Notes under the pieces: generated by a model | The model's database searches: none | What the model saw: only the letters and a program-made list of their open reading frames with translations | Told to the model about the DNA's origin: nothing | Part shown: piece after piece, positions 1-64,000 of the stretch | How the letters are laid out: each line of letters opens with the position of its first letter | Position numbering within the stretch: position 1 is the first letter of the stretch | From: Nitrospira sp. MA-1 | GTDB taxonomy: Bacteria; Nitrospirota; Nitrospiria; Nitrospirales; UBA8639 | Assembly (NCBI GenBank): GCA_032139905.1 | Contig: JAQJDB010000007.1 | Location: forward strand, 1,674,001 to 1,738,000 | Direction: 5' to 3' | DNA length: 64,000 nucleotides | Made by a program: the position numbers and the translations under genes

Positions 1-583
1 CATCCAGACTGGTCAAGGTGCAGGATTGCGCTTCCTCAAATCGTCGTTGACTCAAATATAACCGCGCCATCATACGAAAGACATCGGATTGCCCGGCCTC
101 ATTTCCGACCCGACGCATCAGGATTAATGATTCTTGATAGTAGGCGAGCGCTTCTCCTTCCTTGCCGGTTTCCCTCGCAACTAATCCCAAATCAGAAAGT
201 AAAACTGCCTTTCCGGCATAGTCGGACAACTGATTCATTAAATCCAAGGCCTCTAAATAATAGGCCTGGGCTCGTTCCCATTCTCCAGCATCGGCCGAAA
301 GATTCCCCAAATTGGCTAAAGTCGTACTAATTCCCCGATCATCACCAAGAATTTTCTGAAGTTCTAACACCTCACTATAATACGCTCTGGCTTGTTCCCG
401 GCGACCACTCACTGCGCAAATATTACCAAGATTGCCCAGTGTGGTGGCCAAAGATCGTTGGTCTCCATTTTGACGATCAACCTCCAGGGCCTGCGCATAA
501 TATTGAAAAGCTTCGGTATAGAAGCCTTTCGAAAAGTGCTGATTGCCTAAAGAATTGAGATTGGCGGATTGAGACCAGGCCAT
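1..583 (-). CDS. TPR-repeat protein, 3' end outside window
   Basis: The frame is open from an ATG at 583 to the window edge (194 codons), so the C-terminal part is missing. The translation is made of about five 40-residue tetratricopeptide units, each with a pattern like LGNLG followed by A..YY..AL. This is the long TPR type found in LGN/kinesin-light-chain-like and bacterial scaffold proteins. Such repeats bind partner proteins; no catalytic domain is visible in the part present, and one may lie beyond the edge. The start lacks a strong Shine-Dalgarno sequence, so an upstream start is possible. It is the last gene of the minus-strand run and lies 63 bp after the MBL-fold gene. The TPR assignment is firm and the role unknown. 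Confidence 0.8.
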   Translation of the reverse strand, partial: MAWSQSANLNSLGNQHFSKGFYTEAFQYYAQALEVDRQNGDQRSLATTLGNLGNICAVSGRREQARAYYSEVLELQKILGDDRGISTTLANLGNLSADAGEWERAQAYYLEALDLMNQLSDYAGKAVLLSDLGLVARETGKEGEALAYYQESLILMRRVGNEAGQSDVFRMMARLYLSQRRFEEAQSCTLTSLD

Positions 584-646
584 ACATAGTCACTCGGCGT
601 CACAGGACAGAAAAAATCTTCATGCCATTCTATAATATTGATTGAT

Positions 647-1246
647 TCAATTATCTACCAAGAGGTCTTCAAGTGCGGGCTTTGCCCCAGTGAGGATGGA
701 AGTGCCATCTCCAACAAGGAGACTGTCAAACGTATATTTTAATAACCTACGAAGTCCTTCACGGGCTAGGAGGATGTTCTCATATTTCTCTGGAGGTAAT
801 AGCCGTAGTGCACCTGCTGGATCCCCAATGATTCCATCTCCAACAATAAGCACACCCTTGCCTTGCTGCAAGAATAAGGCGCTTTCCCCTGGAGATTTTT
901 GATCGGAAAGTTGAACAACCCAAATTCCCCCTGGAAGCAATTCACCGTCTTTGAAGGTTTTATCAATGGGCAGCGTCATTTCTTTGGCATCCAATTCCGG
1001 AGCCATCACCTGACATTTAAAGGTTTTACTGAAGTTGGCCGCTTCCCGTTCATGATCCCGATTAGTCAATATAATATAATCCGGAGACCCTCCCCGCTGC
1101 GTCATGGCCATATCACCTGCGCTCATGGATGGGGGGTCGACTAGTATCCGATGTTCCCCCACGGCTAATAAATGTCCGTTAAAATTAATCTGTTTTTCTT
1201 CACAGAACCAAGACCATTCAGAAATATTGGGTAGAATGGTTTTCAT
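647..1246 (-). CDS. Divergent metallo-beta-lactamase-fold protein
   Basis: The 199-aa protein follows the order of the MBL fold: an N-terminal hairpin, a GEHRILVDPP strand-loop, then YIILTNRDHERE where canonical members carry THxHxDH, and later VLIVGDGIIGDP near the position of the metal-bridging Asp. The first two His of the metal motif are replaced by Asn and Asp, so metal binding is doubtful or altered. Known family members are hydrolases or oxidoreductases acting on diverse substrates; none can be assigned here. Its ATG overlaps the stop of the 79-aa gene by 4 bp (ATGA), which suggests translational coupling. Cytoplasmic: no signal peptide. Fold call fairly confident, function unknown. 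Confidence 0.6.
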   Translation of the reverse strand: MKTILPNISEWSWFCEEKQINFNGHLLAVGEHRILVDPPSMSAGDMAMTQRGGSPDYIILTNRDHEREAANFSKTFKCQVMAPELDAKEMTLPIDKTFKDGELLPGGIWVVQLSDQKSPGESALFLQQGKGVLIVGDGIIGDPAGALRLLPPEKYENILLAREGLRRLLKYTFDSLLVGDGTSILTGAKPALEDLLVDN

Positions 1247-1482
1247 AAGGTTTCCAGGGTTTCTTGAAGAAGAGTTGTGATTTTGGTTTGAACGCCAGAT
1301 TCTTCTGGAAGGTCCAACATATCATCCTCATGGATTGTAATAAATTTACGATTGGGGCCCTTCGTAAGGGAAATGAGTAAAAGACTGCGCGAAGGAGTGG
1401 TCGGGATGACTACTTCCACAGAGGAATCCAGAGTATTCACTATCTCAAGAAATTTTTGTTTTCCGTCTTCTAATTCGTCCAT
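1243..1482 (-). CDS. Hypothetical 79-aa protein
   Basis: A short acidic soluble protein with no signal peptide or membrane segment. I do not recognise the family. It begins MDELEDGKQKF and ends in a Thr/Leu-rich helix. It is placed between the TlpA-like gene and the MBL-fold gene, and its stop overlaps the start of the MBL gene by 4 bp, so the two are very likely co-translated and may act together. Support for it being real is the overlap and its tight packing on the coding strand. Function cannot be inferred. Confidence 0.6.
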   Translation of the reverse strand: MDELEDGKQKFLEIVNTLDSSVEVVIPTTPSRSLLLISLTKGPNRKFITIHEDDMLDLPEESGVQTKITTLLQETLETL

Positions 1483-1527
1483 AGTGCCCTAACATCGGTT
1501 CAAGAATGCGTAAAAAGAGTCCTCAAC

Positions 1528-2082
1528 CTACATGGTCGAGGGAGTAGACGGTGACTCCAATAATTTCTCCACTTCCTGCAGAATCGCTTCATGTCCGGCT
1601 AATGTGCCGTCGGTAAAGAAATTCCCTACGCGCTGCCAACGGATGAGGCCATGTTGATCAATAACATACACGTTGGGAATAAATTTTCCCCCGCCATAGA
1701 GTTTGTCTGTTTTTTTCTCGGGGTCTAGGAGATAGGGATACGTCACCTTCACCGGGAATCCTTGTAAGAATTCCCTGACATCGGCCATGGAGTCTCCAGA
1801 GGAATTGACTCCGATCACCGCTACAGGCTTGTCTTTTATGGCCTCATGCACCATCTGCAAATTGGTGCTTTGGATTAAACACGGCTCGCAAATATGAAAG
1901 AGTCCTAGAACCACGACCTTCCCCTTAAACTGCTCAAGAGATAGAGTTTGTCCATCCAGACCCGTCAGTGAGAAATTTGGAGCGGACTCACCGACTTTAA
2001 AAAAACTTCCCGCGTGTGAGATGAAACTGGTACCCAGTATTAATATGGCTACAATCAGTACCTGATGAATATTTTTTTTCAT
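1528..2082 (-). CDS. TlpA/ResA-like thiol-disulfide redoxin
   Basis: The 184-aa protein has a Sec signal peptide (MKKN, then a hydrophobic stretch, cut near SHAG at about residue 25) and an AhpC/TSA-TlpA thioredoxin fold. The active site is CEPC (Cys65, Cys68), preceded by the expected VVVLGLFHI strand. Family members reduce disulfides in the periplasm, for example in cytochrome c maturation or copper-site assembly; the particular client here is unknown. The ATG at 2082 is chosen because AGGAGG lies just upstream. An in-frame ATG at 2109 would add nine residues before the signal and has no comparable site. It is transcribed with the 79-aa and MBL-fold genes downstream. Confidence 0.85.
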   Translation of the reverse strand: MKKNIHQVLIVAILILGTSFISHAGSFFKVGESAPNFSLTGLDGQTLSLEQFKGKVVVLGLFHICEPCLIQSTNLQMVHEAIKDKPVAVIGVNSSGDSMADVREFLQGFPVKVTYPYLLDPEKKTDKLYGGGKFIPNVYVIDQHGLIRWQRVGNFFTDGTLAGHEAILQEVEKLLESPSTPSTM

Positions 2083-2194
2083 AGGTTCCTCCTGTTCATG
2101 GTGCCTCATAAGGCATATAACGAGAGATTCAATCTTCCCATCCCTGAAAGCCTACCACATGAATTTTTGGGGCGGCAACAAAACAGAAAGACAT

Positions 2195-3646
2195 TTAGGA
2201 GTGAGAGAGTTGATCTGGTTCGAATAAGCCGAGTTGAAGTTGTTCGGCTTTTGTCAACATGATGGGATAATTATCCGTAAAACAGGCATTGCAATAATGA
2301 TTAGAAAAGCCGGGAGCCATTGCTAACATGCCTTCTAGACTAAGGTAGCCTAAGCTATCAGCCGTGACATAACGACGAATTTCCTCAATATTGAGATTTG
2401 CTCCGATGAGTTCCTTTTGTGTCGGCGTATCAATGCCATAAAAACATGGGGCAATGACTGGGGGTGAACTGATGCGCAGGTGAATTTCTCGAGCACCCGC
2501 CTGCCGAAGCATTTTGACAATTTTTCGGCTGGTGGTGCCTCGAACTAGGGAGTCATCCACGACGACTATCCGTTTTCCTTCTAAGACATCGGGAACGGGA
2601 TTTAATTTTAGCCTTACCCCAAAATGACGAATGGCTTGTTCCGGCTCAATGAAGGTCCGTCCCACGTAGTGATTCCTGGTCAGTCCGATCTCAAACGGTA
2701 ACCCCATCCCTTCGGCATAGCCCAAGGCCGCCGGAACACCGGAATCGGGAACCGGAATAACCATGTCTGCGTCCGCTGGACATTCCTTGGCCAATTGACG
2801 TCCAAAGGCTTTGCGAACGGGGTACACGGCATGAGGGCCGAAAATTTTCGAATCGGGTCTGGCAAAATAGACGTATTCAAATACACATTGGGCATGCGGC
2901 CGTTCCAGAAACGGATGATATGAGGTCATTTCTGAATCGTGAATGACGACGATTTCTCCTGGTTCAACTTCACGAACGAATTTGGCATCAATCAGATCGA
3001 ATGCGCAGGTCTCGGAGGCCACAACCCAACTGCCCTTATAACGCCCTAAACAGAGCGGGCGAAAACCAAACGGATCGCGGGCTGCAATTAAATGATTATC
3101 AGTCAATAGCACCAAAGAAAAGGCTCCTCGAACCAAACTTAATGCGTCAATCACCCGATTGACGATGGTATCCCCTTTTGAATGGGCAATTAAATGGATG
3201 ATGACCTCGCTATCAGAATCCGATTGAAAAATAGCGCCATAGGCCTCGAGTTCACCACGAAGCACACCCGCGTTAATTAAATTCCCATTGTGGGCTAATG
3301 CCAAATTTCCAAAGGCAAAATTGACGGTCAAGGGTTGAACATTTTGCAACTGTCCACTGCCAGCCGTGGAGTATCGATTGTGGCCGATCGCTTTCGTGCC
3401 TGGAAGTTCGCGTAACGTTTTCTTTGAATAAATATCGGCAACAAGGCCTAACCCTTTTTTTTGAAAGAATTGCTCCCCATCCGAAGACACAATTCCGGAG
3501 CCTTCCTGCCCTCGGTGTTGTAAGGCATAGAGGCCGAGATAGGTCAGGTTGGCGGCTTCCTTCGACCCCGCAATCCCGAAGACAGCACATTCTTCATGAA
3601 ACCCGTCTGAGGATGGCATGTCCGGCACCATGGGCAACTTTCTCAT
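2195..3646 (-). CDS. purF: Amidophosphoribosyltransferase
   Basis: Catalyses the first step of purine synthesis, making 5-phosphoribosylamine from PRPP and glutamine. The N-terminal class II glutaminase domain begins at Cys20 (ECAVFGIAG), which should become the N-terminal nucleophile after removal of a 19-residue propeptide. GHNRYST and RDPFGFRPL follow. The C-terminal phosphoribosyltransferase domain has the PRPP loop VVVDDSLVRGTTS. At 483 aa it is full length. GAGGATCTC precedes the ATG. It lies 79 bp downstream of purL in the same direction, as in many purine clusters. The cysteine pattern (CNACF near the C-terminus) suggests the Fe-S containing type found in Bacillus, although I have not mapped all ligands. 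Confidence 0.97.
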   Translation of the reverse strand: MRKLPMVPDMPSSDGFHEECAVFGIAGSKEAANLTYLGLYALQHRGQEGSGIVSSDGEQFFQKKGLGLVADIYSKKTLRELPGTKAIGHNRYSTAGSGQLQNVQPLTVNFAFGNLALAHNGNLINAGVLRGELEAYGAIFQSDSDSEVIIHLIAHSKGDTIVNRVIDALSLVRGAFSLVLLTDNHLIAARDPFGFRPLCLGRYKGSWVVASETCAFDLIDAKFVREVEPGEIVVIHDSEMTSYHPFLERPHAQCVFEYVYFARPDSKIFGPHAVYPVRKAFGRQLAKECPADADMVIPVPDSGVPAALGYAEGMGLPFEIGLTRNHYVGRTFIEPEQAIRHFGVRLKLNPVPDVLEGKRIVVVDDSLVRGTTSRKIVKMLRQAGAREIHLRISSPPVIAPCFYGIDTPTQKELIGANLNIEEIRRYVTADSLGYLSLEGMLAMAPGFSNHYCNACFTDNYPIMLTKAEQLQLGLFEPDQLSHS

Positions 3647-3725
3647 GAGATCCTCACATAGGCCAGATCTGCCTGATCAACCAGAAGGGCCGACAATGTC
3701 CAATACATCCAGGACCAAACTATTA

Positions 3726-5999
3726 TCACGATTCTTCTGTTCCTAATTGGCGTGCGAGACTGTGATGCCATGCACTTCCCATTTCGGAAAGGGACAGGCT
3801 TATTTGAGACACGGGCTGGTCATTGCCTCCACGGACAGTGATGTCCATATTTTCCTGAGTGACCTGTCCCAATTCTATGCTCGGGACTCCGAAGCCTTCA
3901 ACCAACTCTCTTACTCGCTTAATATTCTCGGGTTTTATGGAAATGACAACCCGTGAAGGACTTTCTCCAAAAAGCAGGGCGTCTAGACGCAGGCGATCTT
4001 GAGTCAGTATAACAGTTGCTCCGAATGGGGCGGAAGGATGCGTCAGACAGCACTCGGCTAATGTCACGAGTAATCCACCTTCCGAGCAATCGTGCGCTGA
4101 TTGCACCAGCCCATCCTGTATCAATGAAAGAAGGCAGGAGTGGAGGGCCTTTTCCCGGTCCATATCCAACCAGGGGGGATTGCCTTGTTCACGTGAATGG
4201 ATAACCTTAAGGTATTCTGTCCCGCCCAAGTCCTCCTTTGTCTCTCCCAGCAGGAGAATCTGATCGCCTGATTGCTTGAACCATTGAGTGATAATGTTTT
4301 CCGGGCGCTCAATGAGTCCGACCATTCCTACAATCGGGGTGGGATAGATAGAGAGTCCATTCGTTTCGTTATAAAAACTGACGTTCCCGCTCACAACAGG
4401 AATTTCGAATGTTCGACAGGCGTCGGCGATCCCTTCGACGGCCATGATAAATTGCCACATGATGTCAGGACGCTCAGGATTGCCGAAATTCAGACAGTCG
4501 GTGACCCCGATCGGTAGGGCGCCCGCACAGACTAAGTTCCGCGCGGCTTCAGCAACCGCTAATCCTCCTCCCAAATAGGGATTCAGCAGACAAAAGCGAC
4601 TATTGCCATCCGTCGTCATGGCCAGGGCTTTGGAGGTTCCTTTTATGCGAACTACGGCGGAATCGGATCCAGGGCACACCACGGTATTAGTTCCTACCAT
4701 ATGATCATATTGCCGAAACACCCAACGTTTGCTGGCGATGGTTGGTGAAGCTAAGAGTTTCAGTAATACCTCAGCAGGGTCTTTAACGTCAGGAAGAGCG
4801 TCAATATTTAAGGACTGCAAAAACTCTTGATACTGAGGTGGTACGGCAGGACGTTCATAGCGTGGACCTTCCTCGGCGAGGGCATGAGCGGGTATTTCAG
4901 CCACAATCTCATGGCCTTCTCTGATTCGAAGGAATCCATCATCCGTCACACGTCCGACCACTGCGGCATCAATGCCCCATTTCCGGCAGATGGCAAGAAC
5001 TGCCTCTTCCTTGCCAGGTTGAGCCACCAGCAACATCCTCTCCTGAGATTCCGATAACAGAATCTCATAGGGAGTCATGTGCGGTTCACGGCGAGGGACT
5101 TTAACTAAGTCCATGTCAATACCGGTTCCGGCGCGGGAGGCCATTTCACAGGACGAACTGGTGAGCCCAGCGGCCCCCATGTCTTGAATCCCGACCAACA
5201 GGTCCTGTTCCAAAAATTCAAGGCACGCTTCAAGTAATAGTTTTTCTAGAAATGGATCTCCTACTTGTACATTCGGACGTTTTTTTTCTGAGGCATCATC
5301 AAAACTATCAGAGGCCATGGTGGCGCCATGAATCCCGTCCCGTCCTGTTTTGGCACCAATGTAAAGCACTTGATTTCCAGCACCTTTGGCTAAGCCCCGC
5401 AGGAGACGATCTTTTTTTACGATGCCCAGACAAAAGACATTCACCAGTGGATTTTTTGAATAAATATCGTTAAATGTAATTTCCCCACCTACCGTGGGCA
5501 CCCCCATGCAGTTCCCATAGGAAGAAATCCCGGAAACGACTCCTTTGAGGATATGCCGGTTCTTTGGCAGGTCCAATTCACCGAATCGCAGGGAATTCAA
5601 TAACGCAATCGGGCGTGCTCCCATGGTAAAGATATCGCGTAGAATCCCCCCGACACCGGTGGCCGCCCCTTGAAATGGTTCAATATATGACGGATGATTG
5701 TGCGATTCCATTTTGAAGACTGCCGCAAGTCCTTCTCCAATATCCACGGCGCCAGCGTTTTCCCCAGGCCCTTGAACCACACGCTCCCCCTCGGTCGGAA
5801 ATCGTTTCAAATGAATGCGTGAACTCTTATAACTGCAGTGTTCACTCCACATTACAGAAAAGATGCCCAACTCAGTGAGATTCGGCTCACGACCCAGGTG
5901 CTTGAGGATTTGCTGATACTCATCCTCGGACAGACCATGCTGTTCAATAATTTTTGAGGTAAGCGGTATATGCGGCGAAGCTTTTGAGTCCTGTGTCAT
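3726..5999 (-). CDS. purL: Phosphoribosylformylglycinamidine synthase subunit PurL (short form)
   Basis: At 757 aa this is the small PurL of the three-part FGAM synthase, which needs PurQ as glutaminase and PurS as linker; both are encoded about 0.5-1.5 kb upstream. Recognisable motifs include the early [11 protein letters not shown], the ATP-site [23 protein letters not shown], and the repeated AIR-synthase-like fold in the second half ([17 protein letters not shown]). The reaction converts FGAR to FGAM with ATP and ammonia channelled from PurQ. The gene is split from purQ by a DUF433 gene and 209 bp, so it may have its own promoter. It is followed by purF. Confidence 0.97.
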
Positions 6000-6208
6000 A
6001 ACAATTCAATTATCCTGAGGTGTGCTTTTCTCAATAGATAAATAGCGGATGAGAAAGGTCAAAAACTAAACATGATACTAAAAATTTAGAAACAAACCGA
6101 TGAGGTTCATTTCCTCAACGCTTACAGATATGTAAATGGGAAAGCTAGGAAAGCCGCTATTTTGATGAAAGGTAATTTAGCATAAACACAATCATACTGT
6201 CCTGTGGG

Positions 6209-6466
6209 TTAATGCCCCGAAGGAAGGCGAAGGGGTAAATGGTCCGTCACATACGAAGCATATCGCAATGCAGTGAGGATCTGTTCATATGTCAGATTCA
6301 ACGCTTCTTGAACATCATCGAATGATTTTCCAATGCCAAGGGTTCCTACAATGGTGGCCACGTCAACGGCGGTGCCTGCCACGCATGGTTTCCCGTGGCA
6401 AATGTCTGAGGTCATCGTAATTCCGGGAAAAACTTCCATGGTGGGCTCAACAGGCAAGGAAAGCAC
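6209..6466 (-). CDS. DUF433 antitoxin-like protein
   Basis: The core reads as a DUF433 domain: ICHGKPCVAGTAVDVATIV, then a helix pair ending LTYEQILTALRYA. DUF433 proteins resemble a small winged helix and are often VapB45-type antitoxins, but no toxin-like gene lies next to this one. The frame can start at a GTG (6466) or at an ATG (6439, MEVFPGI); neither has a strong ribosome-binding site, and the shorter form begins closer to the conserved core. It lies 22 bp downstream of purQ and 209 bp upstream of purL, an unexpected guest in the purine cluster. Family call confident; function unknown. Confidence 0.72.
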   Translation of the reverse strand: MLSLPVEPTMEVFPGITMTSDICHGKPCVAGTAVDVATIVGTLGIGKSFDDVQEALNLTYEQILTALRYASYVTDHLPLRLPSGH

Positions 6467-6488
6467 TGACTGATTAGTGTCATGTAGG

Positions 6489-7202
6489 TTATACAGTTTG
6501 GGGTGTTTTGTGTTTATCCAATGCTGAAATCATTGATCGAAAAATATACAACCCATCCTCATTATTGAGAAGGTGTTCTGCGCCTCGCTCTGGATGAGGC
6601 ATCAGACCCAGAACGTTCCCGGCCGCATTACGAATTCCCGCAATGCTATCCAGCGATCCATTGGGATTAGCTTGAGAAGTGACTTTGCCTTCACGATCAC
6701 AATATCGAAAAACGATTTGCGCATTGGCCTGCAAGGCGGACAACGTCACTGGGTTCGAATAATAATTTCCTTCAGCATGGGCAATCGGCAACTTCAGAAT
6801 CTGTCCGGGTTCACAGTGATTGGTAAATGGAGTATTCGCGTTTTCTACCCGTATATAGCGGTCTTCGCAAATAAAAGAAAGATCCCGATTACGCAACATG
6901 GCACCGGATAATATTCCAAGCTCCAAAAGCATTTGAAATCCATTGCATATGCCCAAGACCATTCCTCCCCGCCCAGCAAAATCAACGACCGCATCCATGA
7001 TGGGAGAAAATCGGGCTATGGCACCTGTGCGCAGATAGTCCCCATAAGAAAAGCCCCCTGGCAGGATAATGGCATCCATGCCTTTGAGGGATCTCTCTTG
7101 ATGCCAAATAAAATGGGCAGTTTGTTTCATGATCTTCGAAAGGACATATCCACAATCACGATCACAATTGGAGCCGGGAAATACAATGATACCGATGTTC
7201 AT
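6489..7202 (-). CDS. purQ: Phosphoribosylformylglycinamidine synthase glutaminase subunit
   Basis: A class I glutamine amidotransferase of 237 aa that supplies ammonia to PurL. It starts [16 protein letters not shown] as PurQ proteins do, has the nucleophile Cys in [17 protein letters not shown], and ends with the catalytic His-Glu in [21 protein letters not shown] lies at good spacing from the ATG at 7202. purS is directly upstream, consistent with the PurLQS complex. Cytoplasmic. Confidence 0.97.
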
Positions 7203-7297
7203 ATTGAACTCCCCCTTGTGTCATTACTACTGAGACGAGGGAGCTTAGCCGGGAAAAAATCGAATTTAATCAAGAGAGACAACCGGGAGACCATCAG

Positions 7298-7543
7298 TTA
7301 CGCCTCAATGATCTCGTATTGATAATCTTCAATGACGGTATTGGCAAGCAGTTTTTCGCACATCTCTTTTATACTATTTCCTGCAGATGTCCTGTCTGTT
7401 TCGCAAAGATCCACCTCGATGAATTTCCCTATACGGACCTCTCCAACCGTGTCAAAACCAAGAGTTTGAAGCGATTGTTGAATGGCTCGACCTTGAGGAT
7501 CCAGGATTCCGTTTTTGAGCGTAATGTAAATTTTGGCTTTCAT
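7298..7543 (-). CDS. purS: Phosphoribosylformylglycinamidine synthase subunit PurS
   Basis: An 81-aa protein with the typical PurS core: MKAKIYITLKNGILDPQGRA, LQTLGFDTVGEVRIGKFIE and the C-terminal YEIIE strand. PurS dimers bridge PurL and PurQ. The start at ATG 7543 is chosen because family members begin exactly at MKAK-type sequences; a longer frame to 7627 adds an implausible 28 residues. The ribosome-binding site is weak. It sits 95 bp upstream of purQ and 115 bp downstream of purC. Confidence 0.93.
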   Translation of the reverse strand: MKAKIYITLKNGILDPQGRAIQQSLQTLGFDTVGEVRIGKFIEVDLCETDRTSAGNSIKEMCEKLLANTVIEDYQYEIIEA

Positions 7544-7658
7544 GATTTCACAGAAGACCCGCCACGCATTAGGTGAATAAAGGCTTGACGTCACAGCCAG
7601 GGTTGTTGCCAAGGTGGCTTTTGCCAAAGAACGAGCGCATTATTCGAAATAATGCCAA

Positions 7659-8363
7659 TTATCCGCAAACTCGTTTGAGAACTTCTTGATAGGTTTCCTC
7701 GATCCGTCCCAGATCTTTTCGGAAACGATCCTTATCCATGCGTTCCCCGGTTTGAATATCCCAAAAACGGCACGTGTCCGGGGAAATTTCATCTGCCAAA
7801 ATAATCTGACCGTTCCACAATCCGAATTCTAACTTAAAATCCACCAGCATCATGCCCCTTTTCTGAAAAAAAGGTTTTAACACTTCGTTGATCTTGAGGG
7901 CCTGCTGTCGGAGTTCTTCAACTTGCGGGGGTGTGGCCAATTTAAGCAGGCGAATATGGTCCTCGGAAATCAAAGGGTCGCCCAGCGAATCGTCTTTATA
8001 GAAGAATTCGACTAATGGGGGATCAATGATCAAACCTTCTTCTAACCCCAGACGTTTGACAATGCTGCCGGTGGCTCGATTACGCACCACAACTTCAACT
8101 GGAATAATTTTCACTCGTCGCGTTAACATTTCCCGATCATTGAGTTGCTGGATAAAATGGCTGGGAGTACCCGCTTCAGCAAGGTATTGAAAAAGCGTGG
8201 CGGAGATTTTATTGTTCACCACCCCTTTTTCCAGAATCGTCCCCCGTTTTTGCGCGTTGAAGGCGGTCGCATCATCCTTGAAGTAGTGAATGACTTCGTC
8301 TAATTTTTCGGTCAGGAAAATTTTTTTGGCTTTTCCTTCGTAAAACATATCTCCCTTAGTCAT
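7659..8363 (-). CDS. purC: SAICAR synthase
   Basis: Phosphoribosylaminoimidazole-succinocarboxamide synthase, 234 aa, joins CAIR and aspartate with ATP. It begins MTKGDMFYEGKAKKIF, containing the nucleotide-binding YEGKAK, and has VEVVVRNRATGSIVKR and the signature LVDFKLEFG followed by LADEISPDTCRFWD. Full length. The ATG overlaps the end of purB by 4 bp, so translation of the two is probably coupled. Cytoplasmic. Confidence 0.97.
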   Translation of the reverse strand: MTKGDMFYEGKAKKIFLTEKLDEVIHYFKDDATAFNAQKRGTILEKGVVNNKISATLFQYLAEAGTPSHFIQQLNDREMLTRRVKIIPVEVVVRNRATGSIVKRLGLEEGLIIDPPLVEFFYKDDSLGDPLISEDHIRLLKLATPPQVEELRQQALKINEVLKPFFQKRGMMLVDFKLEFGLWNGQIILADEISPDTCRFWDIQTGERMDKDRFRKDLGRIEETYQEVLKRVCG

Positions 8364-9730
8364 TCTGTCTTCCTCTTTTTGGAGGGTTTTCTTGGATGAG
8401 TGGCTCGGGGTGGCGTTGATCGCTGGCTTTGGGGATTCATTCCAAACACCCGTCTAAAAATCTGCTGCTGGTTTCGCAAATAGGCTCTGGGATTGAAGCA
8501 GGTTGCAATCTCTTTTGCACTCAAGTGTTTGGCAATAAAGGGATCCCCCTCTATAAGAGATTGGAAACTTCCTGCCCCTTTCCAGGCAGCCATTGCCTGT
8601 TGCTGCACATGCTCATAGGCGTTTTTTCTGATTGCACCTTTATCTAACAACGCCAGTAACACTCGTTGCGAGTAGATCAGTCCACCGGTTTGATTCAGAG
8701 TGGCCATCATCCGTTCAGGATAAACCACTAGTTTGGATAACATGTTCGTTAACCGAACCAGCATATAATTGATCAAAATCGTGCTATCCGGAAGAATAAT
8801 CCGCTCAGCAGATGAATGGCTAATGTCCCGTTCATGCCACAAGGCAACATTTTCCATGGCAGCCAGACTGTTACTTCGCACTACCCTGGCAAGACCACAT
8901 AAATTTTCCGAGCTGATCGGATTCCGTTTATGAGGCATGGCGGAAGAGCCTTTTTGGCCTGGCTCAAAGTATTCTTCAGCTTCCAGGACTTCGGTTCTTT
9001 GCAAATGACGAATTTCAATGGCAATTTTTTCAATACTCGCTGCCATCAGTGCCAAGACCGAAAGAAAGGCCGCGTGCCGGTCCCGCTGAAGCACCTGGTT
9101 TGAAATAGGCGCCGGGTTCAACCCTAACCGTTGACAAACGGTTTTTTCGATTGAGGGAGAAAGATGGGCAAATGTGCCCATGGCCCCGGAAAGCTTGCCG
9201 ACAGCAATGTCCACGAACGCCGCCTCTAAGCGGATTTGCTGCCGTTGAAACTCCTGATACCAAATGGCGACCTTCCATGCAAAGGAAATAGGCTCTCCAT
9301 GGATCCCATGGGAACGCCCCACCATCAGCGTATCCTGATGCGCAAAAGCTAAATCCCGCAAGGCACCAAGCAAGGCTTTGACATCCTCACGAATCAATTG
9401 GGCAGCTTCCACTAATTGCAACGAAAGAGACGTATCGACGATATCCGAAGAGGTGAGCCCAACATGCAAAAACCGTCCGTCATTCCCTGCCTGCTCCGCC
9501 ACGGATTCCAGGAAGGCAATAACATCATGTTTTGTGACTTGTTCGATAGCCGCGATTCGTAAAGGATTGACCTTGACCTTTTTTCGAATGCGGGCTGCCA
9601 CACCAGGAGGAATCTGTCTCATTTTTTCCATGGCCTCACACACGGCAAGTTCGACCTCCAACCACAACTCATATTTGTGGGTCTGGGTCCAAACGGCCCC
9701 CATACGGGGTAACGTGTAGCGGTCAATCAT
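8360..9730 (-). CDS. purB: Adenylosuccinate lyase
   Basis: Member of the fumarase/aspartase superfamily acting twice in purine synthesis (SAICAR to AICAR, and adenylosuccinate to AMP). Visible are TSSDIVDTSLSLQL, the catalytic-His region VGRSHGIHGEPISF and the signature loop KGSSAMPHKRNPISSENL. The 456-aa protein is longer than most because of a basic, Pro/Arg/Lys-rich tail of about 25 residues (RATHPRKPSKKRKTE) after the normal end; its purpose is unknown. The gene sits between nusB and purC with almost no intergenic space. Confidence 0.96.
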   Translation of the reverse strand: MIDRYTLPRMGAVWTQTHKYELWLEVELAVCEAMEKMRQIPPGVAARIRKKVKVNPLRIAAIEQVTKHDVIAFLESVAEQAGNDGRFLHVGLTSSDIVDTSLSLQLVEAAQLIREDVKALLGALRDLAFAHQDTLMVGRSHGIHGEPISFAWKVAIWYQEFQRQQIRLEAAFVDIAVGKLSGAMGTFAHLSPSIEKTVCQRLGLNPAPISNQVLQRDRHAAFLSVLALMAASIEKIAIEIRHLQRTEVLEAEEYFEPGQKGSSAMPHKRNPISSENLCGLARVVRSNSLAAMENVALWHERDISHSSAERIILPDSTILINYMLVRLTNMLSKLVVYPERMMATLNQTGGLIYSQRVLLALLDKGAIRKNAYEHVQQQAMAAWKGAGSFQSLIEGDPFIAKHLSAKEIATCFNPRAYLRNQQQIFRRVFGMNPQSQRSTPPRATHPRKPSKKRKTE

Positions 9731-9742
9731 GGGAAAGGACAG

Positions 9743-10270
9743 TTAGGAGGTAGGTGATGGATCAGAGAATTCCGGCGCTGGGGTTTTCTGTTGAATTTGG
9801 CCTCGCTTGATGGCAAGCTTTGGTTCAGCACGGAGAACATGGTCTAAAAGACCATTGACGAATCGCCTGGCCTCATCATCCGCAAAAAGTTTAGCCAATT
9901 CAACCGCTTCATTGATGGTCACCATGGCCGGAATATCAGGCTCCCATAACAATTCGTAAATGGAACATCTCAAAATATTCCGATCCACAACCGGCATACG
10001 TTGCAAGGACCAATCGATGGCAAAATCACGAATAATTTCATCAATTTCAGATTGATTCGTAATGACCCCACGAAAGAGATTCGAGGTAAATGTTTGGACT
10101 TCCGGTGATGCAGATTGACTTGCCCAAAACTTTTCTTGCCATGATGGGTTTTGATCTTGAAATTCGTATTGGAAAAGCATTTGCAATGCAAGCTGACGGG
10201 CCAAACGTCTGGATGGCCGACCCTGAGCCTGATTAGCTGGTGGTGTACCTGATGGGACCGTCATAGTCAT
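9743..10270 (-). CDS. nusB: Transcription antitermination factor NusB
   Basis: All-helical RNA-binding factor of rRNA antitermination complexes, here 175 aa. The core is typical: RRLARQLALQMLFQYEF, then IDWSLQRMPVVDRNILRCSIYELL and NEAVELAKLFADDEARRFVNGLLDHV. A Pro/Ser-rich tail of about 20 residues follows the NusB fold. It overlaps ribH by 4 bp; ribH-nusB linkage is common in bacteria, which supports both calls. Confidence 0.96.
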   Translation of the reverse strand: MTMTVPSGTPPANQAQGRPSRRLARQLALQMLFQYEFQDQNPSWQEKFWASQSASPEVQTFTSNLFRGVITNQSEIDEIIRDFAIDWSLQRMPVVDRNILRCSIYELLWEPDIPAMVTINEAVELAKLFADDEARRFVNGLLDHVLRAEPKLAIKRGQIQQKTPAPEFSDPSPTS

Positions 10271-10779
10271 GATGTTGTGGATTCTCTTAAAAAGCCAGAC
10301 TGGCGGATGCTGGTCCTACTCAACTGCTTCATTAAAACGGCCATTTCCAAAGCCATGCGGGCGGCATCCGCCCCTTTATTCCGTTCAGGTTGACCGGAAC
10401 GTTCCATTGCCTGATCAACGGTATCAGTAGTCAGTACTCCGAAAATAATAGGAATTCCAGTATCCAGGGATGCTTGGCCGATCCCGCGACTTGTCTCTGC
10501 ACAAATATATTCGAAGTGTGGCGTTTCCCCGCGAATCACTGCCCCTAAACAGATAACAACATCAAATCGATGAGATTGGGCCAGTGTTTTTGCAATTAAT
10601 GGAATCTCAAATGCCCCAGGAACTCGAATGACCTGCCTGTGGTCTGGTGGGGTTCCTAACTGGGTTAAGGTGGATTCAGCAGCAGCCAATAAGCGGCTGG
10701 TCACGACCTCGTTAAACGTACTAACCACGATCGCTACCTGACAATCTACCTCATTTCCACGACGCTCCTGATTCACCAT
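10267..10779 (-). CDS. ribH: 6,7-dimethyl-8-ribityllumazine synthase
   Basis: Penultimate enzyme of riboflavin synthesis, which forms icosahedral or pentameric shells in other bacteria. The 170-aa sequence shows VSTFNEVVTSRLLAAA, VPGAFEIPLIAKTLA, the substrate loop CLGAVIRGETPHFEYI and GVLTTDTVDQAMERSG. The first about 12 residues (MVNQERRGNEVD) are less conserved. It follows ribBA by 99 bp and overlaps nusB by 4 bp. Riboflavin synthase alpha (ribE) and ribD are not in the window. Confidence 0.96.
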   Translation of the reverse strand: MVNQERRGNEVDCQVAIVVSTFNEVVTSRLLAAAESTLTQLGTPPDHRQVIRVPGAFEIPLIAKTLAQSHRFDVVICLGAVIRGETPHFEYICAETSRGIGQASLDTGIPIIFGVLTTDTVDQAMERSGQPERNKGADAARMALEMAVLMKQLSRTSIRQSGFLRESTTS

Positions 10780-10878
10780 GCTAGTTAAGTGTTTCCTTAA
10801 GACTCAATCCCTGATTATTAAAAGTGAGAGAGGGGCGATCAGTGTGTACCACTTGCCAGTGGGAACCGCAAGTCCCCA

Positions 10879-12108
10879 TTACACATTATTCAAGAGGTGA
10901 CCTAATTTGGCTTTTTTCGTGCGTAAGTAATGCACATTTGACTCCTGGGGCACAATCTCAATGGACACGCGTTCCACGACTTCCAAGCCATAACCCTCGA
11001 TCCCCACAATTTTCCTTGGATTATTGGTGATAAGTCTGATTTTTTTGAGACCTAAATTTACTAAAATTTGGGCGCCAATTCCATAATCCCGCAAATCAGC
11101 TTTAAACCCCAGTTGCAAATTGGCTTCCACTGTATCACTTCCCTGGTCCTGAAGGTGGTAGGCCCGAATTTTATTGGTGAGTCCGATTCCCCGCCCCTCC
11201 TGATTTAAGTACAGCAAAACCCCTTTGCCTTCCCGTTCAATTATTTCCATTGCCCTATGGAGTTGTTCACGGCAATCACATCGCAAAGATCCAAAAACAT
11301 CGGCTGTCAGGCAGCCCGAATGGACTCGCACTAAGGTTGGAAGGTTATCGATCTCCCCTTTTACGAGGGCGATGTGAGTTCCGGTATCAAGTTCGTTTTC
11401 AAAAACCACCGACTGAAAATGACCAAAGCGTGTAGGGAGATTTGCTGTGGCGACCTGTTTTACAAACGTCTCCCGATGTAACCGATATTGGATCAAATCT
11501 TTCACTGTGATGATTTTAAGGCCATGGTGCTTTGCAAATTTCATTAAATGAGGAACCCGAGCCATCGTGCCGTCATCATTCATAATTTCACAGATGACTG
11601 CTGCGGGATACAGTCCAGCCAGACGGGCAAGATCAACAGACCCTTCGGTTTGTCCGGCTCGGCGTAATACTCCGCCTTTATGAGCTTTCAATGGAAAAAT
11701 GTGCCCAGGCCTTGCAAAGTCGCTTGGCTTGGCTTTTGGGTCAACGGCCAACTGAATGGTGGTGGCTCGATCAGCGGCCGAGATTCCGGTGGTAATATTT
11801 TTGGCGGCATCAATCGATACGGTAAAAGCCGTGCCGAAAGGTGCGGTATTTTCATTCGCCTGGGGGGGAAGCTTCAACTCCTCAACTCGCTCTGGGGTGA
11901 GGGCCAGACAAATTAACCCACGGCCGTATTTTGCCATAAAATTAATATGTTCAGGCGTGACTTTTTCAGCAGCCATAACCAGGTCGCCCTCATTTTCCCG
12001 ATCCTCATCGTCAACAAGGATGATGCATTTACCAGCTTGGATATCCTCTAAGGTTTCAGCAATGGTGTGAAATTCAGGCTTGTCTATTGAGGCTGTTTCT
12101 TTTTTCAT
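10879..12108 (-). CDS. ribBA: Bifunctional DHBP synthase / GTP cyclohydrolase II
   Basis: Two riboflavin-pathway activities in one 409-aa chain. The N-terminal RibB half (about 1-205) has [17 protein letters not shown] and [10 protein letters not shown]. The RibA half (about 206-400) carries the zinc ligands in [18 protein letters not shown] and the GTP-binding region [13 protein letters not shown]. It supplies both the ribulose-5-phosphate-derived and the GTP-derived precursors for RibH and RibD. It lies 41 bp downstream of the NarK-like carrier. No FMN riboswitch is visible upstream. Confidence 0.97.
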
Positions 12109-12149
12109 GGGTGACTCACTTGACGGTCAAACGTTTCAACTTCAGCTTG

Positions 12150-13373
12150 TTAACTGTCTGGAACGAATTTTGGCTTGCCTAACCAGATCGAACGTTGGCC
12201 TATCATAACACTAATGCCTGCTAATCCTGAAACAAGGGCCAGGGCAAAAAATCCAGAAGAGAAGGTTCCGGTAATTTCATTTAACCATCCAAACCCAGAT
12301 GGTAAGAGAAATCCTCCAAGACCTCCTGCCGCACCAATAAAGCCGGAAGCCGTCCCCATTATGGATTCAAATCTATTGAAAACCACCTGAAAAATGGCTC
12401 CATTGCCAAATCCTAAACAAAACATCATTAGGAGAATAATGATATAAGTCAAGACAAAATGATCAAGATTCCCGGAGACAAGGCATAGGGCGGTTATTAT
12501 AAGAAAAATCCCTTGCAATAAGATTAACCCCCCGAACCGATCAGCAAGCAATCCTCCCAGAGGGCGGGCACCGCTTCCCGTTAAAGCGCAAAAGGCGGTC
12601 AATGTTCCAGCTTGTACCATATCCATCTGAAATTGATCATGAAAAAGAATTGGGAGATAACTCGAAAGCCCTACAAACCCACCGAACGTCACCCCATATA
12701 AAAAACACAACCAGTACATGACCGGATCCTGAAGTCCTTTTCGCAATAGTACACGGATGCTGTCTATTGTCGAGGAGTCGGTTTCATTCGTTACCGGAGC
12801 CGATTGAACCAACCAGAAAAAGATGAAAGCTGTCCCCATAACAGGTAGGAGCATAATGCCGAAAACCTGATGCCAACCAAGTGTTTCAACAAGGCGCGGG
12901 GCCATAAACGCAGCTAATAGCACGCCGCTATTTCCAATACCTGCGACTCCCATGGCCAACCCTTGATGCGCTGAGGGATAGGCTTGGCTGGCCAGAGGCA
13001 GGGCAATCGCAAAACTGGCTCCGGCAAATCCTAAAAAAAGGCCAATTCCCAGCATAGACTCGAAGCTGGTTCCTCCCAGCCACCCCAGCAACAACCCGAT
13101 GCCTTCCAAGCCCAGAATGCCCAATCCCACGACTTTGGCCCCTAACCGGTCTCCTAGCGGTCCGACAATAATTCGAAGCAATGCCCCCCCTAGCAATGGG
13201 GTCCCGACTAATAAGCCTTTTTGAGAGGACGAGAGAGCAAATTCCTCAGATATGGCGATGCCCATGGCCCCAATAAGGAGCCACACCATAAAACTTATTT
13301 CGAAGTGGAGCCACGCACCAAGGAGAGTTGGCCAATGCCCGGAACGGAGTGAATGGAAAACGTCTTTCACCAT
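12150..13373 (-). CDS. NarK/NNP-family nitrate-nitrite MFS transporter
   Basis: A 407-aa major facilitator protein with about 12 hydrophobic segments. The stretch MGVAGIGNSGVLLAAF matches the glycine-rich nitrate signature of the NNP (NarK/NasA) family, and ISFMVWLLIGAMG in the first helix is also typical. Such proteins move nitrate or nitrite by symport or exchange. In a nitrite oxidiser this could feed nitrite uptake or nitrate export, but that role is inference. The gene lies at the promoter-proximal end of the riboflavin/purine run, diverging from the sigma-factor gene across 240 bp. Direction of transport cannot be told from sequence. Confidence 0.85.
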   Translation of the reverse strand: MVKDVFHSLRSGHWPTLLGAWLHFEISFMVWLLIGAMGIAISEEFALSSSQKGLLVGTPLLGGALLRIIVGPLGDRLGAKVVGLGILGLEGIGLLLGWLGGTSFESMLGIGLFLGFAGASFAIALPLASQAYPSAHQGLAMGVAGIGNSGVLLAAFMAPRLVETLGWHQVFGIMLLPVMGTAFIFFWLVQSAPVTNETDSSTIDSIRVLLRKGLQDPVMYWLCFLYGVTFGGFVGLSSYLPILFHDQFQMDMVQAGTLTAFCALTGSGARPLGGLLADRFGGLILLQGIFLIITALCLVSGNLDHFVLTYIIILLMMFCLGFGNGAIFQVVFNRFESIMGTASGFIGAAGGLGGFLLPSGFGWLNEITGTFSSGFFALALVSGLAGISVMIGQRSIWLGKPKFVPDS

Positions 13374-13537
13374 GATTCTGTCGAGAGCATGGAAAGTCCT
13401 TTCTTTTTTTCATTTTTCAAGCCTGCAGTCATGACCCAACTATAAAAAGTTTCACCAGACATTGCCAATATTTTTCTGAAATGAAACTTCTGAAAGCCTG
13501 CTTATTACCTTGAAATTAGAAAATTTCGCGAATGTGT

Positions 13538-13566
13538 TTGGTGATCCAAGAAAAATTCATTACAAT
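13538..13566 (+). promoter_or_regulatory. Candidate promoter of the sigma-32-like gene
   Basis: A -35-like TTGGTG and a -10-like TACAAT are separated by 17 bp and end 47 bp before the ATG of the sigma-factor gene. The -10 matches the sigma-70 consensus at five of six positions, the -35 at three. Prediction by eye only. Confidence 0.4.
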
Positions 13567-13613
13567 AACAATAGAATGTAGCGACCCTGCCTTCTTGATC
13601 AGTAAGCCAAAGC

Positions 13614-14654
13614 ATGAAACCGAAATTATCAAAAAAACAGTCTTCCAATGTGATCGACGTTGCAGAGAAAGACTCTTCATCTAAGCTAGCGAACGAAGAG
13701 GTCCATGAAGAAATACTCCTCGATGGAGCCGGGGAACCGGAGAACCAACCGGAAAGTGAGGAGGCACCTGAGAATAAGGAGACCTGGGATTCGGTCTCAA
13801 CCGCACTTATTCCGACGACCACGCTCAGTCGTTATTTAGCCGAAGTCCGCCGGTACCCATTCCTTTCGAAAGAGGAAGAGCTTCAACTCTTTCATGAATA
13901 TCAAACAGCAGGGACACGAGAATCTGCAGTGAAATTAATTTTAGCTAACCTGCGTGTGTGTGTGTCCATTGCCTCAGAATATGGTCTTGCCGGAATTGAT
14001 CAAATGGACCTAATCCAGGAAGGGAATGTCGGGCTTTTGCAGGCCATGAAGAAATTCGATCCTACAAAAAATGTTCGCTTTTATGCCTATGCCGCCTGGT
14101 GGGTTCGAGCCTTTGTACTGCGATATCTCCTCAATAATTTTCGTCTTGTCAAAATAGGCACGACCCAGGAACAACGACGCCTTTTCTATAATCTTCGTCG
14201 TGAAAAAGCCAAATTGGAACGACAGGGATATGTCCCCGACCCTAAATTACTGGCTGACCGCCTTAATGTGCGTGAACGAGATGTTGTGGAAATGGATCAA
14301 CGCCTGGGAAGTTGGGAACTTTCCTTGGATCAGCCAATGACCGCTGAGGGGGAAGGCACGTTTCATGACCTTCTTCCCTCTACTCAACCTCCCATTGACG
14401 ATCAGTTGGGTGACTCACAGCTGCGACTCCTCTTCCGAAAAAAATTGGCAGAATTTGCAAAAACCCTTTCGGAGCGAGAGGAGGACATACTTCGCAACCG
14501 ACTCCTTTCGGAATCCCCTGTGACCTTAGAGGACCTGGGAAGAAAATATATGATTACCAAAGAGCGGACTCGTCAACTTGAGGCCAAAATAATTAAGAAG
14601 TTGCGAGAACTTATGAAAAAAGACATTCAGGATTTTGAACATCTCCGGAAATAA
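13614..14654 (+). CDS. RpoH-like sigma-70 family factor
   Basis: A 346-aa group 3 sigma factor of the sigma-32 type. After an acidic low-complexity extension of about 70 residues comes region 1.2 (LSRYLAEVRRYPFLSKEEE), region 2 with DLIQEGNVGLLQAMKKFDP and YAAWWVRAFVLRYLL, the RpoH-box-like part (LFYNLRREKAKL, then DRLNVRERDVVEMDQRL), and region 4 with a helix-turn-helix near TLEDLGRKYMITKERTRQLE. Known relatives direct heat-shock transcription. Its position 258 bp upstream of groESL fits that role, but whether it reads groESL is inference. It is longer than enterobacterial RpoH (about 285 aa) because of the N-terminal extension. Confidence 0.85.
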   Translation: MKPKLSKKQSSNVIDVAEKDSSSKLANEEVHEEILLDGAGEPENQPESEEAPENKETWDSVSTALIPTTTLSRYLAEVRRYPFLSKEEELQLFHEYQTAGTRESAVKLILANLRVCVSIASEYGLAGIDQMDLIQEGNVGLLQAMKKFDPTKNVRFYAYAAWWVRAFVLRYLLNNFRLVKIGTTQEQRRLFYNLRREKAKLERQGYVPDPKLLADRLNVRERDVVEMDQRLGSWELSLDQPMTAEGEGTFHDLLPSTQPPIDDQLGDSQLRLLFRKKLAEFAKTLSEREEDILRNRLLSESPVTLEDLGRKYMITKERTRQLEAKIIKKLRELMKKDIQDFEHLRK

Positions 14655-14701
14655 GGTTTTAAGCTTATATACGTATGGAAATCCGCATGCCAGCAGATCC
14701 T

Positions 14702-14740
14702 GAGTGTATGCTTTCCCTAAAGATAGCATGCCCGACACTC
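14702..14740 (+). other. Stem-loop between sigma-factor gene and groES
   Basis: GAGTGT plus ATGCT pairs with AGCAT plus ACACTC around a 10-nt loop, with a GCCCG bulge on one side. No T-run follows, so it is not a classical terminator. It is not a CIRCE element, whose sequence differs. It could be an mRNA structure or a protein-binding site. Confidence 0.25.
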
Positions 14741-14769
14741 TTCCATGTTGAAAATCTTGCCTTTCCCTC

Positions 14770-14797
14770 TTGACTTCAAATCAAGCGGACTTATCTC
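14770..14797 (+). promoter_or_regulatory. Possible promoter of groESL
   Basis: TTGACT (five of six matches to a -35) is followed 16 bp later by TATCTC, a weak -10. Since CTTGAC also resembles a sigma-32 -35 (CTTGAA), the region may be read by the neighbouring RpoH-like factor, but no good CCCCAT-type -10 is visible. Confidence 0.3.
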
Positions 14798-14911
14798 TCC
14801 TTTCAAGATGCCGCATCTATAGAAAATTCAGGCAGGTGTGCGTAATCCCAATTGATTACAGTTCTCACCATTTTTCCCTTCAATGGGCAACAAACAAAAA
14901 AGGAGGCAGAC

Positions 14912-15229
14912 ATGGCAGCCACAAAAGAGAAGGAAAAGAAGGAATCAAAAGAGGGAAGCAGTGCGAAGGGATTCCGTCCTTTAGGAGATCGAGTGTTCGT
15001 GGCCTACACTGAAGAATTGGAACGGACCGCAGGGGGAATTTACGTACCAGACTCGGCTCGTGAGAAACCCCAAAGAGGCACTATCGAAGCCGCAGGCCCT
15101 GACGTTGAAAATGTGAAGGTTGGCGATCAAGTATTGTTTGACAAGTATTCCGGAACCAAAATCAAGGTTGAGAATGATGATTGCTTAATCTTAAAAGAGG
15201 AAGATATCTTGGGCGTATTTGACAATTAA
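14912..15229 (+). CDS. groES: Co-chaperonin GroES (Hsp10)
   Basis: Lid of the GroEL folding chamber. The conserved fold begins at FRPLGDRVFVAY, with the mobile loop ELERTAGGIYVPDSAREKPQ and a C-terminal DCLILKEEDILGVFDN. The ATG at 14912 is chosen because AAAAGGAGG lies just upstream. The resulting 105-aa protein has an extra Lys/Glu/Ser-rich N-terminal arm of about 20 residues compared with the usual 95-97 aa. groEL follows after 75 bp. Confidence 0.96.
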   Translation: MAATKEKEKKESKEGSSAKGFRPLGDRVFVAYTEELERTAGGIYVPDSAREKPQRGTIEAAGPDVENVKVGDQVLFDKYSGTKIKVENDDCLILKEEDILGVFDN

Positions 15230-15286
15230 CGCCGCCGTCACGTTCAAACCCAGTTTTTTGAGTTGTATTCCACACCACAAAAATGA

Positions 15287-16954
<1,668 letters not shown>

Positions 16955-16976
16955 AATCCTGCTTACAGATATAGTA

Positions 16977-17014
16977 AAAGCCCCCTGGAGGATTGAATCT
17001 TCCAGGGGGCTTTT
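16977..17014 (+). terminator. Rho-independent terminator of groESL
   Basis: AAAAGCCCCCTGGA and TCCAGGGGGCTTTT form a long GC-rich stem around a short loop, ending in TTTT, 23 bp after the groEL stop codon. Confidence 0.9.
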
Positions 17015-17208
17015 CTACTCCTGAACCTTTATTCCTTCCCTGTTCAGACCTCATCATACAATTTTGCAATACCCAGAATTAGTCTGCATAAGGGATAGAT
17101 TTTTGACAGGTTGTTTGGGTGATGTGGTATAAGGAAATCCATCTTTGCAGAACTCCCCAGTCGTATTCGTGCAGATTTCCACACCCTTTTACCCAGCTAC
17201 AGGTCGCT

Positions 17209-17598
17209 ATGAATTCGTTTTTAAGCACAATCAAAATAAGATTTTCCCAACAAAAAACCAGTCATCTATTGATGTGGGCAATTATGGTGTTTCTCATTAC
17301 CGGGAACGGCTTGTTGGGGATTATCAATAAGGGGGAAGCAGCTGATTCCCGGTCACGGACGGAAGCGAATTGTACCATTGGCATGGTGAAAGGCGAGACA
17401 AAGGCTGAATGCCGTGTTCCAATTCCCAATGGCTGTGCTGTTGCCCAGTTTCCCGAGTATCCCGAACCCTGGGTTGATATTTCCCAAGGAGGGGGGACTT
17501 CTTGTCAATTTAACGAGAAGCAAACCGACTGGAAAACGTCGATTGTCGGATCCTGTCAAGCTGCACAACTGAGCAATGTACAGGAAGATTTATGGTGA
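17209..17598 (+). CDS. Hypothetical exported protein
   Basis: About 129 aa when started at the ATG at 17209; the frame extends upstream to 17119 without a better site. It has a basic N-terminus, a hydrophobic segment (LLMWAIMVFLITGNGLLGII) and then a soluble, Cys-containing region (NCTIG, AECRVPIPNGC, CQFN, CQAA). This looks like a signal-anchored or cleaved extracytoplasmic protein with four or five cysteines that could pair in disulfides. I do not recognise the family. It stands alone between the groESL terminator and queG. Confidence 0.5.
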   Translation: MNSFLSTIKIRFSQQKTSHLLMWAIMVFLITGNGLLGIINKGEAADSRSRTEANCTIGMVKGETKAECRVPIPNGCAVAQFPEYPEPWVDISQGGGTSCQFNEKQTDWKTSIVGSCQAAQLSNVQEDLW

Positions 17599-17690
17599 TG
17601 TTTAATTGCGTAAACAATGTTCCTCCTGCTAATCCGGGAACCCCTGGACAGAAATAAATCGCGTTTTTTGCTTGAGAAGGAGGAGTACTC

Positions 17691-18719
17691 ATGACTCCTC
17701 GGTCAATTCTGGCGAATCAAATCAAAGAAGAGGCCCGCCGCTTAGGTTTTGATGCGGTAGGAATTGCTTGCATACCAACGCCTCTTCCAAGCACGCCCTG
17801 CCCTCCGGCTCAAAGTACGATTCCCCTTGCGGAAGAACCGATTACATTGCGGTTATGGGGACGCCTAAAAAAATGGCTTGACTTGCGATTTCATGGAACT
17901 ATGGAATGGATAGCCAAGGACCCGAAACGCCGTTCCAACCCGGCAGAAGTGCTTCCAGGTTGCCAATCACTGGTAATGGTCGGGATGAATTATTACACCG
18001 ATCATACTCCAGATGAGTCAAAGCTTTCTGGACGCATTGCCCGATATGCCTGGGGAAAAGACTATCACGGGTTCATGAAGGACCGATTGACACAATTAGA
18101 AAGCTTCCTTCACTCACACGTACCGGATATTCAGACGAGGAGCTATGTGGATACGGGTCCCATCATGGAAAAAGCATGGGCTCAAGAGGCCGGCATCGGC
18201 TGGATTGGCAAACATACCAATCTGGTTTCCACCGATTTTGGGTCCTGGCTGTTACTCGGAGAAATTCTAACGACCCTGTCATTGGATGGTGATGAACCCG
18301 CCGTGGATTTATGTGGAACCTGCTCGCTCTGTATCCAGGCTTGCCCCACTGGAGCCATTGTGGAACCTTATCTCCTTGATGCGGAACGATGCATCTCGTA
18401 TTTGACGATTGAATACCGTGGTAGTGTGGATGATCTTCCAGCAGAGCTGAGAAAAAAAATAGGCAATAGAATATTTGGTTGTGACGATTGTTTGGATATT
18501 TGTCCGTTTAACGTAAATGCAAATCCCACTACTGAGGCAGGATTCCAACCGTTTCCCTGGACATTACACCCGCAATTACCTTCATTGGCCAATCTGACAA
18601 AAGATGAATTCCATTCGCTAACAAAAGGGAGCCCCTTGCGCCGACCCAAGCACGAGGGATTTATCCGAAATGTACAGATTGGACTCAAGAATCACGCTCC
18701 ACGGATTCCTTTATCGTAA
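17691..18719 (+). CDS. queG: Epoxyqueuosine reductase
   Basis: Cobalamin-dependent enzyme performing the last step of queuosine synthesis on tRNA. The 342-aa protein has the conserved N-terminal region (RAYVDTGP-like SYVDTGPIMEKAWAQEAGIGWIGKHTN) and two 4Fe-4S motifs, CGTCSLCIQACPTGAI and CDDCLDICPFN. AAGGAGGAG precedes the ATG at 17691. Its 3' end overlaps the convergent mutS2 gene by 9 bp. Cytoplasmic. queG is normally about 350-380 aa, so this is near full length. Confidence 0.95.
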   Translation: MTPRSILANQIKEEARRLGFDAVGIACIPTPLPSTPCPPAQSTIPLAEEPITLRLWGRLKKWLDLRFHGTMEWIAKDPKRRSNPAEVLPGCQSLVMVGMNYYTDHTPDESKLSGRIARYAWGKDYHGFMKDRLTQLESFLHSHVPDIQTRSYVDTGPIMEKAWAQEAGIGWIGKHTNLVSTDFGSWLLLGEILTTLSLDGDEPAVDLCGTCSLCIQACPTGAIVEPYLLDAERCISYLTIEYRGSVDDLPAELRKKIGNRIFGCDDCLDICPFNVNANPTTEAGFQPFPWTLHPQLPSLANLTKDEFHSLTKGSPLRRPKHEGFIRNVQIGLKNHAPRIPLS

Positions 18720-21137
18720 TTCGATCACCGTCACACCGTCTCCTCCCTCGGAGGGATCACCCGCTCGAAAGCTTTGGATATAGGGAGAGGATTGACAAAG
18801 AGTTCGAATTCCTGTTTTGAGTGCGCCAGAGCCCTGGCCATGAATGACCTTAAGATATTTGGCTTGGGTGACCAAGGCATGGTCAAGGGCCGCAAGCGTC
18901 ATCTCCATCGCATCGTCAAAACGGAGCCCACGAATAACTAATTCCTGTTGATAGAGGCCTGTTTCCTGGTTGGAGGCTGGGGAACCCAACTCCGTGGAAA
19001 TTGTGGGGAGAGCCCGCCTCCCACTCAATTGCTGTTGACCCGACAAGGGTTTATTGTCGGAAGAGGGTATCGCTCGACGTATGGCAGAAGGGGCTGTTTT
19101 AATTGTCCGGGTACCCACACGAATGGATACCTGTCTTTTCCCCTCAAGACTTTCCTGCAAGACCCCTATAGTCCCCAGTGCATTAATTTCTACCAGGTCC
19201 CCTTCATGCAGTGGCTCAGATGATACCCATTGATTATTTGGGAGGTGAGAAAGTATTTCCTGATTCAATGTGCCTATGGTTTGCTGAATAGACTTCACCT
19301 TCAAAAGAGTTTTGTCCTTTTTTAGGTCGTTCACGATTTGATTCAGATGCCGTTGTGCTTTGGAAAATTCTTGTTGCCATTGCTTTCGATATCGTTGGCG
19401 ATCTTCCTGTTCTTGTGCCTTCAATTGGTTGCGCGTTACATGCGCCTCCTCAAGCAAGCGTTGCGCTTCCTGACGAAGATATTGAGCCTGTTCACATTCA
19501 CGTTCCAATCGAGTGTGCGTGTTCTGTAGAGTTCGGAAAATGGCATCAAGATCGAAATCCTGCCCTCGAATTAAAGATTTGGCAGACTGAATTATTGTCG
19601 AATCCAACCCTAAACGTTCCGCAATATCCAAGGCGGAAGACCCTCCGGGAATTCCGTCTATGAGCCGGTATGTCGGAGCGAGAGTAACCATATCAAATTC
19701 CTGGCTGGCATTCCGAACATGAGGATTCCGAAAGGGAAGGGTTTTCAAGCTTGGATAATGAGTGGTCGCGACAATCGTACATCCTAATTCGCAAAGACGG
19801 GTTAAGAGTGCTTCGGCCAATGCGGCACCCTCAATAGGATCCGTCGAGCTGCCCACTTCATCCAGAAGTACAAGCGCATCCCGGTTCGTTGGTTCCCCAG
19901 ACGATTCCACATTTTTTAATAAGGCGATCATATTGAGAATATGCCCGGAAAAGCTGGATACATCGTTACTGAGATCCTGGGAATCTCCAATGTCGGCATA
20001 CACCTGCTCAAAAAGTGCCATCTTGGAGTCTGGGCCACAAGTTGGGTGAAGACCGACTTTCACCATCATCGCGAACAATCCTATCAGTTTCAATGACACT
20101 GTTTTTCCACCCGCATTCGGTCCAGAAATAATGAGAACCTTGGTCTCGTCTTCAATCCGAATGGAATTGGGTATGACCTGCTCCTTGGTCAACGCCAAGA
20201 GTGGATGTCTGGCCTGTTGCAAGTCAATGCAATGTTTTTGGTTAAGAAGAATGGGAGAGCCATGCGTTTTGATGCTTAATCGTGCTTTGGCCATGAGGCA
20301 ATCAAGATCGGCCAGGCAGGACAAATTTCCATGAATGGCTGAGACATGTTCTGCCACACGGCTGGACAAATCTTGCAGTAGATGCCGTTCTTCCTGAGCC
20401 ACCTGCAAGTCAACAAATTTAATAGAATTATTCAATTCAACCAAATGGCGGGGCTCAACAAACACCGTGGCCCCACTACTGGAAATATCGTGAACAATTC
20501 CATTGACAGCCTGTTGTCGTTCAGCTTTTATCGGAATCACATATCGATTCTCACGTTCAGCAAAGTACTGTCCTTGAAGAAGATCCTCATATTCTTGAGA
20601 AGCTAATATCGTTTCCAATCGTCGCCGAATCGTTTGACGAAGACCCTGACTTTTTCGTACCAATTGATAGAGTTCCGGGCTCGCAGACTCGCGCAGCTGG
20701 CCGTTGAGATCGATGCATGAATCAATTGTTTGCTTCACCCATATCAGATCTTGAAGGTTCAAGGAACGAGTTCTGATCTTCGGGAACGTGGAGCCATGAA
20801 TCTGCAAGTATTCTTTGATTGTATGCCCAAGACCTAAGACCAAACTAATATCTCGCAGTTCCGGCCCCTCCAGAATTCCTTCTTTTTGAGCCCGTGCCAA
20901 CACATTCCGGATATCGGGGAACACCAAAGAAGGCAGGGGATGAGGGCCCTGGAGAATGTGAACCATTTCTGATGTTTCTTGTTGTTGAATAACTGCAGAA
21001 TGAAGGTCAGATGCAAAGGCGAGGGTACGACAGCAGCCCTCCCCTAACGAGGAGGAGGCTTCCTTGGCAAGGCAATCAATTAAAACAGGCCATTCCAGGA
21101 CCTGTTCCGTGTGTTGGACCATGGGGGATACTCTCAT
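18711..21137 (-). CDS. mutS2: Endonuclease MutS2
   Basis: An 808-aa MutS paralogue. Visible are the clamp/lever region, the ATPase with Walker A GPNAGGKT (about 339-346) and the Walker B region ALVLLDEVGSSTDPIEGAALA, a coiled-coil Glu/Gln-rich segment near 510-610, and a C-terminal Smr nuclease domain with VIHGQGSGALKTGIR. MutS2 proteins suppress recombination and can act on collided ribosomes. The start at 21137 is an ATG; MVQHTEQ a few codons downstream is an alternative. Confidence 0.96.
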   Translation of the reverse strand: MRVSPMVQHTEQVLEWPVLIDCLAKEASSSLGEGCCRTLAFASDLHSAVIQQQETSEMVHILQGPHPLPSLVFPDIRNVLARAQKEGILEGPELRDISLVLGLGHTIKEYLQIHGSTFPKIRTRSLNLQDLIWVKQTIDSCIDLNGQLRESASPELYQLVRKSQGLRQTIRRRLETILASQEYEDLLQGQYFAERENRYVIPIKAERQQAVNGIVHDISSSGATVFVEPRHLVELNNSIKFVDLQVAQEERHLLQDLSSRVAEHVSAIHGNLSCLADLDCLMAKARLSIKTHGSPILLNQKHCIDLQQARHPLLALTKEQVIPNSIRIEDETKVLIISGPNAGGKTVSLKLIGLFAMMVKVGLHPTCGPDSKMALFEQVYADIGDSQDLSNDVSSFSGHILNMIALLKNVESSGEPTNRDALVLLDEVGSSTDPIEGAALAEALLTRLCELGCTIVATTHYPSLKTLPFRNPHVRNASQEFDMVTLAPTYRLIDGIPGGSSALDIAERLGLDSTIIQSAKSLIRGQDFDLDAIFRTLQNTHTRLERECEQAQYLRQEAQRLLEEAHVTRNQLKAQEQEDRQRYRKQWQQEFSKAQRHLNQIVNDLKKDKTLLKVKSIQQTIGTLNQEILSHLPNNQWVSSEPLHEGDLVEINALGTIGVLQESLEGKRQVSIRVGTRTIKTAPSAIRRAIPSSDNKPLSGQQQLSGRRALPTISTELGSPASNQETGLYQQELVIRGLRFDDAMEMTLAALDHALVTQAKYLKVIHGQGSGALKTGIRTLCQSSPYIQSFRAGDPSEGGDGVTVIELR

Positions 21138-21301
21138 AGGGGATCAGGGTAAAAAGACATTCCTATCAATGCCATTTTCAAATTTAGCGGAGGCTATAAA
21201 AAAGGGAACAAGAAGGATGTAAAGGAATGATATAAAAGCGAAAGGTCCCTGGCAAGTGATGTACTGCCAAAGTGGAGATAAACTGAGAGGACGGCACATC
21301 T

Positions 21302-21718
21302 CTACTTTTTCATGGAGTCGACGGAAAGCTTGAGATCTTCAATGGCCTTTTGAATGTTTTCCTTGATGTCCTGCCAAGCTGTTTCACTATTGTCACGGAG
21401 TTGCTCAATACGAGGAATAAGGGTATCTTGTTGCTTTTTGAAATTATCGAGTTGGGCTTGAAGTTTGGCTCGAGTTTTTTCCTGTAGCTCGATGCTTTGA
21501 TCGCGGAGCTTCTGTATTTGTGTTTCTAAATCAGTAATTTGTTTATTCAGATTTTCAGTGGAAAAATCCTCTCCTCCAGCTGCGACCGGTCCTGGTTTCT
21601 TGACCGCTGAATCTTCCGCCGAGACAAACGTCACGCCGATTCCCAGGAATAGACAGGCGATAATCCATCCCAGGATAAGGACGGCACCTCTGGGTTTTTG
21701 CAAAAAGTCTTGTTGCAT
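21302..21718 (-). CDS. Membrane-anchored coiled-coil protein
   Basis: A 138-aa protein from the ATG at 21718, which has AAAGGA upstream; a longer frame to 21787 has no such site. One hydrophobic segment near residues 11-33 (VLILGWIIACLFLGIGVTFV) ends in a signal-peptidase-like VSAED. The rest is a heptad-rich helix (LNKQITDLETQIQKLRDQ and onward) forming a probable coiled coil. The family is unknown; it could be a periplasmic structural protein. Confidence 0.65.
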   Translation of the reverse strand: MQQDFLQKPRGAVLILGWIIACLFLGIGVTFVSAEDSAVKKPGPVAAGGEDFSTENLNKQITDLETQIQKLRDQSIELQEKTRAKLQAQLDNFKKQQDTLIPRIEQLRDNSETAWQDIKENIQKAIEDLKLSVDSMKK

Positions 21719-21832
21719 ATTGAATCCTTTCTTCCGAACGCGCTGTTTTCTTGTTAGCTCAAACTTGTTGCTTCTCATTGTCATCAAAATAAAAGGGGAT
21801 TCCTCAAATTGGCATAAACTTCACACGATACC

Positions 21833-21861
21833 TTGCTCCAATGACAAACTTACCTTAAAAT
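21833..21861 (+). promoter_or_regulatory. Candidate promoter of the 411-aa gene
   Basis: TTGCTC and TAAAAT are separated by 17 bp and end 26 bp before the ATG at 21888. The -10 matches consensus at five of six positions, the -35 at three. Confidence 0.35.
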
Positions 21862-21887
21862 GCCGTCCCGTAAAATAAGGATTCACT

Positions 21888-23123
21888 ATGACACAAGAAG
21901 ACGCTCGCGCTTATCTCAACTATCTCCTTACCCTCCATCTACGTCAGGAGGAAGCGTTTGGTCCGTTAGGTTTAGCATTTGTAAGAGAGAACGACCTGAC
22001 CGAATTAGCCCTCATTCCTGAAGAACAGTTTAATTTGTTAATGGCCATAGCGACGGTCTTTTCTGCTGAACCAAAACGTTACACAATGAAGTTGGAATTA
22101 CTGCAAAAAGCCTACCAACTACTACCACACACACGCTATAACGATCCTGAATTAGGCCGTGAACTTGAGCATTTGATCAGGAAGACGCAGAGTGATCTTC
22201 ATCGATACAACGAAGCAATGAAGGTGGCTCGGTCACAATCCTCAGATCGACAAAGCTTAGTCGTCGAAACCGATATCCCTGAATATTTTCTTGAAACGGC
22301 ACAAAAACGCGCCTCAGCCTATTATCAGGAAAAATACCGCTTAACCAAAGAGGCAAAAACTGCCCAGCATTTTGGTGGAACGGCGAAAAAGTTTGAACCG
22401 GACAATCCTGCGATCCATAAAGAATTTCCCGGTGCCTGCGCTCCATTTATTAATGCCCGGACCAATGCTTTTCATATTGTGTTACCATTTGATTTAAAAA
22501 TTAGTCGAAGCCCGGAAGATCCGTTGGAAGCAGGGATTCGAATTTTCTATGGAAAAATGGGGTATTCATTTCCTTTACGCTATGAGATGGGCAAATTATG
22601 CAGTTACCATGACGGCCAAGTACTGGATGTGGACCTCCACGATCCGAATCTTATCTTTTTCTCTGTATCGGGTATCAAGGACCCAGAGTTTATCATTCAA
22701 GCCTCTCAAACCGACCCTTCTCTCCCACCAGAATTGGTCTATCCCATGACCGTGCTAGAACACACCGGGAGTTTGGGGCCATTTATCCAAGTCAGTTGTA
22801 ACATCAAGGTGTGGTTTGATGCCTCTATGGTTTCGCTCCTCCTTCAAGGTGCACCAGATTTATCTGATTATGGATTACAAGGGGGAGCGGGCCTCATGAC
22901 CAGGACGTACGCTTCCGATAAAGTTGAGTCATATGTGCACAATTTATCTCAACCTTGGCAAGAAGGCTTGAGTTTTAATTTTGTGAATCTTCATCTTCAA
23001 CTAAGCCCAGGCATTGACAGTGCGGTTGTACCCTTTGGAACCCCGATATTTTCCGTATATCCGGTGTTCAATCGACAGAGCTACCGCTTTGTCGACCGCC
23101 GAACGATGGACCAGGCTCCCTAG
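21888..23123 (+). CDS. Hypothetical 411-aa protein
   Basis: A soluble protein without a signal peptide. Residues 1 to about 130 are mainly helical. From about 170 on there is a beta-rich part beginning near EFPGACAPFINARTNAFHIVLPFDLKI and ending with YPVFNRQSYRFVDRR. The C-terminal half faintly resembles DUF6065-type proteins, which also show a C-P-F/L...N...W/F pattern; I cannot confirm this without a profile search. It stands alone, divergent from the coiled-coil gene and 103 bp before rlpA. Coding is supported by length and a candidate promoter. Confidence 0.7.
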   Translation: MTQEDARAYLNYLLTLHLRQEEAFGPLGLAFVRENDLTELALIPEEQFNLLMAIATVFSAEPKRYTMKLELLQKAYQLLPHTRYNDPELGRELEHLIRKTQSDLHRYNEAMKVARSQSSDRQSLVVETDIPEYFLETAQKRASAYYQEKYRLTKEAKTAQHFGGTAKKFEPDNPAIHKEFPGACAPFINARTNAFHIVLPFDLKISRSPEDPLEAGIRIFYGKMGYSFPLRYEMGKLCSYHDGQVLDVDLHDPNLIFFSVSGIKDPEFIIQASQTDPSLPPELVYPMTVLEHTGSLGPFIQVSCNIKVWFDASMVSLLLQGAPDLSDYGLQGGAGLMTRTYASDKVESYVHNLSQPWQEGLSFNFVNLHLQLSPGIDSAVVPFGTPIFSVYPVFNRQSYRFVDRRTMDQAP

Positions 23124-23226
23124 AAATCCATGGCTATTGCATGAGTCCATGGACTCATGCGGTTCCCAAGGTTATCCAACTCGAAAAAAACACCTTCCCT
23201 TCATACTTCGGCGGGGAATACGGGTC

Positions 23227-23901
23227 ATGAATAGTGGTATTCCAGTCAAAAGGATTTGTCTTATCCTGACTTTCATGCTCATGACCGGATGCGCAGGAGG
23301 TGGCCATTCCCGTACTGAGCCGATGATCTCAGAAACTTCTCAACAGGGAGTGGCTTCCTGGTATGGCCCAAGTTTTCATGGTAATCCGACTGCCAATGGT
23401 GAACCCTATAACATGTGGGCACTCACTGCCGCGCATCGTACGCTTCCCTTTGGAACACGGGTCCTCGTTCAAAGTGTCGAAACCGGGAAATCCGTGACCG
23501 TTCGCATCAATGATCGTGGTCCTTTTATTCGTGGTCGGATTATTGATCTGTCCTATGGAGCTGCTCGGGAGTTGGCCATGATTGGAAAAGGAACGGAGAA
23601 CGTCAGGTTGACGATTCTCGAATCTCCAAGCGCAGGTTCGGGCCAATTGTCGAATGGAGAGTCTGTTATGTATTGGGTGCAGGTAGCCTCTTACACGACT
23701 TTAACCCAAGCAGTCTCCATGCGGGAACAACTGGCCACCCACTATCCCAATATACGATTGACGACCGTGGACCTTCCATCCGGACAATGGCACCGTGTTC
23801 AAGTTGGGACATTTCCCTCTCAGGAAAAGGCAAAATTCGTGGCGGAAGAACTGGAAAGACAATTTGATCTCGACCCACTTCTGATCCAGGTAACCTACTG
23901 A
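23227..23901 (+). CDS. rlpA: RlpA-like septal-ring lipoprotein (DPBB + SPOR)
   Basis: A 224-aa lipoprotein from the ATG at 23227. The frame opens upstream at 23014, but that would overlap the previous gene and bury the signal. A lipobox, LMTGC, ends a hydrophobic segment. The double-psi beta-barrel follows: QQGVASWYGPSFHGNPTANGE, then LPFGTRVLV and VRINDRGPFIRGRIIDLS with the catalytic-type Asp. The last about 75 residues form a SPOR domain (YWVQVASYTTLTQA, WHRVQVGTFPSQEKA) that binds denuded peptidoglycan. RlpA proteins are lytic transglycosylases or cell-wall binders in the outer membrane. Confidence 0.92.
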   Translation: MNSGIPVKRICLILTFMLMTGCAGGGHSRTEPMISETSQQGVASWYGPSFHGNPTANGEPYNMWALTAAHRTLPFGTRVLVQSVETGKSVTVRINDRGPFIRGRIIDLSYGAARELAMIGKGTENVRLTILESPSAGSGQLSNGESVMYWVQVASYTTLTQAVSMREQLATHYPNIRLTTVDLPSGQWHRVQVGTFPSQEKAKFVAEELERQFDLDPLLIQVTY

Positions 23902-23998
23902 AACAAAAGAGTTAATCTGATAATTCATCCAGTAAAATTGCCTTAAACCAATCCCCTATGGTACGTTGGACCCAAGCAAATAGTGATGGCTCAAAATA

Positions 23999-24015
23999 TC
24001 TCATAAACCATGAGA
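23999..24015 (+). terminator. Weak terminator-like hairpin after rlpA
   Basis: TCTCAT and ATGAGA pair around AAACC, followed by CTTTT. The stem is short and AT-rich, so this is a weak candidate. Confidence 0.25.
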
Positions 24016-24147
24016 CTTTTGGCCTTATTATGAATCCCTCTCAAACACTTCTGATACCAACTTCCTCAAAGACCAGACTACAAGATCTTGCAGCTATTTG
24101 TGCTGTAACGCTATCTCTTTGTCACGTCGGAGCTCGTTAATCCACCT

Positions 24148-25425
24148 ATGGATTTCATCGCCGTCCTTATTTGTCTAGGACTTTCAGCCTTTTTCTCCGG
24201 CGCCGAGATCGCCTTTTTTTCAATAACGGAAAGCCGGTTGAAAGCCTTGGCCGATGAAGGTCATAAAGGGGCAAAACTTGCCCTGAAATTACGCTCAAAT
24301 CCACAGCGCCTACTCTCAACTATTTTAATTGGCAATAATTTGGTCAACATTTTGGCGGCATCTCTGGCCACGCTGATTGCCATTCGGATGTTTGGTTCTG
24401 AGGCTGTCGCTGTGGCAACGGGGATATTAACTTTTATGGTGCTCTTGTTCGGGGAGATTGTACCCAAAACGCTCTGTGCAAAATATTCAGAAACGGCCGT
24501 CCAATTACTGGCATACCCCATCTATCTCCTAGAACAATTATTCTTTCCTTTTCTCTATTTCTTGGAACCGTTTATTTTAAAACTCACTGGGGGTCGTGGG
24601 TTAACCGTGCCGTTTATTACGGAAGAAGAACTGAAGATCATGCTCGATGCCGGAGGTAAAGCGGGAGTCTTAGAGACGGATGAAGTGAGAATGATTAAAA
24701 ACGTATTTGATTTCAATGACGTGACGGCTGAAGATGCAATGACTCCCAGAATTTATATGTTCGCCCTCGATGGCAATCAAACACTGGGAGAAGCACGGGA
24801 AGAGTTATTTAAAGCTAAATATTCACGGATCCCCATATACGAAGGGAATCACGATAATATCACCGCCATTCTCTATCGCAATCATGCCCTGATGGAACTG
24901 GCTCAAAGTCATACAAACCTTACCCTCAAATCATTGGCGAAACCTGCATTGTTCATTCCCTCTACCAAAACGGCTGATGATTTATTGCGGCAATTCCAAC
25001 AAGAAAAACGGCATATTGCGATTGTGGTTAATGAATTTGGTGGAGTGATGGGTTTAATTACCGTTGAAGATCTCCTTGAAGAAGTGGTAGGAGAAATTCT
25101 GGATGAAGGCGATCTTCACGAAGAATGGATTCGCCGGACGGGGAAAAATCAAATTTTAGTGGATGGCCGGACTGAAGTCCGACGTATCAATGAATTTCTT
25201 AAAGTCGAATTAGATGAAGAAGAGCAAAATACCATTAGCGGGCTCATCCTGGAAGAGTTAGGACATATTCCCGCCATTGGCGAAAAAGTTGAAACTGACG
25301 GTTGCCTCCTCGTGGTCCATGACGCAGATGAACGCTCAATCAAAAGCGTGCAGATCATCAAGGAAGAGCCTATTCCGGAAACCCCTCCCACCGAACCGTC
25401 CACCGTGTCTTCAGAATCCTCATAA
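24148..25425 (+). CDS. CorC/HlyC-type membrane protein (DUF21-CBS)
   Basis: A 425-aa inner-membrane protein. The N-terminal DUF21/CNNM domain (about 1-190) starts MDFIAVLICLGLSAFFSGAE and has four hydrophobic segments with GEIVPKTLC. A pair of CBS domains follows (AMTPRIYMFALD, then SRIPIYEG and IVVNEFGGVMGLITVEDLLEEVVGEI). A CorC/HlyC C-terminal domain ends the protein with an acidic, Pro/Ser tail. Relatives take part in magnesium or cobalt efflux or resistance; the substrate is not known here. Confidence 0.9.
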   Translation: MDFIAVLICLGLSAFFSGAEIAFFSITESRLKALADEGHKGAKLALKLRSNPQRLLSTILIGNNLVNILAASLATLIAIRMFGSEAVAVATGILTFMVLLFGEIVPKTLCAKYSETAVQLLAYPIYLLEQLFFPFLYFLEPFILKLTGGRGLTVPFITEEELKIMLDAGGKAGVLETDEVRMIKNVFDFNDVTAEDAMTPRIYMFALDGNQTLGEAREELFKAKYSRIPIYEGNHDNITAILYRNHALMELAQSHTNLTLKSLAKPALFIPSTKTADDLLRQFQQEKRHIAIVVNEFGGVMGLITVEDLLEEVVGEILDEGDLHEEWIRRTGKNQILVDGRTEVRRINEFLKVELDEEEQNTISGLILEELGHIPAIGEKVETDGCLLVVHDADERSIKSVQIIKEEPIPETPPTEPSTVSSESS

Positions 25426-25573
25426 CACCTTCTCGGTTTCTTCCTTTTTCCTGCAGCTAAAAGTAAATGTGGTCTCCCCTTTTTATTTCCAGCCGAGAGA
25501 TTGGTCTATCCCTTTTGGGTCACTCATTCTTTCCTGGTGAAAAAAAACCCTCTTAGATTATTCGTTAGAAATT

Positions 25574-29561
<3,988 letters not shown>

Positions 29562-29652
29562 AGTGCGTTCTGGAGGAAAACGGGGGAGCCCTTTCCACTC
29601 AAGAATTAGAGAATGGGCCGTTCATCGGTGTCGCCCAGGGTTACAGAGCTGA

Positions 29653-30609
29653 CTATTGGTCCGGGTGCAGAGGATTGTCCTCCTCAAAGAAAAAATCCCC
29701 TAATCCTTTTGGGAGAGCTTGCCCGTGCAATGTCTGGGATCGGCGTTTCGCTAACACATCCAGATCCCGGGCTTCTTCTCCCAACACATTGATCAGGGCT
29801 TCCTGCCAAGCCGGATCACGGGCCACAGGATGGTGAGGGTCTTGGGCCATCCGTTTCATGGCGTATTGCACCATGTGCATCCCGTCCCGAATGGAGAACG
29901 GGAGATCCAGTTGATGCGCTTTTTGAAGAAAATTCACCGTGAGCGTGATCAATTCCGCAGACGCAAACGGGAGGTGATATCGCAAAATGGCTAACTCATG
30001 TTCCTTGTTAGGAAATTCTACTTTCAGGGTCGGTTGCAGGCGGGACAGGATATAATCCGGCACCTCATAGGTTGAGGCATCTTCATTCATGGTGACACAA
30101 CACCGGAAATTCTCATGCGCATGAATTTGAACACCCGCCACCACCGAATCGACTGATCGTCGATGATCAAGCAGTGAGGCAAGGGAGGCCCAACTCTTTT
30201 CATTCATCCGGTTGCCTTCATCAAGAAGACAAACATTGCCGGTCAGCATGGCCGTGACCAAGGGCGAGGCCTGATAGGTAATCGTGCCTCCTTCAGAAAT
30301 GACGGGGGAGACAAGGAGATCTTCGGGTCTAGTATCAGCGGTACATTGATAAATAAAGAGTTCCTGCTTTCGCTCCTGAGTCGCCGCCATAGCGAGTGTG
30401 GTCTTTCCAACACCCGGTTGACCGACAATTCTTGGTGATAAGGGGACATCTTTTTCATCAACAATAAACCAACAGGCGAGAAGCTGACGTAGAATATTTT
30501 GATCCCCCATCCAGGCTTGTTGAAGGGCAAGAGGACGAGCCAGGCGAAGAGCAACCTGTCCGATGTGCATCACCGAAGGATCGGAAGAATGTAAAAATGG
30601 AGGGGTCAT
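29653..30609 (-). CDS. MoxR-family AAA+ ATPase
   Basis: A 318-aa ATPase. Walker A is [13 protein letters not shown] and the Walker B/sensor region is [27 protein letters not shown], followed by [20 protein letters not shown] with the arginine-finger part. MoxR proteins act as chaperones that remodel or activate partner complexes, usually encoded next to them; the partner here is most likely the 631-aa protein. No Shine-Dalgarno sequence is evident before the ATG at 30609, so the start is uncertain by a few codons. Cytoplasmic. Confidence 0.88.
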
Positions 30610-30713
30610 AGAAAAGGACGAAAAATTTCTGTAAGTGAAATTATCACAGCCATTTTTCTATGGTCAATGAATCGTGGTGTTTCGGAACTTCTGCTGGTGT
30701 GAAAAATAGTTGT

Positions 30714-30742
30714 TTGACTTTATCCTTATTCGGAATTATTGT
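30714..30742 (+). promoter_or_regulatory. Candidate sigma-70-like promoter of the LysM lipoprotein gene
   Basis: TTGACT (five of six) and TATTGT (four of six) with a 17-bp spacer. The nearest upstream frame opening (30753) would start about 10 bp after the -10, which makes it unlikely as the real start and supports the ATG at 30825. Confidence 0.5.
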
Positions 30743-30824
30743 GTAGCAAAAGGTGACTAGACCGTGGAGATCTTCGCGTTCTCGTTATATTATATTGACC
30801 ATTGTCCCTATAGAAGGGATAAAT

Positions 30825-31508
30825 ATGAACCTCAGAGGAGGAATGCGTAACATGACGCAACCATTGTTCGGGGGATGTCAAGAAGATCCCCAACCATCGG
30901 GCTGGTGTGGATATCTGAAAATTGTGGCTGGGGTATTAGTCTGTAGCGGGGTCCTGTCTGGATGCGTCAGTACAGAAAAGTTCGAGGCCGAGAAGGCTCG
31001 TGCGTTAAACTTTCAACGACTTTTGGCGCAAGAGGAAAAACGGACCGGTGAATTAAATGTGAAGTATCAGGACACGCAACGACAAATGAGCTCAATGGAA
31101 TCGCAAAATCGGGACTTAAATGCCGAATTAGAAGCATTACGAGATCAACTCAATCGTTCCCATGACGAACTTTCGCGTGTGCGAGAGGGAGGGATGGAAA
31201 AATCTGATGATTTGAAACTTTCCGAACCTTCGATCTCTGAATTTGGGCTGAATGATCTGGACTTTAACGACTCAGATATGACGAAACTTGATTCGGACTT
31301 AAACTTGGGAGACAACGTTCCTTTGGATTCGCCTATGATGGATACTCTTGGAGGTCCTAGTGATGGATCACATATTGTGGCTAAGGGAGAAACCCTCTAC
31401 CGGATTTCCAAAGAATATGGCGTATCCATTGATGATCTCAAATCCTGGAATCAGTTGACCGATAACACCATTCACGTTGGACAAAAGCTCATCGTCAACG
31501 GTCAGTAA
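30825..31508 (+). CDS. LysM-domain lipoprotein
   Basis: A 227-aa protein from the ATG at 30825 (AAGGGA five bases upstream). ATG 30852, with AGAGGAGG ten bases upstream, is equally possible. A hydrophobic segment ends in the lipobox LSGC. Then come a helical coiled-coil stretch (about 45-110), an acidic linker rich in Asp and Leu, and a C-terminal LysM domain (HIVAKGETLYRISKEYGVSID to GQKLIVNG) that binds peptidoglycan. It is likely a cell-envelope protein tethered to the outer membrane. Confidence 0.88.
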   Translation: MNLRGGMRNMTQPLFGGCQEDPQPSGWCGYLKIVAGVLVCSGVLSGCVSTEKFEAEKARALNFQRLLAQEEKRTGELNVKYQDTQRQMSSMESQNRDLNAELEALRDQLNRSHDELSRVREGGMEKSDDLKLSEPSISEFGLNDLDFNDSDMTKLDSDLNLGDNVPLDSPMMDTLGGPSDGSHIVAKGETLYRISKEYGVSIDDLKSWNQLTDNTIHVGQKLIVNGQ

Positions 31509-31536
31509 TTTCACCTCTACGCATTTATTAAGATTA

Positions 31537-31584
31537 GGTCGGAATCTTCAGGAAGCTTTTTTCTTCCGGTTCCGGCCTTTTCTT
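31537..31584 (+). terminator. Terminator-like hairpin between LysM gene and trpE
   Basis: GGTCGGAA pairs with TTCCGGCC (one G-U), enclosing an inner GGAAG/CTTCC stem, followed by TTTTCTT. It fits a terminator for the LysM gene. It lies before the candidate trp promoter, so a trp attenuator is less likely. Confidence 0.6.
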
Positions 31585-31625
31585 ATCCCTCCCTCTGAAA
31601 ACCGCGTGTCTCTCCACCGCTTTCG

Positions 31626-31654
31626 TTGACACCTTATAGGCCGTATGGTACCGT
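31626..31654 (+). promoter_or_regulatory. Candidate trp operon promoter, maybe leaderless
   Basis: A perfect TTGACA is followed 17 bp later by TACCGT, a weak -10. A transcript would begin at about 31661-31662, on or next to the trpE ATG at 31662, which has no Shine-Dalgarno sequence. Confidence 0.4.
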
Positions 31655-31661
31655 CCAAACC

Positions 31662-33158
31662 ATGAAAAATGCTTATTATTCAGTGAGTTTTGACGAATTC
31701 TGCCAATTCGCCGCACAAGGAAATCTTGTCCCACTTTATCGAGAAATTCTGGCAGATTTCGAGACGCCTGTGTCGGCATTTTCCAAAATCAATACGGGAG
31801 CCAATGCTTTCTTATTTGAAAGTATCGAAGGGGGAGAAAACTGGGCAAGATATTCCTTCCTGGGTAGTAATCCTTCCGTCATGTTGTGGGAGGAGAATGG
31901 CGAAGTCGTCACCCAACAAGGTCGGAAACAGCATCGGGCTCCGCTGCAGGGGAATCCATTGGACCATATTCAAAATACTATGGCAGAGTACCACCCGGTT
32001 GTCGTTCCCGGTTTGCCACGATTTGTGGGCGGTGCGGTCGGCTATTTGGGTTATGACGTGGTTCAATCGTTTGAACCGATTCCATCTCGACCGAAATCTG
32101 GGATCAAGACTCCTCTCTTTGCATTTTGCATTACGGACACCTTACTCATTTTTGACAATATTGCCCATACCCTCAAAATCGTGGCCAACGCTCATATTAC
32201 TTCCACAAAGAAGACCCGCCTTCGCCAGATCTATCAGGATGCCATCAATCGGATTGAATTTATCATTGCCAGGCTTCATAAACCGACCAGGCGCCCAACG
32301 CCCCCGACCCGACGTGGGCCACTCAAATTTCAATCGAATATGAGCCCTGGGGACTTTGAAAAAATGGTGATTCGGACCAAAGAATATATTCAGGCTGGCG
32401 ACATCATTCAGGGCGTCATGTCCCAACGATGGCAGACCACCATCCATACGAATCCCCTGGAGATCTATCGAGCCTTACGGGTGCTCAATCCCTCGCCCTA
32501 CATGTTCTATTTACGAATTGCAGGAATCGAGCTCGTGGGATCTTCTCCGGAAATCCTCGTACGATGCGAAGAAGGCAATATTGTGGTGCGGCCCATCGCC
32601 GGGACCCGTCCCCGTGGCCAGACGCCGCAAGCTGACGCGGCCTTGGAACAGGATCTTCTATCCGATCACAAAGAATTAGCCGAACATGTCATGTTGGTGG
32701 ATTTAGGCCGGAATGATGTGGGCCGGGTGGCCAAAGCCGGAACGGTCCAGCTTGAGCGGTTCATGAAAGTTGAACGGTATTCCCATGTCATGCACATTGT
32801 TTCTCAAGTCAAGGGAGAATTAGATCCGCAATACACTGCCTATGATGTCATGAAGGCATGTTTTCCAGCCGGTACCGTATCTGGTGCACCGAAAATCCGA
32901 GCCATGCAAATCATTGAAGAGTTGGAACCCACTCGTCGGGGGCCCTATGCGGGAGCGGTCGGGTATTTCAGCTTTTCCGGAAATATGGACACCTGCATCA
33001 ATATTCGTACGGTCGTCGTTCAAGGACAGAAGGCCTATATTCAGGCCGGCGCCGGAATTGTCGCCGATTCCGACCCTACCCGTGAATATGAAGAAACTCG
33101 AACAAAAGCCGGAGCCATGATGAAAGCCATTGAAATGGCGGAACACGGCCTAGCGTAA
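31662..33158 (+). CDS. trpE: Anthranilate synthase component I
   Basis: First committed enzyme of tryptophan synthesis, chorismate to anthranilate. The 498-aa protein has the N-terminal regulatory half, including the region that in other TrpE proteins binds tryptophan, and the catalytic half with [36 protein letters not shown] and [17 protein letters not shown]. The ATG at 31662 ([10 protein letters not shown]) is chosen; a TTG at 31626 would sit inside the candidate promoter. It is the first gene of a seven-gene operon. Confidence 0.96.
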
Positions 33159-33178
33159 AAAAGCTAGAGAAGAAATTT

Positions 33179-33766
33179 ATGATCCTGGTCATCGATAATT
33201 ACGATTCATTTACCTACAATCTTGTCCAATATCTTGGAGAGTTGGGAGCCGACCTCCAGATTTTTCGAAATGATGCCCTCACAATCGAGGACATTCACCG
33301 CCTGGCACCGGAGCGAATATTAATTTCACCAGGCCCCTGCACGCCCAACGAGGCGGGCATTTCCGTTGCGACGATCAAGCATTTTGCCGGCCGTCTTCCC
33401 TTATTTGGTGTCTGTCTCGGCCATCAATCTCTGGCTTACGCCTATGGAGGTCAAATTATTCGGGCTCCCCGACTCATGCACGGGAAAACTTCCATGGTCC
33501 ATCATGATGGAAAAACAATTTTTGAAAGCCTCCCGAATCCCTTTGAAGCCACACGATATCATTCCTTAATCGTCAAACGTGAAACCCTGCCCACGGAATT
33601 TGAAATATCGGCGGAGACCGTGGAAGGGGAAATCATGGGACTCCGGCATATCCCAACCGGAGCGGAAGGCGTGCAATTTCATCCTGAATCGATTCTCACC
33701 ACGGCAGGGATGGATCTATTGCGGAATTTTTTATTAATGCCCGTCTGCTCTTCAACCGACCATTAA
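33179..33766 (+). CDS. trpG: Anthranilate synthase component II (glutamine amidotransferase)
   Basis: A 195-aa class I amidotransferase: [19 protein letters not shown], the oxyanion strand [16 protein letters not shown], nucleophile Cys in [10 protein letters not shown], and the His-Glu pair in [10 protein letters not shown]. It supplies ammonia to TrpE; as in many bacteria it might also serve 4-aminobenzoate synthase. It lies 20 bp after trpE. Confidence 0.95.
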
Positions 33767-33800
33767 AGCCCCCAAGTCATCTGTTCATAAGCCTGTTCAC

Positions 33801-34826
33801 ATGCCCATACTCAAAAACCATATTGCCAAATTAGTCGAGGGCCTCGACCTCTCAGAGCTTGAAGCCGAGGAAGCTATGCGGGAGATCATGCAAGGAGAGG
33901 CCACTGAGGCTCAAATTGCCGCGTACTTAATGGGGTTGCGCATGAAAGGCGAAACCATTGATGAAATCACCGGATCGGTTCGAGCCATGCGCGAACGGGC
34001 GATTCGAATCCCTATTACCGATCCTCAGGTGGTGGATACGTGTGGAACCGGTGGGGACAAAAGTCACACGTTCAATATCTCTACGGCTGCCGCATTTGTT
34101 GTAGCTGGAGGAGGGATGACCGTTGCCAAGCATGGGAATCGCTCGGTGTCCTCTCAATCAGGGAGCGCAGATGTGTTGGCCGCCCTGGGCGTGAATATCG
34201 ATTTGTCTCCTGAAAAAGTTGCCGATTGCATCAATGAAATTGGGATTGGCTTTCTCTTCGCACCCCTCTATCACGGAGCCATGAAATATTGCGCCAAACC
34301 CCGGACAGAGTTGGGGATCCGCACGCTGATGAATATCATGGGACCGCTTGCTAATCCGGCCCGGGCCTCAATACAGATTCTGGGTGTGTATGATCACACT
34401 CTCAACGAAAAATTGGCTCAAGTACTGTTGCGTTTGGGCACACAACATTGCTTTGTCCTTCATGGAATGGACGGGTTAGATGAAATTTCTTTAACCAGCC
34501 GCACAGGGATTTCCGAAGGAAAAAAAGGACGCGTCCTGAGCTATTCCATCGGGCCGGAAGATTTTGGCCTTCACCCGGTTTCGCCCAAAGAACTATTGGG
34601 AGGAAGCCCGGAAGATAATGCCCAGATCATTCGCGATATTTTTCGAGGACGAAAAGGCCCCAAACGGGATATCGTTCTCATGAATGCCGCGCCGGCATTT
34701 ATCGCCTGCCAGAAGGCGACATCGCTAAAAGAAGGGTTCGAAGAGGCCGGTCGTGTGATAGACAACGGAGCCGCATTTGAAAAGTTGGACAAACTCATTT
34801 CCCTGACCAAAAAGCTGGCGGCATGA
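33801..34826 (+). CDS. trpD: Anthranilate phosphoribosyltransferase
   Basis: A 341-aa enzyme with the PRPP-binding region VDTCGTGGDKSHTFNIST, KHGNRSVSSQSGSADVLAALG and ELGIRTLMNIMGPLANPA. It adds phosphoribose to anthranilate. The stop overlaps the trpC start by 4 bp. Confidence 0.97.
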   Translation: MPILKNHIAKLVEGLDLSELEAEEAMREIMQGEATEAQIAAYLMGLRMKGETIDEITGSVRAMRERAIRIPITDPQVVDTCGTGGDKSHTFNISTAAAFVVAGGGMTVAKHGNRSVSSQSGSADVLAALGVNIDLSPEKVADCINEIGIGFLFAPLYHGAMKYCAKPRTELGIRTLMNIMGPLANPARASIQILGVYDHTLNEKLAQVLLRLGTQHCFVLHGMDGLDEISLTSRTGISEGKKGRVLSYSIGPEDFGLHPVSPKELLGGSPEDNAQIIRDIFRGRKGPKRDIVLMNAAPAFIACQKATSLKEGFEEAGRVIDNGAAFEKLDKLISLTKKLAA

Positions 34827-35668
34827 TTCTTTCTCGTATCCTCGAACATAAAAAAGCCGAAATGCGGCGAAAACAGAGCCGGGGCTACCTAGCTGAACTC
34901 AAGGGCCGCATTGTAGATCGAACCAGACCACTGGGTTTCATTCAGGCATTGGAGACGGGGTTGACTTCAGCAGCTCCCGCATTAATTGCCGAAGTCAAAA
35001 AAGCTTCACCCAGTCAAGGACTGATGCGGCCGGAATTTCACGATCGGTTTGAGCCAGTGATCATCGCCTCTCAATATCGTGATCATGGAGCAAGTGCCTT
35101 ATCCGTCCTCACCGATCGTGATTTCTTTCAAGGGGACTTGGAGTATTTGCACAATGTGAAAGAGGCGGTTCAACTTCCCACGCTCAATAAAGAATTTATG
35201 ATCGAGGAGATTCAGTTTTATGAAGCGCGGGCCTATGGAGCCGACTGTGTGTTACTGATTGCGGCGGCGTTGGATCGCTTCCAGCTTGAAGACTTTTTCA
35301 CTATCGCAAAAGAGTTATCCCTTGATGTGCTCATTGAAATCCATGATGAACGGGAATTAGATACCGTCCTTGAGAGGGTGCCCTTAGCCAGACTTATTGG
35401 CATCAACAACCGGGATTTGAAAACCTTCCAGACTGATTTGGGTGTCACCGAGCGGCTTGCCAAACGAATGCCGAAGGACACACTTATTGTCAGTGAAAGT
35501 GGAATCCACAGCCGGGCTCATGTCGTGCGAATACTGGAAGCCGGAGCCAAAGCCATGTTGATCGGTGAGTCGTTATTGCGCGCAGACTCGATACAATCCA
35601 AAATTCAGGAATTATTACATCCCCCGACATCTCCCAAAAAGGAAGTATCCACCACTCGTTGGGTTTAG
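34823..35668 (+). CDS. trpC: Indole-3-glycerol phosphate synthase
   Basis: A 281-aa TIM barrel with the catalytic lysine in ALIAEVKKASPSQG, LTDRDFFQGDLEYL, LNKEFMIEEIQ, GINNRDLKTFQTD and VSESGIHSRA. It follows trpD with a 4-bp overlap. A short polar tail follows the barrel. Confidence 0.97.
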   Translation: MILSRILEHKKAEMRRKQSRGYLAELKGRIVDRTRPLGFIQALETGLTSAAPALIAEVKKASPSQGLMRPEFHDRFEPVIIASQYRDHGASALSVLTDRDFFQGDLEYLHNVKEAVQLPTLNKEFMIEEIQFYEARAYGADCVLLIAAALDRFQLEDFFTIAKELSLDVLIEIHDERELDTVLERVPLARLIGINNRDLKTFQTDLGVTERLAKRMPKDTLIVSESGIHSRAHVVRILEAGAKAMLIGESLLRADSIQSKIQELLHPPTSPKKEVSTTRWV

Positions 35669-35823
35669 GATTCGATTGAAGGGCGGTCCCTTATGTACTC
35701 GTTCTCTTTTTCCAGAGACTGGCCGAACATGAAGTGGAGCCTATATAACCAATGCAAAGGAATTAAATTGAAGCGGTACACCATGATAATTGAGAATTTT
35801 CCTGGCCAACCTCGAACGTTCCT

Positions 35824-36453
35824 ATGTCGCCTAAAATAAAAATTTGTGGCATTACGAATCAGGAGGATGCCGACATCGCCGTTCGAGAAGGAGCCGACGC
35901 ATTGGGTTTTGTGTTTTACGCTCAAAGCCCTCGATATGTCCAACCGGCTATCGCGCAACAGATTATTGCCAACCTCCCCCCTTTCGTCGTTCCGGTTGGT
36001 GTATTTGTCAATCATGATCTCGATACGGTGAAGCGCGTGTTCGATGACTGCGGATTGGGCCTGGCACAACTGCACGGTGATGAAACTCCCGGTTTTTGTG
36101 AATCGCTACAGCGTCCCGTGATACGCGCCATTCGGCTGCGAGATAGAAGTAGCTACCTTGCATTGGCAGAATGGAAAGGACGGATAGGCGTGAGAGGATT
36201 TATCGTTGATGCATTTTCAGATACCGCTTACGGGGGAACCGGACACACGACGGATTGGTCGCTTGCCGGTGAAGTGGCCAAAGCAGTTCCCATGCTGTTG
36301 GCAGGAGGATTAACTCCTGAAAATGTTCAAGATGCGATTCGCCAAGTTCAACCCTATGGAATCGATGTGAGTAGTGGTGTAGAACAGAGCCCTGGGCACA
36401 AAGACCCGGCAAAAATTCGGAAATTTATCCAATCGGTTCGTCTTGTGTGTTAA
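35824..36453 (+). CDS. trpF: Phosphoribosylanthranilate isomerase
   Basis: A 209-aa TIM barrel: KICGITNQEDADIAVREGADALGFVF, the Asp/Cys catalytic pair (Cys in KICGI, Asp in VDAFSDTAYGGTG), LLAGGLTPENV and GIDVSSGVE. A 155-bp gap separates it from trpC, where I see no gene; an extra ribosome or promoter site could lie there. The start is ATG (MSPKIKICGI). Confidence 0.96.
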   Translation: MSPKIKICGITNQEDADIAVREGADALGFVFYAQSPRYVQPAIAQQIIANLPPFVVPVGVFVNHDLDTVKRVFDDCGLGLAQLHGDETPGFCESLQRPVIRAIRLRDRSSYLALAEWKGRIGVRGFIVDAFSDTAYGGTGHTTDWSLAGEVAKAVPMLLAGGLTPENVQDAIRQVQPYGIDVSSGVEQSPGHKDPAKIRKFIQSVRLVC

Positions 36454-36507
36454 CCGTTCCATCGCTATACTCCTTTCTTTTTTATTCCTTTTGCAGGCGG
36501 ACATCTC

Positions 36508-37701
36508 ATGGCAATCATTCCTAATAAACTCGGGCGCTTCGGGCAATTCGGAGGCAAGTATGCTCCGGAAATCCTGATGCCCGCCATACATGAATTGGAA
36601 CAGGCGTATCATGCGGCCAAAGCAAGCCAACCCTTCCAACAAGAGCTTCGGGATTGTCTGAAACAGTATGTCGGTCGTCCGACGTCTCTCTTCTTCGCCG
36701 AACGTCTCACCAAAACCCTCGGTGGAGCCAAGATTTACCTCAAAAGAGAAGACCTCTGTCATACCGGTGCGCACAAAATCAACAATACCGTAGGACAAGC
36801 CTTGCTCACCAGGCGAATGAAAAAGAAACGCATCATTGCCGAAACCGGTGCCGGGCAACATGGAGTAGCGGTCGCCACCGTGGCCGCCATGTTCGGTCTG
36901 GAGGCCGAAATTTACATGGGCACCGATGATATGGAACGACAGGCATTAAATGTCTTCCGAATGCGGTTACTTGGATCAAAAGTGACGGGTGTGAATTCCG
37001 GAAGCCGCACACTCAAGGATGCCATTAGTGAGGCGATGCGTGACTGGACGACCAATGTGAGCACTACCCACTATTTGCTTGGATCGGTCCTGGGCCCTCA
37101 TCCGTACCCCATGATGGTCCGGGATTTTCAATCCGTGATTGGTCGAGAAACCCGCAAGCAAATCCTGGCATTGGAAGGTCGTTTACCTCACTGTCTTGTC
37201 GCTTGTGTTGGCGGCGGCAGCAATAGCATTGGATTATTTTATCCGTTCGTCAAAGATACGCAGGTTAAAATGGTCGGCGTGGAAGCCGGGGGCTACGGGA
37301 TAAAAAGTGGAAAACATGCCGCGCGCTTTGCAGGAGGGAAACCTGGCGTTTTGCACGGAACGATGACCTATCTCCTCCAGGATGCGGATGGTCAAGTCAA
37401 CTCCACACATTCGGTGTCTGCGGGATTGGACTATCCGGCAGTCGGTCCTGAACACAGTTACCATCATGATACAGGACGAATCCGGTACACCTCCGCGACA
37501 GATGCTGAAGCCTTAGCTGCTTTCGACCTACTCGCCAAGGAAGAAGGCATCATTCCCGCGCTGGAAAGTGCCCATGCCGTTGCAGAAGTCGTCAAGCTGG
37601 CGCCAACGATGAAAAAGTCCCACATCATAATCATGAATCTCTCCGGGCGTGGAGATAAAGACGTTCAACAATTAGCTAAAATGCGGGGCATTCCTCTCTA
37701 G
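36508..37701 (+). CDS. trpB: Tryptophan synthase beta subunit
   Basis: A PLP enzyme of 397 aa joining indole and serine. The PLP lysine is in [25 protein letters not shown], the phosphate-binding [12 protein letters not shown], and [15 protein letters not shown] are present. TrpA is encoded 63 bp downstream. Confidence 0.98.
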
Positions 37702-37764
37702 AAGATGGCATGACGCACGCCACGGTGTTTAGGGAAATAGAAGAGAGGAAGGCATCAGGCATCT

Positions 37765-38622
37765 ATGAAATCTTTTGGTATGAGCAATCGCATTCAAGAC
37801 ACATTTGCACAGCTCCACTCCAAGGGTGAAAAAGCCCTCATCCCTTACATTATGGCTGGCGATCCAAACCTAGCCATGACCGAATCTCTGGTGTTAACTT
37901 TGGAACAGGGCGGTGCCGACCTGATTGAACTGGGTGTGCCATTCTCAGATCCCATCGCCGATGGTCCGGTGATTCAACAAGCGGCAGAACGAGCCCTTCA
38001 TTCAGGGACTACCCTTAAAAAAATCCTTGCCACTGTCACAAACCTGAGAAAGAAGACGTCCATTCCCCTTATTTTGATGGCCTATTACAACAGCCTCATG
38101 GCCATGGGGATCACAGATTTTTGTGCCAATGCCATTCAAGCAGGGGTGGATGGACTCATCGTGCCGGATTTGCCACCGGAAGAATCTGACATTCTTTATC
38201 ACGCCGCCCAGGCTTCGGGAGGACCTGTGAATATCTTCCTGCTGGCTCCCACCAGCACGGCGGAACGACGGCGTGCTGTGATACAACGATCACATGGATT
38301 TATTTATTATGTCTCTCTCACCGGTATTACGGGTGCCAAGTTAACCGATCTCAGTCGCGTGCGCCAAAGCGTCCATCAGCTTCAACGAACCTCACGAAAA
38401 CCTGTGGCAGTGGGATTTGGAATTGCCTCGGCTGAGCAGGCCGGAGAAGTTGGGCGATTTGCAGATGGGGTCATTATTGGGAGCGCCCTGGTTCGACACA
38501 TTGGTGAACACCATTCCGCCCCGACATTTCTCACCGATATCCAGGGCATGGCACAAGAATGGAAATCCGTCCTCTTGCCCGTCACAGGAAAATCTTCGAC
38601 CAGACAAAAGCCAAAGACGTAA
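37765..38622 (+). CDS. trpA: Tryptophan synthase alpha subunit
   Basis: A TIM barrel of about 285 aa that releases indole from indole-glycerol phosphate. Catalytic Glu in LIELGVPFSDPIADGPVIQ and Asp in VDGLIVPDLPPEES are visible, with VSLTGITGAKL and AVGFGIASAEQ. The ATG at 37765 is used; ATG 37780 (MSNRIQD) is closer to the usual start. Last gene of the trp operon. Confidence 0.97.
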   Translation: MKSFGMSNRIQDTFAQLHSKGEKALIPYIMAGDPNLAMTESLVLTLEQGGADLIELGVPFSDPIADGPVIQQAAERALHSGTTLKKILATVTNLRKKTSIPLILMAYYNSLMAMGITDFCANAIQAGVDGLIVPDLPPEESDILYHAAQASGGPVNIFLLAPTSTAERRRAVIQRSHGFIYYVSLTGITGAKLTDLSRVRQSVHQLQRTSRKPVAVGFGIASAEQAGEVGRFADGVIIGSALVRHIGEHHSAPTFLTDIQGMAQEWKSVLLPVTGKSSTRQKPKT

Positions 38623-38807
38623 GGTGTCCGCGCATTCATAAAGGCTGCCATCGTTGAATTTGCACTTTCAATTCTTATTATCGATATTCATGCAATATTG
38701 TTGACAGCTCTCCCTGACGTAATTTTCTTGGAATTGAATCAGCCATCCTGTCCCTCGTGACGGATCCTTCCGACCCAGGAGGCTCAAAAAATTCTTAAAA
38801 CAGGAAA

Positions 38808-39740
38808 ATGAGCATGGCTCCTGCCAGAAAAACCCCTCGCAAACATTCCACTCCAAGCTCATCAAGGACGGGGTCGTCCAGTCGAGGGCAACTGGCCACT
38901 GCCCCTGATTCTTCACTGTTTCGTCTTGTAAACCACCGGTTAGAGGGAAACAAGGTTAACTACCTAGAGACTCCAAATAAGGGTGGGACTCTCCAACCGT
39001 CCTACTTGGTCTTTCATTATACAGCCGGACGAAGCTCCCAATCCTCGATTGCCTGGTTGACAAACCCCCTAGCAAAAGCCTCAGCCCATCTGGTCGTAGG
39101 CCGGGATGGAACAATTACCCAGCTTGCACCCTTTATCACAAAAACCTGGCATGCGGGGGTGAGTCATTGGGATGGCCTAACAGGCCTTAATCAGCATTCG
39201 ATTGGGATTGAAATGGATAATGCCGGGCCATTAATCGCAGTGGGAACCAAATTGACGGCGTGGTTTGGGAAACCATATCCAAAATCCCAGGCCATGTTTG
39301 CTACCCATAAATTAGACACCGAGCCGAAATGGTGGCATGCCTTTTCCGAAAAACAAATTCTCATTGCGGTGGAACTAGCCAAAATACTGGTTTCACAGTA
39401 TGCCTTAAAGGATATTCTTGGACATGACGACATTGCCCCTGATCGGAAGCGAGATCCGGGCCCCGCTTTTCCTCTAGACCATATCCGTGCATTGGTAATT
39501 GGAAGATCACAGGAGGAAGGTGATTGGTATCAGGTGATGGCATCTGCGTTAAATATTCGCTCCGGTCCCGGTTCGGAATATGACATTGTGGCCTCTCCCC
39601 TCACCAAGGGAACGAAACTCCTCGCTTTGGAGAAACAGGATCGATGGACAAAAGTGGATGTAGATCCAAGCGCACTTTCGTCCGGACAAGATCTCGAAGG
39701 TTGGGTCTTTAACCGATACATTGAATCCTTGGACGCATAA
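38808..39740 (+). CDS. N-acetylmuramoyl-L-alanine amidase with SH3 domain
   Basis: An Amidase_2/PGRP-type zinc hydrolase. Zinc ligands are likely His in VFHYTAGRSS, His in TWHAGVSHWDG and the HDDIAPDRKRDPG segment. The basic Ser/Arg-rich N-terminus (about 35 residues) is not a typical signal peptide. The C-terminal about 75 residues form a bacterial SH3 domain (YQVMASALNIRSGPGSEYDIV) for wall binding. The 310-aa protein could cleave peptidoglycan in recycling, cell separation or competition. Its route of export is not apparent from the sequence. Confidence 0.88.
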   Translation: MSMAPARKTPRKHSTPSSSRTGSSSRGQLATAPDSSLFRLVNHRLEGNKVNYLETPNKGGTLQPSYLVFHYTAGRSSQSSIAWLTNPLAKASAHLVVGRDGTITQLAPFITKTWHAGVSHWDGLTGLNQHSIGIEMDNAGPLIAVGTKLTAWFGKPYPKSQAMFATHKLDTEPKWWHAFSEKQILIAVELAKILVSQYALKDILGHDDIAPDRKRDPGPAFPLDHIRALVIGRSQEEGDWYQVMASALNIRSGPGSEYDIVASPLTKGTKLLALEKQDRWTKVDVDPSALSSGQDLEGWVFNRYIESLDA

Positions 39741-39822
39741 CAATCAGGAGTAAACTGAGAAATCTTTCCTCTCCCTCCCTGTGTCATCATCCAGAAGAGA
39801 TTCAGCAAATCTTTTTTACCTA

Positions 39823-39843
39823 GCCCGGGCAGACCTTGCCCGG
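39823..39843. other. GC-rich hairpin between amidase and 66-aa gene
   Basis: CCGGGCA and TGCCCGG pair around GACCT. There is no following T-run on the plus strand, so it is not a classical terminator. Confidence 0.3.
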
Positions 39844-39992
39844 TGTCAAAATCCACACAGGACAAATCAGGTAAAACTCTCCTGCTTTTCAAGCCTTTTA
39901 TCAATTTCTTTATCAGCGATTTCTGGCACGGTTCTTGGTCTATTGGATAGTACGCACACGCCGAATCGTTCATAATTAACAAGGGGTTGTCC

Positions 39993-40193
39993 ATGGGTGA
40001 AACTGAATATTTAGACCAGGAAGATCAAGAAAAAGCAGTAGAGATTCGCATTGAAGATGTCATTTATCGCTCAGATGAAAGCCCGGCCGTCGTGCTGGCG
40101 ATCAAACGAACCTGTTCCCTGAGTGGAGAATGTAAAGTCGGACATGTCACCTTGGGACATGAAAACACCCTTCGTTTATATTTGGAAACCTAA
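39993..40193 (+). CDS. Hypothetical 66-aa acidic protein
   Basis: ATG 39993 with AAGGGG six bases upstream (TTG 39987 would be too close). It is acidic at the N-terminus (EYLDQEDQEKAVEIRIEDV) and then beta-like with two cysteines (RTCSLSGECKVGHV). I do not recognise it. Coding is supported by the ribosome-binding site and regular codon use. Confidence 0.5.
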   Translation: MGETEYLDQEDQEKAVEIRIEDVIYRSDESPAVVLAIKRTCSLSGECKVGHVTLGHENTLRLYLET

Positions 40194-40408
40194 TCATGCA
40201 TTCACTCTCTTAAATATATTAAGGCTTTAACCCAAGACTTTCATCCCCATGTTTTCATCCGCGTACCATTTTCATGTCCTCAAGGGGTATTGCACATCAA
40301 TATCCCCTTGATCAGAGAGCAATCGGTAACCCCACCCAAATCTTAACCATTTCACAAGAGTGGACAAGGCGGCTCACAGAAGACTCACCATTTCTCCTCC
40401 TCTCTGAC

Positions 40409-40864
40409 TTAATTTTCAATCTCAATAATTTCAGGGGTAAGGCCGGTATCCGTCAAATGAAGACAGGCTACGGTAATCGGAAGAGTAAATCGACGAGGAC
40501 CGGCGCTGCCAGGATTGAGGTAGAGTACTCCCTTGCGTCTCTCAGCAGAGGCACGATGGGAATGACCAAAAATGACAGCAGAAATTTCCGAGGCGACAGG
40601 GTCTAAATCCAAGTCATCCAGTTCATGCAAGACATAAAATAAATATGATTGATGTTCGACGACATTCGTCAGAGGAATTTCCTCAGCCCAAGGGTCATGA
40701 TCATTATTTCCACGAACAGCGATCACCGGAGCGATCGTCTCCAGCATCTTCAGGACGTCAGGGTTTCCGATATCTCCGGCGTGGATAATCAATTCAGCTC
40801 CGGTCAACGCCTCAATCACCTGAGGGCGAACAAGTCCATGCGTATCAGAAATAATGCCGATCAT
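40409..40864 (-). CDS. YfcE/MJ0936-type metallophosphoesterase
   Basis: A 151-aa calcineurin-like phosphoesterase with all metal motifs: ISDTHGLVRPQV, IIHAGDIGNPDVL, VRGNNDHDPWAEE, YVLHELDD and VIFGHSHRASA. The ATG at 40864 (MIGIISDTHG) places the first motif at the N-terminus as in the family; a frame to 40891 adds nine residues. Relatives act on cyclic or bis-p-nitrophenyl phosphates in vitro, and the cellular substrate is unknown. Adjacent to the membrane protein at 40900. Confidence 0.9.
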   Translation of the reverse strand: MIGIISDTHGLVRPQVIEALTGAELIIHAGDIGNPDVLKMLETIAPVIAVRGNNDHDPWAEEIPLTNVVEHQSYLFYVLHELDDLDLDPVASEISAVIFGHSHRASAERRKGVLYLNPGSAGPRRFTLPITVACLHLTDTGLTPEIIEIEN

Positions 40865-40899
40865 ATTCTCGCTCTTATTTGATGCCCTCATCCTAAGAA

Positions 40900-41490
40900 T
40901 TAGGATTCTTTTGTCGGTTGATCACCCATTTTCAAAATATCCCCATAATGGCGTTGGCCACACTCGGGACAAAACCCATGTGTAAATTGAGCATTAGATC
41001 GATCAGTAATAAATTGTTCGAGCGGTTGCCAGATGTTGTTCTGATCACGAATCTTTTTGCAAAAACTACAAATAGGGAGAAACCCCTCCAATACGTTGAC
41101 CCTTTGGGCCAAGGCTCGTGTTTGCTCGGCGGTTCGATTGACCAAAAATGCCATACCACCTAGCACCAGGATCCTGATAATGGTGTTGATCGAAGCATCA
41201 AACATGGCCAGATGAATGGGCCATAGCATGCCATAAAAATACAAGCGGATAAGAGACATCGTCACCGCAAAGAATAGTCCCCAGAAAAATCCACTATACC
41301 AGGAGGCGAGAGACACCGGAATAAGATACAAAATGGGAAACTGAATGGTCGGACCTGCTACGTAATCCCCAAGTAATATTACGAGTGCCAACGCAATCAA
41401 ATAGCTAGGAAATAATTTTGAACGTGTCAAGGCATCTGACAAAAATCCTGCTCTGGAGAGGAGTAAAGAGAAAGCTCGGGGAGGCAGCAT
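40900..41490 (-). CDS. Membrane protein with Cys zinc-binding tail
   Basis: A 196-aa protein. Four or so hydrophobic helices (about 25-125) come first, beginning YLIALALVILLGDYVAGP. A short coiled region (AEQTRALAQRVNVLEG) follows, then the motif LPICSFCKKIRDQNNIWQPL ending in a second Cys pair (CPECGQRHYGD). This C-terminal motif is common at the end of sensor histidine kinases, cyclases and response regulators, where it probably binds zinc. Here it is attached directly to a membrane domain with no catalytic output, so this looks like a minimal sensor or a truncated receptor. The partner is unknown. Confidence 0.7.
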   Translation of the reverse strand: MLPPRAFSLLLSRAGFLSDALTRSKLFPSYLIALALVILLGDYVAGPTIQFPILYLIPVSLASWYSGFFWGLFFAVTMSLIRLYFYGMLWPIHLAMFDASINTIIRILVLGGMAFLVNRTAEQTRALAQRVNVLEGFLPICSFCKKIRDQNNIWQPLEQFITDRSNAQFTHGFCPECGQRHYGDILKMGDQPTKES

Positions 41491-41778
41491 AGGCCTAAAC
41501 AGGACAGAGTAAAAAAGATCCTTTTCAAATCATCATACCATAGTCCCATATGTCGAGCATGGGGTTCTGAGTCAAATCATTCTGCCCAGAAACCACCTGA
41601 TGCCGCACTGGGACAATAGAAGAGAAGCCGCACTACTCCGGAAACCGGACCCTCCCCATTGATAAACCCAACATGGCTCGCCAGTCGGTCTAACTTCTCA
41701 GGGATGGTTCACTGAAGGAGGTCTCCATTCAGATGACGCATGAATTCGTTATTTCCTTATGGTAGAGGAGAGTTACTT

Positions 41779-41874
41779 ATGGATAGCGCTTACTACTGGA
41801 AATGGTATAGTAAAAAGTATGTTGGTCACGGTTTTGGAGGCTGCGTCCCATTATCGCAGCCTTTTTTATCATGA
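41779..41874 (+). CDS. Candidate small ORF (31 aa) upstream of zwf
   Basis: ATG 41779 has AGAGGAG eight bases upstream, an excellent Shine-Dalgarno sequence. The predicted peptide begins MDSAYYWKWYSKKY and continues with a GHGFGGC segment, so it is aromatic- and Lys-rich with one Cys. Its 3' end overlaps a hairpin plus T-run. It may be a small protein, a leader peptide or a RiPP-like precursor; no matching modification enzyme lies nearby. A ten-codon ORF with its own GAAGGAGG (41733-41765, MTHEFVISLW) lies just upstream. Low certainty that either is translated. Confidence 0.4.
   Translation: MDSAYYWKWYSKKYVGHGFGGCVPLSQPFLS
41838..41868 (+). terminator. Rho-independent terminator or attenuator before zwf
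   Basis: GGCTGCG pairs with CGCAGCC around TCCCATTAT and is followed by TTTTTT. It lies about 65 bp upstream of zwf and inside the small ORF's 3' part, so it could terminate a short leader transcript. Confidence 0.7.
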
Positions 41875-41934
41875 AAAGACCATCTTAGGAATCAAGATCC
41901 AACCCTCGTTGGAATATTTCCTCCATGGACACCA

Positions 41935-43539
41935 ATGGCGAATGCTACTTCCGGAAAGGCAAGCAGACCAGTGAAACCGTCCCATCCTGTTTTTGATCAA
42001 GCAGAAGACTTGAAAGAAAGTCCCCTCTTCCAACAGCGGGGTAATGGCCAGACGCGACCACCCACATTATTTGTCATCTTTGGTGCCCAGGGAGATCTCA
42101 CGAAGCGAAAATTGATCCCTGCCTTATATAACCTGGCATCAAGCCATCATCTTCCTCAAGAGTTTGCCATCCTTGGGATAGATGGGATCCCCATGCATAC
42201 GAATGACTTTCGGGATAAGATCCGTCAGGACATCGATGAATTGTGTCCCCGTCCCATCGATGCCACGATCAAAGAATGGCTCCTTGATCGTCTGCATTAC
42301 CTTTCAGGGGATTTCCGGGATCCTCAGACCTACGAACGCCTTCAGGTTCTGCTGACACAATTAAATACCACACACGGAACCCAGGGGAATTACCTCTATT
42401 ACATGGCCACGGCTCCGACATTTTTTTCGGAAATCGTGCAACAACTTGGTGCCAAAGGATTAGTGGAGTATCGCAAAGAATTTTCACGGCGAATTGTGAT
42501 TGAAAAGCCATTCGGCCATGATTTGCCATCGGCCCGATCGCTCAATCAAGCTCTGAAACAGGTGTTAGATGAAAGTCAGATTTATCGGATCGATCATTAT
42601 CTGGGAAAAGAAACCGTACAAAACATTTTAATATTTCGTTTTGCGAACGGCATCTTTGAACCCATCTGGAACCGTCAATACATTGATCATGTCCAAATTA
42701 CTGTGGCGGAAACCTTAGGAGTTGAGCATCGCGGGGCCTATTATGAAAAAGCCGGTGCGCTCCGCGATATGGTCTCCAATCACCTCTTGCAAATTTTGGC
42801 ATTCGTGGCGATGGAGCCACCCAATACGTTTGATCCTGAAGCAGTTCGGAACGAGAAAGCCAAGGTCCTTCGCGCCATCCAGCCCATGAACCCCGTAGAA
42901 GTCTTGCAATCAACAGTCGCCGGACAGTATGAAGCCGGATCGATTAATGGTCATAGCGTCCTTCCTTATCGAACAGAAAAGGATGTCGATCCAGCCTCCC
43001 TGACCGAAACGTTTGCCGCCATGACCTTAGGCATTGAAAGTTGGCGATGGGAAGGCGTGCCCTTTTACCTTCGGACCGGGAAACGATTACACACCCGTGT
43101 TACCGAAGTGGTCATTCAATTCAAATCGGCCCCGCTGATGTTATTTCGTAAGACCCCCGTCGACCGACTCACGCCGAATGTGCTGGTCATTCGCATTCAA
43201 CCGGACGAAGGCATTTCCTTAAGTTTTGGAGCGAAAATACCCGGACCCAAAGTCCAGGTAGGGACAGTAGATATGGATTTCCAATATGCGGAATATTTCG
43301 GTGATGCCCCAAGCACGGGCTATGAAACGCTTCTACACGACGTGATGGCTGGAGACGCGACACTTTTTCAGCGAAGCGATAGCGTCGAGGTGGGCTGGAG
43401 TATCGTCGATCCCATCGTCAAAGTATGGGAGAGCCTGGGTTCGCATGCTATTCGTCCCTATAGCTCGGGTAGCTGGGGACCACCCGAAGCCGATGCCTTA
43501 TTGGCCAAAGACGGCCGAATGTGGAGAAACCACGGGTAA
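41935..43539 (+). CDS. zwf: Glucose-6-phosphate 1-dehydrogenase
   Basis: Oxidises glucose-6-phosphate with NADP in the oxidative pentose-phosphate pathway. The 534-aa protein has the nucleotide-binding [22 protein letters not shown] and the substrate motif [13 protein letters not shown], followed by [26 protein letters not shown] Thr/Ser/Pro-rich N-terminal arm of about 40 residues is extra. A GH13 glycosidase gene lies convergently 46 bp downstream. Confidence 0.96.
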
Positions 43540-43585
43540 CCAGACCATTGAGTATCCGGGAATTTCATTTGCTACTATAAACTTC

Positions 43586-45019
43586 TCACGCACCAGCCTG
43601 GCTCACAGGAGTCAGTATCATCCCTGAACGTGGTCCAAAATCGGCTAAGACCACCTTTCCCTTTTCACACTTGAACTTATTTCCCGTGAGGTGGTCCTCA
43701 AGCCATCGAGCGGTCTTCCCTACCCACTGGGCGAGATCAATCTGAATGGAGACCGGATGATCATCATTATGAATAAGAATAAACACAACGCTTCTTTTCG
43801 TCTTTCTCAGAAATACACAGCACTGTTGATCTTGGAATTCCTGGATTACCTTCCAATCCCCCTGTCGTAACGTTGGAAGAGATTTCCGGATTGCGACAAG
43901 TCGCTTGGTAAAATCCCGCAACTCGTCATTCCATTTGCTCTGATTCCATTCCATGCCCCTACGATTGTCCGGGTCCTTTTCTCCCTCCATCCCGATTTCA
44001 TCCCCATAATACACTGCCGGTATCCCTGGGAAGACAAACTGAAACAGCAGGGCTAACTTCAGCCGTTCAATATTTCCTTGAGCTACGGTATAAAGGCGTT
44101 CAGTGTCATGGGACCCTAACAGGTTCACCATCGCTGAGGTCTTTTTCCATGGATACATCCGAAGCAGTTTGCTCACGCGGGACACAAACTTCCTGGTTGA
44201 AATGGAACCTTGAATAAAATAGTCCAACACGATCTGACGGAATACGTAGTTCGTTCCTCCGTCAAATTGTCCATCCCGAATCCAGGAGCGACCGGGACCC
44301 CAGATTTCCGCCAGCATATACGCGGAGGGGTTAATCGTTTTGACTTCATGCCAGAGCGCTTTCCAAAATCGATGTCCCCGGACATCAGCCACCGCATCCA
44401 ATCGCCATCCATCAATACCCTGATTCGTCCAATATGCTGCCACCTCAAGAAAGTACCGTCGTGTGGCAGGATTGGCTAAATTGAGAATAGGCATGAGGGG
44501 CCGCTCTTGCCAGCCCCGATAATTAAATGGTCCAAACGCATTGACCGGAAATCGTGTGATGTAAAACCAGGATGCGAAGGGGGATGCCTGACCACGCTCC
44601 ATCACGTCATAAAAGGGAAAGAAGCCCCGGCCGCAATGATTGAATACACCATCCAACAATACGCGAATGTCATTGGCGTGAGCCTTGGACAACAATCCCT
44701 GAAAGTCTGCTAATGTACCAAGACGAGGATCAATCCTAAAGTAATCGTAAGTATTGTATCGATGATTGGCCGAGGCAAAAAAAATGGGCGCCAGATAAAT
44801 AAGATTCACACCAAGGTCCAAGAGATAATCGAGGCGTTCAGTGATTCCCCGGAGAGTACCCCCCATAAACCCGTGGGCTGTGGGCTTGGATCTCCAGGGT
44901 ACGATACCAGGTCCGGACTTAGTCTCGTGGCTATTTCGCGCAAACCGGTCCGGAAAAATCTGATAGAGGATCGCGTCACGAGTCCAGGAAATGTCCGAAG
45001 CGGGTTGATGATTTCTCAT
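43586..45019 (-). CDS. GH13 alpha-amylase-family glycosidase
   Basis: A 477-aa (beta/alpha)8 enzyme with conserved regions: DGVFNHCGRGFF, GWRLDAVADV (nucleophile Asp), MLAEIWGPGRS (acid/base Glu) and LLGSHDTERL. NHCGRGFF and the N-terminal RDAILYQIFPDRFARN point to the neopullulanase/cyclomaltodextrinase-like subfamily acting on alpha-glucans or maltodextrins. No signal peptide, so intracellular, perhaps in storage-glucan breakdown. Substrate unproved. Confidence 0.9.
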   Translation of the reverse strand: MRNHQPASDISWTRDAILYQIFPDRFARNSHETKSGPGIVPWRSKPTAHGFMGGTLRGITERLDYLLDLGVNLIYLAPIFFASANHRYNTYDYFRIDPRLGTLADFQGLLSKAHANDIRVLLDGVFNHCGRGFFPFYDVMERGQASPFASWFYITRFPVNAFGPFNYRGWQERPLMPILNLANPATRRYFLEVAAYWTNQGIDGWRLDAVADVRGHRFWKALWHEVKTINPSAYMLAEIWGPGRSWIRDGQFDGGTNYVFRQIVLDYFIQGSISTRKFVSRVSKLLRMYPWKKTSAMVNLLGSHDTERLYTVAQGNIERLKLALLFQFVFPGIPAVYYGDEIGMEGEKDPDNRRGMEWNQSKWNDELRDFTKRLVAIRKSLPTLRQGDWKVIQEFQDQQCCVFLRKTKRSVVFILIHNDDHPVSIQIDLAQWVGKTARWLEDHLTGNKFKCEKGKVVLADFGPRSGMILTPVSQAGA

Positions 45020-45073
45020 GGATACAGAACCGGAATCTTGTTCATGAGAAAGATGCGGGCGTTATGGTACAAA

Positions 45074-45110
45074 GAAAAAAAAAACCCGGAGTCACAGGAA
45101 ACTCCGGGCT
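45074..45110 (-). terminator. Strong rho-independent terminator of the isoprenoid-linked cluster
   Basis: Read on the minus strand: GCCCGGAGTTTCCTGTGACT is completed by CCGGG and followed by about ten Ts. It lies 46 bp after the last cluster gene and before the amylase gene. Confidence 0.9.
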
Positions 45111-45155
45111 AAAGGCAGAAGAAGAAATTCGCTAAGAGTCTTCCAAAACTGACGT

Positions 45156-45701
45156 TCAACAACACGAGCCGACGCTGGGAGAACAACAGCAGGAGGATGC
45201 GCACCCTAAGTGCTGACAACAATCCGCACAATCGCAGCCACAGGTCATTTGGCACCCGTATCCGTGAGATCCATGAGAATAGTCGCCGGCACCGTGGGCA
45301 TGGCCCCACCCAGCATCTCCGTGATGGTAATCAGGGCCAGCTAGCCCTTGAAGGAATCGTAATCCGACACCCAACCCCGAGTTCAAAAGATCCATTCCCA
45401 ATTTCAAGGTTTCCCCTACCCGATCAGCAATTTCCCCACTTGTCTCGCTGACCGTTTGTCCCAAGGCCGGATTCAAATGAGGCATCTGGGGAACCTGAGG
45501 CATGAAACCAGTCATAGGGGGGAAAGGCCATCCCATAGGCATTTGAGGCATTCCTGTCGCACCCGTGCCGAACTGAGGGCCGCCGTGTTCTGCGGCCGGA
45601 GCATGTTCAATTCGTTTTTTATATTCCTGAAATTCCACTTTGGCCTTGTTGGCTGCGCCGACATTTTTTCCTTTTGAAGAACTTTTTGGTGTTGCCGCCA
45701 T
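45156..45701 (-). CDS. Cys-rich protein of the cluster (amphipathic helix, Cys tail)
   Basis: 181 aa from ATG 45701 (AGGAGC upstream). A basic N-terminus and a Pro/Met/Gly-rich segment (PMGWPFPPMTGFMPQ) precede an amphipathic helix, LKLGMDLLNSGLGVGLRFL. After a His/Gly-rich linker, the tail has 12 Cys in the last 32 residues (CDCADCCQH, SCCCSP). No signal peptide. I do not recognise the family; a metal- or disulfide-linked assembly role is inferred. It is the last gene of the operon. Confidence 0.75.
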   Translation of the reverse strand: MAATPKSSSKGKNVGAANKAKVEFQEYKKRIEHAPAAEHGGPQFGTGATGMPQMPMGWPFPPMTGFMPQVPQMPHLNPALGQTVSETSGEIADRVGETLKLGMDLLNSGLGVGLRFLQGLAGPDYHHGDAGWGHAHGAGDYSHGSHGYGCQMTCGCDCADCCQHLGCASSCCCSPSVGSCC

Positions 45702-45724
45702 TGTTATGCTCCTGGTTAAACCGA

Positions 45725-46363
45725 TTAACAACTAAAGACTTCACACCATCGAACCCTGGCGGTCATGTTGACGACCAAGACCGTCAGATGAGCGCCTGGT
45801 TTGGTTGTGATAATGCCTTCCTTAATGACATAGCCATCCTGAGGCTCAGCCTGTTTCACCCATCCCAGAGTTGTTTTTTCGCTGTCCTGTACGGCGACCA
45901 TGACCAGGGCTGGGGCAGTTGATGCGGCATTCGTCGGAGTATATTCGATGGATAGATGCACGCAACATCCGCCCCCGATAAAAGCTTTTCCTATTCCCGC
46001 TTTTCCTCGCACATCCACCTCGCCGACAATTGGAGCCACGGCAGCCTTCGTCTCTGCATTCTTGCCGACTGTATCGTCGACTGACAGTTCAACCGGAGCT
46101 GCAAACATGGCCATTGCCCGGACCCGCTGGAGGACCATGGAATGGGAATCCGTCTTTCCATCCACATTAGTGTCTGCTTCTACAAGCAATTCCTTGGCTT
46201 CCTTCCGACATTCGCGATGCCCGCAACAGCATTTAGCCCTGGGATGGCAACAACCAGGACAAAATCCAGCGCCCCCATGCTGAAAAAGCGGTCCGGACAT
46301 GTGACCAGGTCCATGGTGCGCATGAGTGGGAATTCCAGAATACATCGGTTGAGTGTAATTCAT
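45725..46363 (-). CDS. Cluster protein with RWCE-type C-terminus, paralogue 1
   Basis: 212 aa; AAGGAAGG precedes the ATG. The N-terminus is His/Cys-rich (FCPGCCHPRAKCCCGHREC, seven Cys in 18 residues). A middle region follows, then a beta-rich domain of about 90 residues starting at AFIGGGCCVHLSIEY and ending in ARVRWCEVFSC. This last domain is plainly homologous to that of the next gene upstream (IGGTTKASLTLEY ... ARLRWCETICC). No known family recognised. A metal- or thiol-based role is inferred. Confidence 0.72.
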   Translation of the reverse strand: MNYTQPMYSGIPTHAHHGPGHMSGPLFQHGGAGFCPGCCHPRAKCCCGHRECRKEAKELLVEADTNVDGKTDSHSMVLQRVRAMAMFAAPVELSVDDTVGKNAETKAAVAPIVGEVDVRGKAGIGKAFIGGGCCVHLSIEYTPTNAASTAPALVMVAVQDSEKTTLGWVKQAEPQDGYVIKEGIITTKPGAHLTVLVVNMTARVRWCEVFSC

Positions 46364-46452
46364 TGGCGTGACCTTCCTTAATCTTGCCTCAAATTAAACA
46401 GCCATTCACAAAAAAATAAGCCGACGATTGAGTCATCCTCAATCGATCAACA

Positions 46453-46929
46453 TCAACAGCAAATTGTTTCGCACCAGCGCAATCGGGCCATCGCTTCTTT
46501 TACTTCCAATGTCACTTTGGCACCTGGCTCAATGGATAACAATTGAGATTTCACATGATAGCCGTCCGTCATGGAGGTTTCCTGCCAGGTTGAGATACTT
46601 CCATCGATTTCAACCGTGACCTTGACCAAGGGGGAAGCCGCCCCCCCATCCGGCACGTATTCCAGGGTCAATGAGGCCTTGGTCGTTCCTCCGATCAACA
46701 CTTCCTTCATGCCGGTTGCGCTATCCACACTGACTTCTTGAGGAAGAGGCATGGAATGCGTGGCCTGCCCGCCCCATCCGTATCCGGCATAACCGACTGA
46801 GGGGTAATACGGCATTGGCATCAGGACCGGGTACCCCATTGGAGCCATGCTGCGATAACCAGTCGAATGACAATGCGGTGACGAATGGTGGGACGTCGGG
46901 ACACAGCAATGCGGTGAATGGTGATGCAT
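46453..46929 (-). CDS. Cluster protein with RWCE-type C-terminus, paralogue 2
   Basis: 158 aa. N-terminus rich in His and Cys (MHHHSPHCCVPTSHHSSPHC), then a Gly/Tyr/Pro-rich stretch (YYPSVGYAGYGWGG) and a C-terminal beta domain with DGYHVKSQLLSIEPGAKVTL ending RLRWCETICC. Tandem paralogue of 45725-46363. Its ATG overlaps the stop of the 64-aa gene (TAATG), with AAGGAGA upstream, so translation is coupled. Confidence 0.72.
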   Translation of the reverse strand: MHHHSPHCCVPTSHHSSPHCHSTGYRSMAPMGYPVLMPMPYYPSVGYAGYGWGGQATHSMPLPQEVSVDSATGMKEVLIGGTTKASLTLEYVPDGGAASPLVKVTVEIDGSISTWQETSMTDGYHVKSQLLSIEPGAKVTLEVKEAMARLRWCETICC

Positions 46930-47123
46930 TAGGAATCTCCTTCGTTAGAGTCCGATGCTTTTGTCAAATCCTGGGTAATCTTCAACACATCTTCCACAAC
47001 CTGGAAACCCGTATTGACCACGGTATTGATCATGTCGGCCAATTTTTGAGGAATGTGATTCTCCAGAATTTGCGTGGAAGTCTGATTAATCAGTTTGTTA
47101 ACGGATCCTATAACGGTGGCCAT
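46929..47123 (-). CDS. Short amphipathic helical protein of the cluster
   Basis: 64 aa with AAAGG before the ATG. Predicted to be almost entirely helical, with an amphipathic pattern (VNKLINQTSTQILENHIPQKL, MINTVVNTGFQVVEDVLKI). It looks like a phasin-like or membrane-surface-binding peptide, but that is inference from pattern only. Coupled by TAATG to the next gene. Confidence 0.68.
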   Translation of the reverse strand: MATVIGSVNKLINQTSTQILENHIPQKLADMINTVVNTGFQVVEDVLKITQDLTKASDSNEGDS

Positions 47124-47166
47124 GATGTGTGCCTTTCTCCGGATGGGAGGGATTCCCTGCCGGTAA

Positions 47167-48627
47167 TCAAATGGGGCATTTAGTCAATGCGGTTCCCGTC
47201 GGCGTCAATGATCCTTCGGCATGGCCCCTGGCCAATCGAAGAACTTTGGTCATCACCTCGAGGCTCCAGTTTAAACTTTGCCAGGGATTCATCAGCATAC
47301 GGCTTGACGCTTTCGCACTACTGGTCAATGCGTCGGTGGCTAAACTCAAAGGCCCGGTCACCACTCCTTTTTCGTCTAATTGTAACATAGCCAACCAGGC
47401 CGCCGGATTGCGGGGCATGGCATGAAACAACGCTTGCGGGACAAGACAAATATTCTGAGAAAGAACCCCACTGAACACTCCGCTACAGAATTCTTGAAAT
47501 TGCCGGTCATGGGTGGTCATGCGAGCAATGTTGGCAAGAACAAATAAGCAGAATTCTTTCAAATCGGGATTTTTGGCCACCGATAAAAATAATTCCCCCG
47601 TTCGCCAGTCCAAATCAAATTGTTGTTCCCATTGCATTTGGTATTGTTGAAGAACGCGGACGGAACAATCTCCTTGTAACACGGCCTGATGCGCAGTTTC
47701 GGCCGCTAAATACGCCCCTTCCATCGCTTTATGAATGCCTCCGCCATTGAGTGGATCGGCTTGATTCGCGGCATCACCCACCAGCATCACCCGATCGGCC
47801 ACAATGGCCTTGGGTTTAAAAAATGAGACGGCCCCACCTGAAACAGCTCCGCAACGTGAGGCATGACGCAAGAGGTGACCCAAATCATGGTCAAGAAAAT
47901 CCTGGAACACCTGCTTCAGATTCGGGATCATGGGAAACGGCTTATCAAACGCGTACCCCAACCCGATATTCGCAAAGCCATCATCATCCACAAACACCCA
48001 CGCATACCCTGGAAAAAACCGCTCATCGAAATACACCTTTATTTGGGCGCCTTCGGCATCCACATTTTGGTAATAGGCACGAAGAGAAAGGGCCGTCGCT
48101 CCATTTTTTAAGACGTTCCCGATAGAGCGTGACACGACGGAGCTCACGCCGTCTGCCCCGATAACAATTTTCCCCTGTACTTCCGTGCGTTGACCTTTAT
48201 GATCCAGAACAACACGGGCATGATCGGGTTTCTGGTGAATCTCCCGAACAAGGGAATGCGCTTGAAATTTGGCTCCGGAGTCCACGGCATGTTGAAGAAG
48301 GATATGATCAAAACGGCGGCGATCCAACAACACGCAAAAATCCGGATATTGAGTGGAATTCGGAAATCCCCCGGTCAGCAGTAATTCGCCGTTAATAAAG
48401 AGGTCACACGTCTTAATACAGGATTTGGTGTGCGTCAGCACTTCGTCGATACAGCCCAACTGGTCAAGCCAGTATAATGCTTGAGGGGTCAACCCATCCC
48501 CACAGACCTTATCCCTGGGAAAATCGGTTCGATCAAGGATTAAGGTTGACAGCCCCTTCCGTGCCGTAAACGCGGCAGTACTGCTCCCTCCCGGTCCGGC
48601 GCCAACCACAATCACATCGTACGTCAT
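47167..48627 (-). CDS. Geranylgeranyl-reductase-family flavoprotein
   Basis: 486 aa from ATG 48627 (MTYDVIVVGAGPGGSSTAAF), chosen because the FAD-binding GxGxxG then starts at residue 8. GKIVIGADGVSSVVSR and the FAD/dimer motif GDAANQADPLNGGGIHKAMEG are typical of the geranylgeranyl reductase family within the p-hydroxybenzoate hydroxylase superfamily. Relatives reduce isoprenoid chains (chlorophyll phytyl, archaeal lipids) or act on other ring substrates. Next to an isoprenoid-synthase-fold gene in the same operon, an isoprenoid substrate is likely but unproved. The C-terminal about 100 residues are helical and less typical. Confidence 0.88.
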   Translation of the reverse strand: MTYDVIVVGAGPGGSSTAAFTARKGLSTLILDRTDFPRDKVCGDGLTPQALYWLDQLGCIDEVLTHTKSCIKTCDLFINGELLLTGGFPNSTQYPDFCVLLDRRRFDHILLQHAVDSGAKFQAHSLVREIHQKPDHARVVLDHKGQRTEVQGKIVIGADGVSSVVSRSIGNVLKNGATALSLRAYYQNVDAEGAQIKVYFDERFFPGYAWVFVDDDGFANIGLGYAFDKPFPMIPNLKQVFQDFLDHDLGHLLRHASRCGAVSGGAVSFFKPKAIVADRVMLVGDAANQADPLNGGGIHKAMEGAYLAAETAHQAVLQGDCSVRVLQQYQMQWEQQFDLDWRTGELFLSVAKNPDLKEFCLFVLANIARMTTHDRQFQEFCSGVFSGVLSQNICLVPQALFHAMPRNPAAWLAMLQLDEKGVVTGPLSLATDALTSSAKASSRMLMNPWQSLNWSLEVMTKVLRLARGHAEGSLTPTGTALTKCPI

Positions 48628-48686
48628 AGGTTTTCCCAGAAAATATCCATATGGACAGAACAACTCTCACTCAAGAGCTTTTCCCT

Positions 48687-49415
48687 TTACGTTGCCGACG
48701 TCACCAATAATTTCACCGGAATTTCAATGGCCTGTTCGGAAACCACAAGGATACGTCCATGATAAATGTCCGGCGGAAGCCCAGCGGGAATGACACCTTT
48801 CAACACAAATTTTTCAAAATCCATCGGATTAATCGTTTTCGTTCCAGGGTTGACCGTGAAGCCTTTGCAGGGAAATACCTGACCTTGAGTCGATCCGATA
48901 AACCCGTCGACTTTCAACTTGACGTTCTTGGCTGAATCCATTGAATCATTATTTATAGAAAATGACACCTGCACGGATTGCCCTGGTGTCAGCGGCAACC
49001 GATTGGCGATGTAATAGGCAGGGTCCTGTGGTTCGATACCTTCTGATTGTTCCGAGGAAGGCATTGGAGCAGCCGGATCGCGTGGGCTGGGGGTCGGAGG
49101 AGCGGATTCCTGAGGTGAAGCCGTGGCCGTTGCCATGACCCCTGAAAATTTCTCCATCACGGAATCTTGCATTATCGTTCCAAAACGATTAATCAGAGTC
49201 AATCCCAAACTTAAACCCGCTTCAGCCAGATCCAATCCTTTGGCAAACGTCGTGCCGATTTGATCACCATGCCCGAACACCGAATCCTCAGAGTTGGTGC
49301 GTTGATCCGTATGAGCAGAGGCTTGGGCTTTCGACGTTTTTTGAGTTGGAGACCTGCGGGTTTGCGGGGTCTTTTTACTGTTCTTACCGGCCGTGGCTTT
49401 ACTTCCGGACTTCAT
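48687..49415 (-). CDS. Cluster protein with amphipathic helix and beta domain
   Basis: 242 aa from ATG 49415, eight bases after GGAG. The frame continues far upstream but overlaps the 92-aa gene there, which has its own good start. N-terminus basic and Ser/Thr/Lys-rich (about 45 residues). An amphipathic helix, FAKGLDLAEAGLSLGLTLI, is like that of the Cys-rich protein. A Pro/Ser linker follows, then a C-terminal Ig-like beta domain (VSFSINNDSMDSAKNVKLKV ... IPVKLLV). Family not recognised. Confidence 0.75.
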   Translation of the reverse strand: MKSGSKATAGKNSKKTPQTRRSPTQKTSKAQASAHTDQRTNSEDSVFGHGDQIGTTFAKGLDLAEAGLSLGLTLINRFGTIMQDSVMEKFSGVMATATASPQESAPPTPSPRDPAAPMPSSEQSEGIEPQDPAYYIANRLPLTPGQSVQVSFSINNDSMDSAKNVKLKVDGFIGSTQGQVFPCKGFTVNPGTKTINPMDFEKFVLKGVIPAGLPPDIYHGRILVVSEQAIEIPVKLLVTSAT

Positions 49416-49443
49416 GCTCATGACTCCAAAGACATTGTGCGGA

Positions 49444-49722
49444 TTAACAACATGAATGACACGTACAGGGTGAAGGTTGGCATTGCACACAGTAAAGGTG
49501 CTGAACAACCGGTCCACATCCCTGACGCATGGTACATGTGCATCCGTGGGAACAAGGTGGATCCTGCCAGATAACCCCGTGCATGAAGTGCCGGAAAAAA
49601 TGGGCACCAGCGCCGACCAGATGTAAGGCAAGGCCAAGAGCCTGACCAGTGGTTTGTCCCAATGTGATAGCCCCATCGGGTTTGTATGTTGAGTATGAGG
49701 AATGCGAATGCGAACAGGACAT
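49444..49722 (-). CDS. Cys/His-rich 92-aa protein of the cluster
   Basis: ATG 49722 with GGGGAG upstream; begins MSCSHSHSSYS. The middle is hydrophobic and helical (GQALGLALHLVGAGAHFF), similar to the helix in the other cluster proteins, and the second half has ten Cys (HGCTCTMRQGC, CVQCQPSPCTCHSCC). Total 11 Cys in 92 residues. No known family. The 3-bp spacing to the repeat-protein gene supports co-translation. Confidence 0.72.
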   Translation of the reverse strand: MSCSHSHSSYSTYKPDGAITLGQTTGQALGLALHLVGAGAHFFRHFMHGVIWQDPPCSHGCTCTMRQGCGPVVQHLYCVQCQPSPCTCHSCC

Positions 49723-49725
49723 GAG

Positions 49726-50493
49726 TTAATTCTCCCCGCTGCTGACAGCACTATCCATGAAATCCTTCTGAGATCGGGGTTTGATCATCGGAAAAGTATG
49801 AGAAGGCACATTTCCCACTTTCAACCCACCCGAAGGGGCTTGTCTCCCTCCTCCGAATTTACCTCCCGGCTTGAGGCCATCTTTACCTTTTATTGGTCGT
49901 TCCGTGAATGTCCCGTGCATTGGCTGATGAGAGGGAGGGATGGGCTGACAAGGTGATCCCGTGGCCACGACCCGTGAACCTTTAGTCATCGATCGAGATG
50001 GAATAGCCGGATTGCCGGCAGTCGCTACCTGAGGAAAACTTTGCGCGGGAGTACGCGATTGCTCACGCCTGACCCTATCTCGTGGAGAAACCATGGTCCG
50101 CCCGTCCAGGTTGAGGCGGAGGAGTTCAATCCCTAACACCCGCGCGCGTAACGTATAGCTGGAAGGCAGACAAAAATCCTGATGAAGTCCGATCGACACA
50201 GGGGGCAAGCGCCGGATATTCATATCAACAGCAGGGAGCTGCCGGAGTGACAAATTGACGGTTGGCAGATTGGTCACATTGAACTGTTCAACACGTATCG
50301 GATCCAGATTGCGAATTTCGTCGATTCGAAGAGATTCAATAGTCAGGGGATCAATATGGTTCAGTTCCTTAATGTGAACAGCGGCCGGGGCAATATTCCG
50401 AACTTCGCTGATCACTAGCGGATCAACATTGCTCAGTTCACTGATCCGCAATTTGTCGAGATTTTTTGCTTCTTTAATTTTTATATCGCCCAT
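49726..50493 (-). CDS. Short-repeat (solenoid-like) protein of the cluster
   Basis: 255 aa; AAGG upstream of ATG 50493. Residues 1 to about 110 consist of short repeats of about 10-16 residues with a pattern like NxDPLxIxExRN (ELSNVDPLVISEVRN, LNHIDPLTIESLRIDEIRN, LDPIRVEQFN, then LPxVxLxLRQ types). This suggests a beta-solenoid or beta-arch stack. A Pro/Gly/Arg-rich, disordered C-terminal half with a few aromatics follows. Not recognised; probably structural. Confidence 0.72.
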   Translation of the reverse strand: MGDIKIKEAKNLDKLRISELSNVDPLVISEVRNIAPAAVHIKELNHIDPLTIESLRIDEIRNLDPIRVEQFNVTNLPTVNLSLRQLPAVDMNIRRLPPVSIGLHQDFCLPSSYTLRARVLGIELLRLNLDGRTMVSPRDRVRREQSRTPAQSFPQVATAGNPAIPSRSMTKGSRVVATGSPCQPIPPSHQPMHGTFTERPIKGKDGLKPGGKFGGGRQAPSGGLKVGNVPSHTFPMIKPRSQKDFMDSAVSSGEN

Positions 50494-50517
50494 ATGAATG
50501 CCCTTCCTTGGCTGATG

Positions 50518-51231
50518 CTACACCAGTCCTGGCCAGCTATAGTTTAGGTGAATCGCCTTGGCCTCATCGATGATGGCCGGTTGGGTTTGTAATCGAGCCG
50601 AAATTGTCACAACTTTGGAAGAGCCCGATCCGTTGAGTTGATAGAGAAACCAGGGAGCAGTCCCCGCCCCGCCCTGCACCACTGAGTCCACAAGCCATTG
50701 GACAGTCGCCCCTGAACTGTGCCGAATGGTCGCCCGAAATAATTGTTGAGTGTTGCTCTGATCAATGTAGGCGTTGTCATGTCCTTGCGGATAATAGAGA
50801 TACGCCTGCTTGGGGAAAACTTCAAGTGTTGGTTGAGGAAGCGGCTCGGGTCCATTTCCCATCAAAGTGACAAAAGCATAGGCTTTCCGAAAAGGGCTTT
50901 CCGCCGCAGTGGCGATGATAATGTCAGTTGTCCCATGAGCAAGGCTGCCTTTCGGAGGAGCGACATATAAGCCGGTCGGATCAATCGAACCAGACCCGGG
51001 ATTTCCTGCAGGATCCTGAACGGCCCAATTCACCTTACTGCTCATCCCGTTATACACCGAAGCTTGAAATCGGACCTGGGTATTCACAGGATCGCCATAT
51101 CGTTCATCACGAAAATACACTTCAGCGTTGGCCGGCCAGACCTCTACTTCAATTTGATGCTGACAGACGATCTGATGGTAGACCTGGTAGGTCGGATGGG
51201 AATGACGACATGGTGCAGTGTGAACCGGCAC
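50518..51231 (-). CDS. Ig-like/BIG-type beta protein of the cluster
   Basis: 237 aa, GTG start at 51231 with AAAGG upstream. A His/Cys N-terminus (MPVHTAPCRHSHP) is followed by two beta-sandwich modules of about 95 residues each, both with an F.A....G....V.W.V motif (FQASVYNGMSSKVNWAVQD and FRATIRHSSGATVQWLVD), as in bacterial Ig-like domains. Such domains are usually extracellular, but no signal peptide is present here. Function unknown. Confidence 0.72.
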   Translation of the reverse strand: MPVHTAPCRHSHPTYQVYHQIVCQHQIEVEVWPANAEVYFRDERYGDPVNTQVRFQASVYNGMSSKVNWAVQDPAGNPGSGSIDPTGLYVAPPKGSLAHGTTDIIIATAAESPFRKAYAFVTLMGNGPEPLPQPTLEVFPKQAYLYYPQGHDNAYIDQSNTQQLFRATIRHSSGATVQWLVDSVVQGGAGTAPWFLYQLNGSGSSKVVTISARLQTQPAIIDEAKAIHLNYSWPGLV

Positions 51232-51267
51232 GGCTAACCTTTCTCTATCATTTGCTCACGAGGACAT

Positions 51268-51696
51268 CTACATTGTGTCGACGTGTTCCTCAAAGTCATC
51301 GTCCGGGAGATCAACGGAACAATTGGCAATCTTCCCGAAGAGTTTGCCATTGAAGCTTAGCTTGGATTTACATCCAACCTTCCCCTCCAGTTGCGTCGTG
51401 ATTCCTTTTGTGCCTAGGACCCCGGCTAATTGCACATTGGCCCCTTCAACCGCGACGGTAAATGGAGAAAGCTTTATACCAAAACTGCCAATCGAAGCCA
51501 CCGTATGGATTCCACCGGCCCGCCGGAGAAACGGAATCGAAAGATTGATCGGGATCTCGCTGACCTGTACCGAAATTGAACTCACCTGCGCGACAAAAGA
51601 TCCTTTGACCTTTGTGGCAAAGGCGATTGGTTCGGTTTTAGCCTGGACAGAAAAATCCGGGCAACTCTCCATACCCAGTTGGCCTTTGAAATTCAC
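51268..51696 (-). CDS. 142-aa beta-rich cluster protein
   Basis: GTG start at 51696 with AGGAGGA upstream; the GTGA overlaps the stop of the 68-aa gene. Alternating hydrophobic pattern throughout (FVAQVSSISVQVSEIPINLSI, GVLGTKGITTQLEGKV), an acidic tail and three cysteines. Looks like a beta-sandwich or beta-roll structural protein. The antisense frame is open but is a shadow. Not recognised. Confidence 0.68.
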   Translation of the reverse strand: MNFKGQLGMESCPDFSVQAKTEPIAFATKVKGSFVAQVSSISVQVSEIPINLSIPFLRRAGGIHTVASIGSFGIKLSPFTVAVEGANVQLAGVLGTKGITTQLEGKVGCKSKLSFNGKLFGKIANCSVDLPDDDFEEHVDTM

Positions 51697-51899
51697 GTAG
51701 ACTCCTCCTGTGCTGTCTGCTGAGTCGTCATCCCATCCGGATAGACCCGCTCGGCCAGATCACTACACATTGCATCAATCCGTTCATTCAAATGTTCAAA
51801 CCCCTTCAAGGATTGACAAATTTCTTCACAGTTTTCCCCTTCAATCTCAAACGAGACAAAGGGACCAAGTTTAATTCGAAGAACCATATTGGCCGCCAT
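51693..51899 (-). CDS. 68-aa small cluster protein
   Basis: AAAGGTGAT before the ATG. Begins with a beta segment (MVLRIKLGPFVSFEIEGENC) and continues as a helix (EEICQSLKGFEHLNERIDAMCSDLAERV) with cysteines, ending in a polar tail. Coupled by a 4-bp overlap to the 142-aa gene. Function unknown; possible small partner or chaperone for it. Confidence 0.68.
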   Translation of the reverse strand: MAANMVLRIKLGPFVSFEIEGENCEEICQSLKGFEHLNERIDAMCSDLAERVYPDGMTTQQTAQEEST

Positions 51900-52000
51900 T
51901 CTATCACCTTTAGTAAAAAATGAAACCGGGGTATATAAATAAGGGCGTTCCCCTTAATACATTGCTTCCCCTTAATTTGACCTGGCCATACCGCCCTTAA

Positions 52001-52708
52001 TTACTTCGATTTCCTTGAATCCTGGCGACGCACCGGACGCTTGCCGTTTCCATTCCTGGGTTTCATCGTTCCGGTCTCATTGGCCTTCTTTTTCGCCATA
52101 CCATGACCATTCGTCTGGACGTGCCCATTACCAGGCTTGTCGTTCACCTGACTCAGGTTTCTATCTGCCTCTCGCAAGAATTTCACAATCTGATCCATGG
52201 AATGTAACATGACTCCAAGCGTGTCTTTTTGTTGCCGATCAAGATTTTTGTATAAATCTTCAAGCTTTCGTTCAAGTTCCTGCCCGTCACTGGAAGTGCG
52301 GTATTCTTTGCCACGTTCCCGTAGAACCGTTCCGAACTGATCCAGGATGGAGATCACACCAAATAAAATATCCAACGTTACGTCCTGTGCTTCCTGGCCA
52401 CGAGGATATGGGTGCGGACGGCAATGGGAACAAGCCAGAACCTGTTCACCTAACCCCATACTCCATCTGGCGAAAAGAGCCGATCGGGAATCGTCAGCAA
52501 TATTCGAACATCCCCGACGATGGAGTTTCCCATAAACAGGATCGAATTGATACGGGGCCATGGCCGCTTCCGCTTGGCCATCAATTCGCAACAGGGGGCG
52601 CGCATCGCTGACCTTTCCTTGAGATCGTAGCTCCTGAAGGGCAATCGCAAACACATCACCCCAATACACTTCTGTGCTTCCCGATGCATCCTCAGGAAAA
52701 CGTCCCAT
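52001..52708 (-). CDS. 235-aa cluster protein with Cys/His motif
   Basis: Start ATG 52708 (weak Shine-Dalgarno). A conserved-looking centre, YGKLHRRGCSNIADDSRSALF, is followed by LACSHCRPHPYPRG with a CxxC/H cluster that could bind metal. Then a helical region, VTLDILFGVISILDQFGTVL, and a coiled-coil segment (LERKLEDLYKNLDRQQKD). The tail is Lys/Arg-rich and disordered. Not recognised. It is the second gene of the operon after the isoprenoid-synthase-like gene. Confidence 0.7.
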   Translation of the reverse strand: MGRFPEDASGSTEVYWGDVFAIALQELRSQGKVSDARPLLRIDGQAEAAMAPYQFDPVYGKLHRRGCSNIADDSRSALFARWSMGLGEQVLACSHCRPHPYPRGQEAQDVTLDILFGVISILDQFGTVLRERGKEYRTSSDGQELERKLEDLYKNLDRQQKDTLGVMLHSMDQIVKFLREADRNLSQVNDKPGNGHVQTNGHGMAKKKANETGTMKPRNGNGKRPVRRQDSRKSK

Positions 52709-52824
52709 AACTCTATGTGCGCCTGACCACCGGGCTTCCTCTTCCTTAAACGTTTGCCTCTGTGAAAATGGAACAAACCGGACACACCATTTCCTAAACG
52801 ATCCTGATCCTTCTTCCTGGGGGC

Positions 52825-53736
52825 TTAATCATAGACTGCCCAGGCCAACTCTCGATGTATCCTTTGCAAACGATGTTTCTTGAGACGGGTCGCAAAATAT
52901 TTTGTCAAAAAGGCAATCAGCAAATCCCGCCCCGAACCTTCTGGTAGCCCCTGACGCAAACGGGCAATATGGCCTTGAAAGATCCGACGAAGAGTGCGTT
53001 CGGGGTCGGCAACCTGATTGAGATAGGTCACCCGATGATAATGCAAGTCTGAATAGCAATCCCCGTGATCGTCAATATGCATAATCAAGGAGCCTGCGAG
53101 ATAGATCATACTTAAATAATGCAGAGGAACCGCTGGGACTAAAAATCCTGTTAGAACTAAAATAGCATGGCCGCTTCGGTTCCTGGCACTTTCCCGTAAA
53201 ACCCGCAATTGTTCTCGGCGGGGACGTGAGCGAATGATCTCAGGATCAGAGCGGAAGGTCACATCCCGTTTTTGCGCTTGAAATAGCAGCAGGATGGCTT
53301 GCCGAAGTAAAGGATCCAAGACATCCCGTTCAGCAAACAAACGAGCTATAATCACATAAAACAGTTTTTCTCGATCCGTTTGAATCTCAAACCAACCCTT
53401 GGTCAAAAGGTCATCCATCCGATCAATATAGGAATGAGCAACATCCAAGCCAAAGTCATCAATAAAGCTATCCGCAAGGAAACAACAACCCCCGAACAAA
53501 CTGCCAATCATTTGCCGACGCGCATCATAGGGAAATCCCGCAATTTCCGCGCAGGCATGTCCCACAACGGTCATCTTGGCACTCAGTTCCATCATCTTCC
53601 GGTATTCATCCTGGCGTTGTTCAAAAAGATCGGGATAATACTCCAGCACTAACGGCTTCAGAAAGACCACTACCTGTTTCCGATAAAAACTGAACAATTG
53701 ATCAAGAGGCGTATGGAGGGATTGGGACGCGTACAT
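52825..53736 (-). CDS. Class I isoprenoid-synthase-fold protein
   Basis: 303 aa, all-helical. Two Asp-rich motifs are present at the expected places: DDFGLD (residues 93-98) in LADSFIDDFGLD, and DDHGD (222-226) in LIMHIDDHGDCYSD. They are about 129 residues apart, as in polyprenyl and terpene synthases that bind Mg2+ and diphosphate. The rest is divergent, so prenyltransferase, terpene cyclase or a regulatory relative cannot be told apart. First gene of the cluster, 35 bp after a good promoter. Confidence 0.75.
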   Translation of the reverse strand: MYASQSLHTPLDQLFSFYRKQVVVFLKPLVLEYYPDLFEQRQDEYRKMMELSAKMTVVGHACAEIAGFPYDARRQMIGSLFGGCCFLADSFIDDFGLDVAHSYIDRMDDLLTKGWFEIQTDREKLFYVIIARLFAERDVLDPLLRQAILLLFQAQKRDVTFRSDPEIIRSRPRREQLRVLRESARNRSGHAILVLTGFLVPAVPLHYLSMIYLAGSLIMHIDDHGDCYSDLHYHRVTYLNQVADPERTLRRIFQGHIARLRQGLPEGSGRDLLIAFLTKYFATRLKKHRLQRIHRELAWAVYD

Positions 53737-54199
53737 GAAAAAAACATCTCGTTAGAACGAAAGGGTTGCTATTATAAAGCGTTGAAGCGAAACTTTAAAT
53801 ATTTCCCAATGAATCTTGAGAAAAAAGATTAAATTTAACCCAAAGCTATATAATGCAACGGTTATGCCTTCAGACAGACATGCAAATGTGAATAAGTGTG
53901 AGCCGGCGAAGATTCGTGTCTCACCCAAAATTTCCACCAAATGAAAGGGTTTTATCAGAATTCTGGCAAACACGAACTCTACCGGAAGAAAAGACTCACG
54001 GGATCCGTGAGGGAATGTTGTAGGCATTCAACTTCACTGCACTGATGTAAAAAGCCTCAACATCATACTTTGAAATCCCTTAGAAGCCGAGATACTTTAC
54101 GACACAAAAACAATTGGTGGGTTGCAGGTTGTCCAATACAAAACAAGATTGGATCAGACTTCGAAGTTGACAGAAAAGTTATTTTCTCCTACCCAAAAC
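53737..54199. other. 463-bp region without convincing gene
   Basis: Holds the cluster promoter (53771-53799). The rest is AT-rich. A 91-codon minus-strand frame (53752-54027) overlaps the promoter and has no Shine-Dalgarno sequence, so I do not call it. No repeat or clear terminator seen. Confidence 0.5.
53771..53799 (-). promoter_or_regulatory. Sigma-70-like promoter of the isoprenoid-linked cluster
   Basis: On the minus strand TTTAAA, a 17-bp spacer and a perfect TATAAT, ending 34 bp before the ATG at 53736. Four of six and six of six matches to consensus. Confidence 0.6.
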
Positions 54200-55351
54200 T
54201 CAATCCGGTTTGGCCACTGGATTTTTTTCGGCGTCTGTAGAGCCATGCAATTGAGCCCTGGTGTCTAGTTCGTGGGCTTTTCGCCCGCCCCTCGCCGTCC
54301 GGCATTCGCCTAAATTCCCATGTATCATCACGCTGGCCATTTGAACACAGCGTTCTACCAGGGCAGTTGCGCCCTCCCTGAGTGATTGGGACTTCTGCAC
54401 ATATCGCATATTATTTTGCATGTCTTCCGCACTCCATCCTCGGGAATGGGCAATATAGGGAAACTGCGGGAACTGCACACCGATTTCGGCGAAAAACCCC
54501 AGCAGTTGTCCCGCCACAGCCTGAATATTATCCTGCCCACCCGTAATGATAAACCCGCCCACTTTATTATGAAGCAGATGTGTATCTGAAATCGTTTCTT
54601 GATTCTGTATGCAGTTCATCCGCTCAACCATCTTGAAATAAAGGCTGCTGGCCGCCCCCCACCGAATGGGAGTGGCCAGCACCATGACATCAGCCCAATG
54701 CACCAGACCCTCGTAGACCTGGTCCATCTCATCTTGTGGATCCATCTGCGTAATCGAACAGGGCCAGGTACAGGCCCGTGATGATTTGGAATAAAAACCC
54801 TCGCAAGGGCGAAAAGACAAATCCCGAAGACGCAACAAGCGGGTTTCACAATCTAGATTCTCCGAGGCATGCTTCAGTCCGACTTCAAGCAAATCTTCCG
54901 AGGTACTATAGCGAGGATGATCAGGCGTCATAACCGTCGTGGAAAGCCCGAGAACCCGAATCGGACCTTTTTCCCTGTGGGGAGTTCGAGCAAGCGGATG
55001 GGGTTCATGTGCTTTCCGAGTTCGTTTCGAAATCGCCGTGGACCGAATCAAGACTCGCCCCTCCGCTACTTTCACCTCATAGGCCGGCACCGCGTCTTCT
55101 TCATATCCCGGTTCCCCTTTGCCCGTTCGATAATGAAACTTCCAATAATGCCAGGGGCAGACCACGTACTCCCCGTCCAAGGTTCCTTCACCCAACGGCC
55201 CACCTACATGGTTGCACGCGCCATTGATCGCTCCGAACTCCCCATTGCGGTAGGTTAACGCCACTGGGGTTCGTCCGATCAGCACCTGCTGCACCGGCTG
55301 ATGCTTCAAATCTTCGACACCACCCACATCGATCCAGGTTGAATTCGGCAT
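54200..55351 (-). CDS. Rieske-flavodoxin fusion oxidoreductase
   Basis: 383 aa combining two redox domains. Residues 1 to about 105 form a Rieske [2Fe-2S] ferredoxin with the ligand pairs CNH (46-48) and CPWH (65-68) and the sequence CNHVGGPLGEGTLDGEYVVC. A linker with basic residues (SKRTRKAHEPHP) follows. Residues about 130-340 resemble an NADPH-dependent FMN reductase/flavodoxin (GPIRVLGLSTTV, HWADVMVLATPIRWGAASSLYFKM), with a Cys-containing loop (FRPCEGFYSKSSRACTWPC) that is reminiscent of iron-sulfur flavoproteins. Both domains in one chain are unusual. Role and partner unknown; electron transfer from NAD(P)H via FMN to the Rieske centre is inferred. Confidence 0.88.
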   Translation of the reverse strand: MPNSTWIDVGGVEDLKHQPVQQVLIGRTPVALTYRNGEFGAINGACNHVGGPLGEGTLDGEYVVCPWHYWKFHYRTGKGEPGYEEDAVPAYEVKVAEGRVLIRSTAISKRTRKAHEPHPLARTPHREKGPIRVLGLSTTVMTPDHPRYSTSEDLLEVGLKHASENLDCETRLLRLRDLSFRPCEGFYSKSSRACTWPCSITQMDPQDEMDQVYEGLVHWADVMVLATPIRWGAASSLYFKMVERMNCIQNQETISDTHLLHNKVGGFIITGGQDNIQAVAGQLLGFFAEIGVQFPQFPYIAHSRGWSAEDMQNNMRYVQKSQSLREGATALVERCVQMASVMIHGNLGECRTARGGRKAHELDTRAQLHGSTDAEKNPVAKPD

Positions 55352-55432
55352 GTTGACTCCTGGTAAAAATGAATCGTCAATCTTTTTTTAACGAAAAAAA
55401 CGATTATCACAAACTGGAAAGACCGTGCGACC

Positions 55433-55807
55433 CTATTGCGGAGGCAAATCTCTGCCTTTCGAATCCTCGACGATTAATATACCGCCCATAATCGGATGGA
55501 TTTGGCAGTGGTATGAATAGCGGCCAGGGGGTAGCCCAGGAAGTGTATATGTTTTCCCCGGTGCAACCTTCCCGGAATCAAACAGACACGGTTTCCCTGT
55601 TCCACAATCGTCATGTTGAACGGTATGAGGAGACGCGGTCGCATTAATCCACTCTATGGGAACACCGGCCCAGACCACAGCTTCATGTGGATAATAATAG
55701 GGAGGAAAATGTTCCATCCGGATCGGTTCATTCACAAATTCGGTTCCTGATGTGACAGTGCCTAGCAAGACGATATAGAGAAAAATAACACACTGGAGTG
55801 TTTTCAG
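55433..55807 (-). CDS. Periplasmic cupredoxin, likely CTG start
   Basis: Type I copper protein with ligands His61 (ASPHTVQHDD), Cys101, His104 and Met107 (YHCQIHPIMGG). The start is placed at CTG 55807, seven bases after AAGGAG, giving a normal signal peptide (KTLQCVIFLYIVLLGTVTSG). A TTG at 55897 would add 30 unlike residues with no good ribosome site. The 124-aa form is the usual plastocyanin/amicyanin size. Adjacent to the Rieske-flavodoxin gene, so both may serve electron transfer. Confidence 0.8.
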   Translation of the reverse strand: MKTLQCVIFLYIVLLGTVTSGTEFVNEPIRMEHFPPYYYPHEAVVWAGVPIEWINATASPHTVQHDDCGTGKPCLFDSGKVAPGKTYTLPGLPPGRYSYHCQIHPIMGGILIVEDSKGRDLPPQ

Positions 55808-56989
55808 AGGATATCTCCTTTCCGATTGTATGGTTTTAGGGATTGTACTGTGCCTACTGGTCTCAACCAAGTTCTTAAATAAAGGAAACAGTGGCAAGGA
55901 AGTTCCACGACCTCTCCTTTCTCAAATCCTGAGCTATTAGCCAATTGTCACCTTCTTCATTATAACTGACGCAGCTCCGGGATTTGGATGCCTCAACACA
56001 GAAAGACAGGGAATGTCCCGGGGGAGTATATGGGGATGGGGAAAATGATGCTGAATCAGTCCCTCGTCATACAATGCTAATCCCTTAAGATCAAGCTCCG
56101 GTTCGTCAAACTCATCATGACATAAACCAAAATCGGCAGATCTCTCATTCCCTCTGCCATGCCATCATCCATCATTAGAAGAATGCTTCTTTTCTCCAAA
56201 ACCTCTGCTCACCAGTCCTCAAAGTACACGATTCATCTCACTGAAATTTTTCTGAACGAAATTTGGGTATTTCTTTCAATGAGTTGATTCCACTCTTTAG
56301 ACAAATGACAAACAGAGAAACTGAAAAACTATCGCAATGCGACATTCTTGGCCGATGAAGTCAGGCTTAGCAAGATCATAGGACTTCCAGAAAGGAATTT
56401 TCTTTGCCCCTGTGAGAAAACCGCTGCAGTCGTACCAGTGGAAGTTCTGCGGGTTCGTCCGATGTGCAATCTCAATATTACTCATGCTCGTGAACTCGCT
56501 TCGCGATAACTCAAAATTTCACGCCCTGTCACCGCTCTGTTTTTAATAGCAGGTCTTCCCATACGGCATCTTTGGCGCTTGTCTTGGTCAACTCCAAGAT
56601 TTTCTTCCTTCCCTGTTTTCTATTGAGCGAGATCCAGGTGAATGGGGAGGGAGTATTTCACTTCGGTTGTCTCCCCCCTCACTGGAAACAGTTTTTAAAA
56701 CCTTAGAAAAACACCAAATAAAGAGGGAAAAGCTTACTTTCCCGGGTACACTCCCCACCTCTGAAAGAGAATGCCGCATCTATTACCTTTACATATCCTG
56801 GCTTATTCCCTCAAAAGGGTATCAGGCATAATCAGGAACCTTTGCTTGTAACCAAACCTCCGGGCAGTAAACTCTGATCCCGTGAGGCACGGATCGGATC
56901 GTTCCATTTATAAGCCCACTTGATTCCTAAGCCAAACGGAATAGAATAGTATCACCTTCGACCGGAAAGAAAAGTCAGGACTGAACCGA
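55808..56989. other. About 1.2 kb intergenic region
   Basis: No convincing gene. Two minus-strand frames (56297-56485, 62 codons; 56588-56779, 63 codons) lack Shine-Dalgarno sequences and have no recognised domain. A stem-loop is present near 56875-56894 (GATC-CGTG/CACG-GATC with a one-base bulge). A promoter candidate for the adhesin lies near the end. Confidence 0.5.
56920..56947 (+). promoter_or_regulatory. Candidate promoter of the two-partner-secretion adhesin
   Basis: TTGATT (four of six) and TAGAAT (five of six) with a 16-bp spacer, 42 bp before the GTG start at 56990. Confidence 0.4.
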
Positions 56990-59900
56990 GTGCTTCGCTT
57001 TCCTTTCAAAATCTTCCACAGACAATTGCGAAGGATACTCGTTGCCTTTTTATCCGTTGGGACCTTCGTCATTGTGGATGGAAGTCCGGCTCAAGCTCAA
57101 ACACCACCCATTACTTCATCCGGACTCAATACTCAGGTCAGTGCGCCGAGGCATCTTCCCGGCGGAGCGGTTCAACATGATATTACCGGTGGAACAAGAC
57201 CGGGTGGCGGAAGTAATCTCTTCCATAGCTTTGGGGATTTTGGTGTTCCCACGGACAATATTGCCAACTTCCTGAACGATTCGGGACTTCCGACTTCAAA
57301 CATCCTTAGTCGCGTCACCGGCGGCAATCCATCCAATATTTTTGGAACCATTCAAACCAAGGGTTTCGGAAATGCAAATCTCTTTTTGATGAATCCCGCG
57401 GGAATAGTCTTCGGCCCCAATGCTGCCTTGAATGTGGGCGGGGCTACCCATTTTACGACCGCTGATTATGTGCGGCTTGAAGATGGGGCCCAGTTCACCG
57501 CCCTGCCCGGTGCTCAGGATTCTCTTCTCAGCATTGCTCCGATTGTGGCCTTTGGATTTCTCGGTCCGAATCCAGCCGGCATATCGGTCGAAGGTAGCAC
57601 GTTGTCGATATCCGAAGGCCAACCGCTTTCGCTCATAGGCGGCGACATCACCATTGGCCGAAGCAATCTCACTGCCCCCGGAGGGCAGATTGCCCTGGCT
57701 AGTGTCGGCTCGCCGGGAGAAATCCTGGCGAACACTTTTGACCAGACATCCAATATTCATGGGCATACCATGGGGTCGGGTGGCACTATCAGGATCTCAG
57801 ACCAGTCTGTCATAGATGCCGGCGGAGAGCATGGTGGCAAGATGTTGATTCGGGGTGGTCGATTGGTCCTCGACCATGAATCCCAAATCCGTGCCAATAC
57901 GCTGGGAGCGCAAGACGGTGGCCATGTCGATATTGCCGTAAGCGAGAATGTCCTGATAGCGGGTACAGGTGCGCAAACGGACACCCCGAGCGGAATATTT
58001 GCCAAAACAGAAGGCGGCGGAAAGGGGGGAACGATTACGATCAGTGCAAGCTCTGTGAAGTTGACTGATGGCGGAAACCTGTCAGTGAGCACCCGAGGGG
58101 AAGGGGATGCGGGAACCATTATGGTCAATGCCCCTGATGGCAAGGTCATCCTATCAGGGAGTGATAATCGCTTGACTGATTTTTCGCCTGAGGAAGAGGC
58201 CGTGAGCGGCTTGTTTGCCAACACAGTGGGAACAGGTCGGGCGGGTACCATCACGGTGCAGACCGGGGATCTCACTATAAGTGAAGGGGCTCGCATTTCG
58301 GCCGGCACCTTTGGGCGAGGCAACGGCGATGCAGGAAAACTCTTTATTGCGGCTACAGGAGACGTTCTTCTTTCAGGCACACAAGTCAATGGCAGCACCT
58401 CATCTGGTCTCTTTGCGGGTGCAAGTGAATTGACTCTTCCCGGGAATGGACTTCTGGGTTCCGGCGGAACGATTAACATGACCGGTCAAACTGTCCGGAT
58501 CCTGGATGGGGCGAAAATACATGTCGCCTCAATAGGACAGGAGCAACCGGACATGAACAGGCTCGATAATGCTCCATCGGCCGGGACCGTGAACATTAAG
58601 GCGGCCATGCTGGACCTTACTGGAGCGGAATTGGACGGAAAGGTCATCGACATTATTCCAAGTGAGATAACAGCCAGCGCGACTGGCCCGGCCTCGGCGG
58701 GGCACATTCTGTTGGAAGCAGACAATATCACGATTAAAGATGGAGGGGGCGTCACGGCGGATACGGAATCCATAACCAGAATAGAAAAAACCGGGGATAT
58801 CCAGATACAGGCAAAGGAAAATCTTGTCATCTCGGGAACCGCGGATCGAACGGAGTTTCCACCAAATCTTCTTCCACAAAACACACTTAACCCCCGAACC
58901 GTCGTTCAGAGTGCAGTTCGTGCTCAGACAAAGGGCGTGAATCGCGGAGGCGAAATTCACATCAGTGCAGAAAATCTATTTGTTGACGGCGGAGGCCTCA
59001 TCTCCAATGCGGCTCTTAATGGAGCGGGAGCTGGTGGAAACATACACCTTGACGTCGTAGATACGATTCGATTGTCAGGTGCGTACGAAAAAGTGGACAA
59101 GAACAGGACAATTTTTAGAAGTGAGATTTCTAGTGGGACAGAGGGGCCCGGTCATGGTGGTGACATTTCTATCACGGCCAAAAATGTTGAGATGCTGGAT
59201 GGGGCATGGATTTCATCAAGAACCAGAGGCCGGGGAAGTGGTCATGCCGGCCGGGTGAGTATCACGGCAGAAGAAACCGTTTCTCTCTCCGGATTCATGA
59301 GCGTATATGATCCAGAAATCAATAACACCAGCAAAACCCAGGAAATATCAAGTCGAATTATTGCACGCGCAGAAGAACACGACAATCGGCTAGCGGATTT
59401 ACCTCTTGGTAATGCTGGCGATATCTCGATTACAGCGAAAAATGTCGTGATGAAAGATGGGGCGGAAATCATAGCCCCGTCATCCTCCGGAAGAGTGATA
59501 CCCATAACGGATGCCATAGAGGAAATCGTTGCCAACATGCCAGAAGAACAGCGTCCACGTGCAGGGAATATCACTGTTAAAGCTGATACAATAATCCTAT
59601 CCGGCGCGCGAACGGTTGGAGGATCAGGAAAATTCGGTTGGGCTCCAACCACCATCCGCGCTGGGGTTATCGGACCGGCAGGAACCGGGAATGTTTCACT
59701 GACTGCCAATACTATTGTCATTCGTGATGGGGCCGATATCAGCGCTGAAACTCAATCTAGCACTCAGGGAGTTCAGCGGGGCAACGTGACGATTACCGCT
59801 CATGACAGCTTAACTCTCTCAGGATATCTTTTGCGTACGGAATTTCCAGAAAACCCTATAGGATCAGACCCCTTTCCTGAAGCCAATGGGCGGACGATCA

Positions 59901-61144
59901 GGCCGACCAGCATTGTTGCCCGAACGAGTGGGACAAATCAGGCTGGGGATATCATTCTCTCGGCAAAAAATCTCATAATTACTGAGGGAGCTCAAATTGC
60001 AAATGGGACCCTCAATCATCAGCTTGACAATGCAGGGGGGGGTGGGAAAATCCTTCTCACAGCCGACCATTTGACTATATCTGGCATGGCCCCATTCCCT
60101 GATGCCATCGGAAGACCCCTGCCAAGTATTATTTCAAGCAGAACCGATGGGCCTGGTCAAGCCGGTCAAATTGACATTACTTCGAAAACGATAGAAATCA
60201 AGAGCGGGGGGCAGATTTCCGCCAGCAGTATTCCCCGCGAGGATGCGATTGGCGCGGGAGCAGGAGGCAATATTCAAATAGTGGCGACCGAAAGATTCCT
60301 GGCAAAAGGAGTGGGAATTCTTGAGGGAACCAGAGGTGTTCGAAGTGGAATCTTTAGTAGCACGGAAGGAACTGGATTAGGAGGGAATTTGCGGATTACG
60401 GCCCCCGTGATCAAAATGAAAAATGGAGCCGCTATTAGTGCATCCACGACCGGCACGGGAAATGCCGGAGATATTTTCATTACGGCCAGTGACTCAATCC
60501 TGCTTGACAAGGCTTCTGTGACAACAGAGGCGGGGTCGGCGGTGGGTGGAAATATTAAACTCACGGCCGATAATCGCATTGATGTGATCAACAGTCAGGT
60601 GACTAGCCGAGTTAGGGAAGGATCAGGGTCCGCCGGAAGTATCAATTTCGACCCAGACTTTATCGTACTCAAAAATAGTCAAATATTGAGTACCGCCGTT
60701 GCAGGATCTGGAGGTGATATCACCCTCACCGCCAATTCGGCGATCGTGATGGACCCATTTACATTCTTAGACGCGCGTTCGCGGTTCGGGGGCAACGGCA
60801 GGGTCAACATTGAATCCCCGGTTCAATTCCTGAGTAGTACCATTGTGCCCTTGCCGCAAAATCTGTTTCCGGTGACGACTCTGTATGGCACCAAATGTGT
60901 GGCGGAGCAAGGTCGGTTTAGTTCGTTTGTAGAATCCAAGGCCGACTCCATTGCGCCGACTCCTGGAGCCTTGTTAGCCAGTCCCCTTCTTCCGTTTTCC
61001 TCTCATTCTGTTGCGTCGAATCCGATCGATATTCATGGAGATTCAAACAATCAAACACAGGCTGATCCCACTCACGCGACGACATATTCCCCGCCGGTTC
61101 TCTTTAGCCAGACCACTGGTCAGCGTGCAACCTGCCGTCCGTAA
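56990..61144 (+). CDS. Two-partner-secretion (TpsA) exoprotein, filamentous haemagglutinin-type
   Basis: 1384 aa, GTG start. A signal peptide (basic start, hydrophobic LVAFLSVGTFVIV, cleavage near AQAQ) is followed by the FHA/TPS N-terminal domain (about 38-170), with VQHDITGGTRPGGGSNLFHSF and NANLFLMNPAGIVFGPNA, recognised by a TpsB pore. The rest is a beta-helix of many imperfect repeats such as GDISITAKNVxMxDGAxISAxT and NxxLSG. The C-terminus (about 1290-1384) has GTKCVAEQGRF, similar to cyanobacterial-type TpsA proteins. No TpsB transporter gene is in the window. Likely an adhesin or biofilm protein. Confidence 0.92.
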   Translation: MLRFPFKIFHRQLRRILVAFLSVGTFVIVDGSPAQAQTPPITSSGLNTQVSAPRHLPGGAVQHDITGGTRPGGGSNLFHSFGDFGVPTDNIANFLNDSGLPTSNILSRVTGGNPSNIFGTIQTKGFGNANLFLMNPAGIVFGPNAALNVGGATHFTTADYVRLEDGAQFTALPGAQDSLLSIAPIVAFGFLGPNPAGISVEGSTLSISEGQPLSLIGGDITIGRSNLTAPGGQIALASVGSPGEILANTFDQTSNIHGHTMGSGGTIRISDQSVIDAGGEHGGKMLIRGGRLVLDHESQIRANTLGAQDGGHVDIAVSENVLIAGTGAQTDTPSGIFAKTEGGGKGGTITISASSVKLTDGGNLSVSTRGEGDAGTIMVNAPDGKVILSGSDNRLTDFSPEEEAVSGLFANTVGTGRAGTITVQTGDLTISEGARISAGTFGRGNGDAGKLFIAATGDVLLSGTQVNGSTSSGLFAGASELTLPGNGLLGSGGTINMTGQTVRILDGAKIHVASIGQEQPDMNRLDNAPSAGTVNIKAAMLDLTGAELDGKVIDIIPSEITASATGPASAGHILLEADNITIKDGGGVTADTESITRIEKTGDIQIQAKENLVISGTADRTEFPPNLLPQNTLNPRTVVQSAVRAQTKGVNRGGEIHISAENLFVDGGGLISNAALNGAGAGGNIHLDVVDTIRLSGAYEKVDKNRTIFRSEISSGTEGPGHGGDISITAKNVEMLDGAWISSRTRGRGSGHAGRVSITAEETVSLSGFMSVYDPEINNTSKTQEISSRIIARAEEHDNRLADLPLGNAGDISITAKNVVMKDGAEIIAPSSSGRVIPITDAIEEIVANMPEEQRPRAGNITVKADTIILSGARTVGGSGKFGWAPTTIRAGVIGPAGTGNVSLTANTIVIRDGADISAETQSSTQGVQRGNVTITAHDSLTLSGYLLRTEFPENPIGSDPFPEANGRTIRPTSIVARTSGTNQAGDIILSAKNLIITEGAQIANGTLNHQLDNAGGGGKILLTADHLTISGMAPFPDAIGRPLPSIISSRTDGPGQAGQIDITSKTIEIKSGGQISASSIPREDAIGAGAGGNIQIVATERFLAKGVGILEGTRGVRSGIFSSTEGTGLGGNLRITAPVIKMKNGAAISASTTGTGNAGDIFITASDSILLDKASVTTEAGSAVGGNIKLTADNRIDVINSQVTSRVREGSGSAGSINFDPDFIVLKNSQILSTAVAGSGGDITLTANSAIVMDPFTFLDARSRFGGNGRVNIESPVQFLSSTIVPLPQNLFPVTTLYGTKCVAEQGRFSSFVESKADSIAPTPGALLASPLLPFSSHSVASNPIDIHGDSNNQTQADPTHATTYSPPVLFSQTTGQRATCRP

Positions 61145-61415
61145 CCACTATGAAACACCTATCCCTTTTAATTCCTGAATTTCTAAAATAGATATTCTTT
61201 TCCCTGGTTCGATTACTCTTTGCCATTTCTTCCTCATGTTTATAAAAGGAAGTCGGGCTATGAATACGTATTTCCCTGGTTATAGAGATACGATGTGCCG
61301 CGTTTTCTAGTTTGGAGGTAGTGCCTTGAAAAACGTGTTTGCGCAGGAGCTTCAGAGGTAGAACAAGTGGTTGAAACCTACATGGCCGATACTTTTAACG
61401 AACCGGGACAGCCCC

Positions 61416-61757
61416 TTAAAGGAAAAGAACATGCAAGAGGACGGCACAGAGGGAGATAGCGGAGAGGGCGATCGCCACAAGACTGATTTGCAAGGCGCGT
61501 TGCTGATTAGATGTGGCCACTGAGGCAGCGTGTTCGATAGCCGCAACCGTACTTTGCAATTGTTCGGCAAGTTCTTTGACATGTGTGGCGTTTTGGGAGG
61601 CGGCTGTTTGTAACTCGCTGATCTGTTGCTGCAACAAATGTGTCTGATCAGTGGTAGGGGCAGAATCTTTCTTGGTAAACGCTGGTGCGGTAGCCGAAAT
61701 GATTGTCCCGATATGTGGAAGAACGGCTTTAAGTGCCGGAATAAGCCATGTTGCCAT
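61416..61757 (-). CDS. Small coiled-coil membrane protein
   Basis: 113 aa with GAGGT six bases before the ATG. The N-terminus is weakly hydrophobic (TWLIPALKAVLPHIGTIISA). A coiled-coil stretch (LLQQQISELQTAA to VAAIEHAASV) follows, then a C-terminal transmembrane helix (ISLVAIALSAISLCAVLLHVLFL). No known family; possibly a tail-anchored protein. Confidence 0.6.
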   Translation of the reverse strand: MATWLIPALKAVLPHIGTIISATAPAFTKKDSAPTTDQTHLLQQQISELQTAASQNATHVKELAEQLQSTVAAIEHAASVATSNQQRALQISLVAIALSAISLCAVLLHVLFL

Positions 61758-61937
61758 AAGATTACCTCACAACAATAACCATCTATTAGTCCGATGAAGT
61801 ACCGAAAGCAATATGCTAAAAATGTAGCGGTTTGTCAAAGAAATGGCCATAAAGCTCAAAAGATGTTCTAAGGAGATTTCCCTGTGCCGGGTGGAGTTAC
61901 GGTTCGACACCAATCCACTGTGGGAGATCTCCCCACC

Positions 61938-63914
61938 TTATCCAAACAGGGCACGCTCAGCTCGCTGGAGATCATCAGGCGAGCCGAATAATACCACGAC
62001 ATCCCCTGCCTCCACCCTGGTTTCGCCTGACGGCATGAGTTGTCGTTGCCCTTGCCGTACCAAAGCGGCAATCGCAACGCCCTTAAGATTCAGTTCATGT
62101 AATGAGTGTCCCACAACAGAACTGTCCGGATGTAGCACGACCGGTCGAAGGCGGTCGACGTTGTGTTCTTCCCGCGTGTCAGCCAGCAGGCTATCGCCCA
62201 GAAAGAACTCACGTAATAAATGATAACGCCCATTGCGCTGTTCCCGCATTCGACGTGCCACGCGGGAAATGGGCACGTCCAGTAACACGAGAGCATGTGC
62301 GGCGATCATGAGACCGGCCTCCAGCGTCTCCGGCACCACCTCTGTCGCGCCAGCCGCACGCAATTCCTCGACGTGGGTTTCATCGCGGGTGCGTACCATG
62401 ATCGGAAGATCCGGACGTAAAGTCCGAAGGTGATGCAGAGTTTTATGGGCCGAGGCCACATCTGCGTGGCCGATCACGACCAGCCGGGCCGTGCCGACAC
62501 CAATCCCTTCTAAAATCGTACGTTCGGACGCATCTCCGTAAAAAACTCCCTCTCCTGCGATATTCGCCTCCTTTACCCTGGACGGATCCAGATCCAATGC
62601 CACATAAGGAATCTGTTCCTCTTCCAGAAGATGAGCCACACTCTGCCCAATACGTCCGTACCCGCAAATGATGACATGATCGCGAAGATGTCCGATTGTT
62701 TCTATGCTGACTTGGGGCACCGCATCCTTTCCCTCTCGGGCCGGACGAGGAGCACACCAGCGAGCAAGCACCTGGTTGTACCGGATAAGAAATGGAGCAA
62801 CAATCATCGAAAATAATACAGAGGTCAGCACAATCTGCCCGATTTTTGGTTGGATCACACCCACGTCCAACGCGATAGAGAGCAAAGCGAACCCGAATTC
62901 ACCTCCCACAGCCAGCAGCCAACCGGTACGCCAGGCCGTCATCGCGTCCATTCCGGCAATGCGTACCATCAGTGCCACGAGTAAGGTCTTGATGAGCAAC
63001 AAGACCGTGGCTCCCGCCAAGGCCAAATGCCAAATTTCCGGGATTGTCGACGGGTCGACCAACATACCGATCCCGATGAAGAATAGACCAAGCAATACGT
63101 CGCGGAAAGGACGAATTGTCGATTCCACCTGATGTCGGAATTCGGTCTCACCCAGCATCATGCCTGCCAGGAACGCACCGAACGCCATAGACAGGCCAAG
63201 GCTACTCGTGGTCCATGCCGAGACCAATGACACAAATAGCACTGTCAGGGTAAACACTTCCGTGGAGCGGAGCTCCGCGACCAGATAAAACAACGGGCGC
63301 ATGACCCATCGTCCGGCCAGAAAGACCAATCCGAATGCCAGGGCCGCTTTCGCAAATGCCATTCCGAGCGAGCTGGCCAGAACCACGACCTCCGTATTCG
63401 CCATAGCAAGCACAGGGATGACGACCACGAAAGGAACTGCCGTAACATCCTGGAAGACGGACATGGCTATCCCCAACCGTCCATGCCGGCTATGCTCCTC
63501 TCCCTGATCAGTGAGTTGCTTACTGATAATGGTTGTGGAGGACTGAGCGAAGACCGCTCCCACCACGAAGGCCGCCGCAATGGGCATCCCCACGAGCCAA
63601 GCCAGGAGGCCCACCGCGATCGTCGTAAGCAGGACCTGTCCCGTGCCAAGACCCAGTAGCTGATGACGCAAGGCATGGATCTGCGGCATCGAGAAGTTCA
63701 GGCCAATGGTAAACAATAAAAAGACGATGCCGAATTCTGCCAGTGCGCGAATGGGCTGGGCTTCAATCACCGGCCCAGGGGTGTACGAACCGAGCAGAAG
63801 GCCAACGAGCAGATAACCAAGAGGCGAAGGAATATGCAACCGGTGGAATGCAACTACAACAACCACGGCTGTTCCGAGTAATAAAAGAGACTGCAGGAAA
63901 AACTGCTCTATCAT
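61938..63914 (-). CDS. KefB/CPA2-type cation:proton antiporter with TrkA domains
   Basis: 658 aa. Eleven to thirteen membrane helices (about 1-380; IPSPLGYLLVGLLLG, FGIVFLLFTIGLNFSMPQI) are followed by a TrkA-N/RCK Rossmann domain (HVIICGYGRIGQSVAHLL, with GDASERTILEGI) and a TrkA-C domain (VLHPDSSVVGHSLHELNLKGVAIAAL). Such proteins are K+ or Na+/H+ antiporters gated by nucleotides or glutathione; the ion is unknown. The DNA looks more GC-rich than the rest of the window, which may mean recent acquisition or only gene-level bias. It ends 24 bp after the window's last features; 63915-64000 holds nothing recognised. Confidence 0.92.
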   Translation of the reverse strand: MIEQFFLQSLLLLGTAVVVVVAFHRLHIPSPLGYLLVGLLLGSYTPGPVIEAQPIRALAEFGIVFLLFTIGLNFSMPQIHALRHQLLGLGTGQVLLTTIAVGLLAWLVGMPIAAAFVVGAVFAQSSTTIISKQLTDQGEEHSRHGRLGIAMSVFQDVTAVPFVVVIPVLAMANTEVVVLASSLGMAFAKAALAFGLVFLAGRWVMRPLFYLVAELRSTEVFTLTVLFVSLVSAWTTSSLGLSMAFGAFLAGMMLGETEFRHQVESTIRPFRDVLLGLFFIGIGMLVDPSTIPEIWHLALAGATVLLLIKTLLVALMVRIAGMDAMTAWRTGWLLAVGGEFGFALLSIALDVGVIQPKIGQIVLTSVLFSMIVAPFLIRYNQVLARWCAPRPAREGKDAVPQVSIETIGHLRDHVIICGYGRIGQSVAHLLEEEQIPYVALDLDPSRVKEANIAGEGVFYGDASERTILEGIGVGTARLVVIGHADVASAHKTLHHLRTLRPDLPIMVRTRDETHVEELRAAGATEVVPETLEAGLMIAAHALVLLDVPISRVARRMREQRNGRYHLLREFFLGDSLLADTREEHNVDRLRPVVLHPDSSVVGHSLHELNLKGVAIAALVRQGQRQLMPSGETRVEAGDVVVLFGSPDDLQRAERALFG

Positions 63915-64000
63915 TGGGATCCTTTTGGAACCATCGATGCCATACCGGACTAAAATTGTTCTTGCGTCACAAACAATCCGCCACCAATTACTTACGTCTG

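Follow-up and report, generated by a model that had tools for sequence, protein, structure and literature searches.

The window analysed here, a 64,000-nucleotide stretch from Nitrospira sp. MA-1, contains a run of minus-strand genes in which two putative isoprenoid enzymes are accompanied by proteins of no obvious family. Do these proteins build an assembly around an isoprenoid, or does the locus serve some other end?

The original prediction described a co-directional operon of twelve genes. The operon was upheld but the count was not: we found 13 genes, all on the minus strand, spanning 53736 to 45156 with intergenic gaps of -4 to 116 bases (Table 1). In carriers L007, L011 and L014 the g1 and g2 reading frames overlap by 8 bases. 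The strong terminator expected 3' of the operon was present and was the strongest in the region. The proposed sigma-70-like promoter was likewise the best match in the region but did not rise above chance (6 promoter-like sites found versus 9.7 expected in shuffled sequence); because such sites were no commoner than in shuffled sequence, this one counts by position alone. No RNA element was found with Rfam.

Table 1. Coordinates in the window of the cassette genes and flanking signals, with the features of each.
Feature	Position	Strand	Description
promoter-like site	53771..53799	-	upstream of g1; TTTAAA-17-TATAAT, 10/12 matches
g1	52825..53736	-	isoprenoid-synthase-fold enzyme (predicted fold, acid motifs FIDDF and IDDHGD), 303 aa
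g2	52001..52708	-	zinc-knuckle-like part, conserved helix, basic or low-complexity tail (alignment)
g3	51693..51899	-	small conserved protein, 68 aa; 46-65% identity in other phyla
g4	51268..51696	-	142 aa; conserved IPFLRR motif (alignment); GTG start overlapping g3
g5	50518..51231	-	Ig-like domain protein, 237 aa (alignment, profile matches)
g6	49726..50493	-	255 aa; repeated DPL-x-V-E-x-L segments at N-terminus (alignment)
g7	49444..49722	-	92 aa; helix and Cys/His-rich tail; ORF position shared among carriers
g8	48687..49421	-	244 aa; KGLDLAEA...LG helix and C-terminal domain (NRLPL...DFEKFVL), both conserved (alignment)
g9	47167..48627	-	geranylgeranyl-reductase-family flavoprotein, 486 aa (TIGR02032 match, alignment)
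g10	46929..47123	-	amphipathic helical protein, 64 aa; kept in other carriers
g11	46453..46929	-	His/Cys-rich N-terminus and RWCE domain, ending ...CC (alignment)
g12	45725..46363	-	Cys-rich N-terminus and RWCE domain, ending RWCE[VI]FSC (alignment)
g13	45156..45701	-	Pro/Gly/Met-rich linker, amphipathic helix, Cys-rich C-terminal tail (alignment)
intrinsic terminator	45083..45110	-	downstream of g13; 11 pairs including 6 G-C, followed by T run

Two predicted isoprenoid enzymes

The g1 protein gave no NCBIfam match and no Pfam match up to an E value of 10. Its AF2 model had a pLDDT of 90.3, the best PDB fold match had a Z of 17.7, and every listed PDB match has the isoprenoid-synthase fold; on this model we confidently assign g1 to the all-helical class I isoprenoid-synthase fold. 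Both predicted Asp motifs were conserved in the alignment (FIDDF at 91-95, IDDHGD at 221-226). D93-D94 was nearly invariant in the rows covering the motif, accompanied by an acidic residue at position 97 or 98, and Q155, D158, D222, D223, G225 and D226 were invariant. Set beside class I isoprenoid synthases (trans-prenyl synthases, bacterial terpene synthases and MoeN5), g1 is alike in fold (Z 16-18 over ~240-276 residues) and in the position and conservation of the two acid motifs, but it differs in its identity of 7-14%, in matching neither PF00348 nor a terpene-synthase profile, in a first acid motif without the full DDxxD, and in its setting among eleven unmatched proteins. A PF00348 search of the host genome found two other genes and did not match g1; with two ordinary polyprenyl synthases thus encoded elsewhere, g1 is extra.

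The second predicted enzyme, g9, exceeded the TIGR02032 cut-off (201 bits against 158.8) and scored 25.7 bits against a cut-off of 27 for PF22578, the Pfam GGR catalytic domain. Judged by its sequence match, the expected membership of the geranylgeranyl-reductase family is confirmed. With this superfamily (TIGR02032; the archaeal digeranylgeranylglycerophospholipid reductase 3oz2, MenJ) g9 shares conserved KVCGDGL and PGYxWxF segments, but it carries a C-terminal extension of ~140 residues past the matched core; other cassette copies are 45-57% identical to g9, whereas the best plasmid-borne relatives listed reach ~24-30%. The gene is duplicated in L007, L009, L010 and L014, and in some alphaproteobacteria the second copy lacks the KVCG motif.

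Two such enzymes could belong to an ordinary small-molecule terpenoid cluster, with g1 and g9 making a diffusible terpenoid and the remaining proteins acting as metabolon scaffold, accessory proteins or resistance factors. The g1 fold does resemble terpene cyclases as well as prenyltransferases, and the scattered occurrence and repeated loss described below are typical of biosynthetic clusters. We nevertheless consider this unlikely: no transporter, regulator, P450, methyltransferase or other tailoring enzyme was recognised in the cassette, and 11 of its 13 proteins look non-enzymatic and are equally conserved in order, which is unusual for a terpene cluster.

The eleven partner proteins

The partner proteins had been described as mostly unrecognised, and in the libraries searched none of the eleven other than g1 and g9 matched a curated family over its cut-off. 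For g3 and g6 there was no family match, the match of g2 to DUF6233 was weak and below cut-off, and profiles of g4, g5, g8 and g11/g12 found no credible match among PDB sequences. AlphaFold prediction for g4, made in search of a lipid-binding fold, gave no usable model (pLDDT 31.8). In large unrelated ORFs the g5 profile picked up an Ig-like repeat, SGLYTxP (E 5e-8), and this recovery of YTxP-type repeats supports the expected Ig-like protein. In g2, residues of the form HR-x2-C...C-x2-C resemble a zinc knuckle and the helix DxLxGxxSIxxQFGxVLxERGxEYR was conserved. A helix shared by g8 and g13 was weakly supported (hhalign probability 40%), and comparison of g8 with g2 gave no match. The g10 protein, with a hydrophobic moment of 0.57, is kept in L007, L009, L011, L014 and L026. 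As predicted, no clear signal peptide was present in any of the 13 proteins; nor was any clear membrane span, the highest 19-residue hydropathy being 1.74, with no strong transmembrane stretch.

Cysteine-rich ends recur in this set. The g11 and g12 proteins cross-matched down to E ~1e-13, confirming the predicted paralogy of the RWCE-tail domains, and RWCE was retained by both in every lineage; the g12 terminal motif was found in 7/7 carriers. A small ORF with a helix and a Cys tail occupies the g7 position in L007, L009, L010, L011, L013, L014 and L015. One reading of these features is an assembly for metal storage or redox chemistry, with metal bound by the Cys/His-rich tails and the isoprenoid serving only as an anchor or electron carrier. 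The 9-18 cysteines of g12 and g13, the His/Cys-rich N-termini of g11 and g12 and the zinc-knuckle-like residues of g2 are consistent with it, but the number and spacing of tail cysteines vary by lineage and the cassette has no metal-uptake or cytochrome gene, so that we regard it as quite improbable.

Eukaryotic Rab proteins are prenylated at C-terminal CC or CxC motifs. By analogy, a saturated prenyl group from g1 and g9 might be placed on the C-terminal cysteines of g11, g12, g13 and some g7 proteins, anchoring them to the membrane. A terminal cysteine was indeed present in g11, g12 and g13 in 7/7 carriers compared, and the folds closest to g1 include that of the prenyltransferase MoeN5. Such lipidation is nonetheless very unlikely: no cassette protein matched a protein prenyltransferase family (alpha and beta subunit profiles), g7 tails do not end in cysteine in all carriers, and metal binding or disulfides would explain the Cys-rich regions equally well.

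Distribution and inheritance of the cassette

The claim that the genes form one unit was borne out by a co-occurrence test, in which the same order was found in distant phyla. The complete 13-gene set with its order kept occurs in Rhodospirillales (2 genomes), Caulobacter sp. BK020, Paraburkholderia panacisoli and one Nitrospinota bacterium, and in a Calditrichota bacterium cassette genes lie in the same order, split over two contigs. The cassette thus spans at least four phyla in a scattered pattern (Nitrospirota, Alphaproteobacteria, Burkholderiaceae, Nitrospinota and Calditrichota), with varying flanking genes, but is rare, being present in 5/49 genomes of the host's own family and 1/300 sampled Burkholderiales. 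Because the order is kept over at least four phyla while nearly all relatives lack the cassette, the 13 genes must work together. For eight cassette genes the distances between lineages correlate (r=0.81-0.98), and in the 11 genes that could be compared with a sister genome dN/dS was 0.05-0.39. The genes are co-inherited as one unit and are under purifying selection. A Deltaproteobacterium (L012) carries g1-g2 alone, followed directly by ordinary genes, and its genome lacks the RWCE domain, so the cassette is either divisible or has decayed there. We excluded a Dehalococcoidia record (L008) from the counts; its match to the window genes is almost identical to that shown by L009 from the same study, and it is probably a binning error.

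Within the host genus the cassette has disappeared on at least two occasions, and deletion scars mark the losses: a truncated amylase in one cassette-free relative (G251) and the first 149 residues of a Rieske-FMN gene in another (G616). Since both relatives bear such scars, we rejected a recent insertion at the host site. Base composition gave no sign of recent transfer in most carriers, where cassette GC is ~2 points or less from the flanks; in L014 it is 6 points above them. No cassette was found in a plasmid collection queried with g1 and g5 for a mobile carrier, a phage collection queried with g5, or IMG/VR queried with g1 and g6.

Sparse presence, deletion losses and apparent transfer would also suit a defence or competition island. 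We think this highly improbable: PADLOC matched 0/10 proteins scanned, there was no credible PHROG match, no nuclease, protease, NTPase or membrane effector was recognised, and the mobile-element collections yielded nothing with the queries tried.

A possible isoprenoid-holding assembly

The 13-gene cassette is a real, undescribed system; the prediction that no described system has this composition agrees with our literature searches, which found none. The explanation we favour, tentatively and at a little under an even chance for the whole, is that a self-contained, occasionally transferred cassette encodes a protein assembly, located in the cytoplasm or at the membrane surface, by which an isoprenoid is both produced and retained. 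We infer its enzymatic activity, substrate, physical assembly, cargo and the role of its Cys tails. In this scheme g1 would condense or rearrange a prenyl diphosphate taken from the host's ordinary pathway, and g9, a predicted FAD reductase, would saturate double bonds of the product. The eleven other proteins would make up a body around the prenyl chain, with the amphipathic helices of g2, g7, g8, g10 and g13 sitting on its hydrophobic surface, a scaffold formed by conserved domains, Ig-like ones included (g4, g5, g6, g8, g11, g12), and the Cys/His-rich termini of g7, g11, g12 and g13 binding metal or cross-linking the assembly. It is possible, if doubtful, that this one transferable cassette specifies a new kind of bacterial particle, an inclusion or a body resembling an organelle, in which a Cys-rich coat of several proteins surrounds a core of saturated isoprenoid in the cytoplasm.

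Some family 2 encapsulin loci carry terpene or polyprenyl enzymes, and the cassette would resemble them in the notion of pairing an isoprenoid enzyme with a protein body that assembles itself, but with a diverse set of proteins in place of a single shell. No profile match to an encapsulin HK97-fold shell protein was found in the 13 proteins, g1 being the only one with a reliable structure model, and none to BMC-domain shell proteins of bacterial microcompartments. The coats of PHA granules and lipid droplets (phasins) offer a functional analogy only, in that amphipathic helical proteins without export signals stand beside lipid enzymes; the cassette differs in its Cys-rich tails and Ig-like domains, and phasin or PHA-synthase profiles found no match in it.

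With no curated family reaching its cut-off for eleven of the proteins, the locus lies beyond current annotation. Caulobacter sp. BK020 and Paraburkholderia panacisoli DCY113 are named strains, and gene removal and imaging therefore look feasible. If the isoprenoid assembly proves true, bacterial lipid bodies or scaffolded terpenoid factories would gain a new class.

A conserved thirteen-gene cassette

The cassette comprises thirteen genes, g1 to g13, one more than originally predicted, a count revised by comparison with other lineages, and it includes two enzyme families, an isoprenoid-synthase-fold protein (g1) and a geranylgeranyl-reductase-family flavoprotein (g9). The strong terminator predicted at its end was borne out; the proposed promoter is the best match in the region, although chance alone would give at least as many such matches. 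The host genome is 4.76 Mb and its nearest named relatives are Nitrospirales MAGs. Every cassette gene comparable with a sister genome had a dN/dS of 0.05-0.39, which means that the small ORFs (68, 92 and 64 residues) also behave like genes.

Scanning 84,980 species genomes with g1 yielded 13 loci, at which gene order was compared by tblastn of all window genes. The g1-g13 order was identical in two Rhodospirillales MAGs (URHD0017, locus L007, and L009) and was also kept in Caulobacter sp. BK020 (L010), Paraburkholderia panacisoli (L011) and a Nitrospinota MAG (L014). In a Calditrichota genome the genes were split between two loci, L013 with g1-g6 plus a candidate g7 ORF and L026 with g8-g13, and an alphaproteobacterial MAG (L015) carried g1-g9, reaching near the contig end. 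In most carriers g7 was too divergent for tblastn, an ORF with a helix and Cys/His tail occupying its position in each; tblastn found no match at the g10 position of Caulobacter. A Deltaproteobacterium MAG (L012) encoded g1-g2 alone, followed directly by ordinary genes, in a genome without the RWCE domain common to g11 and g12, and may represent a remnant or a simpler, minimal form. Matches on a 'Dehalococcoidia' contig (L008) were nearly identical to those of L009, from the same study, and probably reflect a binning error.

Genes flanking the cassette differed among carriers. Pairwise distances of eight cassette genes were correlated (r 0.81-0.98) and their joint tree set Proteobacteria apart from Nitrospirota, Nitrospinota and Calditrichota, indicating that the cassette evolves as one unit. 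Judged by g1 identity (86%), the likeness between Caulobacter and the Rhodospirillales may reflect transfer.

Coordinates of the cassette and associated features
Feature	Sequence	Position	Remark
Cassette g1-g13	window	53736-45156	minus strand; intergenic gaps -4 to 116 bases
Terminator	window	45110-45083	strong
Candidate promoter	window	53799-53771	
GH13 alpha-amylase	window	43586-45019	downstream of cassette
GH13 alpha-amylase	L013	5957-7561	upstream, divergent; 41% identity to window copy
Rieske [2Fe-2S] domain fused to NADPH-dependent FMN reductase-like domain	window	54200-55351	adjoins cupredoxin gene
Cupredoxin	window	55433-55897	
1384-residue protein with TPS (two-partner secretion) domain	window	56990-61144	likely secreted adhesin-type exoprotein
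Second g9 copy	L007	15978-17432	KVCG lost
Second g9 copy	L010	15886-17331	KVCG lost
g1-g2	L012	1056-2616	

Rarity and loss

In genome samples that are subsets, g1 was found only in the carrier around which each was drawn: 1/296 Nitrospirota (single-sequence query), 1/300 Burkholderiales, 1/77 Nitrospinota and 1/297 from the phylum of the Deltaproteobacterium. A g5 profile likewise detected the cassette only in the central genome of one alphaproteobacterial class (1/385) and of Calditrichota (1/40). Five of 49 genomes of the host's family had g1, all within its genus.

The cassette was missing from the corresponding site in two complete relatives. In G251 the amylase begins only at residue 188, with about 54 bases before the cupredoxin gene; in G616 the Rieske-FMN gene is reduced to its first 149 residues, about 65 bases from a zwf match. 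The two junctions appear to be separate deletion events. The ancestor of the genus therefore probably carried this region, and the cassette is dispensable. The Rieske-FMN gene remains adjacent to the cassette in three genus members (L003, L005, L006). The amylase is truncated or missing in members that lost the cassette and adjoined only the window and Calditrichota copies, an adjacency that may be coincidence.

Enzymes and companion proteins

No match to g1 was found in Pfam, and no credible one in NCBIfam or PDB sequences. It alone among the cassette proteins gave a usable structure model, which was confident (pLDDT 90.3). Its best fold matches were all isoprenoid synthases, namely pimarane synthase Sat1646 (Z 17.7), MoeN5 (17.5), epi-isozizaene synthase (17.4) and FPP synthase (17.2), scores within one unit and hence tied, which do not separate elongation, cyclisation and prenyl transfer. 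Its conserved residues fit an active enzyme; two ordinary PF00348 enzymes are encoded at other places in the host genome. The g9 protein scored above the TIGR02032 cut-off and just under that of the GGR catalytic Pfam domain. The g9 gene is present twice in four carriers, and in two of the second copies (L007 and L010) the KVCG motif is lost (PRDTVRSDGL / PRDTVRCDGL), suggesting an altered or non-catalytic role. An ordinary terpenoid cluster is an unlikely reading, though the strongest alternative.

All of the other eleven proteins stayed below the curated cut-offs of Pfam and, for those scanned against it, NCBIfam. Scans of ten cassette proteins against PADLOC, and of ten against PHROGs, gave no credible match, and a defence role is the least probable reading. 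The g2 cysteines are zinc-knuckle-like, with a weak DUF6233 match. We consider a metal or redox assembly improbable. The RWCE domain occurred in exactly two copies in six of nine carrier genomes searched and was absent from the other three, which have a cassette contig that ends early or g1-g2 only. In all seven carriers compared, g11, g12 and g13 end in cysteine, g12 always as RWCE[VI]FSC; C-terminal prenylation is quite improbable, slightly more so than a metal or redox role. The g5 protein is Ig-like, its profile matching the SGLYTxP repeat that occurs in large ORFs elsewhere, in genomes other than this one, and there may be a helix common to g8 and g13 (hhalign probability 40%). No cassette protein has a hydrophobic span of transmembrane strength.

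The data establish the cassette and its two enzyme families. That two isoprenoid enzymes are co-inherited with eleven export-signal-free, mostly non-enzymatic-looking proteins points, as the most probable reading though at slightly less than even odds, to an inferred physical assembly that makes and holds an isoprenoid, its putative cargo.
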